This document shows positions 1 to 64,000 of a stretch of 64,000 bases of DNA, piece by piece. Within the stretch, counting starts at the first letter, position 1; the number at the start of each line of letters is the position of its first letter. The stretch is from Mesostigma viride (lineage: Eukaryota; Streptophyta; Mesostigmatophyceae; Mesostigmatales; Mesostigmataceae), in the NCBI GenBank assembly GCA_009746045.1, contig RPFO01000041.1:6323323-6387322 (forward strand), in the 5' to 3' direction. The position numbers and the translations under genes were made by a program. The notes under the pieces were generated by a model. That model saw only the letters and a list, made by a program, of their open reading frames with translations. It had not been told where the DNA came from and did no database searches.

Positions 1-10
1 GAGACCTGTC

Positions 11-598
11 TTGCATGCCACGTGGGGTGAAGTAATCCCAGCAGGCCTGCAGGCAGGTGTATATCCCCCAGAGGTGATAGCACTGTACAACACTGCACGT
101 GCACAAACCTCAGCAAAACTGGCAGAAAAAGATAAAACCCATTCCAGGCCAGTATTCCAAAAAGGTGATCAAGTTCTCTATTACAAGGAAAACAGCTTTG
201 GTAAGGTTGGAACTTGGCTAGGTCCAGTTACCATCCGTGGATTTACCAAAAACAGCAAGACCGTGGAGGTCAAGCACAATATCAATGGGAAGCGTCACAG
301 GGTGAGCTGTCATAGAATTAAGAAGTATTATTCTCCCATGGCAGACGTGCCTGGGGAAGAGTCTTTAAGCATGGACTCACTACTTCTATCTGGCAACTCC
401 AGCATGCCCAGCAGTAGCTCTGAGCCACCAATTACTGCTGTTGACAGCACCACAGCACCCTCTGTGAACCCTTCCACCCTCAGTGAAGCCAGGCCCACTT
501 CACAACCTGGGGATTGCTTAACCAGGCACGAGGTAGCTGGGTTGGAAGCATTAGCTCAGCCCCAAGGCACGAAATTGTCTGCCAACCTCCCGCTCTGA
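11..598 (+). pseudogene. Integrase C-terminal region of element A
   Basis: A partial, 195-codon frame continues an integrase whose catalytic core lies off the left edge. Around residues 45-105 it has the post-catalytic module also seen in elements B, C and D: a run like VFQKGDQVLYYKE, then KVGTWLGP and a stretch ending RVSCHRIKKYY. The equivalent in C reads VGQQVVVWKEPSFPGKRG. A Ser/Thr/Pro-rich linker follows. The frame stops at 596-598, whereas in C integrase and protease share one frame, so a one-base indel near 560-598 is likely. Assignment to integrase is by comparison with the window's own paralogues. Confidence 0.7.
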
Positions 599-2159
599 GG
601 TCAAATTGGCAGTCGCCTTGCAAGCATTACACAGGTCACATAAGCAACAAGCTGCTGTGGCCGCAGGGTTGGCAAAAGTCTCAGCTGTGTGCACTAGTCA
701 GGACCCCTGGACCCTGGCAATAGACACTCAGGCACAGGTCAGTGTGATCAGTGCACAAGCCATCCCTGGTCTTGAGATTGCACCTTCATTTTGGGCACGG
801 GTGCAGGATTTCTCAGGCCAAAGCTCACTGGATGTAGTGGGACAAGTGATGCTCCCTATACTTGGTATTCAGACACCCTTCCAGGTGGTGGAGGGGTACT
901 CTGGTAACACCTTGTTGGGGGAACCTTTTGTATCCTATCCTGGGGTGCTTATCTCAGCTAATGAGCTCAGTGTCACAGGGGTGGGTGCAGTTCCTCTGGA
1001 CCACTTTAAAATCCCTCTCTCCAGTATTGTCCCTGGTATGGATGCTGTCATCAAGGCAGTCAACACTCAGTATGCACCAGGGGAGATCCCTGATCTGGAC
1101 AAGTTAGTGCACAGCCAGTTCCTCCATCCCTCAGCCTTTGGGCTGGGTAAGTGGGACATAGCCATGCACTCACCCCACCAAATCTCCCACGTCATACAAG
1201 AATGCAAAACACAAAAAGGGTTTACCAAGTGGCTGATGGCCATTGTCCACCAAGCCAGGCAGGAATGGGTCCTGCCCAACCCCAAAAACCCTCAATACAA
1301 ACCGCCTGTCACCCCTTCATGGGACGTGCCAGAGGGAGCCAAAAAGCTCAGATTAAAATTTGTTCTCAAACAAAAACCACAAAAAGTGGGCTCCCCAATC
1401 TTCCATGCCAGACCATGTGTCACAGAATTAAAGGGGACATCCACACTGCCAAAAGGGGAAACATACACACCTGGGCTGCAACAAACCTCACTCAGGATCA
1501 TGCTCTCCCTATTCCTCCACAACCTCAATGCAGGCCAAGACTATGTCTGCAAAGCCACTGATATTAAAAGGGCCTTCCTCAGGGGGGACCCAGAAAAGGC
1601 TGAATCTGTGTGGAAAGGGAAGGTGTACGTGGTAGACACCCCAGCTGTGTGGAAACCTTACATTGATGAGCCCCACCTTATCATCAACATTGGGGTGGAA
1701 GGGCTTGTCAGTGCCCCAAAAATTTTCAGAGACTCAGCAGAGGAAGTATTCAAAAAGCTCAAGGCCACGTATGATGACCTGGACCCATGCTTTTTTGTTG
1801 TACCCACCCCCTCTGGACTGCTGTTCTTTGTGTGGCATGGAGATGACCAACTCATTTGTGGGCCTAGAGCTGAGGTGGAAACCTTTATTCAGCAGGTCCA
1901 GGAATCATATGAGATTGGCAAACAGGTGGAATTGAGCACAACCCCCATCCAGTTCTGTGGCATCATGTTGCAGCTGCACAGGCAGCCAGATCAATGGGTC
2001 TGCTCTCTCTCCCTCCTGCAGAATATATCAAGATTGTCTAGATCTGCTGCATCACACCTGCCTCCCCTTACACATGTGTGCCACTGTTCAGGGCAAACTG
2101 GGGTGGTGGTCAGCCATCTGTGGGGCTCCCTTAGCTGTCATCAGCAGGGTCACCCATGA
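597..2159 (+). pseudogene. Retropepsin-like domain plus reverse transcriptase of element A
   Basis: The open frame begins at about 597 without a clear ATG. The retropepsin-like domain covers residues 35-135 from codon 606: AIDTQAQVSVI (Asp codon near 723) in place of a DTGA site, then DFSGQSS, a GQVMLPILGI strand and a flap/second-half stretch NTLLGEPF. Copia-type RT follows, with TDIKRAFLRGD (first catalytic Asp), TYTPGL, VEGLVSAP and the catalytic box WHGDDQLI at about 1833-1853, where Copia usually has YVDD. Near 1990 the coding frame shifts, and the RT end continues in the frame of the next entry. The order PR after INT matches B, C and D. Confidence 0.8.
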
Positions 2160-2763
2160 TGTTCTAGTCAAATCAAATGCAGTCACATCAGGAAGTTGAT
2201 CCATGACTGCCCCCCCTCATCCTCCATGGCCTGAATCTGATGGAAGACATCCACATCACAGTGTCATGGACAGCTCCATGGAGAGCAGAACAATCAATCA
2301 GATGGGGGCACGGGAATCAGGGCTGTTTTTTCTCACCAACAGGTCAGATTACATGTCCCTCACTTCCTGGTACAGCAGGCTACACCGCAGAAAACCTGGC
2401 AGCAGCAACTCAGCTGAATGTCGTGCTGTGGTGTCTGCTGCATTGCATGCTCGTTCCCTGCAGCACATGCTCACCTGGCTACAAACCCAGGCAGGCAGCA
2501 CATGCAATGTCATCTCACATCTCTATACTGACAGCCAATCTGTGATCAGTTTTCTAACCAAGAAATCTGTCTCTGCTGCTGTCCACACTGACCTGGATTG
2601 GGTGATCCTCAAACAGGAGGCCACCTATTTTTCCAGCTGGACTCATGTGGATGATGAGGACAACCCAGCAGACGCTCTCACGAAGCTGCGGGATGCTGCT
2701 GGCCAACAGTACCAGCTCCTCTTTCAGAACATGAACCCCTATGATATCAGAGTCAGTGTTTGA
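1990..2763 (+). pseudogene. RT thumb/connection and RNase H of element A
   Basis: This frame contains the RT-RNase H connection (KLGWWSAICGAPLAVISR, parallel to MLAWLASICAPDLLVLSR in D), a TGA at 2197-2199, and then the RNase H domain. RNase H residues are visible: VMDSSME (first Asp), SAECRAV (Glu), LYTDSQS (Asp) and DDEDNPADALTKL (last Asp). The pol end DIRVSV matches QVGLSV at the end of C. RNase H would degrade the RNA strand during reverse transcription, but the frameshift and stop make this copy non-functional. Confidence 0.8.
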
Positions 2764-3096
2764 ATAAATGACTGGCCATAGCACAGTACACAACCACCAC
2801 ACCCCCTTACCACAGCGATAGCTGCTGGGCGCCATAAAATTCAACACATTCGTTGTGGGGTGTGAGTGCTGGCTAGGTCAGATTTGTATCCATTTGCAGC
2901 TTGAGGACACAAGCTTTGTATCCATTTACTTAATGTGTGCTTCAGTAACTGGCCAAACCAGCCAGCTGTGTACACCTTATTTAATGTGCAATATAACACC
3001 TGGCCAGAACAGCCAGCTGTAACCAACCTGGCTCAACCAGCCATGTCTCTTTTGTACCCCTAATCAACTTAAAAACAATAACAATAATGTTGGGGG
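2764..3096 (+). other. 3' untranslated region of element A with polypurine tract
   Basis: Non-coding stretch between the pol stop and the 3' LTR. GGCCAAACCAGCCAGCTG-like units recur between about 2940 and 3040. The last bases before the LTR, GTTGGGGG (3089-3096), are the likely plus-strand primer site. Confidence 0.55.
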
Positions 3097-3477
3097 TGCA
3101 GACCTGCATTAAGAAATAAATAATAAAACAATACTGGAGTTAGTCTCCATGCTTTGCTGTAGACTAAGTCTCAAAGGCATTGTGAATACAACGTATGAAT
3201 AAGCCTTGTAAACCTACGTTGGTATGTGAATATAAATACCACGTGGGCTATGCAGATAGGAATGCTAGTCGAGTCGCATACGTTTCCCTAGATAGGTACT
3301 TTGGGTACTGAGGTACGTGACAGATGTCAGTACCCAGTATACGTAGTGTCCTGTCATTGGACGGTACTAGAGTATCCTAGATAGGGACCGTACTGCAGCG
3401 TGCATTGATTTGTGATCGCACGATGCAGTGACTAGACTGCTACCTGTCATCGTGTGGCCTCGGGCCAACGGTCTGCA
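3097..3477 (+). repeat. 3' LTR of element A
   Basis: 381 bp bounded by perfect 8-bp inverted termini, TGCAGACC at 3097 and GGTCTGCA ending at 3477, with canonical TG...CA ends. It follows the G-rich tract directly and precedes the resumed gag of F. No second LTR copy is in the window, so the call rests on termini and position. Confidence 0.75.
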
Positions 3478-3485
3478 CCCAACGG

Positions 3486-4037
3486 TCACTGGCGGCGCAG
3501 CCGGTGAGAGGAACGTTGATAAAGGGTAAACCTATTTTCTAATGAACCAAGCAATTCATTGCTCCAAGCCTTCAGTGTTCTCAAGCAATATATCCCACCG
3601 CATTCTAACTGTGAGTGCTCCTTTCTCGCTTGGTTCCGTCGCGTTGCCTTGTTCTTGCGTTCTTGCTTCAGCTCCGGATGCTTCTCCCAGCACTGGGTGT
3701 CCACGTGCCCGGCCTTCTTGCAGTAATTGCACCGCCTCTTTCCTCCACTTTTCTTCGTAGTAGTGTGGAAAACCTGGCCGTTAGGGGAGCCCTCCTTCTT
3801 TGCTTGAGCAGAACGTCTTCCGTGCAGTAGCTCCTCCGCCTCCAGCAGCGCAGTCTTGACCTCCTTTAGCGAATCCTCCTCTCCAGTTAGGACCTTGACC
3901 AGGTCACAATAGGCCGATGCTAAGGCCTTCAACACAGCCTTGATTTCTTCCCATTTCCTCAGAGACCGCCCATCAAACGTTGTTATGGACTTGCTTGTTG
4001 CCCGGAATTGCTTGTAGCACGCTTCCTTGGTAGCCAT
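3486..4037 (-). pseudogene. Gag fragment of Copia element F with CCHC zinc knuckle
   Basis: The frame opens at ATG 4037 (MATKEACYKQF). The product is much shorter than E's gag: the capsid middle is missing, and the sequence passes from about 50 residues of N-terminal capsid directly to ALLEAEELLHGRR, matching ALMEAEDLLKGGR in E. The zinc knuckle CNYCKKAGHVDTQC (CX2CX4HX4C) follows, as in E's CSHCGLSNHKDKDC. It then runs into unrelated residues where A is inserted. Gag would form the particle and bind element RNA. Internal deletion and insertion make it a relic. Confidence 0.75.
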
Positions 4038-4108
4038 GGTGTCTTCAGTCGCCAATGGAACTGGATGTCTCTGGGTTCACAGTGGTCTTCTTGTTCCTCA
4101 GTAACAAA

Positions 4109-4120
4109 CCTCCGATACCA
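4109..4120 (-). promoter_or_regulatory. tRNA-iMet primer-binding site of element F
   Basis: On the minus strand, TGGTATCGGAGG lies immediately after the LTR end. It is the usual Copia primer site, complementary to the 3' end of initiator methionine tRNA. An identical site precedes gag in element E (47235-47246). Confidence 0.8.
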
Positions 4121-4939
4121 TGTTGGAAAGGGGAGAGGAAGCTAATGGGTTTTACACAATGCCTTGTGCTTGGCCTTGCTACCCACACACCTTGCAGGTG
4201 CTGAAAGAAAGAGAGGTTGAAGACAATTTACGTGGAAGAATAAATGGTTTTATTATAATATAATAGTTGGAGAAGAGCTTGAATGGAGGTTGAATGGAGG
4301 TTGAATGGAGGTACCTGCCCTTAGGGGGCAGTTTCCTTTTATACCTTTTAGGCTAGGAAGGATGACATCAGCAATGACATCATCACAGAAGCTTGTAGAA
4401 ACATCCTAGCATATTCCTAGCATATTCCCAGCATATTCTCAGTATATTCCAGGAATATTCCTGGCATATTCTTAGAACATTCCTAGAACATTCTAGACAT
4501 GATCCAATGAGCTGGCATAATAGCTAGATGCCAAGTGTCTACATAATAATGTGCCACATAACATAATTAATAAAGTGACACATGTCTTCTCCTTGGAGTG
4601 ACAAGTGCCATACAATGAGTCTACCCACTTGTCATCATGTAAGTCATAACATGTGTCATCATGAGCTGCCAACACTTGTCAGCTCATGGACCAAACACTT
4701 GTCCAATAGGCCATAGCACCACTTGTCAATCAAATACGTGATGCCACTAGGCTGACTCAGGGTACAAGTCATCCATGTCCAAGTATAGGACTATGGCACA
4801 TGAATATTGATCAGCTCATTGAGCCTGTTCCATCTAGCTCATCATAGCTATCAAATTCCCAGTCCATATGGAATAAATCCAACAAGAAACAAATCAGGCT
4901 GGGATATATTGTGGCCAGGTGGATATAATATCCCTAACA
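4121..4939 (-). repeat. 5' LTR of element F
   Basis: TG...CA-bounded 819-bp segment adjacent to the primer-binding site. It contains a degenerate tandem array of AGCATATTCC-like 10-11-mers at about 4395-4500. The outer end at 4939 is set by the terminal TAACA and by where G's gag homology begins, so it could be off by a few bases. Confidence 0.65.
4395..4500. repeat. Short AT-rich tandem repeat in LTR F
   Basis: Ten or so imperfect units of the form (A/C)(T/A)AGCATATTCC / GAACATTCCT in a row inside the F LTR. Direct reading only; no function assigned. Confidence 0.5.
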
Positions 4940-5566
4940 CACATGACGCTGGATGGAGCCACGTGTCGCCTTGTCCAGCCCAGAAACCTTGAGCCAGTTT
5001 GTCAGGGCTATGTTGTCAGCAACATTAAAGCCGTGAGCCCTGCCCTCCTCAACCATTTTACAATAGTTAAGGAAGTTCTGGATCAGGTCTCCCTTCACCT
5101 CCCACCCCTGGTATTTATCCTGCCAATGGATCCCCACTTTCTTCCTGTGATCCTCTAGCAGCTCCTTTAACTCTGCCACGTAGCTTGACCAGGCCTTGTT
5201 GGCCTTTTTGCATTCTCTAGTGAGGTCCTTGATCTGATCTGAACACTTGCCAAAAGTCTGGCTACCTATCCAGATCTGGTAATAGTTTGTACCACCGTAC
5301 AAACTTGGAAACCCCTCTAGCCCCTCCACAAACTCCTCAGCCTGCTTGGGCTTTGAGTCTGACGTGACAGGTTGCAGTTGATTCACAATAAGCAAACCCT
5401 GGGTGGTAAGGTCATAGCCATGAACAGCTTGTGTATTATTAGGGTTGTGATGAACATTGGTAATTTCCCCGGTGACACCCACGTCATCTACGTGAGCTGT
5501 CCCACTACCAGCACCACCATTATTCCCGCTAGCTGGGGCATCTTTGCTACGGCGCCCGTCTGCCAT
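4940..5566 (-). pseudogene. Gag (capsid) domain of element G, truncated by F
   Basis: Starts at ATG 5566 (MADGRRSKD). It has a Gly/Asn-rich leader and then a helical capsid-like domain. Motifs shared with D's gag: W-x-V-KG-x-L, KMVEEGRAHGFNVAD (D: GAKHGFNLTD) and NWLKVSGLD (D: FLDRMGLSVD). The frame ends at the F LTR junction, so the C-terminal zinc-knuckle part is missing here. Capsid identity is inferred from position and similarity to D, where a CCHC knuckle follows. Confidence 0.65.
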
Positions 5567-6141
5567 TATGCTCACAAGCTATCCAAAAAACACCTCAGCA
5601 AAGCAGCAAATGAAGGTATGTACACAACTGTCTCAAGTGCCGCCTGCGCCGGTGTCGCCGCCGCCCCCGCGAATCGCCGCTGAAAAATCGACAAAAATGC
5701 CGACTTGTACGTGAAAACGGGCCGATTTATTCAGTAATCGAGGCCGCGAAAATCACAGTACTGGTAGGAGTACTCTGGATCCTCCATATCCGGCGTGTGT
5801 GCCGGACCCGCGCCCGTATGAATCAACACCGGAGTGTTTGCTGCGTTTTGCGTCGGCTCGAAAATTGCGATTCGCCGACGCGCGACGAGGCGCAAAGGAT
5901 GAGTAACGATTGAGAGCAACTCCCAACCTGATGGAATCCACTCGCGCAATGCTGCGAGAAAGGCGACAAGGTTGATGAGCACCTGTCGCTCCCGACTGCG
6001 CACACCGCGTGTAAGCAGCGACAGCAAGGCGAGGTCTTGAAATAAATTTGTCGTAACCACCGGCGCGCCCCCCGTGCGTGTCGATGCCCAGTTTTGCAAA
6101 TTTCTCTGGTAGCCGGTCAGCGAGGAAATGGCGTTGTCGAT

Positions 6142-6347
6142 AGTTACGTTAAATAGTGACGGAACCTTTTGCCGCCTGAGGCAAATCGGTCCGTAACACT
6201 ATTTTGCCCGGAATAACCACTTCCGAGCACCCAAGTTAATTCGGCCGAATTAACTTGGGTGCTCGGAAGTGGTTATTCCGGGCAAAATAGTGTTACGGAC
6301 CGATTTGCCTCAGGCGGCAAAAGGTTCCGTCACTATTTAACCTAACT
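6142..6347. repeat. Palindrome P1 (206 bp)
   Basis: Reads AGTTACGTTAAATAG inward from the left and its complement from the right, with centre TCGGCCGA at 6241-6248. The only mismatch seen between arms is at the sixth base from the end (C versus G). Confidence 0.9.
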
Positions 6348-6478
6348 AAAACCTGGCCTCGTGGAGGGGGACGAAGAGCCCGAGACATCCGCCTAGGCCG
6401 CTGAGCACGCACCACTAAATGCGCCGGAGCTGCCTCAGTGAGGATTCGAACCCCTGACCTCCAAGGTGCACAGGTTTT
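6348..6478 (-). repeat. Spacer S with tRNA-like B box
   Basis: Starts AAAACCTG and ends CAGGTTTT, so it has its own inverted ends. The minus strand carries GGTTCGAATCC, a match to the RNA polymerase III B box/tRNA T loop, flanked by a partly pairing T-stem. No complete tRNA can be folded from the surrounding bases by eye. Confidence 0.6.
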
Positions 6479-6684
6479 AGTTACGTTAAATAGTGACGGA
6501 ACCTTTTGCCGCCTGAGGCAAATCGGTCCGTAACACTATTTTGCCCGGAATAACCACTTCCGAGCACCCAAGTTAATTCGGCCGAATTAACTTGGGTGCT
6601 CGGAAGTGGTTATTCCGGGCAAAATAGTGTTACGGACCGATTTGCCTCAGGCGGCAAAAGGTTCCGTCACTATTTAACCTAACT
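6479..6684. repeat. Palindrome P2 (206 bp)
   Basis: Second copy of the 206-bp palindrome, lying at the symmetry centre of the whole block. Confidence 0.9.
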
Positions 6685-6816
6685 AAAACCTGTGCACCTT
6701 GGAGGTCAGGGGTTCGAATCCTCACTGAGGCAGCTCCGGCGCATTTAGTGGTGCGTGCTCAGCGGCCTAGGCGGATGTCTCGGGCTCTTCGTCCCCCCTC
6801 CACGAGGCCAGGTTTT
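6685..6816 (+). repeat. Spacer S' (inverse copy of S)
   Basis: Reverse complement of 6348-6478, differing by one extra C in a C-run near 6795. The B-box-like GGTTCGAATCC is on the plus strand here, near 6710. Confidence 0.85.
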
Positions 6817-7022
6817 AGTTAGGTTAAATAGTGACGGAACCTTTTGCCGCCTGAGGCAAATCGGTCCGTAACACTATTTTGCCCGGAATAACCACTTCCG
6901 AGCACCCAAGTTAATTCGGCCGAATTAACTTGGGTGCTCGGAAGTGGTTATTCCGGGCAAAATAGTGTTACGGACCGATTTGCCTCAGGCGGCAAAAGGT
7001 TCCGTCACTATTTAACCTAACT
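6817..7022. repeat. Palindrome P3 (206 bp)
   Basis: Third copy; here both outer ends read AGTTAGG/CCTAACT, so the palindrome is complete. The TCGAT duplication follows immediately. Confidence 0.9.
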
Positions 7023-7546
7023 TCGATCTCCTCGATAGCGGTGGTGACCTCAGTTACCGACCGCAAACCGCCACGGACCTGGACCGTGAATTGCGAAAGA
7101 ATGTTTCGAATGGTGTCCAGCGGCCCACGAATGGCCGGCACCAGTTGCGGCAGTTGGGGGTCCTCGGGAAAATCCCCGAGCAATGGGAGTGCTGCGCGCT
7201 GCCGACGATGGAGTTCGTCAAGCGAAATCGTGACCTCGTCAAGCAGTTGTTGCCACGATGGCGCAGCCGGCCTTGGCTCTCGCGGATGCGAAGCCGGTAC
7301 AGGGGTCACCCGCAGTATCGCAACAAGAATCGCAACTACGCAACTTTCCAGGAGGACCAAAAAACACTTTTGTTGCGATTCTTGCGAGGACCGATTTGGA
7401 CGAAAAGTTGCGAAACGGCAAACGCGTGGTATCGCAACTAAAGATACACCCCGACGTGAAGTATGTCACTCCTTGGCTGACCGGCGCGAAGAATCAACCG
7501 AACTGAAATGAGCGGCGTCAGAAAAATGCTATAGCCGCAGTCGCGC

Positions 7547-7927
7547 AATCGGGGTTCTCTGAACATAGTTTCTTTATAGTGATACGGAAGGGGAGCCGCT
7601 GATGCTAGGTGAAATAGAGCTGGGTGATGTGATCGTAATAAGGTTGATTAGGCTTCTAGTGTACGAGTATTACGGAAGATATGGCCTAATTGTTGCGGCC
7701 CATACCTTGACGGTGTGCTGAGTACCTTGACGACGGATTTTTGCGTCTAGGTTCTCCTAGCAGATCTGTGATTGCGGACGGGTTTGCAACAGGCAATATC
7801 TGAAGTAAAACTTGACGGCTAAAACTGTTTAGAGGCCGTTGCCGGATCTGGCCGTTGGTAGAGAGCCGTTGGCCTTGAAACACGATAAAAGCTTGCTCAC
7901 CTAGCTCATGGCGGTCTCTTTTGTTTT
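7547..7927 (+). repeat. Split direct repeat A1
   Basis: 381 bp starting AATCGGGG and ending TTTTGTTTT, repeated as A2 at 12390-12770 with no differences noticed by eye. It forms the left terminus of the element. Confidence 0.92.
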
Positions 7928-7998
7928 AACGAAGGCGGCGACAGGGGTCAGGGGCAGCGTAGCTGACGCCCAGAATTCCTTTCTGCAAAGCGGCTGGG

Positions 7999-9057
7999 AT
8001 GCCGAAGCCCGGGCGGAAGCCAGGTTCGACAGGTGCTGGGAAGCAATTACCGAAAGCTAATCCCGAGGTGCCGACAGCTACTAAACAGACGGGAAAGGGC
8101 CGACTAGGCTGGCCGACGCAGAAGAAAAGGCTCCATCAGGAGCTCTCCACTTGCTCGGGCCTGCCTGAAGTGTGCGCTGCCTTTGAGGCGGTCCTCGGGA
8201 CCGACTGGGTAACTACTGTCAGCCGGTGGTCTGCGGCCCAGCTGGAGTCCGTCGTTGGACTGCTGGTCGACCACGTGGACGGGCCTGAAATTCTGGCAGC
8301 AGCGGACCCAAACGAAGCGCTAGTGGCAGCCCTCCAAAGCGCCCGGGACTTGGCGGACTCGGACGAAGAGGAGATGCAGCCACCACGCCGGCCCACGAAA
8401 GGGGCGAAAAAGGGGACGAAAAAAGTCGGAAGCCCAGCCCCGAGCAAGGGAAAGGCCGCGGGGGATGTGAGGGAGCAGCTCTTGGAGCTGGCGGCTATTA
8501 TTGGCAAGCAGGGGCAGGCGGGCAAAGAAGAGGAGGAGGAGGAGGAGTCCGAGGAAGAGGATTTCCTGACGAAATTGAAGGATGCGCTGGCCGGGGCAGA
8601 TGGGGCTTCCAGGAAGCCGAAAAAGACCAAAGGGGTGACGCTGCCCACTCGAGCACAAGTGGTGAATTGGAGGGTGCAAGAGAGAGTGCTCCCCGAGGTG
8701 CTCGAGGATGCCAACGACAATGGAGGGGGGATAAAGAGTTGGATCATGGCTACTCGCCAAGGGGGGTGGAGGAACCAGGAAAGCAGGAAGGTGGTCATGA
8801 ACATCGCCCTGGCCATGGACACACTCTTCAAGGAGTTGGGGCCGGCAGCCGGGGAGTTGGCTGGGGTAGAGTATCTCATGAGGGTGGTGGCAGCCATGCT
8901 CCTAGTGGAGAGCCAGGGGTCAGGAGGGTGGAAGGTGGCTGGCCACCTCCTTGCTCTCAAGGAAGATGCCTCCTTGGTGAGCAACCCGGCCATGAAGATG
9001 GCCCTGCAAAGCGCCACGATGATGGAGAAGCTGGGCAAGGCCCAGCAAACCAAGTAA
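7999..9057 (+). CDS. Gag-like ORF1 of the PAT/Ngaro-like element
   Basis: Begins at ATG 7999, 72 bases after A1, and runs 352 codons. The first third is basic (KPGRKPGST, KKGTKKVGS). A long acidic stretch of Glu with Ser at about residues 175-192 follows, and the C-terminal half is helical. There is no CCHC knuckle. ORF1 proteins in this order are poorly conserved and are assumed to package the RNA; that role is inferred from position. The stop at 9055-9057 lies 47 bases before the likely ORF2 start. The long reverse-strand frame over the same bases is a codon-bias shadow. Confidence 0.75.
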   Translation: MPKPGRKPGSTGAGKQLPKANPEVPTATKQTGKGRLGWPTQKKRLHQELSTCSGLPEVCAAFEAVLGTDWVTTVSRWSAAQLESVVGLLVDHVDGPEILAAADPNEALVAALQSARDLADSDEEEMQPPRRPTKGAKKGTKKVGSPAPSKGKAAGDVREQLLELAAIIGKQGQAGKEEEEEEESEEEDFLTKLKDALAGADGASRKPKKTKGVTLPTRAQVVNWRVQERVLPEVLEDANDNGGGIKSWIMATRQGGWRNQESRKVVMNIALAMDTLFKELGPAAGELAGVEYLMRVVAAMLLVESQGSGGWKVAGHLLALKEDASLVSNPAMKMALQSATMMEKLGKAQQTK

Positions 9058-9104
9058 ACACCGAAAGGGTAAACCGCTCCCCCTTCCCACTGCCTCTTCC
9101 TACA

Positions 9105-11648
9105 ATGCCTCTAAGCACTACGTGGGGGAGAGTGAGGTCAGCACGCAGACGCCAGCGTGCAACTCGCCGCCGCCGGACCTTCACTCTACAACACAAGGTG
9201 ATTACGTGGTTGAATTGGCTATGGCACGGGGGGGCAGACCCTCCGCCTAAATCTGGAGGCGCGTGCTCCAGAGGAACGGCGGAGGCCCTGAAAAGGGTCA
9301 AGAAGCACTGCGAGTGGTACAGTCGCCGCGTAACCGGCGTTGCGACAGGCCCCGCAGAAGGAAGTGATCTAATCTATGGGAAATGTAATAAGTATGAACA
9401 ACTTGTGGCGGAGCGGGTGAGTCTGCCGAAGCGCGAGGTGGCAGGAAAGGCGAAGCTGCTGGATTTGCTGGCGCTACGACCTAGTTGGCGAGAGGTGTAC
9501 GCGAGCGAAGCCAACTGCATCAAGCCGGAGGTGGCTGCCAGTGCGAGGTATTGGAATGTACCTGCCCCCAGCCGAGGGTGCACCATGGCGGAGTGGGGCA
9601 AGTTGATGGGGAGGGCAGCGGACGTGGGGATGGTGGAGTTCCGAGAGACGCGGCCAAAGTGGGTAGACGGATGTTTTGGGGTGGCCAAAGGAGTGGGGGA
9701 GTTAAGGCTCATTGTGAATAAGAAGTTGGGGAACGCACTGTGGGTGGACCCCCCTAAGACGGTGTTACCCCACCTGGGCATATACTCGGAGGTCTATATC
9801 AAGGGTCGGTGCTACACGGCCAAGAGCGATCTGGTCTCGTATTACTATACCATCCAAGTGCCGGAGTGGTGGTGGGATTATCAAGGGCTACCTGATGTGT
9901 GGTCCACCGATGTCGGGCTGCCGGGGCGGCGGAGGAGGGTGTGGCCAGTGCTGAAAGTGCTGGCCATGGGGCACTCCCACGCTGTAGCGCTAGGGGAAGC
10001 CATCCATGAGATGGTCCTCTATGCCACGGGCGCTTTGGATCCTAGACGGCAGGTGAACCGCCTCACAAGTGTAGGGGAGCTGACCGTGCTTCGGAATGCA
10101 TGGGGTAACCCAACCGCCCTAGCCATCGAGTACAAGGAGGAGAGCACGAGGGAGATGCAAATCGACCTTGAGGACCCCCCTGCCCCTATGGTATCCATCA
10201 CTATTGATGACCTGGTGGTCAGCAATGGGCGCACGTGCGAGGCGGTGAATCGCTTAATCGCGAGTGCTATTGAAGACGGGTACGCGCCTAACAACCTTGT
10301 GCCCTCCAAGGACAAGACGATCATGGCTAGCCCGGAGGGGGAGGACGAGCTAGAAGCTCTGGGTGTTGTTCACCGGCGGGATGGGGTGTTGGAGCCGACA
10401 GCTAAGCAGCTCACCCTTGTGGTTGCGCACACTCGTGTACTCCTCGAGAGGGGACGCGCTACCGCTGAGGCGCTGGCGGCCGTCGTGGGCCGGTGGGTGT
10501 GGCTGCAGATGCTCAGCCGCACTTGCTTGTCCATATGGCAGCAGAGTTTTAAGTTCATCAACCTCAAGGGGTGGGGCCAGCGAACGCGACCTTTGTGGCA
10601 AGGTGTGCGCGATGAGCTCGAGTGTGCCATGGCGTTGGCCCCCATGCTCCGTGTGGACCGGGGGGCTGCCCTGGCTCCGGTGGTGGTGGCCTCGGATGCG
10701 TCTAGTTTTGGGCAGGGGGTTGTCTACGCTGAGATGGCCCCAGCTGAGGTGACGGAATTAGCTCGGGCCCGGGAGGTGCGGGGTTACCCAACCCTCCTCA
10801 CCCCAGGTGAGGCCATGTATGCCGGGCCTAGACCCTTGACCAAGGCCGCGGAAAAAGCCATCATCCACGGGCGATGGCGCGTCGGGATCAAGAGTCGCTG
10901 GCGCGATTCGACCATGCACATCAACGAGAAGGAAGTGCGGGCCGCTGTGAAGGGGGTGGAGCGCTCGGCCCGGAACCTCGGAACATGGGGTAAGCGGGTG
11001 GTGAGGTTAGTGGACTCCACTGCCGCTTTGGGCTGCTTGGCTAAAGGGCGTTCCTCTTCTTACCGGTTAAACAAGCAATGCCGCCGGTTGTGCGCTCTTA
11101 CGTTGGTCACCGGCAGCCGCTCACAATGGGTCTGGACGCCAAGTGAGCTTCAGCCTGCGGATGGGCCTTCGCGGGGGCTTTCCATGGCTGCCTCGGTGGC
11201 CGGGTGGGTCCGCGATTTGACTCGCGAGGGTGTTCATCCCAATCCCGGGCCTCGGCTTGGCGCTAGCTACTTGACCCTTCTTGAGGGCAAGGTGAAGCCG
11301 GCTACTTTGATGGTTTACCATCGGGGTCTTAGGTCCTTTTTCGCATGGTGGGCGAGCCGGCGGGGTCGGGTTGGCAGCTTGTTGCGCGGCTTGACGATAG
11401 AGGAATACTATTGCGAGTATGTCGCTTGGGCGCACTCACGGTGTTACAGCCGCCAGTTGTGTGTCAATGCGCTTATGGGCCTGAATTTGTACTTCCCCCG
11501 GGAGGTGCGGGATTGGGCCTTGGCACGAAGTGTTTTGGCTGGCTGGCGCACGTTGGCACCCCCTCGTGCCCCCCCCCCATTCCATGGGAGGCTGCGTTTG
11601 CGCTTGCTTGTACTATGGTGCTCCAGCGGCAGCCTCGTGCGGCTATGA
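9105..11648 (+). CDS. Reverse transcriptase-RNase H polyprotein with recombinase N-terminus
   Basis: The frame is open from 8667, but ATG 9105 (MPLSTTWGRV), just after the ORF1 stop, is the likely start. RT motifs in order: GELRLIVNKKL, TAKSDLVSYYYTIQVP (first catalytic Asp), MGHSHAVALGEA and ITIDDLVVSN (catalytic Asp pair). RNase H follows with VVASDASSFGQG, INEKEVRAAV, RLVDSTAALG and QPADGPSR, giving a complete Asp-Glu-Asp-Asp set. After RNase H comes a 2A-like stretch ending GVHPNPGP (11229-11252), then the helical N-terminal domain of the tyrosine recombinase (TLMVYHRGLRSFFAWW). The frame leaves the recombinase at a ten-C run (11569-11578) and ends 70 bases later in unrelated residues. 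Confidence 0.88.
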   Translation: MPLSTTWGRVRSARRRQRATRRRRTFTLQHKVITWLNWLWHGGADPPPKSGGACSRGTAEALKRVKKHCEWYSRRVTGVATGPAEGSDLIYGKCNKYEQLVAERVSLPKREVAGKAKLLDLLALRPSWREVYASEANCIKPEVAASARYWNVPAPSRGCTMAEWGKLMGRAADVGMVEFRETRPKWVDGCFGVAKGVGELRLIVNKKLGNALWVDPPKTVLPHLGIYSEVYIKGRCYTAKSDLVSYYYTIQVPEWWWDYQGLPDVWSTDVGLPGRRRRVWPVLKVLAMGHSHAVALGEAIHEMVLYATGALDPRRQVNRLTSVGELTVLRNAWGNPTALAIEYKEESTREMQIDLEDPPAPMVSITIDDLVVSNGRTCEAVNRLIASAIEDGYAPNNLVPSKDKTIMASPEGEDELEALGVVHRRDGVLEPTAKQLTLVVAHTRVLLERGRATAEALAAVVGRWVWLQMLSRTCLSIWQQSFKFINLKGWGQRTRPLWQGVRDELECAMALAPMLRVDRGAALAPVVVASDASSFGQGVVYAEMAPAEVTELARAREVRGYPTLLTPGEAMYAGPRPLTKAAEKAIIHGRWRVGIKSRWRDSTMHINEKEVRAAVKGVERSARNLGTWGKRVVRLVDSTAALGCLAKGRSSSYRLNKQCRRLCALTLVTGSRSQWVWTPSELQPADGPSRGLSMAASVAGWVRDLTREGVHPNPGPRLGASYLTLLEGKVKPATLMVYHRGLRSFFAWWASRRGRVGSLLRGLTIEEYYCEYVAWAHSRCYSRQLCVNALMGLNLYFPREVRDWALARSVLAGWRTLAPPRAPPPFHGRLRLRLLVLWCSSGSLVRL
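11229..11252 (+). other. 2A-like GVHPNPGP motif between RNase H and recombinase
   Basis: Codons read R-E-G-V-H-P-N-P-G-P. The 2A ribosome-skipping consensus is D(V/I)ExNPGP; here G replaces D and H replaces E, while NPGP is intact. It sits at the domain boundary where a cut would release RT-RNase H from the recombinase. Activity is uncertain. Confidence 0.5.
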
Positions 11649-12181
11649 TGGTCATCGTTATTTTCCAACAATACCTGCGGGTATCGGAGGCGCTCAACCT
11701 GTTGGTCGGCCATGTGCGCTTGCAGCCTGATGTTCGGTTGCGGGGTTCGCAGCGGGGCGCCTTGTTGTTGATGTCAGCTAAGACGGCTAAGGGGGAGGTG
11801 CAGTCTGTGGTGATCGAGGATGTCATGACTGAGACCCTCTTGCGGGCTTGTATGCGTGGCAAGGCGGCCTGGGAGCGGGTGTTCCCTTACGATTATGCCC
11901 AGTTCAGCCGGGTTTGGCATCAGGCCACGCAAGCTTTGGGGGTCGACACGGTGTTTACCATTCACGGGCTGCGGCATGGGGGGGCTACCTATGATTTTTT
12001 GCGGCAGCGCAGCATGGCTGATATTCAGCATCGGGGTCGCTGGCGCAGCAGCAAAACTGTCGCCCACTATGTGGGATTGCACCGGAGCTTGGCCCTCACC
12101 CTTCCTGACGCCCTGGTTCGGGCTATCGCCGCCTGCCCCCCGCGCATTTGGCGGAGCGTCTTTTCTCTGCCTTCCTCTTAA
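11579..12181 (+). CDS. Tyrosine recombinase catalytic domain (-1 frame)
   Basis: The catalytic half of the recombinase lies in the frame one base back from ORF2; that frame is open from 11345, but real homology starts after the C-run at 11569-11578. Catalytic signature in order: Arg in YLRVSEALNLL, Lys in SAKTAKGEV, HGLRHGGAT (His-x-x-Arg), HRGRW and the nucleophile Tyr in HYVGLHRS. This enzyme would join the circular DNA intermediate to a target site. A -1 frameshift on the C-run, or a lost base, separates it from its N-terminal domain in ORF2. It stops at 12181, 76 bases before B1. Confidence 0.88.
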   Translation: MPWEAAFALACTMVLQRQPRAAMMVIVIFQQYLRVSEALNLLVGHVRLQPDVRLRGSQRGALLLMSAKTAKGEVQSVVIEDVMTETLLRACMRGKAAWERVFPYDYAQFSRVWHQATQALGVDTVFTIHGLRHGGATYDFLRQRSMADIQHRGRWRSSKTVAHYVGLHRSLALTLPDALVRAIAACPPRIWRSVFSLPSS

Positions 12182-12257
12182 GTTCCCTTCATTCTTGTCT
12201 TATGCGTCCACCGGTTTTTGTTTTGCCCCTGGCTTGGGTCGCCAGGGAGGGATGTAA

Positions 12258-12391
12258 GGGTAAGGCTAGCCTTTTTGGACATAAAGTGTTCCCATGGGTA
12301 AGGATGGCCAGTTGAGGGCCACTTCCCGATGTGCTCTACTTATTGTTTTAATAAAGAGTCTGGTTACCCTGGAGTTCCACGGTTAATAGAA
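12258..12391 (+). repeat. Split direct repeat B1
   Basis: 134 bp starting GGGTAAGG and ending AATAGAA, identical by eye to B2 (12804-12937). It contains AATAAAG near 12349, a possible polyadenylation signal, and overlaps the first two bases of A2. Confidence 0.92.
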
Positions 12392-12770
12392 TCGGGGTTC
12401 TCTGAACATAGTTTCTTTATAGTGATACGGAAGGGGAGCCGCTGATGCTAGGTGAAATAGAGCTGGGTGATGTGATCGTAATAAGGTTGATTAGGCTTCT
12501 AGTGTACGAGTATTACGGAAGATATGGCCTAATTGTTGCGGCCCATACCTTGACGGTGTGCTGAGTACCTTGACGACGGATTTTTGCGTCTAGGTTCTCC
12601 TAGCAGATCTGTGATTGCGGACGGGTTTGCAACAGGCAATATCTGAAGTAAAACTTGACGGCTAAAACTGTTTAGAGGCCGTTGCCGGATCTGGCCGTTG
12701 GTAGAGAGCCGTTGGCCTTGAAACACGATAAAAGCTTGCTCACCTAGCTCATGGCGGTCTCTTTTGTTTT
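12390..12770 (+). repeat. Split direct repeat A2
   Basis: Second copy of the 381-bp A repeat, directly abutting B1. The B1-A2 junction recreates the sequence expected where the element's two ends meet in a circle. Confidence 0.92.
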
Positions 12771-12803
12771 CCCACCCGCCCTCCCTGTGTGTTGCCTGTT
12801 TGG

Positions 12804-12937
12804 GGGTAAGGCTAGCCTTTTTGGACATAAAGTGTTCCCATGGGTAAGGATGGCCAGTTGAGGGCCACTTCCCGATGTGCTCTACTTATTGTTTTAATAA
12901 AGAGTCTGGTTACCCTGGAGTTCCACGGTTAATAGAA
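12804..12937 (+). repeat. Split direct repeat B2
   Basis: Right terminus of the element, separated from A2 by 33 unique bases. Host sequence resumes at 12938. Confidence 0.92.
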
Positions 12938-14440
12938 CATCTAATTATGCGCACATTATCTCGGGCTGGTTTTTACTGCGTCTACACGCGTTAATCATCA
13001 CGGGGGTGACGATGAAAGGCAGCACTTGTTATTAGCTTCTGTATCATTGAATTTTTCGCAACCAGTAGTTTTCGTATGATGTATTTCGCGTATTGCATCA
13101 TCGTTCAGGGCCAGGAAAGTCTCGACGCCGTGATGAGATTGCCTTTCTGTCATGAGATTGCTAGCTTTCCGCTAGCCTTCTTTTTGCGGTTTCGGCATGG
13201 CGCAGTTTAGTGTACCTGCGGATACCGTCAACAAGGTAAAGTCGTTATATCATTCGGTAAGTAATCTCGGACACGTTGTTGAAGGTTTGTGGTGTTAAGT
13301 TCGCTAACTTACTACTCCTGTGTACTAGTTTGTGGTTGTGGTTTTGTACAACCGTCGTCGTAAGATTTTCATCAGTTTTGTTCATGATTAGCTGCGTCTG
13401 TACCTAATTTTCTAGAATGACGATTGATTTAACATCTAAAGGAGTTGTAGATGGTAGCACGATGGTTTCTATTGCCTAAATTCTTCAGGAAAGATGGTAT
13501 CATGGCCAGTTTTTTGTCAGCCTTTTGGCTTTGCTAGTAAAGGACGCCTGTGCAGTTGTGCAGTCCGTGCAACATCTATGGAGGCCCCAGTGCCTTGCTG
13601 ACGTAGAAAAGAAGTTCGATGCAGTGTTTGTATATTTTCATCCTAGGCATGCAAATGGAGGTCATTTCTCATGTTCTGGATGCATGGGTAACACCGCCCC
13701 TTGCACCCCCTTGCTACGTGTGCATTTGGGCCTTGGTTTGTGAAGACGTCCAATATTGCATTATCACTTAACATTGCATTGTAAGTGTCTTTTTTATCGC
13801 ACCCGTGCACCCCCCTGAGATTAGTGCTGTATTTAGCACCCATAGGACATATAGGACATTGCAACATGACTAATGACATGACCCCGAAGTAACTCCCTAT
13901 ATGCGTGTGCTTTGGTCCCAGTATGGACACTAGATTGTTATCAGGCTGGTTTCTGGACATTATCATGCAAGGTGCAACCAGCCATAATTAGGGGTAGAGT
14001 TACACACTGGTCATCCAAGGGCTAAGTGCAGGCCAGCACGCGGTAAAATGGTGACTGTGCATTAATATTAAAAAATTAAATTACGACACGCAGACGCTAC
14101 GCGTTGATCAGGCGTCGCGTGACCGCCATGCGACCATTAATAGTTGTCGCGTATATTACATCCTCAATGATGTGGAGGCGGAGATGGAATGAGTATCTAT
14201 AATGTAACCTTGAGTGACAGGGTTGCTGGCACCACGGCCCGAATCACTGTTATTACACTTGTACTGAATTGGGTCACATGCATACCCCCACCGACTTGGG
14301 GTTGGTATCCTTTATATATCCTGCCATGGACTGGAATCGTTGTCTCCTTGAATACATGTATAACTCACATGGGTCAGGGGGCCTGCCCATATTCACCACT
14401 ATATTAATCCCTAAAAGGTGCTTACATTGTCCTCGGTCGC
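12938..14440. other. Low-density region, possible two-exon gene at 13197-13690
   Basis: No recognisable element. One gene-like structure is on the plus strand: ATG 13197 (MAQFSVPADTVNK) followed directly by GTAAAG, and after an intron of about 250 bases an AG at about 13488 leads into a phase-matched open exon (ERWYHGQFFVSLLALL, LADVEKKFDAVFVYFHPR). This is seen only as splice-compatible reading frame; no family is recognised. The rest, including a Cys-containing reverse frame at 13643-13966, gives nothing supportable. Confidence 0.3.
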
Positions 14441-14449
14441 ATTCATGCA

Positions 14450-15030
14450 TGCATTCGCGTATCCATGCATGCAATCACTTCCATCCCTGCAAGCATTCAC
14501 GCATCCATGCATGCAAACACCATCCATCCACGCAAGCATTCACGTATCCATGCATGCAAACACCATCCACCCCAAGCATTCACACATTCATGCATGCAAA
14601 CACCATCCATCCATGCTAGCATTCACGTATCCATGCATGCAAACACCACCCATCCGTGCAAGCATTCACGTATCCATGCATGCAAACACCATCCACCCAG
14701 GCAAGCATTCACGCATCCATGCATGCAAACACCATCCACCCATGCAAGCATTCACGTATCCATGCATGCAAACACCATCCACCCCAAGCTTTCAGGTATC
14801 CATGCATGCAAACACCACCCATCCATGCATGCAAACACCATCCACCCATGCAAGCATTCACACATTCATGCATGCAAACACCATCCATCCCTGCAAGCAT
14901 TTACGTATCCATGCATGCAAACACCACCCATCCCTGCAAGCATTCACGTATCCATGCATGCAAACACCATCCATCCCTGCAAGCATTCACGTATCCACGC
15001 ATGCAAACACCATCCATCCCTGCAAGCATT
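14450..15030. repeat. 43-bp minisatellite
   Basis: About 13 tandem units of roughly 43 bp, each with GCAAGCATTCACG, ATCCATGCATGCAAACAC and CATCCATCC. Some units are shortened or have CACATTCATG variants. Units stay open in all three plus frames and produce artefactual repetitive ORFs. A degenerate continuation reaches about 15180. Confidence 0.9.
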
Positions 15031-15180
15031 AATGCAATATCGATTCGGGTAATTAGCACCCATCCTGCGAGCATCCATGCAATTACCACCCATCCTGCGA
15101 ACATTCACGTGCAATCCATGCATGCAGACACCGCCATCCATTCGATGCAAGCATTCACGTTTCCATGCAGCCACCCATCC

Positions 15181-16587
15181 TCGGCCCGCAGCATCATGGT
15201 GAACACAGCATTTCCCTTGCCCGGCCTGCGGCCGGACTGTAACACTGGACTGTCTCACCGCTTTAACAAAGACGGTTCAGGGCGATATATGTAGTCGCCT
15301 CAAAGTTGCACCCGCACGGCCAGCAAATGCTGGGCCGCTGCCATCCCCACTTCACAAACACACCCTCTTTCAGAATCTGTCCAGTATTGTTGCCTAATGC
15401 ATCCCCGTTCGAAAGAGCGACATTATGAAACCACACTGTGCATGAAACAACGCAGTTTGTTTAACATGCCACGGCGCCGACTATACCTCAAGACCATAGC
15501 TGTGTAATGTCGGCGGGACAATGACGGGGTAATGACGCGCAATGACGAGACGATGACGCGCGTGATGATTAGGGAACTGTTTGATAACGAAAGGTTAGTG
15601 GTTGTAGACTAATTATAGGTCGTTGATTATTCAATTAAGAGGCGGCACACTTTTGTTTTTGTTCATTATTGCACTCAGACTTCCGCGCGATGAATCCCAC
15701 TGAACTGAACTGAACACCGCGCGGCAAATCAATCGTCGACGGCGTTAACTATTGCAAGCACATATCGGATCCTGCACGCCGATTGGCGACAATTTATTCC
15801 TTCCGGCGCACGTGTACGGCGTACTTTTGGTATACTTGCCAGGTTTGTTGCGATTCTGTTGCATTGCGGAACTCTAGAATTTGTGGGTTTTCAGTTGCGG
15901 AACTGGGTGTTGCGATACTCGAGCACGCTCCCATTTTTCATCCAAACATCACTTTTGAAAAGTAAAGGTGCCATGGTGTGCCCATACCTGCCCTTAATCG
16001 AAGTGGATGATAAAAAAAAATTTTTTGAGTTGCGATTCTTGTTGCGATACTGCGGGTGACCCCTGTAAGGGGTCAGCCGGCGGAGCAGCTACCTCCTCAT
16101 CAGTTGGAATGCGGAATTCCTCAGAATTTGGCATGTTTGGAAAAAGGCTTGTAATACGAGTTGTGAGAGAGTGAATGCCCTGAATTCCGCCATGGTTCTT
16201 GCAGGAATGTTGCCTTTATTAAGGGGACGTGGCGCGCCGAATATTTTCCGCGCCAAAAAATTCGCGGTACCGTCCGTACGGTGTATAATGTGTGCCCGGA
16301 CCGCTCAACACTCGCGGAGGTGGCCATGGCGGCATGCCTTTATGCAATATTAATCGATATGGCACGTAAACAGCTAGAAAAAATGCTTGAATTTCGCAGA
16401 AGATTAGTTGATGACCTCATTTCATGGCGGAAAGTTTACGGTTTGCAATATCGCTAATTTCTCGAACGGCTACGGGCGCGGGGGTCCAGGATATAATTTC
16501 TCTTGCGGATCATGAAATTTAATGCAGGTTTACGGCAGCTATTGTGAGGCAACGTAGGCTCTAAAGACCGATTATGAAGCTTACTTA
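15181..16587. other. Unassigned region
   Basis: No convincing gene or element. At 16024-16070, GTTGCGATTCTTGTTGCG followed by a GGGTGACCCCTG stretch is the inverse of a segment at about 7293-7340 in element G, so a piece of the same repeat family is present. TGACGCG-like words cluster at 15515-15570. Confidence 0.4.
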
Positions 16588-16958
16588 ATGGCGTTGTCGA
16601 GTTTGTGCCGAAGCTTCCCGGTTTCTTTTACATTTCCGGCATTCAAGGTAAGAACCTACGCAGGCCTGCGCATGTCGCCTTCGACGTATTCACGGAAGGC
16701 GCACCTTCCTTGTTCGCCTGATCAATGGATGATGTCTTTTATTGTTCGAGCTTGCGTGCCAGTTTATGCATGAAACATTTCCACGCAGGCAGGTGCATTG
16801 ACGTCGGCCTTTCGCCTTTTTTTCGGGCAGTTTCCCTGCAGGAAGCGCTCCATTTCTTTCGGTTGCATCGTCAGATTCCTAGCAATTTCGTACAATTTCG
16901 TGTAGTTTGTGGCTGGCATGCTAAATGCGCCGAGGTCAAGTTGTTGGTAATGTGTTGA
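16588..16958 (+). other. Candidate small two-exon gene
   Basis: ATG 16588 opens a 20-codon exon (MALSSLCRSF...FPAFK) ending in GTAAGA at 16648. A second open frame (EALHFFRLHRQIPSNF, VVCGWHAKCAEVKLL) begins after a TGCAG near 16841 in matching phase and stops at 16958. The start, donor and acceptor are read directly from the sequence. The product, about 58 residues, is not recognised and the model is speculative. Confidence 0.25.
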
Positions 16959-17764
16959 CATTTGTTTTCCATAATCCTTTGGACATGAGCTTGCTCAGAC
17001 GCTTTGTTATGTGCCGGATCTGACACGCCTGTTTTAGTAACGACATCCGGCATGTGCCTAGAGGCTAACAAGCTGGCATCAGCTTCTTAGCAAATTGCCA
17101 TATTGGAAAGGAAGGTGAGAGTGGTTCTTTTGCTGGCCATACTGCATGAGTGGCATTGCATTAGATAGGTGTTTATATTGCTTTCCTTGAGCTATGACCA
17201 TTAAGACTTCCCTGCTATGTGTGCAGCAAGGCAAGCTGGATAGGATGTGAATGGTTGGCAGACAACATGTATGATTTGCTGCCAAGTTTGCAGGCTGCAG
17301 TTCCCTCTATTGCTTGGGCAGTCTTTCTAAGGTTTTTACACGTATACTTGCTGAGTTCTTGGCATAAATTTACATGGTAACCTTGGGCTGAGCATAGTGT
17401 ATGCTCTCTTGGTGCGTGTATGCCTAGCGATGGTGTTGCTATGCGCACGCTGGCAAGGCTGGCCATGCTGAGGGCAGGGGAGGGCAGATGAGGTGCCCAG
17501 CCTTTTCTTATGTTGTGTGATCGAGTTGGGCATGTTTTTTGGCTTCTTGGATGGAAAACATGATGTCTAGGTGGCCTTATACACAGAAAAACCTCATTTA
17601 GCGTATGTTCAGGTTTTAGCACGCAAAACCTTATAACTTGAGCTAGACTTGTCGGAATGACCTGGGACTTGGACCACTGCTGTCCCCCTGTTAGCCGGAT
17701 TTTCGCTTGATTTTGTGGCCTTATTTGAAGTGTTTATGATACATTTATTCCCAATGTCCGGTAA
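16959..17764. other. Unassigned region
   Basis: No convincing coding frame, terminal repeat or element seen on either strand. Confidence 0.4.
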
Positions 17765-18115
17765 AAAAAGACCTGTTTTGCGGGAAAATTAATAACTGTT
17801 CAAGGTTTTGCCATTTCCATGATGTAAATAGCTCAGCAAGCTACACACTCAGGGAACTACAAATGGTTGATTTTTGGTTGCCAACAAATGTGTGCATTGG
17901 CTGGGGCATACCCAGCCCTAATTAGCGTCTTTTTCTATTTATAGCGCAATATTGGCGTATACTTGGGGGTAGTACCCCCAACAAGTGCATGGACAACTCA
18001 CAAGAGATGTTATTTAGTGCCCGCAATCATATTTCAGCATTGTGCAAATGAATTTCAAGTGTTATTACCATAGTTCAATTTTTAAGGGTTTTGGGGTGCC
18101 ACCTCCCCTTAAGAA
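17765..18115 (+). repeat. Dispersed ~350-bp repeat, copy 1
   Basis: This stretch recurs inverted at about 63661-64000. Shared landmarks include CAAGGTTTTG, TAGCTCAGCAAGCTACA, GCGTCTTTTTCTATTTATAG, a GGGGGTAGTACCCCC hairpin and the end GGGGTGCCACCTCCCCTTAA. The copies differ at scattered bases. The TTAA at the end is compatible with a TTAA-targeting DNA transposon, but no second terminus is resolved. Confidence 0.7.
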
Positions 18116-18116
18116 T

Positions 18117-18665
18117 AAGGAACACAGACGTAAGTCACGTCACTTCCAAGACTGCACGCAGCACAGACGACAGGGTCGCAGTGCCAAGAGAGCGTGCACG
18201 CAAGAACTAGCGTCCCGGTGCGACCAAGTCACACATATAGGTTGCTAGGGACGCGTCCAAGTATTCAGCTGTACTGTCACAGCTGAACTGTCAATCAATT
18301 GATTACACAGACTCTGGCACGCCTTTGGCGCGCAGATCTATCAATTGTCCATACGGCTAGTCCTGTGGACCTATCCGTACACTACTCAGCATCAATTGTC
18401 TCATAGGTCCTGGCGCGCTACAGCGCGCCTACCTATCAATTGACCATCAAGTCCTGTACAAGTCCTGTCAACGTCCTGCGGACTATCAAAGTGACACTTG
18501 TACATCCTGTGTCCGTACGCGCCCACAGTGGCGCGCCGGGCACTGTCGGCACAGCCTAGGAAACGTCATAACTTTTACGTTCCTTAACCAAATGAGGCGT
18601 TCAAGGTGCCGTTGGAAAGAGCGTAACAATCTCTATCCATCTAACGTAAATTCTTTACGTTAACT
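18117..18665 (-). repeat. Possible LTR-like segment next to the LINE ORF1
   Basis: GC- and TCAATTG-rich block ending CGTTAACT at 18665, the same terminal octamer as the LTRs of element C. It has C-like content near that end (CATAACTTTTACGTTCC; C has CATAACTTTCTTG). It cuts into the last codons of the ORF at 18655-19707. The left end is not defined and no duplication was found. Confidence 0.3.
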
Positions 18666-19707
18666 GAGGGTGGCAACGCCGCTCCCCCTGGACGATGGTG
18701 CTGTTCCACACCGCGCTCCTCGCCTTCAGTTGAGCAGGCGTGTAGTCCTCGTCGAGGCTGAAGTCGCCGGGCTGGAGCAGACGACGTGCTCCCAGCACGA
18801 GGCGTTTGTCGTGCATGGAGGCCATGGTGACGACGACCAGGCCCGGAGGGCCTGGCAGCCGAATGGCTCGTTCAATGACAACACGGTTCTGGAGCTGCAT
18901 CTTCCCCAGAAACGCTGGGCCGCGCAGCTCCTCGGCAAGTGAGTGTGCTGTCTCATGTGCTGCCGCGCCTGTCTGGAAGCCTTTGATTACCATATTGCGC
19001 TGGCGTTGCTGCACTGCATTCTGGGTGACCGCAGCGGTAGCTGCAGACTTGGCCGCCTGTTGAACGATGGTGGTCAACTGCTTGCCGGTGACGTCGGCAA
19101 ACGTGGTAGTTTTGGCGGGGGCTGCCATGGCTTTCTTCAGCTCCAGCAATTGTGCCGTCGAAGCTGCAGACGCCTCCGTCAGGACCTTAATGTCGCCCTG
19201 CACGGTCGTAAAAGACTGTGCGACGTCCTGCAGCTGCATGTTAACATCGGTCGCGGGGGCTGGCCTGGCGATGGTCGTCGCCGGCAGCTCGACAAGTTCA
19301 GGGCAGCACGAAATAAGACAGGCAAGCCGACGCTGGCGCTCATCCCAATGAGGCCATTCATCCGAAGCAGCCTCCATAACCTGGCCGCTCTTAGGGTGGC
19401 GAATCGGGGCGTCGTTGTCGTTGCGGAGCTTCAGCACGCTTGTCACAGCGGCGTCATTGTAGGCGAGTAAGGTATCGATGTCTGCCAGGCTCAAACGCTG
19501 GCCTGGCATGTAGAATGAGGAAGAAATGGCGTCCGGCATGGAGGTTTCAGCAGCTATCGGAGTTGCTTCCGAAGTTGCTTCCGAAGTCTTGGATCGCTTG
19601 TTAGCGGCGTTCTTGGCGACGACAATGTCGTGGGCGATTTTGTTTGCAGCAATCTGGGCATCAATAGAATCGGCGGCAAGAGCTGAAGACGATGCGGGGA
19701 CCTCCAT
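18655..19707 (-). CDS. LINE ORF1-like nucleic-acid-binding protein, C-terminally truncated
   Basis: Start chosen at ATG 19707 (MEVPASSSALAADS); the frame is open six codons further. About 350 residues. The N-terminal half is Ala/Ser-rich with HPKSGQ and DERQRRLACLISCCPELV. The middle (LQDVAQSFTTVQGDIKVL...) is a probable coiled coil. The C-terminal part resembles LINE ORF1 RNA-binding folds: RNMVIKGF, GLVVVTMASMHDKRLVL, DFSLDEDYTPAQLKARSAVW. The frame runs into the LTR-like segment at 18665, so the natural C-terminus and any ORF2 are missing. It would bind LINE RNA. Family assignment is by motif style only. Confidence 0.5.
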   Translation of the reverse strand: MEVPASSSALAADSIDAQIAANKIAHDIVVAKNAANKRSKTSEATSEATPIAAETSMPDAISSSFYMPGQRLSLADIDTLLAYNDAAVTSVLKLRNDNDAPIRHPKSGQVMEAASDEWPHWDERQRRLACLISCCPELVELPATTIARPAPATDVNMQLQDVAQSFTTVQGDIKVLTEASAASTAQLLELKKAMAAPAKTTTFADVTGKQLTTIVQQAAKSAATAAVTQNAVQQRQRNMVIKGFQTGAAAHETAHSLAEELRGPAFLGKMQLQNRVVIERAIRLPGPPGLVVVTMASMHDKRLVLGARRLLQPGDFSLDEDYTPAQLKARSAVWNSTIVQGERRCHPQLT

Positions 19708-19918
19708 AGCTACGTTTAATAGCACCTAGACGAGGGCAGGGGGCGCAGGCACACTGATCACGTGCGTGGTGCCGCCATAATGTGCAGAAAAATAGCGAGA
19801 TCTGCTGGGCAGGCCGCTGGCGATAACTTGCGAAATCCTGGGCAATGGCTGCCAAAAATTAGATCGGCGTGTTCGTCATCAAAAGGCGAGTCTATTGCAA
19901 TTTACCCGACCAAATTTC

Positions 19919-20466
19919 ATCATGGATGGATGGATGGATGGATGGATGGAGGGAGGGAGGGAGGGAGGGAGGGAGGGAGGGAGGGAGGGAGGGAGGGAGG
20001 GAGGGAGGGAGGGAGGGAGGGAGGGAGGGAGGGAGGGAGGGAGGGAGGGAGGGAGGGAGGGAGGGAGGGAGGGAGGGAGGAGGGAGGGAGGGAGGGAGGG
20101 AGGGAGGGAGGGAGGAGGGAGGGAGGGAGGGAGGGAGGGAGGGAGGGAGGGAGGGAGGGAGGGAGGGAGGGAGGGAGGGAGGGAGGGAGGGAGGGAGGGA
20201 GGGAGGGAGAGGGAGGGAGGGAGGGAGGGAGGGAGGGAGGGAGGGAGGGAGGGAGGGAGGGAGGGAGGGAGGGAGGGAGGGAGGGAGGGAGGAGGGAGGG
20301 AGGGAGGGAGGGAGGGAGGGAGGGAGGGAGGGAGGAGGGAGGGAGGAGGGAGGGAGGGAGGGAGGGATGGATGGATGGATGGATGGATGGATGGATGGAT
20401 GGATGGATGGATGGATGGATGGATGGATGGATGGATGGATGGATGGATGGATGGATGGATGGATGT
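19919..20466 (+). repeat. GGAT/GGGA/GGAT compound microsatellite
   Basis: A few ATGG repeats are followed by about 420 bp of GGGA repeats, broken at several places by GGA or GAGG units, then about 110 bp of GGAT. The G-rich strand can form G-quadruplexes, and the purine run can form triplex DNA. Long open frames with Gly-Gly-Arg-Glu on plus and Pro-Pro-Ser-Leu on minus are artefacts of the repeat. Confidence 0.97.
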
Positions 20467-20470
20467 TCTT

Positions 20471-21816
20471 AACCCATAGTCCGCTGACCCATTTTTGGCA
20501 CTTTTATACCCCTGAAAATGAAAAAAATCATAACTTACAGGCCACAACTCCAAATACCCCCAACCAAGATGCTAGGAGTATCTACACTTCAAGGGCTTTC
20601 AGAATATGCAATAATACCTTGGCTTTATCAAAGCATTTGGATGATAGCTCCAGTCAAAGCTGGCCAAAAGACGATCTTTTTTCCCCAAGGAAAAGTCTAC
20701 CCCCCCCTAACTTCCCAGGGAGGGCAGGGAATCTCAATACCAACATTGGACAACTTAGTTGGATAGTCCAATGGGGGTTTCCTTGGGTCAGACCACCCGG
20801 ATAACCCATTACCCCTATAGAACGTGCTCATACATGTGTGTGGGTTATGCGCGTGAAAACAGCTATCTATGACATGCAGCACAATAATACATTATAACAA
20901 GCTATCAAAGGCTGCCAAAAGTGCTGGAATACAAACACGTTGCCTACCTGCACTGACGGAGTGGTATACTCCAGAGAAATGCCCAAAACTGGGCACTTTC
21001 AGGGCTAATACCACTCTTTACAACAGGCATGGAACTTGCTGAAATATGCATGGATAAAATCGTCATTCATAATGCATGGGATACGTATTCCGCTGCAAAC
21101 AACACGCAAATACGTTGTCGTACCTGGCTCGTTCATGCCCTACCCGGATTCCGCTGGCCGGGACCCTCATATCTCACACATACTGATGCTCCACAGGCAA
21201 AGGCCGCCATAGCCGCATACTTCATGATCCACCATGGCTACCAGGTCGATGTTCCGTGCAAAGATGGCCACTAAACTAGTCCGCATTCTCAGCAAACGCT
21301 GCAGCTGACGTCCCTTACCCAAACTGGATGCCCGGGCTGGCGCAGATTGCCCGGCCATAGGGAGAAAATCGACCTATGACAAGCTATGACTCATCTGGAA
21401 CTGACGACCAGGAAAGTCATACTTTCCTACCTGTATTTTCCTAACCCTATAAATCTGGCGGTGCCTGACCTACGAAAATCATGCATCGTCATTCTGAGCA
21501 ACATTCTGAACCGTTTCAAGCCGTGAGACGCAAAAGTTTCGTGACAGCGGCACGTTGTCAGCCATATCTCATCACGCGCGCGCGCGAGCGAAATTTTCCC
21601 GCCAAAGTCACGTGATACATTCTCAATGCACGTTGTAATTACCAGGCTATGGCGAATATTACCCCCAAACCTATGCATCACCTTCGTCCCTAAGTGTTCC
21701 CGGACCCACCGGACCACTGACATCCGTCACAGGTGGCGCGGCGCTCACGGCGCGGCGCAAAATTCGACCGTTAGTCAAACTGCCCGACAGGTCGGGTAGT
21801 TTACGGACTATGGGTA
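20471..21816. mobile_element. Candidate TIR DNA transposon, non-autonomous
   Basis: ACCCATAGTCCG at 20472-20483 is answered by CGGACTATGGGT at 21804-21815. Beyond 12 bases the ends diverge, though the right end continues TTACGG with a GGTCGGGT arm. About 1.34 kb, no transposase-like frame. AT-rich flanks could hide a TA duplication. Confidence 0.4.
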
Positions 21817-21859
21817 TAAAATTAATTAATGGTCAAATTAAAGGCAATCATGGTACATG

Positions 21860-22121
21860 CTCTCATACTCTCTCTCCCGTCTTTGGACTGCCATGCAGGA
21901 CAAGACGCGGTGGAAGAAGATTGTCAAGGCGCACACGCCCGACCCTGTGGGCAAGCCACCTCCCCCCAAGCGGAGGAGGCGTTTTGATGAGTAGTGTAGT
22001 TAGGATTTTCTAGATAGAGTTAGGATAGTTCGATCACGCGGCTTCCTCCACCCGATCCATCATGAAATATGTGCTACATGACCTCCCCACGGAGGCATGT
22101 TATAATTTAATTTAATTTTTA
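21860..22121 (+). mobile_element. 5'-truncated LINE copy with 10-bp target duplication
   Basis: Matches the last 30 or so codons and 3' UTR of the LINE at 59128-60980: MQDKTRWKK...RRRFDE, stop, then AGTTAGGATTTTCTAG, GCGGCTTCCTCCACCC and an AATTTAATTTAATTTTT tail. ATGGTACATG flanks both ends (21850-21859, 22122-22131), the hallmark of target-primed insertion. It shows that the family was mobile. Confidence 0.85.
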
Positions 22122-22131
22122 ATGGTACATG

Positions 22132-22395
22132 AAGCGAGACAAATCATGCCTGGACGCATGGCGATGTAAGAGCCCCCCCTCCCCCACGCCAGGAGGAAGG
22201 GGTGCGTGACTGAGTAGAGTAGTTAGGATTTTGTATTAAGAGAGACAACTTTGTATATTATCAAGGAGACAACTTGGTATATAAGATTAGAGTGAGATCA
22301 GCTAGTCTTCGCGGCTCAGTTCTAATGCACCCACCCCCATCAGTCCATGGAATACGTGCTCCTGCTCCAGATCCTTAATTAAGGCCAAAATGAGT
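22132..22395 (+). mobile_element. 3' end of a second, related LINE subfamily
   Basis: Shares a TGAGTAGAGTAGTTAGGATTT start, CGCGGCTC, CACCCCCATCAG and ATGGAATACGTGCTCC with the LINE 3' UTR but is diverged. Short CAAGGAGACAACTT-like repeats lie inside. The 5' boundary is hidden by the neighbouring LINE insertion. Confidence 0.5.
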
Positions 22396-22535
22396 CCCTT
22401 CCAAACAACGTTTGCACTTAGATAGTTAGACGATTTATGCCCGACGAAGCTGGAACTTAACAGCCACAATGAATTACGGTTGTTCAGACCTTGAACAACG
22501 CCTCAGGGCATTTGGTGTCCATCTTCCCAGTAAAA

Positions 22536-24270
22536 GTCCTAAATTTAGGACCAAGTGGAATTAAAAAATATATATGCAAACATTAAAATTTGACCCTGGC
22601 ATTCGTGCCCATGACAGATTACACACTTTTTTAGTTTCTATCAAAAACCTGGGGTCAAATAATTACATTTAGTGCATGAATGGGCCCTGCCACCTGCCAG
22701 ACCTCAAAGCGCGAATTTGGCCAAAATGTGGGTTTTAGGACCATTAGGACCAATTATTGTCAACGCATGACCATGCTATCCACACGGTCCCTTGAGCATC
22801 TTACAAGCGCTAGGGGACCCTACGAGGCCTTGGGATGGCGGGGCAGCGTATAACAAGGCCATACCCTGCTGTGGCTGCCTCTATATATACGCGTGATTAA
22901 CGGTGTCACAGATGGTGCAGGTAATGCAATATAGGGTTGCATGGTTGCTGAGGTTGCCCGGCTTGAACATGGCCCACCCCTTGCGGTAAACTTTCTCTAA
23001 GCATATGCCAAACCTTCTTTGACATCACGGACATGCTGGCCACCACCCAGCGATGAAAAAACATTGCATTTGCATTGCTACTAACACATGAATGCAGCCA
23101 AATCAAGTTACAAAACAACGTTGTGCTAACATGCAACGCTTTGTGAGCGAATTCAGGGTGCATGTAACACGTAAACCATACTGTATATACTGTCTGAGAA
23201 CACCCTGAACGACTGCAGGCCATAGGACCATGGTTTATAACATACACATGAGTAAAACTGCTCTTACGCATGTGTGTTTTAGCTGCAGCGGACGACGAAG
23301 ATAGAGACGTAAACAATTGTATGACGTAAACCAACTATGTGTGACAGTTATGTGCACAGAGAGCGTCCCCTCTTTTTAGGCATAGCTGGCTGACTCAAAA
23401 CACCACGACAGCGTTGCCAGTTACACTCATGATCTAGGACAACCCGGCACTTACCTGCTACTTACGTCGCCTCATTCCAGATGGTTGCAAAAAAGTCGCT
23501 GAAATCCGCAGCGAGGTCAGCTTTCCGAGAGCTGAGCGCACCAAAGCTGGCCAACCGGTTCGACAATGATATAAACCACGCTTGTGCTGCGTTCTAGGTC
23601 CAAGAAATACCGAAAGTGAAGACCTATAAGGTGCGCTCGCTGCCCAGCCTGAACGTCCCTAAAACATGGTCGACAATGGAAATCGGGCAAGAATATCACG
23701 GCCCAGGCGCTCCCATGTCAAATACTCCGTTTCTAAACTCCAGACTATAATAAAAATCGTCCACAAAAATTTCCTGGCTTGATTCGCACCACCATTGCTA
23801 ATACACTAACATGTTTGTGCCAAAATCGACCCTCCGCGAGCAGGCGATCTGCGACCCATTTGTGTTGTGCCGCTGTGATACAGCGCTACACATAAAAACT
23901 TGCGCAGAAAATATTCACAGCCTTTAAGCATAACTAACAACCTTTCGTTTTTGCTACTGGGCGCCCGAAATGATAAACGCACGTGAAAACGCCGGCCACG
24001 ATTGTCAGGTCGCCATATCCACCTCACTTCATTCCCGCACCCACTTTTTCGCTCCAAAATCGGTTATATTTTTGGTCCAGGTACCTACTTTCCCGCCATT
24101 ATACCCGGTACCCGGGTACGGAATCCGGGTACCATGTGCCAGTACCACGGGTCGGGTACATCATGCCGGGTACGGTCCACATGGGGTACGGTCCATATAG
24201 TGACCCCCCCCCGGTACCTCGGTTATAGTGACCACTAGGACGATTTAGGACAAAGTCCTAAATTTAGGAC
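22536..24270 (+). repeat. Left arm of giant inverted repeat
   Basis: 1735 bp bounded at both ends by the 16-base palindrome GTCCTAAATTTAGGAC. Its reverse complement is the right arm (27512-29253). Matching blocks run the whole length, for example TTTGACCCTG..., CAGCGTATAACAAGGCC, GGTTGCTGAGGTTGCC, GGCGCCC and the GGTACC-rich end at 24080-24235. Divergence is considerable with small indels. No coding frame is shared between the arms. Confidence 0.85.
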
Positions 24271-25059
24271 CGTGGGATGATTAACAATTGGAGCCCTGAA
24301 TGGTAACAAATGCTAACAAGGTAGTGTTGCTATCAATAATGATTTTAAAAATTAATATGATGTCATTAATTAATTAATTAGTTATCAACATCACTCCGTT
24401 GGGAGTAAATGTAGCACATATCCCTGAGAAGGGGCATATGGCTTTTAATACATTCTAGGCTACTTCATGCAAGGGTGGGAATGTAAGCTACCCCTGCTCT
24501 AGGTGCACCAGGGCACCTGCACCACCATGTCATATTACAACCAAAACTGGTCGTCATCATGCAAGCATCTGAAGCATGGTCGCAAAACTTCGTGAGCAAA
24601 ATCTCATGTCATAAGGAGCCCAACATTATGACAATTGCCAGGCTTTGTAAAGATTTTTTATTTAACGATGACTACAGCACAAACAGTGAGCGAAACCCTG
24701 GTGCATGTGAATGCCTGAGTGGCGACTGTTCCTAACAGAATGCAAGATGTCAGGTAGACATTGCGAGTATGCCACAAATGTGTGATGTGCAGTGCACATG
24801 CATGTGAGCTACCATGGTCCGGATTCTCCCGATTTCTGGCCTGCGCTGGTTGTCTCCTTGATGTATACCCCATGACACCATACTTCTAAACTACTTAAGA
24901 ACCTTGGCACATTGCAAAATGGGAAAGAAAGCTGAACAATACATGCAACATCACTCACTAACACAGCCATGTGATTGCTACCAACACGTACCATGTACGT
25001 CCTGTGTGAAATTATTGGCAACGACACGCCAAGCAAACGCCAAGGTATAGTATAACTGC
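24271..25059. other. Loop segment, AT-rich, no gene seen
   Basis: First part of the inverted-repeat loop. ATTAATTAATTAATTAG runs near 24365. No supportable gene on either strand. Confidence 0.5.
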
Positions 25060-25929
25060 GACAGGCTGGCACATGTCACCTGGCATCCACGTATGCTCAC
25101 CCCAAGGCATTGGCATATCCCCATGTCTATATCCGTTGCCCTTTGTGCGTACTGAGTCACCCATGCAGTCACCCACCCATGCATCCACCTGGCCCACCCA
25201 CACAAGTACTCATACACTTGCGCACCTGAGTACCCAGCCACCCACTCGTCCACCCACCCGGTGACCCAGCCAGCCAGCCACGCACCTACTAAACCAACCT
25301 ATCTAACCACTCGTGCACCCAGGCACCCAGCCACATACCCACCCACTGGGACATCCACCCACCCAGCTAGCCACATATGCAATCTACCCACCTAGGCAAT
25401 AAGGAGGCATTCACCCATCCTTTTATCCAGGCACCCATTACTAAAACCACGCAGCCACCTACTAACCACCCAGCCAGCTGGCCCCATGTGTGCCCACCGG
25501 GCCGCCCACCCCTGACCCACCCACGCCCCTTCCCACTCGACCACTCTTTCCCCCCATACCCTTATACCCACCGACCTGCACCCACTCACCCTCACACATC
25601 CACATCCTCTCAGCCAGTCACCCACCCATCTCACCCCTAACATGCACAGCCCTCCACCCGCGATAGGTGAGTCGATCCCAACTACAAAACCACCCACCCA
25701 CCCATATCCGTGCACCCACCCACCCATCTACCTTCCCCATCGCTCACCCCACCCACTTCTAATCACAGCTACACATCCACCCGCCACAAACCAACGGTGC
25801 AAACCCTCCAGCCCATGAAACAGTTTCACTCAGGCATCCAACAATGCACCCACCTAGGAGTTCCCAAACCCCGTCGATCCCCCAGCCACCTGGCGATTCA
25901 CTTATAAGCAACCACCCTTGCACCCATCC
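25060..25929 (+). repeat. CACCCA-rich degenerate satellite
   Basis: About 870 bp dominated by CACCCACCCA, CAGCCAC and CACCCAT words without a fixed period, leading directly into the CCCT microsatellite. Probably a decayed form of the same repeat. Confidence 0.7.
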
Positions 25930-26215
25930 ACCCACCCGCCCTCCCTCCCTCCCTCCCTCCCTCCCTCCCTCCCTCCCCCTCCCTCCCTCCCTCCCTCCCT
26001 CCTCCCTCCCTCCCTCCCTCCCTCCCTCCCTCCCTCCCTCCCTCCTCCCTCCCTCCCTCCCTCCCTCCCTCCCTCCCTCCCTCCCTCCCTCCCTCCCTCC
26101 CTCCCTCCCTCCCTCCCTCCCTCCCTCCCTCCCTCCCTCCCTCCCTCCTCCCTCCCTCCCTCCCTCCCTCCCTCCCTCCCTCCCTCCCTCCCTCCCTCCC
26201 TCCCGCCCGCCCGCC
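25930..26215 (-). repeat. CCCT microsatellite
   Basis: About 280 bp of CCCT with a few CCT or CCCCT interruptions, ending CCCGCCCGCCCGCC. It is the same repeat as 19919-20466 but with the G-rich strand on minus. Repetitive frames in all phases are artefacts. Confidence 0.97.
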
Positions 26216-27511
26216 ACCCCACCCACCCACCCTCTCCAACTGCATGTGGACTGCCTCTCCCAGCGACTCGGCCAGCCGTTTGAGTGTGTTTGGGACCATA
26301 TGCTGATGCCCATGGATATTACGTGCGCCATCAACCAGGCAACACCAGTGACACTTGAGCTCCTTTGTTATCCTTCTCATCGGATGTACTGACGACACCC
26401 TGCACAATTACAGCTCACAAGGCAACTAACATGCTGGAGGAACGCATCCGCCGCAGTGGACGTCAGTAACGGATGTTGCAATGTTGCTGGAGGGAGGTCA
26501 ATCGACCGCACCCGTACATACAAGGGGCAATTATTGATGCGTCATACCCAAAACAGGAAGAAAATGTGGCACAACTAACCTTGCCATCAACATGGATGGA
26601 CGGAGTTGGAGACCAACTGCAGCGCAGCATTCGCAAGGGCACAGGCTGTGTTGTTCAGCAGGTCCACCGCTGGACTGCCCGATGCCGAGTCCAGGTTCTT
26701 CCTTACACAAACTCTCCACAAGCGTGATTGTCGCGTCCTTGGCTGCCAACTGCGGAAAGGAGGCCAATGCTCGCTTCAGCAGGAACTCGGCAATTGCAAT
26801 CACGGTGGGCCCTGGCACGATTTGCAGGCCTACACATGCTTGCCCCGCATGTGCCTCCCCCACGTGTGCATCCACCGCAGTTGACGTGCTTGCTCGCAGC
26901 TCCCACTACCGCTGGCTTCGTTGCCATGTTCCTCCACCCGTTGCCTCTTGCATCTTAGCTGTTCCTCGCGCTTCTCCGCAGCCTCTCTTTCCCTCTCTTC
27001 CTCTCTCTTTTCTGCTGCCGTTCATGCCTTGCTCCAGATATAGATGTGGCTGCTTAGGCGTTCAATCTGCGTCGCAGAATTGGACGATATGCACGTCAAA
27101 GGAAAGCCAACCAAGCAGCAACATTACCAACAATGTAGCGGGAGGGTCAGTGCAGAGGCCAGCAACATAACTGCCTTAGTCTTGTACTCCTACCATACAC
27201 ATTAGGGAAGACTGCTGGCATGGCAGCCTGCATCACAGCAATGAATTGCCGCCAACTAAAATAAGAGAGTGACTCACCGCTACTCTTCCCTGAAGCCGAC
27301 TGGTCACACCTCCATTGTGGCGTTGTTTTACCACTTTAAGGCTCTTCCACAGCGTGCGATATTGTTGATGCCATTTTCTCAATTCCTGTAGCATATATTT
27401 TGCCCCCGCCGCACGCTTCCATGGGTTGCCATGTACATCATACTTTGCTGATGCTGCAGAGAAGTCAATTAACGCGTCTTCTACGTCTTCCACACTGTTA
27501 ATCAGCCGGCC
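26216..27511 (-). other. Loop segment with candidate minus-strand exons
   Basis: Most gene-like piece: 27496-27278, open on minus, entered after TTAACAG and left at a GTGAGT donor (27272-27277), reading EDALIDFSAASAKYDV, GNPWKRAAGAKYMLQEL, RTLWKSLKVVKQRHN. Further plausible pieces are 26875-26560 (IAEFLLKRALASFPQLAAKD) and 26390-26235 (HWCCLVDGARNIHGHQH). They could be exons of a captured host gene or of a decayed transposase. No family is recognised. Confidence 0.35.
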
Positions 27512-29253
27512 GTCCTAAATTTAGGACTTCATCCTAAAAAGTCCTAAGGTCACTATAACTGAGGTACCGGGCAGGGGGGGTCACTATATGGTCCATACCC
27601 CTAGTGGACCGTGACCTCCAAGATGTACTCTACCCGTGATACCGGTACATCGTACCCGGATTCCGTACCGGGTACCGGGTAGATGCGCGGGAATGTACGT
27701 ACCTCGACCAAAAATACAGAGATTTTGGGCCAAAAAAGTGGGTGCGGGAATGATGTGCGGCGGATATGGCGACCTGACAAATATGGGCGGCATTTTCACG
27801 TGAGCTTATCGTTTTGGGCGCCCAGTAGCAAGAACGAAAGCTTGGTACTTATGCTTAAAGGGTCTGAATTTGGTTACGAAATTATTTGCGTTTGCATGTG
27901 TAGCACGGCTGCTCAACATGAGTAGGTCACAGATCGCCTGCGCCCGGACGGTCGATTTTGAGCACAAACATGTCAGTGCGTGAGGAAACGTTGCCCGCAC
28001 CAGGCCAGGCAGTTTTTGCGCTTGATTTTAATCGTAGCATAGAGTTTGGAAACGGTATATCTGACAAGGGAGCGCCCGGGCCTGTGTGTTCTTGCCCGAA
28101 GTTTACTGTCGACCATTTTACACAACGTCAAGGCTGGGTAGCGAGCGCACGTGACAGGACTTGTCTTTTGATCTCTCTTGGGCCTAGAACAATGATCCGG
28201 CGTGTCTTACATCACTTTCGAACCATTTAGTAAGTTTGGCTGCGTTCTTGTGCCGGAAAGCTGGCTGGCTGCGGATATCCGCGATTCTTAATGCATCCAC
28301 CTGGACGTGGCGACGTAACAAGCAGGTTTGTGCCGGGTTCTCTCTGTGGTTAGGTGTAAGGGGTAGCGTAGTCGTAGCAGTAAGTGTCAGCCGGCTATGC
28401 CTGAAAGACAGGACAGTTTCTTTGCATGTACATTGCTTACGTAGTTGGTTTACGGCATGTACCTTCTATCGTCGCAAGCTTCCTTGTTCGCTGCTGCTAA
28501 GTTACGCATGCTTCCCAGCTATGTTACGGTTGCGTTCATTATCAGCCATGGGCCCATTGCTTGCAGTTGTTCTAGCTGTTCTTATGCTGCCTATATGTGA
28601 TGCTTTTACAGCTCCCCCCCCCCCCTAGAATGCATGCAAAGTGTGGCATGTTGGACAGTGCCCTTTAACAACTTCATCTGGCTGCTATCCTGTGTAAGTT
28701 GCCATACAAATGTGGTGTCCTCTCCTTCCTGGGTGGTGGCCAGCATGCCCGTGACATTAAACAAGCTATGGTATATGCTTGGAGAGAGTTTGCCGTAAGG
28801 GGTGGGTCATGTTCAAGCCAGGCAACCTCAGCAACCATACAACCTTATATTGCATGATCTGCCCCATCTGTGACACCGTTAGGCACGCGTATATATACGT
28901 GCAGCCACAGCACGGTACGGCCTTGTTATACGCTGCCCCACCTCCCCGAGGCCGCGTAGGGTCCCGTGGGGCCCTGAGGATTGGTAAGAAGCTCATGGGA
29001 CTGTGTGGGTGGCGTGGTGATGGGTGATATACATGGTGGTCCTAAAAAGTCCTAGTTTCAATTTTGGGCCATTTTTTTCGTTCGAGGTCTGCCATGGGGC
29101 AGGGCCAGTTTTGGTACTAAACGTCGTTATTTGAACCTAGGTCTTTGATAGAAATTAAAAAACTATATTATTTCTCAGTGGCACAAATGGCAGGGTCAAA
29201 TGTTACTGTTTACATGATTAAATACGCATTCCCCAGCGTCCTAAATTTAGGAC
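27512..29253 (-). repeat. Right arm of giant inverted repeat
   Basis: 1742 bp, inverse of the left arm and also bounded by GTCCTAAATTTAGGAC at both ends. Either the arms are terminal inverted repeats of one 6.7-kb element, or they are two copies of a 1.74-kb element in opposite orientation. Confidence 0.85.
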
Positions 29254-29319
29254 TTTTTGCAGGCTTTTGGACAACAGTGTGCATGCGTAGCTAGCCAGCT
29301 ATGTCGCGGTTTACGATCC

Positions 29320-29636
29320 AGTTAACGATAACGGCTCCGTAACCACCCCAGTACCTAATATTGGGGCAGCTATGGCGCCGTAACCACTACCTCAGTGACC
29401 CGTCCCGTATACCCCAACGTAACCTGAACCGAAGCCGTTCACGCCCCCGTAAACATAACCGGCCCAGTTACTGGGCCGTACCGAATCTCGGGGCCAATAT
29501 TCCGAATGGTACGGTAACCGGTCCGGTAACCCAAACCGCCAACGAATACGGACCCGTAACCTGGCCCGTCGAAGTTACCGGGCAGGTTACGGGGGTGTCG
29601 AAGTTACCGGACAGGTTACGGGGGCTTCAAATTAAC
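29320..29636. repeat. GTAACC/GGTTAC-dense segment
   Basis: Within about 300 bp, GTAACC occurs at least six times and GGTTAC at least twice, along with GTTACCGG/CCGGTAAC variants. There is no fixed period and no reading frame worth calling. It lies between the inverted repeat and truncated element B. Confidence 0.6.
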
Positions 29637-29638
29637 TC

Positions 29639-30463
29639 CTAGTGTTCGCGCCACAAAGCAAACTTGAGAGGATCTTGACAGTCCAGGACAAGTTGCTCCC
29701 ACGTCACAGGGCTATCCGCCGCCAGTGAGTGTGAGTGGAGTCCGAAGCTGCGCGGGTGCCAATCCTGAGGCTGAATGATGGACTGGACGAGCGGCGGTGT
29801 GGAAAACGCCGCCATCGGTAAGCGCCGCACGACGCCGGGCTGCCCTACCACCACCCCCAATGGAGCGTGGTACTCGCCAAGCGGGATGCTGCCCACCCCC
29901 GCGACCGACAGCAAGTCAGTGGACACTGAGAACCCCGGGTATGATACGAAAGGTTCGCCCAGCAAGGCCACATCCTCGTAGCCATCCACGACGTGCAACG
30001 GCGTGCCAATGCCCAACACCGGCAGCACCACCATCCTGGTAACTTGATATGCCGAAGTGCCTGCAAAGTCGGTCACCGATTTGTACGGCAACTCTAGCAC
30101 TGGATACAGGGTGGCCGCCCGACGAGAGATAATAGACACGGATGCTTGCGTGTCCACAGCCACCAGCTGCCACGGTCTACACGTAGGAAACAAGGCTGAC
30201 TCAACCGGCCTGACCCCCTGTGAGAGAGTTTTGACCTGAGCCACCCCTGATGCACCTTTCGCTTTAAGCGCCTGAGCACGCCACAAGGCCGTGACCGTTG
30301 AAGCCAGGTCCCTAGGTGGGCGAGGCGCATGGGCAGGACCCTGACCCTCCGGCAAGGCCACGCTAGGCGGGCCTCCCACATTATCCGTGGCTAGCACAGG
30401 AGGTGAGTCACTACGTGCACTAGGTCCCGTCAAACCCACCCCATCCTCATCCCACCCATCCAC
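29639..30463 (-). pseudogene. Retropepsin-like domain of element B, RT lost
   Basis: 275 codons. A linker with LASTVTALWRAQALKAK leads to the retropepsin-like domain: VAVDTQASVSIIS (Asp in a DTQ context), VTDFAGTSAY, VLPVLGIGTP and VALLGEPFVSYPGFSV. After it, HPRSFGLHSHSLAADSPVTW matches the pre-RT region of C, and then the frame stops with the element. Two small indels (near 30575 and at a C-run, 30484-30491) separate it from the integrase frame. The domain would be a protease by fold, but the active-site Gly is replaced. Confidence 0.75.
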
Positions 30464-30559
30464 GGGGTCATATTGGGGCCCAGGGGAGGGGGGGGTGTAG
30501 CTGTGTCTGCCCCTGGGAGCGACCCGTGGGGTACCACCTCAGATGCTACGACAGGCGCA

Positions 30560-32452
30560 TTATCCTTCACTACCCACCCACCCCAGTGCCCTGTTGGCTG
30601 CCAGCTCACTCTCCATGCCATCCCCTTGCGTATGGCCTGCCACCGATGCCCATGGTACCCTATACACCCGATCATTCCACTCTATGTCTATGACCCGCAG
30701 CGGCCAGTCTAACTTTGTGATGGCCCCAGGCCCCTGCATGGTGCCCCGTTTGCCGCTGGGCGAGCTCTCCTTGTGGAGCATGACCAACTGCCCGACCTCA
30801 AAAGCGCTAGACAAATCAGGCAGCGTGGAATCCTTGAGCCGCAGCTTGGCGGCGGTATCCTGTAGATGCTGTTGGTATGCCTCTACTACCTCGGGTGAGT
30901 AGGTGCCCGCTGACAGCCCCCGAGGCGTGACTAGCCCAAAGCCCTTGACATCGAGCACGTGCCTATGATTGCACACATGCATGAGCTCCTTGCACCACGC
31001 CGTCTTGACCGCGTAGGATTTGCCATGTGGGTTATCCTGTCGCTTGGCTGCCACAACAGTCTTGACATAGCTTACAGTGCGATCTATCATGCCCATATTG
31101 CCGTGATCCTCACGCCCCACGATGACCACGGCCTCCATCCCCGGCAAACCTTGCACACAGCGGAACTGCTGGTCTAGCATGAGCTCCACTACGGGATGAA
31201 AGAAAGCCAGGCTGATCTTGATAGCCCTGTGCAGGTCAGCCTCAAACATGTGGGGCAGCGGCTCAATGTAGGTGACCTTGCTGAACCTATCCTTGACTAT
31301 GAAATAGGTGTCCCCCCCTTCCATGTGCATGACATCCCCCACAAGGTACCCTCGCTCCAAGGGTGGAGTCTTGGCATGCCGCCTACGCGACTTCTTCCTG
31401 ATCTTGATGCAGGCAGGACACTGAGCACGCACATTCTTCAGCTCGTTGTATAAAGGTGCCCCCAACATGTGTGCCCCCTCTACCTCGGCTTGGGCCTCAT
31501 GCCCGTATGCACGGTGCATCTGGTATGCTAACAGTTTCAGGGTGACAGCCTGAGGTGCAGTGGCATTGTCAGGATTCTCAACAGGTGGGGTGACTACTGG
31601 GGTAGTGACATTGGCTAACTGGGCAGCTTCAGAGGCTGCACGAAAGGCCGCCCGTGTGAGCACCTTGCCAATGTGAAGATCCACACTAGGGTGGTGTGTA
31701 CCGAGAACATCTGCCCGCCCAGCATTCTCTTGCACTGTCACAACATTCCTCATAGGCCCAACCGCCCCAGTATCTAGCTGGGGTGCTGCAGTAGTGCTTG
31801 GTCGCTCGGCGTTGTACACACCCGACCTAGAAGACACCACATTGCTTAGGTCACGCATTGTAGACCCGTGCTCAGGAAGCACGTGATCCTGGCGCGACAG
31901 AGCCAGAGCAGCATCAACGGATTGCGTGAGCACATCACGGAATGAGACAGAGGATGCAGTCACGTTGCTTTTAGGAACGACGTCAGGCTCTACGACGGCC
32001 CGGTTCAGCGTGACGCATTGAGCAAAAGAAGGGGTATCGAGCGTGCTCTCACCTGACTTTCGTGCTGCCCGTCGCTCTGCCCACTCCTCGCGTGTGCCGT
32101 GGACGACGATGCGCTTGGCCTTGCACGCCTCCACGCTGTGACCACGCAGAACGTCGTGGCACTTCGGGCAAAGGTTGTCCTCGAGCTCCAGGTCCGGGCG
32201 AACTCGGCATTCATCCCGGACATGGCGACGTCCGAAGCAGCGCTCACAGCGTTGCTTGCGGTCAGCAGACGCCCCCTGCTGCCGCTTGGCCGGGGGATTA
32301 TCACCCTGCTTGGCGTCGCCACCATGCCTGCGCTTGCGCCCTCGCTGGCCCCTGTTGTTGCCGTGGCCGACGACGTTTTTCAGGATGGCCGTGAGCTCCG
32401 ACCGCGTAATTGGAGCCTCTGCGCCTGAAGAAGAAGACGCGCCGGTATCCAC
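30560..32452 (-). CDS. Zinc-knuckle plus integrase ORF of element B
   Basis: 631 codons without a stop. Residues 70-110 hold two zinc knuckles, CERCFGRRHVRDEC (CX2CX4HX4C) and CPKCHDVLRGHSVEAC. After a Ser/Thr-rich linker comes the integrase: HRAYGH and CPACIKI (His-His-Cys-Cys), then the catalytic core. Where Asp-Asp-Glu is expected it reads HMEGGDTYF, LMLDQQFR and MIDRTVSYVKT, that is Glu-Asp-Asp. C and D keep Asp, Asp, Glu at these places. The C-terminal module is VGQLVMLHKESSPSGKRG. No protease lies before the integrase. Probably inactive but strikingly open. Confidence 0.8.
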   Translation of the reverse strand: MDTGASSSSGAEAPITRSELTAILKNVVGHGNNRGQRGRKRRHGGDAKQGDNPPAKRQQGASADRKQRCERCFGRRHVRDECRVRPDLELEDNLCPKCHDVLRGHSVEACKAKRIVVHGTREEWAERRAARKSGESTLDTPSFAQCVTLNRAVVEPDVVPKSNVTASSVSFRDVLTQSVDAALALSRQDHVLPEHGSTMRDLSNVVSSRSGVYNAERPSTTAAPQLDTGAVGPMRNVVTVQENAGRADVLGTHHPSVDLHIGKVLTRAAFRAASEAAQLANVTTPVVTPPVENPDNATAPQAVTLKLLAYQMHRAYGHEAQAEVEGAHMLGAPLYNELKNVRAQCPACIKIRKKSRRRHAKTPPLERGYLVGDVMHMEGGDTYFIVKDRFSKVTYIEPLPHMFEADLHRAIKISLAFFHPVVELMLDQQFRCVQGLPGMEAVVIVGREDHGNMGMIDRTVSYVKTVVAAKRQDNPHGKSYAVKTAWCKELMHVCNHRHVLDVKGFGLVTPRGLSAGTYSPEVVEAYQQHLQDTAAKLRLKDSTLPDLSSAFEVGQLVMLHKESSPSGKRGTMQGPGAITKLDWPLRVIDIEWNDRVYRVPWASVAGHTQGDGMESELAANRALGWVGSEG

Positions 32453-32637
32453 CTCATTACAATTCGTTCAAGTGGCCCGCCGGAGCGGCTGTACAATTTT
32501 TCCCAGTGAGCGCGCTGCCAAGTGTACTTGTGGGCAAATTTTTAGGTGCTCCGTCACTTCGAGGTACTAAAAATTAGGCTACGGTACGAATTCAGCGAAT
32601 TTCAGCGAATTTTCAGTCGAACCAAAGGAAGTGACGC

Positions 32638-33119
32638 CAACTACCAAAAAGTTTCCGTTACGAATTTTCAGCCCAACACTCGCGCAAAATGAAGTGACGG
32701 CAACTACCAAAAAGTTTCCGTTACGAATTTTCACTCCCACACGTTTGCACAAGAGGAAGTGACGGCAACTACCAAAAAGTTTCCGTTACGAATTTTCAGT
32801 CCCACACGTTGCGCAAATTTTAGTAGGGCTGCACGCAAGCTACCTTTCAAAATTTTGCGCAAGTATGGAACGCATTTCATTCGTCTGGAGGAACGCTGCC
32901 CGCCAACTACCCCCGTTCAGAATGTTCCGCCGAAATTTACTTGAGATTTGGAAATCTGAACGTCCGCGCAAATTTTAGTAGGGCTGCACGCAAGCTACCT
33001 TCCAAAATTTTGCGCAAGAATGGAACGCAATTCATTCGTCCGGAGGAATGCTGCTCGTCAACTGCCCCCGTTCAGAAAGTTGCGCCGAACTTTACTTGAG
33101 ATTTGGAAATCTGAACGTG
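32638..33119. repeat. Two tandem repeat families inside element B
   Basis: Three units of 53-65 bp (32638-32815) share GAAGTGACGGCAACTACC and GTTTCCGTTACGAATTTTCA. They are followed by two units of about 155 bp (32811-32965, 32966-33119) that start GCGCAAATTTTAGTAGG and end GAAATCTGAACGT. They occupy the gap between the gag core and the zinc-knuckle ORF. Confidence 0.85.
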
Positions 33120-33222
33120 CGGTTGGAGTTTCGCGGGGAAACCCAAGTTCCCGAGTAATTCACCAATGACGCGCTTCGAACACTTGCCCGCTAAAACCTA
33201 AGCAGCCGCTCCGGCTGGCCAC

Positions 33223-34005
33223 TTAAACGAAACTTGATGTGCGCAGGGATGGCAGGGCGGCCGAGGCAGTCGGCTTGGACTGCGCACTCTTGAAGCATGA
33301 GATTAAATACAGCATGCCCTCGTCGAAACTGACAGCACTCTTCTTTTTGAGTTCCGTCGCTATGGTCAGGTGCACATCCGACGACAGGTCGCATTTCTTG
33401 AGAAATCGATTGCACAGGAAAATGGGCTTGAGAGTATCTAACAGCTTGTGCTTGTGCACGAAGACCTGGAAATCACGTGCAGCCCCGGGCAAATTTGCCT
33501 TATTAACTGCATAGCCCTCGAAATCGTTGAAGGCTTGCTCGTCGGCCTCTTCCTTAGACCGCGACAAGTGGGCATCTAGACCGTTGTAAAAAACTTCCCA
33601 GATTTGTTTGTTGTCGTCCGCAATGCGAACTAGATTGGCAATGTTTGGGTGCTTGGTTGTACTGCAGAATACTGCACGGAACTTGCCAATCAGCTCCGAA
33701 TCTTTGTCCGCGCGTCCATCGCGCAGACGCTTGAGAGCAGCCAGAAAATCTGCTGCGTCGTCTGCCGTATAGTCGGCAGGTAGATCAGCGGGCACCTCCG
33801 TTTGCTTGAGAGGGCCGCGATTCAGTGCGTCGTCAGCAGCAAGCATCAAATGCTTGAACTGCTTGGCCAGTTCAGGTTGCGTCACGAGGGTTGCATCAAC
33901 CTCGTGGCCTCGTCCGCACTAAAGCGTGGCAGGATGGTCCCTGCGGCCTCGCCACTTGGCGTATCTGTGTGTTCGCCCGTGCGGCTCCGTGTACCAGAAG
34001 CCATC
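33223..34005 (-). pseudogene. Gag core of element B
   Basis: ATG 34005 (MASGTRSRTGEH) opens a leader that shifts frame near 33890 into a 220-codon frame: QPELAKQFKHLMLAADDAL, DAADFLAALKRLRDG, IWEVFYNGLDAHLSRSKEEAD, DFQVFVHKHKLLDTLKPIF. It is helical and in the place of capsid. The zinc knuckles that normally end gag sit 770 bases downstream in the integrase ORF, across the tandem repeats. Capsid identity is inferred from position. Confidence 0.5.
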
Positions 34006-34012
34006 GGGAATT

Positions 34013-34467
34013 TTATGAATACAAGTTAAAGCCCCCGACCGGCTGAGCTATGGCGGTCGGTCACGATGAGCTTGGGATAAGGTGAACACAGAGAACTGCT
34101 GTCGGAGCTGGCCAACCACTGGTTTACATATGTCTTAGCCAGCAAAGCCTATCCGGTTAGCCGTAACCGTGGGACAAGCTAGCTGTCCGTACCGACCCGG
34201 ATAAGGCCCCGGACTGGGGCCTAGGTGGCGCCGGCCCTAGGCGCTTAGACCGGTCGACCGCATCGGACTGCCGGATTATAGCCGGCGGCTTAGCGGACGC
34301 TAGCGGAAGGCGTGCGGACGGACATGGGGAACTTAGAGCCAGATCCTAGGGCTCTAGAGTTACTCAACTCAACTTAAGGCGTGAATGCCTGTATATGAAG
34401 CGAGCTTCGTGACCGCTGGTCCGATCAAGTAACGTGCGTGTTTGCAACTTGCCCGTTGAAACTCTAG
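34013..34467. other. Possible 5' LTR or flank of element B
   Basis: No gene. CG-rich with hairpins such as CCGACCGGCTGAGC...GCGGTCGG. It could be the LTR of B, but without a second copy this cannot be settled. Confidence 0.3.
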
Positions 34468-34684
34468 GGCGGAGCCAATTTTCGGAAGAACCTCACCCTT
34501 ATGCTTGCAAATTCGGGACAAATTCGGTGGATGTATGTATGTATGTTTTTATGGATGTATGTATGTATGGATGGATGGATTGACGGATTTTCATCCCCTA
34601 TTCCTATGTTTTCTCACGTGTACGGCCTTATAAGCTTCGCCAGTTCTGGCGAACCTAACGGTTCTTCCGAAAATTGGCTCCGCC
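34468..34684. mobile_element. 217-bp MITE-like element
   Basis: A perfect 25-bp terminal inverted repeat, beginning GGCGGAGCCAATTTTCGG at 34468 and answered at 34660-34684. The interior has ATGTATGTATGG microsatellite and no coding capacity. No clear target duplication. Confidence 0.65.
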
Positions 34685-34831
34685 TGATAATTAGGTAGAA
34701 AATCGTGGTACAAAAATCAGCCATTAGGGGGTACTCCGGAGGTCGACGGAAGAATCGCAGATATCACAGATACAGTACGCGCGAAGCGCCCGAGCCGCGA
34801 GCGCAGCGAGCGAGCGCAGCGAGCACCGTAC

Positions 34832-35313
34832 TACACCGTCCGCATTAGTAGTTTGTTATTAGGGGTCAATTTTTGCCGTATTTGCATTATGAATAACCCT
34901 GGATTGTTTGTTGGGAGCCAGTTAGAGTCCCGGGTTCTACATTATTTAATCAAAACCTTTTGTTTGTTTGTTTGTCCTGCAGCCGTTCAAGGCACATGGG
35001 TACTTATTTAATTAGTAATTTCTTTTGTTTGTTTGGTAGATATCGTACACGCCGTCCCCAATTCGGCCGGCAATCCGGCCTTGCGGCCCCCCTTCGGCGG
35101 CCATAGGCTAGCTGAGAGTCAGTGGAGGTCAGTGATACCCAGAGCCCACAGGAGTTAATTAATTTAATTTTGTTTGTTTGTTTGTTTACAGTAGTCCAGT
35201 CCTCAGCCCCCGGAGTTAATTAATTAATTTTCTTTTGTTTGTTTCCTGGTTTTCAGCCAGAACATTTTACAGAAGCTAATTATTTATATAAAACTACTAA
35301 TGCGGACGGTGTA
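34832..35313. mobile_element. 480-bp TIR element, TA-flanked
   Basis: CACCGTCCGCATTAG... at 34834-34854 is repeated inverted at 35291-35311 (21 bp), with TA on both outer sides. The interior is full of TTTGTTTG microsatellites and TTAATTAA. It is a non-autonomous element consistent with a TA-targeting transposase family. Confidence 0.6.
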
Positions 35314-35564
35314 ATTCCTATCCGGACCGCAGCGAAGCCAGTAGCCACGGGCCACGGGCAACTAGCCACGGGGAAAAAATTTCAGCAACGGAGGGACGAA
35401 AGGAATTTCAATGGGCCACAACTCGCACTAGCCAGTAGCCACCGGGCCACTAACCAGTACCGGGCCACGGGCGCCGCGCCGGGCCACGGGCACTGGGCCA
35501 CTGGCACCGGGCCACGGGAATTTAGACTCTGCGCAGCCGGGCTTGAATAGGATTGTTGTTGTGG
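35314..35564. repeat. GGGCCACGGGC-rich degenerate repeat
   Basis: GCCACGGGC/CCGGGCCAC words repeat about ten times between 35340 and 35520. No supportable gene. Confidence 0.5.
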
Positions 35565-35661
35565 TGCACGGTAGGGGTGGGCTATGCACCCCATAGTGGT
35601 CTACCTGAGTCGGAACGCAAGGAGTTCTTCGAGTCCTTGCATAGCCTTGAGGGGGTCACTC
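35565..35661 (+). pseudogene. LINE endonuclease, N-terminal fragment
   Basis: Reads VGVGYAPHSGLPESERKEFF, the strand-loop found in APE-like LINE endonucleases (YAPxSG). It ends at the CACTC insertion point of D, and the partner piece continues at 58090. Earlier endonuclease residues are missing because the copy is 5'-truncated. Confidence 0.7.
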
Positions 35662-35850
35662 ATTTGCGCAGCAACTCGTCAGCAGAGCTTGTGAGCTCCT
35701 GGTCCTTGCCGGCTGGAATGACCCTAGGCTGCTGGCTAGCAACCTTTATCCTCACACCAGGCCTACGACCCTCGATAGGCTCGCCACTCGTCGTGACGAC
35801 CAAGGTTCGTGTGTGAAGACGCTCGTTGCCTCGTTGAGCCTCGAGCTATA
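35662..35850 (-). repeat. 3' LTR of D, distal part
   Basis: 189 bp starting ATTTGCGCAGC and ending CTATA, identical by eye to 57442-57630. The rest of this LTR lies at 50018-50492, beyond element C. Confidence 0.9.
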
Positions 35851-36547
35851 AGTTAACGTTTTTATGAACGCAATATGTAAGGATATGGTTGCAATGCAGC
35901 AATGTGTGAATATGGTTGGAAACGGAGCTTTGTTAAATTTATAGGCTTACAGCACTCGTGCACGTGAGTGCTTGTACACGAGTTTGCCAAGTCAAGGCAA
36001 CACACGTGAGGCGGGCTCGCAAGAGATCTGCCCAAATGGCACTGGCCTATTCTTTATATACTTGTGCACTGTGCTTGCTAGTCCTGAGCAGCCCAGAAGG
36101 CCTGCTCAGTAATAACACTCCCGGTACAGTATTCACTACCTGTACAGCGCCCAGTTCCTATACAGTAGGTCTGCTATACAGGCACAGTGACCACAGAGCA
36201 CAGTCCACAGTGACTATTGCATCTGCACCTAGAAGTCCAGGACTAAGCCTGCGGTACCAACAGACCACAGGTTAAGGTTCCTATTTCCTGCGTACGACGT
36301 ATTAATCCAATACCGTCGTAGGTACAGCACCTAATTCCTGTCAGCCCAGGAATTACTGTCGACCCCATATGTCGTCGGCAAATATTCACGTCCGACTTAG
36401 AAGAACAGCCGGCTCGCGCTCGCGCGCGACCGGGAAGTCGGAACGCCATAACTTTCTTGATACTTGTCGGAATGAACTCGTTCCGGTGCCGCTGGAATCG
36501 CAGAGATATGCCGAATCAGGATCACGCCAATGCGCTTGGCGTTAACT
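35851..36547 (-). repeat. 3' LTR of element C
   Basis: 697 bp, paired with 49315-50012. Next to it on the internal side is a minus-strand purine tract, AAAAGAAAGGATTGG, the presumed plus-strand primer. Confidence 0.93.
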
Positions 36548-37294
36548 CCAATCCTTTCTTTTCTTGAGCTGTAGCAGCTCACACAAGTCTACATACAAAC
36601 ACACACAATGGGTACTGGACATCCTCCCCGACTACAAGTCACAACCCGCTGGGCATGACAGTCAGCTTGGATTCCTTATTATATGTACATAGCACCCATA
36701 CTGGCTCAGGAGCACAAACAAATTACAATGAGTCCCTATCCCTTCACGGGAGGCTCGTTGTGTTACCCATGTACAAGAGGTTGGCCAACTGTGGCAGCCC
36801 ATAGGTGTTCAGCTAAGAACTTGAGAAGTATGTACAACCTTCAGGACCTTAGGCGAAACCCCACAGATCACCCACAACAGCTCATCAGAAAACATTGCTG
36901 ACCCCCAGACGGGAGTCGGCGCCGGTCTGCTGCCCCTTATCGAACCAGACACAACATCTACGCGAAGCACATGCAAAACACAAGCTCCTATACTCGTTCC
37001 AACCGTGGAAAATCAGGGGACCTGTCGCCACCTCACCAGCATGGTGGATGGGTCAGCCAGTCCGTGAAACTCCGCCTTAAGACGGCACCAGGGAATCGAA
37101 CCCCGCCCACAAACCACAGATCTGGGGAAACCTCAGACTGAGATGAAAACCCCAGATAGACATCTCTCCATCAGAGACAATGTCAGACATTCCCACACCA
37201 GAGACATGTCTCACCCCTCAAGGTGTGCTCAGGATTATGTACAATCAAGCTCCCAGCCTGATATCCAGAGACTTAAGCACCCAGCTCTCAGCTT
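36548..37294 (-). other. 3' untranslated region of C with tRNA-like T arm
   Basis: Between pol stop and 3' LTR. On minus near 37090-37112, CGGGGTTCGATTCCCTG forms a perfect T-stem/loop and matches the pol III B box. A second TGGTTCGATAAGG lies near 36940. No full tRNA can be recognised. Element D has a similar motif in the same place. Confidence 0.5.
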
Positions 37295-40200
37295 TTAGAC
37301 AGATAGACCGACTTGACAGTCAGCATTCATGAGCTTCCTCAGTACATTGTACTGGGCTGGGGCCTTGTGTGGCAGCTTTGTCAATGCATCAGCAGGGTTC
37401 TCCTCGCCAGGGATATGCTTCAAGTCAACCAAACTGGCCAACTCCTTCAGCAACAAATAATCCAGGTCCCGGCTTCTGGCCAGCTGCTTGTGAACAAACT
37501 GGACCATACCCATGCTGTCTGTTAGCAACAACGTCTCCATCTGCAAGGTCCAAGGGGTAACTGAAGCCAGCTCCAGCATTAACTCCTTTATGTACAGGCT
37601 GGACTGGATCCCCTCGCATATGGCCCTGCATTCTGCCACATCTGAACTGATACAGACCCTCTTCTGCAGTCTGCTGTACCAGCTGAACAAACTTGCCCTG
37701 CTCTGATAAAAAGCAAACAGAGCAGCAGATCTCCCCCTGACCTTGGTAACCTGGCGAGCATCCATGGAACTGTCAACAAAGATCTCCAAGGTGATAGGCT
37801 GGGCAAAGTCAATCCCAGACAAAATCAGATCAGGGGTACTCTCCACCAACCGGGCTATGACTCGAGGCTTCTCATCCTCAAGCACCTCATCAGGCATTCT
37901 GCTATGGACCATCAAAGACGGACCACAGATGCTGGCAAACCAGGCCCACATGCCTCTCAACTCAGGTCCTGCAGCCTGGGTGATCTTCTCTGGCAAGGCC
38001 TTCACAATGGTCTGTTTATAATCTCCTCCAGCCTGAAGCCTGATACTCCACTCCCCGTCCCTCCTGAACAGGGTAGCCTGCATTCCACAGAACACTACAG
38101 GCTTGTTGGGCTCCTGCCACAGCTCCTTGCCCAGTGAAAACTTGCCACTGATGACAGGAATAAACTTCTTCAGCCAGGTCGTGGGGGCTAGCAAATGCAG
38201 ATCATCTCCATGCAAACTAGCATACACTGGCAGACCCTCCCATTGGGCCAGCAGCAAACAGGGATCAACTGAAGACACTCTCAAGCCACACTCACTGATC
38301 AGAGCTTCCTGCAGCGTGAGTCTCCAGATGATTGGGCTCGACCTGAGTCCTTCCAGGCCCTTCAGAATAACCAGGAATTGTTGATGCAGCTCCAGCTTCC
38401 AGATGGCAGGCACCTCAACACAGTAAGGCTCATCCTGCTTCCACACCCTCCTGGCCACTTCTGGATCAGATTTTAAAAATGCCCTCTTGAAGTCCAGCAG
38501 CACTGATGACATAGCTGCTCCCCTGTTCAGCAACCCCACGTAGAGACATAGCAAAATTCTCCATGTGTCGTGTAGCATCCCTGGCGTGTACAGCTCCTCT
38601 CCTGGCAGACTCCCCGTGCCGTGATACTCATTCAGGACAGGCCTGACATGGGGCACTGATACCTCATCCACAACCTTCCTCTTCAGCACAAATCTCAAAG
38701 CAAGCTTCCTTGATGCTGGGGGACGTCTGTCTGTTGGTGCAGCACACTCAAACTGCAACCACTCCTCCAATGCCTTGGAGAAGGCGAGCTTCCAAGCCTC
38801 AAACAAAGTAGGCGAGCTCATCTCTTGGACCAGCTGGTCATATGTCAAAGGAGAGTGTGCAGCAAGGCTCCTGTGAGTTATGCCAATACTGCTGGGGTGC
38901 AACACAGCTGGAATCACCAAACTGGCCGCTGGGGGCACCTCCCCTTCATCCCATTTTACACCCTTGACCGGCTTGGCCCTGCACCTGACTGGAAATGTTG
39001 TCCTGAAATTTTCTAGGGGAATCATCCCCCAGCCATCTCTTCTCAGAGCTGTAGCTCTGATAGAAATCCCAGGATTGCCCAGAAAATTCTGACCCAAAAT
39101 CACAGGGCCATCATAGTCCTCTAGGACAAGGAAGGTCACATCCACACCCATGACAGGGGCAGTAACCTCTCCCAACACCCTTAGATGCGTCCTACCACTG
39201 AAATCAGACACCCAGGGGCAACTTGGTTCTCCGACCAGCAGTTCTCCTGTATGCTGAGGTCCCATGACAGAAACCTGTGCATTGGTATCTATCTCCATGG
39301 CAGCTACCTCAGGTTCATCCAACTGGACAAGCTTGGACACCTTAGGCTCCTTCTTGGCTCTTTGCAAAGCCTGTACAATATCTGATAGACGCACACCCCT
39401 AGGCCTGGTGTCGGGCCGTTCCGGAGGTGCAGCCTGTCCGCCTGCTTGCCCAACCACCGTATGTGAAGGTACCCCAGGGGCCGGGCCAGGGTCACCCTGA
39501 GGGCTCGATACAGCTGTAGCACCCTGATCAGGAAGCTCCACGTCACCCCCGCCTTGTACACCAGCGGGCACCTGGAAGAGGTCTCCTTGATTACCTCCCC
39601 GGGGACGGATCTTTGACCAGGACAGACGGTGCACTGCTTGGGAGCCATCAATGGCCACCCAGCACTTATGGCCAGCGGCTTCTACTCGGGTCACCACCCC
39701 ATCATGCCAGCTGCCACGTTTCCCTGGAAAGCTTGGTTCCTTCCACACAACAACCTGTTGTCCAACGTTAGGTTCTAGGACACTCCAGCCCTTGTCTTTC
39801 TGCCTCAGCTTGAGGAACTTGGCCTCTAGCTTCTCCTTCCATGCCTGCTCAGCATCAGCTGGCAGCATCCTGGTATGCAGCATAAGAGGATTGATGGCAA
39901 TGTCACCAAAGAACATGGGAGTCCTCAGGTTCAGCCTATCCTCCACAGAACGTAGCCATGCAGATGTCACAATGGCAGATGACGTCCTTGGAATCCTCTC
40001 CACCAGCAGCACAGTCTTGATCTCTTGGATGGCTCTCTCCACCACCCCTTGCTGGCCGTGGCTCTCCCTGGGTGTAATCAGCAACTCTGGAAACTCTGGC
40101 AGGTTCTCACAGCACTCAAACTGAATGTCACACTGCAACAACTCCAACCCAGGGTACCTGCTCCTTGTCAACTTCAGAGCAGCAATCAATGTAGGCTTCT

Positions 40201-40852
40201 CCATGTCAGGCAGGATCTCTAGGGTCTTGTACTTGGTATATCTGTCCACTGCCACCAGCAGCTTCAAACCCCTGATTCTCTGAATATCTACCTGCACATG
40301 GCCTGGCTGCAAAATAGGAGTCCTGGCATGAGACTGCTTGGGCTTTCTAGCAACTAGCCTGCACTTGCAAGCTTGAGCAACCTGTTGGCAGATGGAGTAC
40401 AACTCACTTCCTCCCAGCCGTCTAGCAACTTGCAAAGACTGAGCTGCATGGCCAAACATGGTATGCAACCTTGAGGCAATGTCATACAAGAGAGAAAATC
40501 TTTTATTGTCATTATTAGCACTCAAGGTATGTACAGATCCCTTATGTACAGGAGGCACCAGGGTCGTGCCTGTCAGACTGTCTCCAGCCCTATCCTCATC
40601 CTGACCATCCTGTGCCAGTCCTGCACGGTCAGAATGCTTCTGAGATCCACCTGGGTCCACATCACCAGGTCCTACCTCAGGCTCAGCACCGCCATGGCGG
40701 GCACGTTGGCGAGTAACCACTGCAGCTACAGCTGGCATACTCTCTGTGGTAACCAAGCTTGCCCCATCGTGTCCAATAGGCTCTTTCACTAGAGCATGGG
40801 GCTGCCCCTCACTGCCGTCACTAGCAGCTACATTACACACCCCTGGGGGCAC
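37295..40852 (-). CDS. pol: Pol polyprotein of C: integrase, retropepsin-like, RT, RNase H in that order
   Basis: A single 1185-residue frame. Residues 1-115 are a linker without a protease. Integrase: LHTMFGH (H130, H135) and Cys at 155, 162, 164, then catalytic HVQVDIQ (D189), LQCDIQFE (D242) and GVVERAIQEIK (E272), with 29 residues between D242 and E272 instead of 35. C-terminal module around 365-415. Retropepsin-like domain 515-605: MEIDTNAQVSVM (D522), DFSGRTHL, GEVTAPVMGVDVTF, PVILGQNFL. RT 690-1000: LLDFKRAFLKSD (D787), LYTPGML, SLHGDDLHLL (HGDD 881-884). RNase H near the end: FVDSSMDARQ, SSDVAECRAI, LTDSMGMVQF, EENPADALTKL. The start is a non-ATG codon in the frame after gag, so translation probably depends on frameshifting. 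Confidence 0.93.
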   Translation of the reverse strand: MPPGVCNVAASDGSEGQPHALVKEPIGHDGASLVTTESMPAVAAVVTRQRARHGGAEPEVGPGDVDPGGSQKHSDRAGLAQDGQDEDRAGDSLTGTTLVPPVHKGSVHTLSANNDNKRFSLLYDIASRLHTMFGHAAQSLQVARRLGGSELYSICQQVAQACKCRLVARKPKQSHARTPILQPGHVQVDIQRIRGLKLLVAVDRYTKYKTLEILPDMEKPTLIAALKLTRSRYPGLELLQCDIQFECCENLPEFPELLITPRESHGQQGVVERAIQEIKTVLLVERIPRTSSAIVTSAWLRSVEDRLNLRTPMFFGDIAINPLMLHTRMLPADAEQAWKEKLEAKFLKLRQKDKGWSVLEPNVGQQVVVWKEPSFPGKRGSWHDGVVTRVEAAGHKCWVAIDGSQAVHRLSWSKIRPRGGNQGDLFQVPAGVQGGGDVELPDQGATAVSSPQGDPGPAPGVPSHTVVGQAGGQAAPPERPDTRPRGVRLSDIVQALQRAKKEPKVSKLVQLDEPEVAAMEIDTNAQVSVMGPQHTGELLVGEPSCPWVSDFSGRTHLRVLGEVTAPVMGVDVTFLVLEDYDGPVILGQNFLGNPGISIRATALRRDGWGMIPLENFRTTFPVRCRAKPVKGVKWDEGEVPPAASLVIPAVLHPSSIGITHRSLAAHSPLTYDQLVQEMSSPTLFEAWKLAFSKALEEWLQFECAAPTDRRPPASRKLALRFVLKRKVVDEVSVPHVRPVLNEYHGTGSLPGEELYTPGMLHDTWRILLCLYVGLLNRGAAMSSVLLDFKRAFLKSDPEVARRVWKQDEPYCVEVPAIWKLELHQQFLVILKGLEGLRSSPIIWRLTLQEALISECGLRVSSVDPCLLLAQWEGLPVYASLHGDDLHLLAPTTWLKKFIPVISGKFSLGKELWQEPNKPVVFCGMQATLFRRDGEWSIRLQAGGDYKQTIVKALPEKITQAAGPELRGMWAWFASICGPSLMVHSRMPDEVLEDEKPRVIARLVESTPDLILSGIDFAQPITLEIFVDSSMDARQVTKVRGRSAALFAFYQSRASLFSWYSRLQKRVCISSDVAECRAICEGIQSSLYIKELMLELASVTPWTLQMETLLLTDSMGMVQFVHKQLARSRDLDYLLLKELASLVDLKHIPGEENPADALTKLPHKAPAQYNVLRKLMNADCQVGLSV

Positions 40853-40885
40853 CCTCCAGGGTTCAGGGATGTGTGCAGGCTCAAG

Positions 40886-41872
40886 TCAATGATCAGCAGC
40901 CTTGCCCTTGCCCTTATCCTGGGATGGACCAGCCTTGTCCTTGCTGCCACCCTGAGCTGGCTTGCTCTGACCTTCCTGCCTCAGGTACGAGGGACACTCA
41001 TTCCTGAAGTGACCCTTCCCTGGCAGAAATAACATTCCACCTGACTGATGTCCCGTGAGGTCCCACTGCTGGGCCCAGCCTTGGGAGGACCACCCACCCT
41101 CTTGAAGTCAAACTGGGACTGTGGATGCCCCGACTTCGGCGGTGTCCCCCGTCCAGCCCTTCTGTCACGCCCCCTCCTGGACCTTCCTCGACCCCTTGAA
41201 GAGGTCTCAGGCCCTCTCGAGGACGCTGGGCCCCCGTGGCCCGATCCCCTCATGGACTTAACCGCAGGTTCAGCTGCCTCCTCGTCCCCTTGACGTGGGC
41301 GCTTACCACCTACGTACTTGCCGCTGAAACACTCATACAACTGGTCCGTCATGGCTGCCCAGCCATGGACCTGTCGCATGTGGATGGTCACATTATCCAT
41401 GGTGACCGGATCCAGCTGCAGCGACTTGAGAAAGTCGCCCATGGCCATCCGATCTGCAACGAAGAATCCTTTGGCCATGGCGTCCTCCCTCACGCTTGAC
41501 GAAGTCTTCAAAGGCGTGGACCACTAGCTGCCCCTTGATGGGCTTGTAGTCCAGGTACTCTTGCTTCAGGTGAGACCCATCTATGGTCCTCTTGTCACTC
41601 AGGAACGCCTTGAGTCGCGTCATAAACGCAGTCCAGGTGTCCCCCGCCGTGTGCCGCTCCCGGACAAACTTGAACAGCCGCCTCGCCGACTGCCTTATGT
41701 AGGCACTAGACGCCAGGATGCGAAGCTTGTCACCGGTGTAGATGTCCGTGTACAAGTTCATGTCCTCTAACATCCTCTCAGCGTCCCGGGGCTGCCAATT
41801 GTCCTTGATGGACTGAAACTGGCCTAGCACCGCGTACCCCTCAGCCACGGTCGGCCGCCTAGGTGCCGCTTG
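40886..41872 (-). pseudogene. gag: Gag of element C, C-terminal part
   Basis: Resumes after the E insertion: PRRPTVAEGYAVLGQFQSI, DIYTGDKLRILASSAY, DTWTAFMTRLKAFLSD, then a frameshift near 41490 into MAKGFFVADRMAMGDFLKSL and an Arg/Gly-rich tail. The zinc knuckle begins CYFCQG; another frameshift splits it, and the frame from there gives a CCHC pattern and ends GKAADH at 40886. With 48196-47991 it forms a gag of about 390 residues. Confidence 0.75.
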
Positions 41873-42616
41873 TGTTGAAAGAACTAATGGGTTTGCCTTC
41901 TACAATGCTTGTGATTGAAACCCAAATGTGCCTGTCCTTGCAGGTACAGGCTATGGAGGATGGGAGCAAAGAGACAGAGACTCAGTTTGAGGCAGAATGA
42001 TAGTGAGGAGTACCTTTGGCAAGGCTCCTCAGTTGTTTTATTAACTCGAGGAAAAAACACAGGCAGAAAACTGGAATGACCTGATTGGCTGGCTAGGAAT
42101 GTGCCTAGGAATATTCTCATGTAATACTCAGGCCACCAATCAGGTTAGGTCAGTGTACAGGCTACCAATCAGACCTAGACAAGAATAAATCTTATCTTGT
42201 AACTGCTGTACAGCCTTATCTTGTAACTGATGTACAGTCTTAACTTGTAACTGCTGCACAGTAATCTAACTATTTAATAAAAGATCTCTCTATGTGTGAT
42301 CTGATGATGATGAAGTAAATCTGGCGTGAACATATCAGCGCCACATCTGACATGCACAGTGTACATGTCAATCAGTCAGCTGTCCTGTCATAGATTCTCA
42401 TCTGACATGTCATAGGTCAGCTGACATAGACAGATTTGTCAGCTGCCTATAAGGATCCACTTGGCATAGGTACTAATCCCTGATTACTAAAACTGGCCAC
42501 AACTTTCTCATTTGTAGGCCAAATCCAACGGGATAAAAACAGTGGCTCCTGTACAAGAGCCTCTATCTATCTAGCCAGGTCAGGTGGGTACAAATACAAG
42601 GACCATGTCCTTGACA
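41873..42616 (-). repeat. 3' LTR of element E
   Basis: 744 bp, TGTTGAAAG...CCTTGACA. On the internal side, minus-strand AAGGGGGG is the polypurine tract. Confidence 0.96.
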
Positions 42617-42717
42617 CCCCCCTTACAACACATGACCTTGCTCTAGTGCTATCCTGTCAAGTATAACACTTAGAGCAAAAAAGCTCTCAGCCCCTGTGGG
42701 CATATACAACTGCATAT

Positions 42718-45700
42718 CTAAGTAGACACCAGCAGCTTGTCCCGCAGGGTGATGAACCGTGCCCTTCCCAGGGCCTTGGTGAAGATGTCAGCCAGGTTGT
42801 CCTTGCCAGGGCAGTGACGCATGCAGATGGAGCCCCCCTCCACCTGCTCACGGATGAAGTGGTAGCGCACGTCGATGTGCTTGGTGCGCTTGGGGTGCAC
42901 AGGGTCCTTGGCCAGGGCCACCGCGCCAGTGTTGTCGCACAGCACGGTCGTGGGCCCCTCCACAGGTGCACCCAGGTCTCCCAGCAGGCGCCTGAGTGGC
43001 AGCACCAGCTGGGTGACGCTGCTCGCAGCAATGTACTCTGCCTCGCAGGAAGACAGAGCAACAATGGGTTGCTTGCGGCTGCACCACTCCACGGGCGCAC
43101 CCCGGAACAGGACCAGGTTGCCCGTCACAGAGCGTCTGGACTCTGGGCAGTTAGCCCAGTCAGCGTCAGTCCAGGCCTCCAGCCCCCCTTCCTGACCATA
43201 CCGCAGACCCTTGTCCCTCGTGGTGTAGAGGTACCGGATCAGGCGGTCGGCAGCCTCCATGTGGGCCGCCGTGGGTGCCTGCATGTGCTGGGCCAGTTGG
43301 TTGACAGCAAAAGCAATGTCTGGACGTGTCCACAGCGCGACATACAGCACGGCACCGGTTTTGGACTGATACAGCTGGGTGTCCGGGGCATTTAGCTGCA
43401 TTCCCCCCTCGCGTTGGGGACTAACACGGGACACACTGACCGGGGTGCGTACAGGGAAGGAGGGAGAAAGCCCAAAGCGGGCAGCCAGGGCCTCAATATA
43501 CACAGTTTGGTGCAAGGAAAGAGACCGGGAAACAGGGTCGACATGGAGAGAAACACCGAGGAAAAAAGAAGGGTCATCGGACTCGGTGATCTGAAACTTG
43601 CTGGCCAAACGATGAGACCACGAGGCCAGCCAGGAAGAGGAAGGACTGCCTGCAATAATGTCGTCGACATGGACAAACACAAACGTACGAGACGTGGGAT
43701 ACACGTACAGGCAGGAATCCGTTGGGCTTTGTACAGCACCATCGGAGAGAAGATAGGCACTAAATGTTTTGTGCCAGTTACGTGGTGCCTGCTTGATGCC
43801 ATAGAGGCTGCGTTGCAGCTTCCACACCAGCACATCACCAGCGGCATCACGCTGCTCAAAGCCAGCAGGAGGACGCACATAGACGTCCTCAGAAAGTGGG
43901 GCGTACAAAAACGCAGTGCGAACATCAAGTTGCTTCAGCACATACCCAGACGAGACACCAAAAGCTAGTGCCAAACGAATGGTGGAGGAACGAACAGTAG
44001 GGCTAAAGACCTCAGTGAAATCTATGCCTTCCCGCTGAGCAAAGCCCTTCACAACAAAACGGGCCTTGAAACGGCCATCGCTTTTGACAGCAAACACCCA
44101 CCGAGATGGAAGGACCTTGGCAGTGCGAGGAAGAGACTTGGAAGAAACGAGTGAATATACTGCATGTTCGCGAATGCTAGAAAGCTCACTATCCATCGCA
44201 GCACGCCACTCAGGGCTAGCATGGGCCTCAGCAAAAGAGGAGGGGATGGACGTGGAACCTGAGCTAGTGTGGAGTGAGAAAGTATCAAACAGATCACGCA
44301 CACTCATGTAGTCAGGGTAAAAACGAGCCCATTTAGGGGAAACACGATCAAGAGGGGTTGTGGGTAACACCTGAGCGAGGGGATCATGTGCAACGCCGTC
44401 GGACACCAGTGCAGCAGTGGCCATAGCGGCAGCCGGTTGCTTGCCGCGGAGGGCCTGCACTAATTTGTGTAGCTGGGACGAAGAAGGAGATTCAGCAGCA
44501 GGTGTGTCTGCCGTCGACACGTGTCCAGGTGGTGTAGAGGTAGAAGCCGACGACGCCTCCAGCGCAGGACTTGGTGCGAAAACAGGTGCAGACTCAGACT
44601 CAGCGGGTTTGGGCTCAGGACTTGGCGCTGGCGCCTCCTCCAGTGGCGAGCCCCCCTCACCACTGGCATCCCCCGACAAAGCCTCCAGTGGCGAGCCCCC
44701 CTCACCACTGGCATCCCCCAAAGCAGTGCCCCCACTGCTGGCAGCGCCCACAGCAGCGTCCTCACTGCTGGCAGCGGCGCGCCGCGCCATGGCTCTAGTC
44801 ACAGGACCAGAGGGCGGTAGGGCCAGAGTAGTATCAGGCCCAGGGACAGAATTCTCAGTGACCGGTGGCAGCAGAAGCTCGGAAGCCTCCTCCCCCTCCA
44901 CCAGTGCCGGCAGCAGCTGAGGTGATGGCAGGGCGTCGTTGCGCCAGGCCTCATTGAAGGCCACGTGGCGACGTTGCACCAAAGTGCGAGTGGCGGAGTC
45001 CAGGATCAGATATGCCGGCGAGTCGGGAGCATAACCGACAAAAATGCCAGGCATGGCCTTGGCCTCCAGCTTGCCACGATGCCCTTCCACACGATGCCAG
45101 GCTGGGCAGCCGAAAATGCGCATGTGCGACAGATCAGCGTGATGACCTGTCAGCAAAAAGTGTGGCGTGGCATCACCAGGATTCGAGGAGCACGGCAGGC
45201 GGTTCAGGATATAAATAGCACACTGGAGTGCCAATGCCCAGTATGCCTTCCCCAGGCCGGCGTGTGTCAACATCGCCAGAGTCATGCCCATTGCCAGGCC
45301 CCAGAGCCGCTCCGCTACGCCGTTCTGCTCAGGGCAGTAAGGCGCGGAGAACTCCTGGTGGACGCGGTGTTCAGCACACACCGCCCGCCAGGCTTGACCG
45401 GTGAAGACCGCGTCGTTGTCGGTGCGCAGCACGACAGAGCCGGCGTAGAAGGGGCGAATATCGCGGACGAGCAGCTCTGCAAACCGCCCCACCGCCTCGT
45501 CCTTGGTCTTGAGCGCAAACCCCCATCGCCACCGAGTGGCATCGTCAGTGATGCCCAAGAAGTAGCGGGCTCCCCCCAGCGACTCGACGCTCATCGGGCC
45601 CAGCAGGTCGCCATGAAGCTTGGCGCGCGGCACAGTGGATCGCCGCTGCCCTGGCGGAAATGGCTGGCGCTTGATGAAGCCAGCCGGGCAGGATGGGCAG

Positions 45701-46257
45701 CCAGGAGCAGTTGGACTCCTCGTCGTCAAGTTGGATGCAGGGATGGCAACCAGCTTCTTGATGCGGTCGGCACCAGCATGGCCCAAACGCCAGTGCAGCA
45801 GCAGGTTAACCGGCCGCTCCACCGTCACAGCAGCCATCGCTGGCGCTGCCTTCGCCGCAGGTAACACGTAGATGTTGTTCTGCATGGCGATCTTGTGATG
45901 CTTGTTATCCAGCACCACTGTCTCTTTGTGGAAATCCACCTTGTGACCTGCCTTTGCGAGTTGCGCGACTGAAAGGAGTCGTGCATTCAGGCCAGGTACA
46001 AGCAGCGCTCCTTGCAAGCGCACGCTGTGGCCAGGAAGCTCCACAGCGATGGTGCCCTGGCCGGTAGCGTGCAGCTGTCCGCCGGAGCCAGCGATTGCCC
46101 TGCTGTGGGGGGTCAGAGACACAAAGTCAGAACGGCACGGGGACATGTGGCTGCTCGCAGCCGAGTCCAGCACCCAGGTGAGGTTGTCGCACGTATACTG
46201 CGTGAGAGCAGCAGCCTCCAGCGGCGTCGACGGCGACTCCTCGGCGATGGTGACCAT
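42718..46257 (-). CDS. pol: Copia Pol polyprotein of element E (PR-INT-RT-RNase H)
   Basis: 1179 uninterrupted residues. Protease at 28-95: WVLDSAASSHM (D31; Ala replaces the usual Gly in DSG). Integrase: H155, H160, C187, C190, then LHGDLLGP (D217), RTDNDAVF (D280) and NGVAERLWG (E316), with the canonical 35-residue spacing. A Pro/Ser-rich linker (450-600) carries a tandem duplication of DASGEGGSPLE near 515-540. RT 680-900: RWVFAVKSDGRFKARFV, QLDVRTAFLYA (first Asp), LYGIKQAPRNWHK, FVHVDDIIAG (HVDD 863-866). RNase H: AWTDADWANC, SSCEAEYIA, LCDNTGAVAL, KDNLADIFTKAL. All domains are complete, so it may encode active enzymes. It is reached from gag by a likely -1 shift at a six-G run. Confidence 0.95.
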   Translation of the reverse strand: MVTIAEESPSTPLEAAALTQYTCDNLTWVLDSAASSHMSPCRSDFVSLTPHSRAIAGSGGQLHATGQGTIAVELPGHSVRLQGALLVPGLNARLLSVAQLAKAGHKVDFHKETVVLDNKHHKIAMQNNIYVLPAAKAAPAMAAVTVERPVNLLLHWRLGHAGADRIKKLVAIPASNLTTRSPTAPGCPSCPAGFIKRQPFPPGQRRSTVPRAKLHGDLLGPMSVESLGGARYFLGITDDATRWRWGFALKTKDEAVGRFAELLVRDIRPFYAGSVVLRTDNDAVFTGQAWRAVCAEHRVHQEFSAPYCPEQNGVAERLWGLAMGMTLAMLTHAGLGKAYWALALQCAIYILNRLPCSSNPGDATPHFLLTGHHADLSHMRIFGCPAWHRVEGHRGKLEAKAMPGIFVGYAPDSPAYLILDSATRTLVQRRHVAFNEAWRNDALPSPQLLPALVEGEEASELLLPPVTENSVPGPDTTLALPPSGPVTRAMARRAAASSEDAAVGAASSGGTALGDASGEGGSPLEALSGDASGEGGSPLEEAPAPSPEPKPAESESAPVFAPSPALEASSASTSTPPGHVSTADTPAAESPSSSQLHKLVQALRGKQPAAAMATAALVSDGVAHDPLAQVLPTTPLDRVSPKWARFYPDYMSVRDLFDTFSLHTSSGSTSIPSSFAEAHASPEWRAAMDSELSSIREHAVYSLVSSKSLPRTAKVLPSRWVFAVKSDGRFKARFVVKGFAQREGIDFTEVFSPTVRSSTIRLALAFGVSSGYVLKQLDVRTAFLYAPLSEDVYVRPPAGFEQRDAAGDVLVWKLQRSLYGIKQAPRNWHKTFSAYLLSDGAVQSPTDSCLYVYPTSRTFVFVHVDDIIAGSPSSSWLASWSHRLASKFQITESDDPSFFLGVSLHVDPVSRSLSLHQTVYIEALAARFGLSPSFPVRTPVSVSRVSPQREGGMQLNAPDTQLYQSKTGAVLYVALWTRPDIAFAVNQLAQHMQAPTAAHMEAADRLIRYLYTTRDKGLRYGQEGGLEAWTDADWANCPESRRSVTGNLVLFRGAPVEWCSRKQPIVALSSCEAEYIAASSVTQLVLPLRRLLGDLGAPVEGPTTVLCDNTGAVALAKDPVHPKRTKHIDVRYHFIREQVEGGSICMRHCPGKDNLADIFTKALGRARFITLRDKLLVST

Positions 46258-46360
46258 GCAGAAGCCAGGCGGCAGTTCAGCCGCCTCCTGAGTTGCGTTG
46301 GCAGCGGATCCAGCAGGTGCGTTGCGTCCCTTGTTCTGGTTCCCTCGGTTGCCGCCCTTG

Positions 46361-47155
46361 CCCCCCTGTGCTGGTTGGGGTACCAGCGTGGGGCCTTCTC
46401 AGGATGCTCCTTCCAGCAGTCTTTGTCCTTGTGATTTGACAGGCCACAGTGACTGCATTTCTTGGTCCCCCCGTTCCCCTTGCTGTTGGTGTGGTAGGCC
46501 TGGCCAGTGCCAGCACTCTCCTTTTTCACCACAGCACGTCCCCCCTTGAGCAGATCCTCCGCCTCCATGAGTGCCCTCTTCACCACAGGTAGTGGGTCCT
46601 CCTCGTTGAACCGTACAGACACCAGCGCAGGGCGGTACTCGTCTGTCAGTGCTCCCAGTAGAATGGCAGCAAAATCACGGTCCTGGATGACTCCCCCTGC
46701 AGCCTGGTAGTCAGCACGTAGAAGCTCCGCCCTCCTCACAAGCTGTTGCATGGTCTCGTTAGGAAGCTTCTGTAGGCGGTGCAGCTTGCTCCTCAGCTCA
46801 AACCTGTGACTCTTGGTTAGCCTGGTTTGCTCATAGTTCTCCATGAGACACTGCCATGCTTGGCTACCAGTTTTGTTGGCCACAGTGGCCATTAGGCGTG
46901 CAGCTTCACCTGTTAGACAGGTGAGCAAAGCTGCCCACAGGGCCTTATCAGCCCTGTCATTCTCCTCAGTACCCAGCAGGACAGCATCCAAACTGAAAAG
47001 ACTGACAACAGCCAAAAACAATTCTTCCACTCCTCCCACTTGCTGTAATCATCACCAGCTGCACCAACAAATTTCTTGCAGCTCTTGGCAACTGTTGAAA
47101 CAAGAGAGGTGTAGTCAGGCTGTCTGGTAGCAGTTTGGGTGTCTTGATCCTCCAT
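46361..47155 (-). pseudogene. gag: Gag of element E, one frameshift
   Basis: Starts at ATG 47155 (MEDQDTQTATRQPDY), 80 bases after the primer site. The capsid is the UBN2/retrotransposon-gag type: CLTGEAARLMATVANKT, QAWQCLMENYEQTRL, RFELRSKLHRLQKL, ETMQQLVRRAELL, then ALMEAEDLLKGGR and the knuckle CSHCGLSNHKDKDC. An indel at an A-run (47014-47018) breaks the frame after KWEEWKN. At the six-G run (C-run 46361-46366 on plus) a -1 shift leads into the frame that opens pol. It would package E RNA if the single indel were absent. Confidence 0.85.
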
Positions 47156-47234
47156 GGTTGATCTGGGTCTGGGTGTTGTCTCTGGGGTAGTCAGATGAAT
47201 GTCTCTGCTCCTCAAATGCAGGGTAGGCATCAAA

Positions 47235-47246
47235 CCTCCGATACCA
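47235..47246 (-). promoter_or_regulatory. tRNA-iMet primer-binding site of element E
   Basis: Minus-strand TGGTATCGGAGG directly inside the 5' LTR; it would pair with the 3' end of initiator methionine tRNA to start minus-strand synthesis. Confidence 0.9.
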
Positions 47247-47990
47247 TGTTGAAAGAACTAATGGGTTTGCCTTCTACAATGCTTGTGATTGAAACCCAAA
47301 TGTGCCTGTCCTTGCAGGTACAGGCTATGGAGGATGGAGCAAAGAGACAGAGACTCAGTTTGAGGCAGAATGATAGTGAGGAGTACCTTTGGCAAGGCTC
47401 CTCAGTTGTTTTATTAACTCGAGGAAAAAACACAGGCAGAAAACTGGAATGACCTGATTGGCTGGCTAGGAATGTGCCTAGGAATATTCTCATGTAATAC
47501 TCAGGCCACCAATCAGGTTAGGTCAGTGTACAGGCTACCAATCAGATCTAGACAAGAATAAATCTTATCTTGTAACTGCTGTACAGCCTTATCTTGTAAC
47601 TGATGTACAGTCTTAACTTGTAACTGCTGCACAGTAATCTAACTATTTAATAAAAGATCTCTCTATGTGTGATCTGATGATGATGAAGTAAATCTGGCGT
47701 GAACATATCAGCGCCACATCTGACATGCACAGTGTACATGTCAATCAGTCAGCTGTCCTGTCATAGATTCTCATCTGACATGTCATAGGTCAGCTGACAT
47801 AGACAGATTTGTCAGCTGCCTATAAGGATCCACTTGGCATAGGTACTAATCCCTGATTACTAAAACTGGCCACAACTTTCTCATTTGTAGGCCAAATCCA
47901 ACGGGATAAAGAACAGTGGCTCCTGTACAAGAGCCTCTATCTATCTAGCCAGGTCAGGTGGGTACAAATACAAGGACCATGTCCTTGACA
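47247..47990 (-). repeat. 5' LTR of element E
   Basis: 744 bp, near-identical to 41873-42616 (an extra G, one C/T and one A/G-type difference noticed). Should carry the promoter; no TATA assignment attempted. Confidence 0.96.
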
Positions 47991-48196
47991 GCTTGATCTG
48001 CAGCTGGCGCGTTCTGACCGCCCTGAGATCCTTGGCTCTGATCATCTGCCAGCGCAGCCTGGTCTCCCAGCGCCTGGCCGTCACCGCGTCCATCACGTCC
48101 ATCGCGTCCATCGCGTCCATCGTGTCCATCCATCCCAGCGCCGCGCTGTGCAAAGCCCATAACGCGCGCTTGTTGGTCAATAGCTCCTTCACTCAT
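47991..48196 (-). pseudogene. gag: Gag of element C, N-terminal part
   Basis: Starts at ATG 48196 (MSEGAIDQQARVMG). Asp-Gly-Arg repeats (HDGRDGRDGRDGRG) at residues 24-37 come from a CGTCCATCG-like triplet expansion. It ends at the GCTTG target site of E, beyond which the same frame resumes at 41872, so gag was open when E inserted. Confidence 0.8.
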
Positions 48197-48378
48197 GATG
48201 GCCTCTGTTCAGATCTGCTACAGCAAGCCAAGTGGCCGAGCAGCAATTAAAGCAATATAAGCTACTGAACAAGAAAGGAAAATGCCAAGTGTTACCACTC
48301 AGGCAAGACCACCACGGTCACCCGCAGGGGCTTCCTGGTTCTCCTTGTCGCTGTCACTGTCGCTGTCGCTCACAACGA

Positions 48379-49218
48379 TCAGCTCTGGCACCCTGCTACC
48401 CGCTGCGCCGTCGTCGACCCGCTGTCGGCCCGCGATGACAGAGTCGCACCGTTGGTGTAGTAGACAGGTGACAACCCGTCGTTGGCACCCCTCGGATTGT
48501 ATCTTGGCACCTCGTGGTCGCCAAGCGCCTCGTCGCCTAGCCCAGCGACGCCCACTGCTCCCACCTCAAGGTCACTATCGTAACCAAGAGGGGCGAACTC
48601 TTCCCAACGCGTCACACGAACGCGAAGGGGTTGGGGCAGTTCCTGAAAAGGAACCCTTGCTCACTCCGGAATCCTGCGGACTCGTGCCGCACGCTGTCCT
48701 CCGTTGATGGCTTCCGCAGCCGCCTCGACCTCTGCCAGCCGCCGGTAGCGCTCCGCCCCGCGTCGCTCACGTCGAACTGGTCCCGCTGCAACACCCTCGT
48801 CGCCGATTACGCCTGCGAAAGTACGTTGTACACCCGCACCCGCTGCTGCCGGCACGTACTCGTGTCGCACTGCACCAGCTGCCTCTGCAGCCTCTCCTCG
48901 CCTAGCCGCCAACTCCGCACGCACCCGCTCAGCTAATGCTGTAATCACCGTCTGGATACCGACCAAACCGTGCAGCTCTTGCTCGATGTCGTCGATGCTC
49001 CGGTGCTCCGGAATGACGATGGTTTGGACGTGCCGCAGAATTCGCTCCCAATCCTCGACCTGGTCGTTGACGAATTGCACAAAGTTGCGATTAACAGGTG
49101 GACGATCTGCAAGCAATAAAGATAAATCTCGAACGACACGACGCAATTCAGGCGAAATTGAACCACCAGCAGACTGCCAAAACCGGAAATTCTGCTGCCG
49201 TTGTTCTTCCTGCACCAT
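48379..49218 (-). pseudogene. Accessory ORF of element C between 5' LTR and gag
   Basis: ATG 49218 (MVQEEQRQQNFRFWQ) begins a 185-codon frame to 48661: SPELRRVVRDLSLLLADRP, NDQVEDWERILRHVQTIVI, SIDDIEQELHGLVGIQTVI, then Ala/Arg/Glu-rich helices. A further frame (TRWEEFAPLGYDSDLEVG..., 48615-48379) may continue it after an indel. It lies about 95 bases inside the 5' LTR. D and G carry different-looking but similarly placed ORFs. Not part of canonical Copia elements; function unknown. It could be a divergent gag segment. Confidence 0.55.
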
Positions 49219-49314
49219 TCACCACCGGACGAGCTTCTCGCGTCGTCAATTACGCTGCACGCAGCAAACAGCAACGACCCTCCTGGCCGTTCCGTTGAGA
49301 CTGCTTGTAATTTG

Positions 49315-50012
49315 AGTTAACGTTTTTATGAACGCAATATGTAAGGATATGGTTGCAATGCAGCAATGTGTGAATATGGTTGGAAACGGAGCTTTGTTAA
49401 ATTGTATAGGCTTACAGCACTCGTGCACGTGAGTGCTTGTACACGAGTTTGCCAAGTCAAGGCAACACACGTGAGGCGGGCTCGCAAGAGATCTGCCCAA
49501 ATGGCACTGGCCTATTCTTTATATACTTGTGCACTGTGCTTGCTAGTCCTGAGCAGCCCAGAAGGCCTGCTCAGTAATAACACTCCCGGTACAGTATTCA
49601 CTACCTGTACAGTGCCCAGTTCCTATACAGTAGGTCTGCTATACAGGCACAGTGACCACAGAGCACAGTCCACAGTGACTATTGCATCTGCACCTAGAAG
49701 TCCAGGACTAAGCCTGTGGTACCAACAGACCACAGGTTAAGGTTCCTATTTCCTGCGTACGACGTATTAATCCAATACCGTCGTAGGTTCAGCACCTAAT
49801 TCCTGTCAGCCCAGGAATTACTGTCGACCCCATATGTCGTCGGCAAATATTCACGTCCGACTTAGACGAACAGCCGGCTCGCGCTCGCGCGCGACCGGGA
49901 AGTCGGAACGCCATAACTTTCTTGATACTTGTCGGAATGAACTCGTTCCGGTGCCGCTGGAATCGCAGAGATATGCCGAATCAGGTACACGCCAATGCGC
50001 TTGGCGTTAACT
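49315..50012 (-). repeat. 5' LTR of element C
   Basis: 698 bp with AGTTAACG/CGTTAACT ends. CTATA duplication follows at 50013-50017, after which D's LTR resumes. Confidence 0.93.
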
Positions 50013-50017
50013 CTATA

Positions 50018-50492
50018 TGCAACCTCGTTCCATCCTTGTTCCTCGGTCATGAGCAACGCTGGGCAACGCTACATTGCCAGAGCCTCGTATCGCTGCCCTG
50101 CATCCTCGTTGCAGGCAGCATACAGGAATCTCTGGCTATCCTGTGTCTAGGACTGCACAGGACCTGCCACAGTCCTGCATGGACTTACATCCTTAATTGC
50201 AGACCTGCTGGCTGGCTACTGGCTTCTACTAGCCACAGGACCGTTGAGCCCTCAGTACACTGTGTCCCAGTCACGTGAGAGTTCAGGCTAAGCCTGTGCA
50301 GGCACGGCCTGCCACGTGTCCTGTCCACTATGCCCTGAGAGTGCACCGCCCTTGCCCACCGGTCGGCAGTACTTCGGGACCTGATATCTTTCTAGTCCCT
50401 TTCCCTTGTCTGTTCTAGGCGGTTGACACGGCGTTGGAAAGGTCTCCTCAACCTGCATCCATCTAGCACATTGGTGCCCCAATATGCTAACT
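50018..50492 (-). repeat. 3' LTR of D, proximal part
   Basis: 475 bp, continuing the LTR interrupted by C. Compared with 57631-58089 it has a 10-base insertion near 50190, a small indel near 50400 and two or three substitutions. A purine tract, AAGAAAGGGTTGG on minus, lies on its internal side. Confidence 0.92.
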
Positions 50493-51410
50493 CCAACCCT
50501 TTCTTGTTTTGGAGCTTGGACCAGCCTGAGAACCTATCAGCCACTGTCCCCACAAGCCTTCAGACATCTGATCCCTCCCAGAGATCAGACCTGCCTTTTC
50601 TTTTGGAACCTGAGGTGCCTCCAAATATTAGCTAGGCCTGCTCATTGGTTCAAAGGTTGCCCTCTGACCCACATGACATCCCAACCCTTTCTTTGGGAAC
50701 CTGGTGTAGATTAAAGTTAGGTCTTCACTTAGTCAGAGGAGTTTGGATAGAGGAGTCCATGAACGTACTATTGTGAGTTCCTGGTCATCCAGTTATCACA
50801 GGCGCCCGTTCATATGGCGCCCGCCACGGAGCCTCCTTTATCTTTTAAATCCTTCCAAAGACTGAGAGAGCCCTGACAAATGTTAGCCAACACATGGGGA
50901 GCCCATGTCCTCACTGAGGGATAAACTCAGAATTCACACATGCCAGGCTGAGGTCAGCTGGGGAAATCGAACCCCACCCCATATCCTCCAGGTTTGGATC
51001 TGCTCCTGGAACTGAGCATCACAAACAACATAACATGACAATAACAAGATTATGTTTTATTATAAAGAAGTATAACCCATAGTGAGGCCCCTGGCAACCA
51101 CGTCCAACATGGTCACACAACCAGGGATTTTATTAGCATGCAACAGGTTGGTTACAGAGAATATATACAAATGTACAGCAACCTGTTAGAGCCAACACTT
51201 GGGCTGCCCTTGCAGGGTCCATTCCATGAAGACCCAAGGCCCATTACAAAGTCCTTAAGACTCTTCTGCAGCCCCATGACAGAGCCAGGCGAAATTCTCA
51301 GCCAGGGGAGTGACTCCACCCTGACCCCTGTCCAGCAGAGTGTGTCTGAACTCTGAAGGACCTGCTGTCAGCCACCACGTGGCTGCCCAGCCCACTGGGA
51401 TGCCTCCCAC
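50493..51410 (-). other. 3' untranslated region of element D
   Basis: No gene. On minus near 50960, GGGGTTCGATTTCCCC resembles a tRNA T arm, as in C. AT-rich stretches near 51050-51070 could supply a polyadenylation signal. Confidence 0.5.
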
Positions 51411-52060
51411 CTAGAGCAAGGCTGTTTGGTCTACTCTGGCCCTCCCCCCCTTGGAGGCCATGAGCCCACGAAGCAAAGGGTATTGCAGCTCAGCCTTTTC
51501 CTCCAGCTTGGTGAGAGCATCTGCAGGGTTGTCCACGCCAGCCACATGTTCAATGTTAGCTAAGCAAGACATTTCCTTGAGCAACAAATAATCAAGGTCC
51601 CTGCTCCTGGCCAGCTGCCTGTGCACAAACTGCACCATGCCCATGCTGTCAGTTCTTACCAGTGTGTGCATCTGCAACCGACAGGAAGCCACTTGACTTA
51701 GCTGGTAAAATAGCTCCCTCAAGTAAAGAGCAGTATGAAGCCCTTCACAGATTGCCCTGCACTCAGCAATGTCACTGCTGGGAGTTACCCTGTTTTGGGG
51801 GAGAGAGTTACCCAGCATGAGAGGGGGAGACATGCGAACAGCCTCTACCACTCTCTCAGCACCCACCTCAACCAGTTGGGAATCGGTCAACCGACTCAGT
51901 ACCAACAGGTCAGGAGCACAAATGCTGGCCAGCCATGCCAACATACCTCGTATTGTTGCACATCTGGCCTGGGTGATGGGCTCCTGCAAGGCATCTATGA
52001 TCTGCTGGGGATAATCCTTACCACCCTCCAGCTGATGGACCATGTACCCTGCTGATGGAC
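51411..52060 (-). pseudogene. RT end and RNase H of element D, internally deleted
   Basis: The frame shifts from the RT ORF near 52050. MLAWLASICAPDLLVLSR is the connection region. Then LMLGNSLPQ joins directly to TPSSDIAECRAICEG, whereas C has about 50 residues in between, including the first catalytic Asp (FVDSSMDARQ) and LFSWYSRLQ. The remaining RNase H has AECRA, RTDSMGMVQFV and GVDNPADALTKL. The deletion removes a catalytic residue, so the enzyme is dead. Confidence 0.8.
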
Positions 52061-53656
52061 CAAGGTCGCCTGCATTCCACAAAACACCATGGGCTCATTC
52101 TCAACCATGTACTGGATCTTACCCAGTTCAAACCGTTTCTGGATCCTGGCCAGAGTCAACTCTTGCCAAGTGGGATGGCCCAGGAGATGCAGATCATCAC
52201 CATGCAGGGAGGCAAACGCTGGCAGCCCCTCATAGCTACCCTGAAACAGACAAGGATCAACTGGAGAGACTGAGAGACCACAGACAGACCTGAGGTACTT
52301 CTCCAAGCTCTTCCTCCAGATGATGGGACTCGATCTAAGGCCTTCCACGCCTTTGAGAATCCTCAAATACCTCGTCTTCAGCTCTGCCCTCCACACTGCA
52401 GGCACCTTAACAAAGAAAGGGGGTATTGTGCGCCAAGTATCCTGTGCTTCCTGCTGATCACCCTTAAGAAAAGCCCTCTTGAAATCTACCAACACAGAGC
52501 TATAGGGTATCCCCTTCTGCAGAAAAGACAAGTAAATGCACAACAAAATCCTCCATGTATCATGCAGCATCCCTGGTGTGTAAAGCTCCTCATCTGCTAA
52601 CTGTCCAGTGCCATGGTACTCAGTCACAACTGGTCTAACATGTGGCACCTGCACGCCATCTACCTCCTTGAGCTTGAGGACAAACATCAACCTGAGCAGC
52701 TGGTGATCCTCAGGGAGGACATCCACAGGCTCTGCACAGTTGGCAACTATCCACTCATGCCCAGAAGCAACAAAGCCAAGAGTCCATGCCTTAGCCATCT
52801 TGGGGCTTTGCATCATCTCCACTAGCTTGCGCCAAGGTACAGGACTCGTTCCTGGGATCTGGTACCTCTGCACACCCAACTCACGTGGGTCAAACGTAGT
52901 AGGGAGGATCAGCAGGTCCCCAGCAATGGGCTCCTTTGTATCAGGACCCTCTGCCTCTAGACCCCTCACAGCCCTTACAGCCACACTAAGACCCTGGGAG
53001 TAGCGATATCTCTGCAAGGGAAGGCGGCCCTGCCCTTCTAATGCTAGCTCCTCAGAGGATATCCTCACCCCTGGTAAGCACAAGAAGTTCTGACCTAGAA
53101 TGGCAGGCCCCTGATACCCTTCAACCACACTGAACGTGGTGGGCACCCCCAGGATAGGCACACTCACTTCTCCCAAGATCTTCATGGACACATTCCCAGA
53201 GAAATCAGACACAGCTAGGCAGCTAGGGGATGACCACTGCAAGCCTGCAGCATCCTCTACCCTTAGAATGGACACCTGTGAGTTGGTATCCACTTCTAGT
53301 GCTGGTGCCCCACATGACCCCCATCCCGTGAGCTTAGATACCTTGGGATCACGCTTGCTGTTCTGCAGAGCTCGAATGATGTCCGCCATAAGCAGCCCCC
53401 TGGACTGTGGTGCAGCCCTGGCCACCTCTGGCCTTGTGACAGACGTCTCAGCAGACTCCTGCTCACCCTCATCCATCCAGGACAGACCATAATCCAAGCA
53501 TGGTGGGTTAGCATCTGCTGCCTGGCTCTCATCCTGCTCATCTCCCTCCAAGGGAGGATCAGGGCCGTCTTCAGGCCAGATTGCAGTTGGCCTTCTCTCC
53601 TTGACGTGAGCCCAGGATAGCCTGTACACGTGCTTGGGATTACTCTCCAAAGCCAC
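51995..53656 (-). pseudogene. Retropepsin-like domain and RT of element D
   Basis: 553 codons. A linker with MADIIRALQNSKRDPKVSKL (C: LSDIVQALQRAKKEPKVSKL) leads to the retropepsin-like domain at 118-205: LEVDTNSQVSIL (D123), VSDFSGNVSM, GEVSVPILGVPTTF, AILGQNFLCLPGVRI. RT: HVRPVVTEYHGTGQL, LYTPGMLHDTWRILL, VDFKRAFLKGD, FASLHGDDLHLLG with HGDD as in C. A frameshift near 53650 separates it from the integrase frame. The intact middle suggests decay is recent. Confidence 0.88.
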
Positions 53657-54879
53657 CAGACAAGAATGGTTAGCTCTTCAACATGGGTTACCTGCCCATC
53701 TTGCCACTTGCCACGCTTGCCTGGTAATGACGGTTCCTTCCACATCCTGACCCTCAGTCCCACCTGGGGCCTCAGCATTTTCCAACCCTTGTCCTTACGC
53801 CTCAATCTGGAAAACACCCTGTCTGCCTTCTTCAGGCAGGCTGCCACCACGTCCTGTGATAGCATACCAAACTGCAATGCCAGGGGAGAGACTGCCACAC
53901 CATCATAGTAATAGGTTACCCTGTGGTTAAGCTGCTCCTCAATCCCCTTACACCAAGCTGCTTTCTCTAGAGCTGATGCCACAACAGGCACACTCCTAGC
54001 TGCTAGCACCACTGTTTTTACTTCACGTATAGATCTCTCTACAGCTCCCTGCTGCCCATGGCATTCCCTAGGGACCACTACCAACTTACAAGGAAGCTGG
54101 TCAGCCAGCTTGATCAAGCAGTCAAACTGCAAGTCAGCTTGCACCTTGGTGTACACCCCAAAGCCTGGCAACAAAGACTGGAGACCCATCAACAGCTGAT
54201 GCTCCTGCATTCCAGGAAGAATGGTCAGCAACCTATATCTGCTAAACCTATCCACCCCCACCAACAGATACATGCCCCTGATGTGTTGGATGTCCACCTG
54301 GATATCCCCCCGCTCTCTAGCAGGTTCTCTGGCATGGGACTGTGGGAGGCGAACAGCATTCTCCTGACAGACACAATTCTGAGCAGCTGCACTGCAGGCC
54401 TCTAGCAAAGGCTCCTTGCCAATCTTCCAAGCAAACATCTCTGCCTGCTTAGAGTGGCCAAAGATATGGTGTAGAGTGTTTCCAGCCTGAGCATAGCTCA
54501 ACCCCCTGTCAGCCTGGCTGCACAGAGAGGAACGTGACAAAGACTGTGTGCTTGGGATAGCACGACCCACCTGCTGTTCTCTTGCTCCAGGGACCTCCTC
54601 CAAGGTAGCTCGGCTCCCAGAGCCAGCCCCGGTTCCCACAGAAGCTGCAGGTCCTTCCAGTCTGGCGGCTTGACTCCCAGAGTCAACCCCAACAACTGGA
54701 GACCCTGCACCTGCCACAGGCACAGGGAATTCCACTGCTGCAGCAGCGTTATTGCAATCATTGAGTGGAAGCACCTCATCATTCCCAACCCCTTGCTGCT
54801 GCACAAGAGGGACACCCCCATTACTATGTACAACTGTTCGTCCCACTAGGGGTGATTGACTATTTACAGGGGACAACAC
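53640..54879 (-). pseudogene. Integrase of element D
   Basis: From the frame opening at 54879 (non-ATG), residues 1-115 are linker without a protease. Zinc part: LHHIFGH (H137/H138, H142) and Cys at 162, 169, 171. Catalytic core: GDIQVDIQHIRG (D196), VQADLQFD (D249), GAVERSIREVKT (E281), with 31 residues between the last two. Then QVGLRVRMWKEPSLPGKRGKW. The frame goes astray near 53650, where the PR-RT frame takes over. It would insert element cDNA into DNA. Confidence 0.85.
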
Positions 54880-54884
54880 TCAAG

Positions 54885-55993
54885 TCATGGCTTACCCACC
54901 TGGCCAGAGCCTGCTCCAGCAGACTTGGCCTGGTCTGGGCAGTCACGTCGCCAATGACCCGTCCTGCCACATCCAAAGCACTTGTCATCCTTCCCAGCAG
55001 CAGCCTTCTTCAGGCCACCCTGGTTCTGGCTGCTCTGACTGGCCTGGGTGCCCTGGCCCTGGCTCTTGCCTTGCCCTTGGCCACCCTTGTTCTGCTGACC
55101 ACCCTGGTGACCACCAGCCTGCTGCTGACCCTTGCCTTTGGATCCCTGCTGCTGGCCCTTGCCACCCTGGTTACCATTCTGCCTGCGCCTGTTAGCCCTC
55201 TGACGCCTACTAGGTCTGGTTCTCCCTGAGCACCCTGCCCAGGGGCGTCACCATGGACCTGATGAGCGGAGGCTGAAGGGGCACCAGTCACCTGGATTGC
55301 CTTGCAAGCAGCATTGTCAGATGGACGGATATTAAAAATAACCTTTTGCAAGGCTGGCCACGTCCCATCTGTCTGATCAGCAAACATCCTAGCTGCATTT
55401 CTCCCATCCACACTCAGCCCCATGCGATCCAGGAAGTAATCTGCCACTGCTCTATCAGTCAGATTGAAGCCATGCTTGGCCCCCTTCTCCCTGATGCGTG
55501 TGAGCCGCTGCAGCTCCTCAGCTATTGTGCCCTTGATCTCAAAGGTATCATAGCTGAGCTTATAGTGATTAGTGAGGTTGAGTACCTTATCAGAGAACTC
55601 CTGACGTAGGCCCTCTAGGAACTGAGACCAAGTCAGCTTGTCCTTGACAGCTTGCCTAGCCTTGTCCCTCACACGCTCACTGGAATCCCTATTAGTCGTG
55701 GATGTGTGGAATACCTGCACAAGGTTGACAGTGGGATCTACAGAGCATGAAACTAGCTCCATATCCTCCAACCACTTGTCTAGCTCTTCCTGTCCCACAG
55801 GAGGCTTGAGAGGCTTCTGGCCATTCATCACAGCCACAGCACTCATATGAGGTCTAGTCCCAGGCAAAGCACGAGGGTCACTGCCAATGACAGCAGCTCC
55901 TGCTGGTGCTAATGGCGCAGGAACACTAGCTAGCAGGAACACCAGACGCAGGCACACATGGTCTCTTACCAGGTGCTTGACGTTCAGCATCAT
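54885..55993 (-). pseudogene. gag: Gag of element D with CCHC zinc knuckle
   Basis: The frame is open from 55993; ATG 55846 (MSAVAVMNGQKPLK) is a better start. Capsid-like part: ELDKWLEDMELVS, KDKLTWSQFLEGLRQEF, NHYKLSYDTFEIKGTI, GAKHGFNLTDRAVADYF, WPALQKVIFNIRP. An indel near 55230-55260 moves the sequence into a Gln/Gly/Lys-rich tail and the knuckle CFGCGRTGHWRRDC (CX2CX4HX4C), ending with TGA at 54885-54887. Pol begins a few bases later in another frame. Confidence 0.8.
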
Positions 55994-56441
55994 CTTGGCC
56001 CTCCCCCGTCAGCACCACGCCGTCGGTTGGCCACCCTGCACGCTCCTCCCCTTGTGCCACCTCTTTCCTCTTCCGGTTGGATGCCCTCCTGCCATTGACG
56101 CCCTCTGCCGTTGGGATTGCCTGTCCCTCTGGCACGACGTTGGCGGGGCCTCCCGTGTCTGCCCTTGCCTCACCACCGCCATCCCCCGCTCCGCCCCGCT
56201 CCCGCTGCCGCTCCCGCGCGTGTTACGAAGCATTATAAATACTACAGACAACACACGCAGATATGGCTGCTGGAACCCACTCAGGCTCACGCACTTACTC
56301 CAGACGAGGCCGCCTCCTGGCTTGCACTCGCCTGCCCCTCCTCACGGTCTGGACGCTGCTCAACACCCTCAGCAACCGGTATGGCTGCTGCTGCCGCTGC
56401 GACAATCTGGAGGTCTGGGTTAAACTCTCCCAGCACGCAGG

Positions 56442-57416
56442 TCACAGGTCGCCCGTCTTCCTTGCGTTCGACTGGATGTTGTTCTCACCTGGGTTGCGAT
56501 GCCAAGCAAGATCGCGTACCCACCGCTTACCGCCGCCGACAAGCTCGTTCTGCTCGCCTCGGCCGTAACGGTCGTACTCGTGAGTCACCTCACGAGGGAT
56601 ATGCAGATCAGCTCTCTGCCTCTCTCGTAGGTCTGTAGTGCCGTCGCCCTCGTTTATCTGCTGGGCTGAGCGCTTGACGGAGCCCTCTGGCTTGTCAGTC
56701 CACTCAAAATGGACGTCTTCAGGCGTCTTCTCGACCCCCGTGACAATCTCCACCTCCGGACCCCACGCAGTGGTGGTTTCCGGCCTCGGTGTATCAAGCC
56801 TGGAGTACACTCCGAAAGGCTGCGTGGTAATAAAGAACCTGTCTGCGTACCCTCTCGACTCTTGCAAAAGGACAGCAACAAGATTCTCAATGGTTGGCAA
56901 ATACCTCCGCCGTGCTCCAAGGATTCACCGCCTCGCGAGCTCGGCGTTCCGGATTATGTCGGCGTCTGGTACCCCCTCTCCTAGCACTGCTGTCGCCACC
57001 CAGTGGTTGAACAGTCTGGTGCTGCCGAGCGCTGTTGCCACGATCTGGCTAAGCGCCTCCCTGGCAAGGTCGAGACCGGCTAGCGTGATATGGGCGCCCT
57101 GGTAGGCGACCTCCACACGATTAGCAGTTTCAGCTAGCGCGTCACGAATGCGCACCAACTCCTCCACCGCCACTCGCCCTGTCTCACCCGGAGAAATCAC
57201 GACGCGAGCCCGCTGTATAATCGGGTCCGCCGCCGCTGGCCTGCTGCCTCCCCCACTCACCGCCACCCACCCCTCTTCTGCCAAGTGCCTCGCTACGTAG
57301 GCCGCTTGCACGAATGTTGGAGCGTTTGCTTGGTTACGGTAGGGGAAAAACGCTTGCGCGTCTCTCTGCTCGTTCGCCTCACCAGCACCGTGGCTGCTTG
57401 ACGATGAACCAGACAT
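56442..57416 (-). pseudogene. Accessory ORF of element D between 5' LTR and gag
   Basis: ATG 57416 (MSGSSSSSHGAGEAN), 25 bases inside the 5' LTR. First frame to 56925: FVQAAYVARHLAEEGWVAVS, VVISPGETGRVAVEELVRI, IVATALGSTRLFNHWVATAVL. After an indel near 56910, a second frame to 56442: TIENLVAVLLQESRGYADR, TTQPFGVYSRLDTPRPET, GVEKTPEDVHFEWTD. Total about 320 residues. No known domain recognised. Position matches the ORFs in C and G. Confidence 0.6.
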
Positions 57417-57441
57417 GAAAGCGCTTGGAAGCAATAGTACG

Positions 57442-58089
57442 ATTTGCGCAGCAACTCGTCAGCAGAGCTTGTGAGCTCCTGGTCCTTGCCGGCTGGAATG
57501 ACCCTAGGCTGCTGGCTAGCAACCTTTATCCTCACACCAGGCCTACGACCCTCGATAGGCTCGCCACTCGTCGTGACGACCAAGGTTCGTGTGTGAAGAC
57601 GCTCGTTGCCTCGTTGAGCCTCGAGCTATATGCAACCTCGTTCCATCCTTGTTCCTCGGTCATGAGCAACGCTGGGCAACGCTACATTGCCAGAGCCTCG
57701 TATCGCTGCCCTGCATCCTCGTTGCAGGCAGCATACAGGAATCTCTGGCTATCCTGTGTCTAGGACAGCACAGGACCTGCCACAGTCCTGCATGGACTTA
57801 CACAGACCTGCTGGCTGGCTACTGGCTTCTACTAGCCACAGGACCGTTGAGCCCTCAGTACACTGTGTCCCAGTCACGTGAGAGTTCAGGCTAAGCCTGC
57901 GCAGGCACGGCCTGCCACGTGTCCTGTCCACTATGCCCTGAGAGTGCACCGCCCTTGCCCACCGGTCGGCAGTACTTCGGGACCTGATATCTTTCTAGTC
58001 CCTTGTTTGTTCTAGGCGGTTGACACGGCGTTGGAAAGGTCTCCTCAACCTGCATCCATCTAGCACATTGGTGCCCCAATATGCTAACT
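57442..58089 (-). repeat. 5' LTR of element D
   Basis: 648 bp. It contains the uninterrupted insertion site of C: GAGCTATATGCAACC at about 57625 is the empty version of the CTATA target seen at 35846 and 50013. The CACTC duplication follows at 58090. Confidence 0.93.
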
Positions 58090-59110
58090 CACTCCGGCCC
58101 GCCACTTTTTGGTTATGCTGCTCGACGCCAATGCCACCCTCCCCGTGGGCACTGCTGGCAGTCGCTTTGCGCCTGCTGACACTACTGCTAACGACAACAC
58201 TCCCCTGTTTTCTGCCTTTTTGCGGGATAGCGGGATGGTTGCTGTCAACTGCCACTTTCAACGTCCCTCACAGGACTTGGTCACTTTTCGTGGCCCTAAC
58301 GGCCGTCAGGCCTGTCTGGACTACGTGGTGGTACGGCAGCCCAGGTGCACCTCGGTTCTGGACACCCGAGTGTTTGACACGCCCACGGTGTGCTCTGACC
58401 ACCGGTTGGTGCGCGCGACCATTCGGCTCCGGTTCCACGTCCCCGCGCTCCGCGCCCCAGTGGTCCGCCCTGACTGGTCTGCTCTACGCCCGGTCCGGGG
58501 AGATCCTGAGGACTGGACGGACGCCGAGCACGAGCGGAACCGGTGCCGACGGGAGTACCTCTCGGCCCTGGACGCCCGGGCGGATGTCGACGAGCTGGAC
58601 AAGGGCGCCCCCAACGCCGCCATTTTTGCGGGCTTTGCGGCCCGTGCCCCGTTGCTGGCGGCCCGGCACCTGCCGGTCATGCCCCGCCGCCGCCCCGGCC
58701 CGCTCTACCGCCAGGACCCCAAGGTCTTGGCCGCCCGGCACCGCCTCAAGCGTAACCGGGACCCGCTGCAGAAACCGGTGCTCAAGGCCGCCCTCGTGGA
58801 GGCCTACGAGCACGCTCAGGACGCGGAGGCGGCCCAGTGCATCGCGGATGCCAAGGCCTGCCAGGCTCGCAATCAGGGTAAGGACATGTGGTACCACCTC
58901 GACCGGCTCGGCGGCCGGCGGCAGCGCACCCCGGTGGAGCACACGGGGGACGGCACGGCGCCGGTCAGCCTTGACCGCTGGTTGGCCCACAATGTTTCCT
59001 TGACCGGTGGGGCTCGCGCCCCCCCCCCGCCGCTTCACCCCGAGACGGCCGCCCGCCTCGGGGTTGCCGGACCCCCGCCGCCGCCAGCGCCCCCCTCCTC
59101 GGCCGCGGAC
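58090..59110 (+). pseudogene. LINE endonuclease, C-terminal part, and linker
   Basis: Continues the endonuclease in frame after D: FLVMLLDANATLPVG (Asp/Asn of the active site), MVAVNCHFQRPSQDLVTF, ACLDYVVVRQPR and TVCSDHRLV (SDH motif). About 220 residues of Arg/Ala/Pro-rich linker follow, with helical stretches such as NQGKDMWYHLDRLGG. A ten-C run at 59019-59028 lies where the frame is lost; RT continues in another frame from about 59104. It would nick target DNA for primed reverse transcription. Confidence 0.8.
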
Positions 59111-60840
59111 TATACCAAGTCCCCGCCTTGCAGGAGGGCTGCCTTGCCACTGACGACGTCGTCCCCCCCTTCACTTTGAAGGAATTGGACAGCGCCCTTG
59201 CTCGCCTGCGGTACGATGCGGCGGTCGGTGCCGACCACCTTTCTGCTGAGCTGCTGAAGACCCCTGATCCGGCGGTTAGGGATCTTCTGCTGGCGTTCTG
59301 CAACCGTGTTCTGCTTTCTGACGAGCCTCCGCCTGCTGAGTGGCAGACGGCCATCCGCGTCATGCTGTACAAGAAGGGCTCTGCTGCTGACCCCGGTAAC
59401 TACAGGGGTGTCTGCCTCCAGAGCGCCGCGCTGAAGGTCTTCATGCGCATGATGCTGCACAGGCTCCGCGCCGCGCTGGACCCACACCTGGGTGAGTCTC
59501 AGATGGGTTTCCGTCGTGGTCGTAACACTGTCATGGCTGTGTTTGTCGCGCGCCGGTTGATGGAGGAGGTGCGTCGCCTTCCCCCTGACAGTTTGCCGCT
59601 GGTCTTCATTTTTGTTGACTATATCAAGGCCTTTGACACGGTCCTCTGGGAGGCTCTTTGGGCCATCCTAGCTCTGGATCGAGTGCCACCTGCGTTTATT
59701 GCTGCCATTCGCCGACTGTATGAGGGCTCACAGGCAGTAGTGCGGACTGCGGAAGGCACCACCCCACCATTCCCCCTTCACCACGGGGTGTGGCAAGGTT
59801 GTGTCCTGTCCCCATACCTCTTCATTATTGTCGTGGATCACGTCATGCGCCGGGCACGTGCGCGCTTTACTGCTCTTAAGGGGTTCGAGCCAGGCTTGGA
59901 CATCCTTAACGTGAAAGAGCACGGCGGGGTTAGACCTGGTTACCGCCTTGCCGACCTGATTTATCCGTTATTCGGTTATGCGGATGACACCACCCTCATC
60001 AAGAGCCCCGAGCACATTCAGACCTGGCTGGACTGTCTGGGCCTGGAGGCGAGGGCGGTGGGGTTGGAGATTAGTGTCAAAACTGAGGCGATGGTGGTTG
60101 GGGCCTCCAGTACACCACCGCTGCCGCGCCTGCTCGACGGGACGGAGGTCCCGTTCCGCGACCGCTTCAAGCTGTTGGGGAGCTGGCTTCCTGACACTGC
60201 CGACGATGTGGACACCCGCATCGGCCTTGCCTGGGCCAAGCTCCGTTCGCTCAAGACCTACTGGCGCTCGAAGGGCCTGGGCGAGCACCGCAAGCGCATG
60301 CTCTTCAAGGTCCTCGTCCTCACGGTGCTCACGTATGGCGCCGAGGCGTGGACACTCCCACCCAAACTGGAAGCTAGGCTAGACGATACGGTTTACAGGA
60401 TGCTCCGACAGGTCCTTAACGTAGGGTTTTCCGAGCGTCCGTCATCAGAGTCTTTGTATCATGGCATGCCTCGTATTTCGGACGAGATTAGGCAGCGTAG
60501 GATAGCATTTGTAGGACACCTTGCTCGCACCAGCCAGGTCGACACCGCCCTTGGTCTGGCCGGCCCCCAACGGCTTGGCCAGCCAGGGCGCCACATTCTG
60601 ATCTGGCCTGGCCCCGAGGACATTCCCAAAAGGGTAGGGAAACCTGTCACGAACTACACCCAGATGTTGCTGGACGACCTAGTGGCCCCAGCCCAGTTTG
60701 AGCACCGCATCCACTCTCTCTCCCGTCTTTGGACTGCCATGCAGGACAAGACGCGGTGGAAGAGGATTGTCAAGGCGCACACGCCCGACCCTGTGGGCAA
60801 GCCCCCTCCCCCCAAGCGGAGGCGGCGTTTTGATGAGTAG
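59104..60840 (+). CDS. LINE reverse transcriptase
   Basis: About 575 codons, open to a TAG at 60838-60840. RT motifs: MLYKKGSAADPGNYRGVCL, MGFRRGRNTVMAVFVARRL, FIFVDYIKAFDTVLWEAL (first Asp), HHGVWQGCVLSPYLF (usual GVRQGCPLSP), FGYADDTTLI (YADD), LKLLGSWLPDT-like, LTYGAEAWTL. The C-terminal region has RQRRIAFVGHLAR and a basic tail PPPPKRRRRFDE. No second endonuclease or RNase H seen. The motif style is that of APE-type LINEs (CR1/L2/RTE-like), clade undecided. The 3' UTR follows directly. Confidence 0.9.
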   Translation, partial: RGLYQVPALQEGCLATDDVVPPFTLKELDSALARLRYDAAVGADHLSAELLKTPDPAVRDLLLAFCNRVLLSDEPPPAEWQTAIRVMLYKKGSAADPGNYRGVCLQSAALKVFMRMMLHRLRAALDPHLGESQMGFRRGRNTVMAVFVARRLMEEVRRLPPDSLPLVFIFVDYIKAFDTVLWEALWAILALDRVPPAFIAAIRRLYEGSQAVVRTAEGTTPPFPLHHGVWQGCVLSPYLFIIVVDHVMRRARARFTALKGFEPGLDILNVKEHGGVRPGYRLADLIYPLFGYADDTTLIKSPEHIQTWLDCLGLEARAVGLEISVKTEAMVVGASSTPPLPRLLDGTEVPFRDRFKLLGSWLPDTADDVDTRIGLAWAKLRSLKTYWRSKGLGEHRKRMLFKVLVLTVLTYGAEAWTLPPKLEARLDDTVYRMLRQVLNVGFSERPSSESLYHGMPRISDEIRQRRIAFVGHLARTSQVDTALGLAGPQRLGQPGRHILIWPGPEDIPKRVGKPVTNYTQMLLDDLVAPAQFEHRIHSLSRLWTAMQDKTRWKRIVKAHTPDPVGKPPPPKRRRRFDE

Positions 60841-60982
60841 TGTAGTAAGGATTTTCTAGACTAGATAGCTTAGAGTTAGGGTAGTTCGATTACGCGGCTT
60901 CCTCCACCCCATTCATCATGGAATATGTGCTACATGATCCCCCAACGGAGGCATGTTATAATTTAATTTAATTTTTTTAATA
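60841..60982 (+). other. LINE 3' UTR and tail
   Basis: Contains GTAGTAAGGATTTTCTAG, GCGGCTTCCTCCACCC and an AATTTAATTTAATTTTTTT tail, the same order as at 22005-22121. Confidence 0.85.
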
Positions 60983-61438
60983 GTTGTGGAGTCCAAAATA
61001 GTTGGGGGCTTGGCCCCCGCCGGGTCTACTTGTTACTTGTTCCAGATAAAATGATAAATAGGTGTAAGGTAATCCACCCGGTTAAGGGCCACCTTAATTG
61101 CAAAACTCCTGGCATTCGCAGGCCTGGGCAGATTGTCATTCTGAGCACGGATTTGGAATCAGCGACATCGACTTCTACGATTGTATTTTCTACGATTGGC
61201 TCAAGGTGCATTTTTCTCGTTTCTCGTTTCAGGATTTCCCGCCAAAAAACTTGGTTTCTTATTAAAAAATATTTACACAGGAATTTTAAGTCTCCCAGGT
61301 AAAGGTTTTATGCTGAAGCTGTGCGTCTCATCAAAACACACTATATCTAGACATGCATATCTGGTTTCACATGGACCTCATGAAATCACATCAGTCATCC
61401 CATGGCACGCATTCCTGCATTCACATGTGCTGGTTTTT
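60983..61438. other. Unassigned region
   Basis: No gene or terminal repeat recognised. Confidence 0.4.
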
Positions 61439-62212
61439 CTACTCCAGTTCAGACTCATGAGAATCGCTATCGCTCTCCACCCTATTAGGGCGTTTCTGCC
61501 GCGCCTTGTTATTGCGGTCTTGTAAGACTTTCTCAATGAGGGTGTCATCATCCAAGTCATTGTGGTTACGCGGAGGGCGTCGCACCTCATCGAGGATGGC
61601 GTCCATGACTATAACAGCGCTCGCTCTATGGCACGTGCACTCGTGCAGTCACATGCAGTGAGTGGTCACCCAAATATGGCGCTACCATGATCTCAAAAGC
61701 AGATTGCGCACGGGGATAGTCCAGACCCCTTCCATAGTACACTCTCCTGCTAACCATGCAGGAATTTGGTTTCCTCCTGCCAACCATGCAGACAAGTGGC
61801 CAGTCTTCATCACATGTGATAGCATCCTAACAAGGTTTGGCTCGCGACTTATCCTTGCATGATCGTTGAACCAGCACACGGCTGCACTTCTGGTAAGTTG
61901 TACGCATTGAGACACAATGTGTCAGATTCATGCAACATACTCGATCTATCTCCTACTTTTCCTTTATCTTCTTCGTCAATACAATGTTCATACAGAATGT
62001 CAAACCCAGCTTAATTTTCTGATTTCAGGGGTACCCAAATATGCCAGAAAACTTGGTCTTCTGGCGCTTTGTACCCTCCGTAGTTTTAATGCTCGGTGTC
62101 TTGCTAAATGCCGACTAGAATGGTACAAAGTCTCCCCGACGTAATCGACCGCCTCGTCTTCATCTTGCATGAGCCTCGTCCACGTCCACCTCGCCTTGCA
62201 TGGCCTTCTGCC
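61439..62212 (-). other. Candidate exons of a host gene, minus strand
   Basis: Terminal exon candidate 61605-61439: after GTTATAG, the frame reads VMDAILDEVRRPPRN, DDDTLIEKVLQDRNNK and ends in acidic SDSDSHESELE then TAG. Upstream candidate 62212-62090: entered after TTTTGTGCAG, reading RLMQDEDEAVDYVGETLYH, SSRHLARHRALKLRR and leaving at a GTACAA donor. Splice sites are canonical GT-AG, but phase joining was not verified. No family recognised. Confidence 0.35.
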
Positions 62213-63339
62213 TGCACAAAAGATGCATAGGCGACGCTGAAACAAGGAAATCAAGACCATAGACGATCAAACTTCTAATTAGACGGTCGGCTGAAAAACA
62301 TTTCTGGATGAAAATGACGGACAGTAAAACCGTGGCGGATTCCTAAAACATGGCAGATTATAAACCAATGTCGTGACCACCATGGGCGTTCCTTGCATAG
62401 GCTTCCCTGCATAGTCCACCATTATCCTTGTGAATTAAACGGTTGACCCTGCCCTCAACTTTCTTTCATGTCGTCGCGTCGGACAGATTCACCCGCTCGA
62501 CAGAATTTGTGCTTATATATTCAACCAGGACAGTGGGAAACTTTGCGAACTGAAGACGTGTTAGAATCCCTGAATGCCTCTGTGGCCCTGTCGCCATCGC
62601 CGCACTCCCGCACCTGCAAACCACCGCCAGTGGCTTTTTTTGAGGTGCCTGTGCTCGCGCCGTCTTGCCTTCGTCCAACATGAAAGACGCGACGCGCATT
62701 CGCTGTCGCCTTTGGATCGACCAAAGGACACGCACTTTGAACTAATAACCCTAGTCTTACGAAGCAGACTTGAAATAGTTACTCGTACAGCTAAACGTCC
62801 CAGGACCGTAACTCGAGCTACGGTTGCTGAAATGCCAGAGTTATCAGTCCAGCAGCGTTTCATGCACACACAGTCAAAAATTGGCGGGAATCCCAGAAAA
62901 CGTGAAAATTTCAGCAAAATAGCAGAATTTCAGCGATTTCGCTCATGGTTCGCATGGTAAAATTCTTGTTGGGACCGTTTTGGCACGTTTTGGGGGGGGT
63001 TGGGGGGGGGGGGGCGGGGAGGCAAAGTCGGGTTAAGGGCCACCCCTGTTTTTTAGCAGGAAAAAGCAGGGGAAAGCGGGGAAAGGCCTTGGTTACATGG
63101 CTAGCGGTTTATTAAATTATTCTGCTCAGCATGCAGCGCCTAACACATGGTGGGCTTCCAGTTTGCTAGCTGCTTCCATTGACGGCTGAGAACCCTGAAC
63201 TGAAGACGCAGAACAGCTGAGTGACAGACTTCGTGAGGGGATGGCAGAAGATACGTCCGGGCATCCAGCAATCTCCCAGAGGATGCTGGATGCTGGCTTA
63301 GTTGACTATAGGCACTTTAAAGCCCTCGTCATCGTCACA
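62213..63339. other. Unassigned region with competing frames
   Basis: Reverse frames at 62735-62466 and 62724-62521 look moderately protein-like (FMLDEGKTARAQAPQKKPL; VRECGDGDRATEAFRDSN) and could be further exons of the minus-strand candidate. A G-run lies at 62990-63020. Nothing firm. Confidence 0.25.
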
Positions 63340-63531
63340 ATGAAAGACGCCGAGGGCAACGCTCCCAAGGCAACCGACTGTAGAATTGTATCACCGGCGG
63401 GTTCCTTCTCGAGGTTGTTTTACAGTAGAGGAGAAATTGCGGGAATGCAGCTGGAACGACTATCAAAAACTGTTTAAGAAAGAGCACGCTACCATCGATG
63501 CTTGGAAGCAGCTGCGACAGCTAGCCACCTG
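63340..63531 (+). other. Candidate 3'-terminal exon of an unknown gene
   Basis: One plus frame reads VELYHRRVPSRGCFTVEEKL, ECSWNDYQKLFKKEHAT, DAWKQLRQLAT and stops at 63531. TCAATAAAG at 63549-63557 could be its polyadenylation signal. A different frame starting at ATG 63241 overlaps it. Which is real cannot be told from sequence alone. Confidence 0.35.
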
Positions 63532-63660
63532 AATCGTATTCAAGTTTTCAATAAAGTCTTTGCATGGTTGTGTGATTGATGAGCCGTGATTTGCCATGAA
63601 CTAGTCTAACTTATTTTGGCACATCAAGCGACCACATAGGGCCACCTGAATTGTGTTCAA

Positions 63661-64000
63661 GTTTTAAGGGGAGGTGGCACCCCAAAAACCTTAAAACTTG
63701 ACCCATGCTAATATCACTTGAATTTCAGTTGCACCATGCTAAATTATGATTGGGGGCACTAAATAACATCTCTAGTGAGTTGTCCATGCACTTGTTGGGG
63801 GTACTACCCCCACATATACGCCAATATAGCGCTATAAATAGAAAAAGACGCTAATTAGGGCTATGTATGCCCCAGCCCATGCACTCATTTGTTGGCAAAA
63901 AAAAATGTAGCGTCTATAGTTCCCTGAGTTTGTAGCTTGCTGAGCTATTTACATCATGAAAATGACAAAACCTTGAACAGTTATTAATTTCCCCGCAAAA
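63661..64000 (-). repeat. Dispersed ~350-bp repeat, copy 2 (inverted)
   Basis: Inverse of 17765-18115, starting TTAAGGGGAGGTGGCACCCC and continuing past the right window edge. Confidence 0.7.

Follow-up and report, generated by a model that had tools for sequence, protein, structure and literature searches.

A nest of three LTR elements

The window, a 64-kb stretch of DNA from Mesostigma viride, holds between positions 35662 and 58089 a three-deep nest of LTR elements (D, containing C, containing E), with a 5-bp target duplication for each. Element D (35662–58089, minus strand, its ends read from the flanks) is bordered by GAGTG (35657–35661 and 58090–58094, read from the printed flanks), has its 5′ LTR at 57442–58089 and carries C in its 3′ LTR. 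Element C spans 35851 to 50012, also on the minus strand, between copies of TATAG in the printed flanks on its 3′ side (35846–35850) and its 5′ side (50013–50017). On comparison its LTRs, 697 bp at 35851–36547 (3′) and 698 bp at 49315–50012 (5′), are 99.0% identical to each other and have the termini AGTTAAC...GTTAACT rather than TG...CA, and a polypurine tract, AAGAAAAGAAAGG, lies before the 3′ LTR at 36553–36565 (minus strand). The other LTR of D retains an uninterrupted site that matches the C target in the alignment (57626–57630), indicating that C inserted into the 3′ LTR of D; the joined flanks of C, aligned with 4 bases of the second duplication copy left in, are 96.6% identical to the 5′ LTR of D over 649 bases (669 columns, 20 gaps). 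Element E (41873–47990, minus strand), a canonical Copia element by Pfam and LTRs, lies inside the gag of C and has LTRs at 41873–42616 and 47247–47990 that are 99.6% identical, with TG...CA ends and the target duplication CAAGC (41868–41872 in the printed flanks, and 47991–47995). As C lies inside D and E inside C, D is the oldest of the three, C younger and E the youngest.

Without E, C is about 8.04 kb long (14162 − 6118 − 5). Its gag is represented by a 3′ part with the zinc-knuckle region (40889–41872, minus strand; ORFs and copy alignment), the frame of which is broken in the window copy, and by the 5′ leader and gag start beyond E (47991–49314, minus strand; sequence comparison). Two lesions disrupt this gag, the insertion of E and an indel near 41021, at which the alignment fails with 25 of the 29 other copies fetched. 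The window copy is therefore non-autonomous, with an open pol frame. No TGG start of a primer-binding site follows the 5′ LTR in C or D, and ARAGORN found no tRNA within the window.

A full copy of C elsewhere in the genome (L001 and its neighbours) has LTRs of about 698 bp that start with AGTTAAC and end with GTTAACT, CTTAC duplicated on both sides, and a 392 aa gag with CYFCQGKGHFRNEC, followed by one TGA and then by pol in the same frame; Pfam finds zf-CCHC in the gag of a C copy outside the window (E 1.4e-4). In the window this in-frame TGA lies at 40886–40888 (minus strand) and is followed by CTTGAG, an arrangement present in 30 of 30 C loci (L001–L030) and 18 of 20 D loci (L031–L050), and in both elements, where it stands within one gag-pol frame, it is likely a readthrough signal. 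Element A differs, as its gag frame and its CCHC-pol frame overlap in different frames (L053). The leader before the C gag (L051 1155–1983, L001 1–288) has further open frames of 207 and 177 aa, in different frames, and a stretch that by eye could be an intron; the C gag may have a spliced N-terminal part.

Elsewhere the window holds a DIRS-like element (7547–12937) in which a long frame that Pfam leaves unmatched precedes a tyrosine recombinase (PF00589, 9.6e-7), and which has 100% identical direct repeats (7547–7927/12390–12770 and 12258–12391/12804–12937), LINE-like frames adjoining D (58020–60840; RVT_1 at 59128–60840, 3e-23), a long simple repeat coding for GREGG/MDGW (19869–20804) and, apart from this, a tandem array whose units have diverged (14440–15169).

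Domain order in pol of C and its relatives

The pol frame of C extends from stop to stop over 1196 aa (37295–40885, minus strand; ORF listing and copies) and from its GTG covers 37295–40852, or 1185 codons, with residues numbered from 40852. All four of its domains lie on the minus strand. The integrase (residues 120–420, 39593–40495) has the HHCC residues H130, H135, C162 and C164 and the triad D189-D242-E272, with a fold taken from a low-confidence model and a C-terminal module that looks GPY/F-like by eye. It is followed by a retropepsin-like domain (residues 515–615, 39008–39310; fold and profile comparison, conservation) with the motifs D522-T-N-A-Q-V-S-V-M (D522 codon 39287–39289) and I585-L-G, then by a Copia-type reverse transcriptase (RT) (residues 640–930, 38063–38935) with LHGDD at residues 880–884, and finally by RNase H (residues about 1016–1160, 37373–37807) with the acidic residues D1027, E1074 and D1112, the last two domains resting on motif and profile alignment. 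The sequence-only reading had proposed a single frame in the order integrase, protease, RT, RNase H (INT-PR-RT-RH), and this is what we find, as the frame is open and the motifs of all four domains follow in that order.

The genome holds at least 39 copies of C, all 39 of those scored being open over 1185 of 1185 residues, at least 78 copies of D (78 scored) with frames of up to 1205 aa, and at least 83 copies of A (83 scored), of which 76 show no stop codon within the match and 13 have frames of 1380–1381 aa; the best candidates were scored first, making these counts lower bounds that favour intact pol and under-count broken copies. Of 30 C loci, 9 have a gag frame that runs open for at least 387 codons up to the TGA; the contrast with pol, open in every scored copy, stems partly from selection by best pol match. 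The near-identity of the copies suggests recent activity of the families.

The same order had been claimed for A, B and D, and intact single ORFs bear it out for A and D, while in B it is split over two ORFs. In an intact copy of A (L053, 260–4405) one 1381 aa frame contains CCHC (155), integrase, DTQAQVSVIS (701), RT and RNase H; the window copy (606–2159, plus strand; ORF listing and Pfam) has PR and RT in one frame, which as listed begins only at its PR (606), the integrase lying upstream in the intact copy. For D the order is found in one intact ORF of 1195 aa (L036), with a further intact copy of 1203 aa, and in the window its pol (51995–54879, minus strand; ORF listing and Pfam) is divided by a frame break into two overlapping frames, one with INT (53296–54879) and one with PR-RT (51995–53656). 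Element B (29639–32467, minus strand; ORFs and motifs) has CCHC and INT (30560–32467) and then PR (29639–30538), with the frame broken between them, and its integrase (30629–31561) has Asp at the position of the catalytic Glu of A, C, D and P0001. The pol sequences of C and D are 44% identical. P0003 led to one further family, for which 101 copies were scored and frames reach 1226 aa, and P0005 to another, for which 147 were scored and many frames measure 1179 aa; these two are described here by copy counts and frame lengths.

The one outside witness for the order is P0001, an ENA protein of 1214 aa that is 62% identical to C over the full length of the polyprotein and has weak Pfam matches in the claimed order, namely rve at 214–265 (E 0.15), gag-asp_proteas at 557–628 (0.086) and RVT_2 at 751–923 (0.014). 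This identity and the 39 of 39 open copies show that the order in C is not due to chance. A rival reading is that the order arose in a single copy through misassembly, a nested insertion or recombination, and the window copy does carry E in its gag. However, E lies outside pol, the order stands in one frame in all 39 scored C copies and in three families, and P0001 shares it even though its best matches in the Mesostigma viride genome reach only 63–64% identity (38 scored); this explanation is refuted, with next to no probability left to it. We therefore regard the departure from the pol-order rule as real and as extending over many copies and several families, the protease within it being predicted by modelling.

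Among the other proteins recovered, P0003 (EukProt, jgi/Mesvir1) aligns to the genome with 100% identity along all 414 of its residues, including the tail, P0002 (99% match) may come from the same host, and the match of P0006 extends over RT and not INT. P0004 and P0005, filed in EukProt under the dinoflagellate ‘Prorocentrum lima’, were rejected as evidence of a second host, as both are 100% identical to Mesostigma viride sequences (P0004 to D over 314 of 315 residues, P0005 to genomic copies over 258 of 258). Judging from these identities that EukProt data set is likely cross-contaminated, and the two proteins were left uncounted. A search with family A, in which 7990 candidates were scored, yielded no relative at E 0.001, and a scan of viral contigs gave 74 pattern matches and no relative.

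The domain between integrase and reverse transcriptase

The retropepsin-like nature that the sequence-only reading gave this domain agrees with the fold and profile comparison, in which the predicted model matches retropepsin (clan AA) and the best matches are Ddi1 and gag-asp_proteas; searches of solved structures by sequence, with the PR profile and with whole pol, returned no protease, integrase or RT match. With these clan AA proteins the C domain shares the predicted fold, the closest solved structures and the D-T-x-A and I-L-G motifs, but it has N or Q for the motif Gly and sits inside a retrotransposon pol.

The active-site triplet of retropepsins is D-S/T-G. All five sequences compared have D-T-N or D-T-Q instead, and this replacement of the Gly in 5 of 5 speaks for a rival reading: the domain would have kept the retropepsin fold but no longer cut, serving as a structural spacer, for example as a dimer contact for INT or RT, and Gag-Pol would either rely on a host enzyme for its processing or stay uncut. 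However, the motif's Asp and Thr are conserved in the same 5 of 5, as is the L-G of I/L-L-G, the domain is ungapped and as conserved as INT in the alignment of C, P0001 and D, all 30 C loci and all 20 D loci retain the motif, and C, D and A contain no other recognisable protease. We consider a non-cutting domain improbable, and the predicted domain is likely the element's own protease.

A motif check found no other protease in the gag or pol of C, Pfam at E up to 10 found none in C gag, D pol, A pol, B ORF1, A gag or D gag, and the motif check revealed no D-S/T-G-type motif upstream in P0001. The further claim that no protease precedes integrase in C or D thus stands for C, where none is recognisable, and is qualified for D, which carries DSGS at pol residue 66 without a protease profile match. 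Similar motifs occur as DTGA at residues 2 and 227 of B ORF1, likewise without a profile match, and as D-S-G/A triplets in two frames of the C leader (motif check only). Such motifs could mark a diverged second protease in the usual place upstream of INT, the domain between INT and RT then being an extra. Against this, the motif is absent from C pol and P0001, the DSGS of D falls in a gapped linker that is 17–32% identical between C, P0001 and D, and the VLG of B follows DTGA by 22 residues, too near for the fold, compared with 63 in C. Together with the Pfam result this makes a second protease very unlikely, and we judge these upstream motifs and triplets to be chance occurrences.

We thus conclude with good confidence that 37295–40885 (minus strand) is the pol of an LTR retrotransposon, comprising integrase, a predicted retropepsin-like domain that is likely its own protease, a Copia-type RT and RNase H. 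Directly observed are the LTRs, the 5-bp target duplications, the uninterrupted target site, the CCHC gag, the one in-frame UGA between gag and pol, and a domain order that three families have in pol and share with P0001, a protein of separate origin. In such an element a minority of ribosomes would read through UGA-CUU-GAG to yield Gag-Pol. Once two such chains were in the particle, their retropepsin-like domains would pair around D522. The paired domains would then cut Gag and both of their own flanks, freeing INT on the N-terminal side and RT-RH on the C-terminal side, whereupon RT-RH would copy the RNA and INT would insert the cDNA with a 5-bp stagger.

That the protease had been ‘moved’, as first proposed, is not established: the domain profile has no match to the protease of E (one sequence, a weak test) and its best matches are Ddi1 and gag-asp_proteas, which makes replacement as plausible as relocation. 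One reading is that the Copia protease moved to a place behind INT, the other that it was lost and a retropepsin of the Ddi1/gag-asp type now does its work from the INT-RT linker; the odds are about even, and we lean to the latter. Somewhat more tentatively, these elements may form a deep, unnamed lineage of LTR retroelements that combines a Copia-type RT-RH with an integrase not recognisably of Copia type and a Ddi1/gag-asp-like D-T-N/Q-A retropepsin processing Gag-Pol from the INT-RT linker, with several families of very high copy number in Mesostigma viride and at least one relative in another genome.

Comparison with known LTR retrotransposons

Pol organisation is one of two marks that separate Copia from Gypsy, the standard orders being PR-IN-RT-RH and PR-RT-RH-INT, respectively (PMC2806351). 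C, D, A and P0001 all read INT-PR-RT-RH and follow neither. In this high-copy lineage an element can spread with its predicted protease between INT and RT, which raises three questions: does self-release require the protease in first position, can a retropepsin function when N or Q replaces Gly, and do retroelements exchange proteases? Such exchange has been named as a possibility, with insensitive profiles considered likelier (PMC3248453). The INT-PR-RT-RH order was not found in the open-licence literature searched (Repbase, GyDB and REXdb lay outside that search): in the available portions of the respective papers diatom CoDi elements have the expected pol order (PMC2806351), Troyka has the Gypsy order (PMC12440569), and the word Copia is absent from the main text on Mesostigma viride NIES-296, which counts 60339 LTR elements making up 27.9% of the genome (PMC6947507), as it is from a second Mesostigma genome paper (PMC7027972).

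Ty1/Copia elements have an LTR-flanked internal region, 4 to over 9 kb, and a primer-binding site usually complementary to initiator tRNA-Met (PMC8515867). C agrees in LTRs and size (about 8 kb), also in a second copy, as well as in its 5-bp target duplication, in an INT upstream of RT, and in an RT nearest RVT_2 and an RNase H alignable with that of E. The description ‘Copia-like’ finds support in RT and RNase H, for which hhalign aligns a C-P0001-D-A profile with E (RT 96.5%, 7.1e-10; RNase H 80.3%, 1.6e-6); INT and PR gave no match to E (a four-row profile against one sequence, a weak test). In addition, the pol of the INT-PR-RT-RH families has no Pol_BBD or SH3_retrovirus match in Pfam. 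C further differs from Ty1/Copia in that its predicted protease lies behind INT and its LTR ends are not TG...CA; no primer-binding site was recognised. RVT_2 is matched by A (2.2e-5), D (7.1e-4) and, as above, P0001, all below the Pfam cut-off, and not by C; RVT_1 has no match in C, D, A or P0001 pol. As no family passes the Pfam cut-off in these four, annotation tools that expect PR-INT or the Gypsy order may miss such elements.

In Gmr1 the protease stays first. Gmr1-like Ty3/Gypsy elements join this to a Gypsy RT and an INT before RT, whereas the present families have PR between INT and RT and match RVT_2 rather than RVT_1. Both depart from the pol order of their parent family, and the GPY/F-like INT C-terminus of C is a further likeness, but Gmr1, which is already catalogued as an exception, is a Gypsy lineage whose INT position is Copia-like (PMC2774666). 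Element E shares host, RT and RNase H with C. It was correctly given the standard Copia order (Pol_BBD 28–104, rve 210–309, SH3_retrovirus 370–437, RVT_2 700–940) and, unlike C, reads PR-INT-RT-RH with a Pol_BBD protease, an SH3_retrovirus module and TG...CA LTRs.
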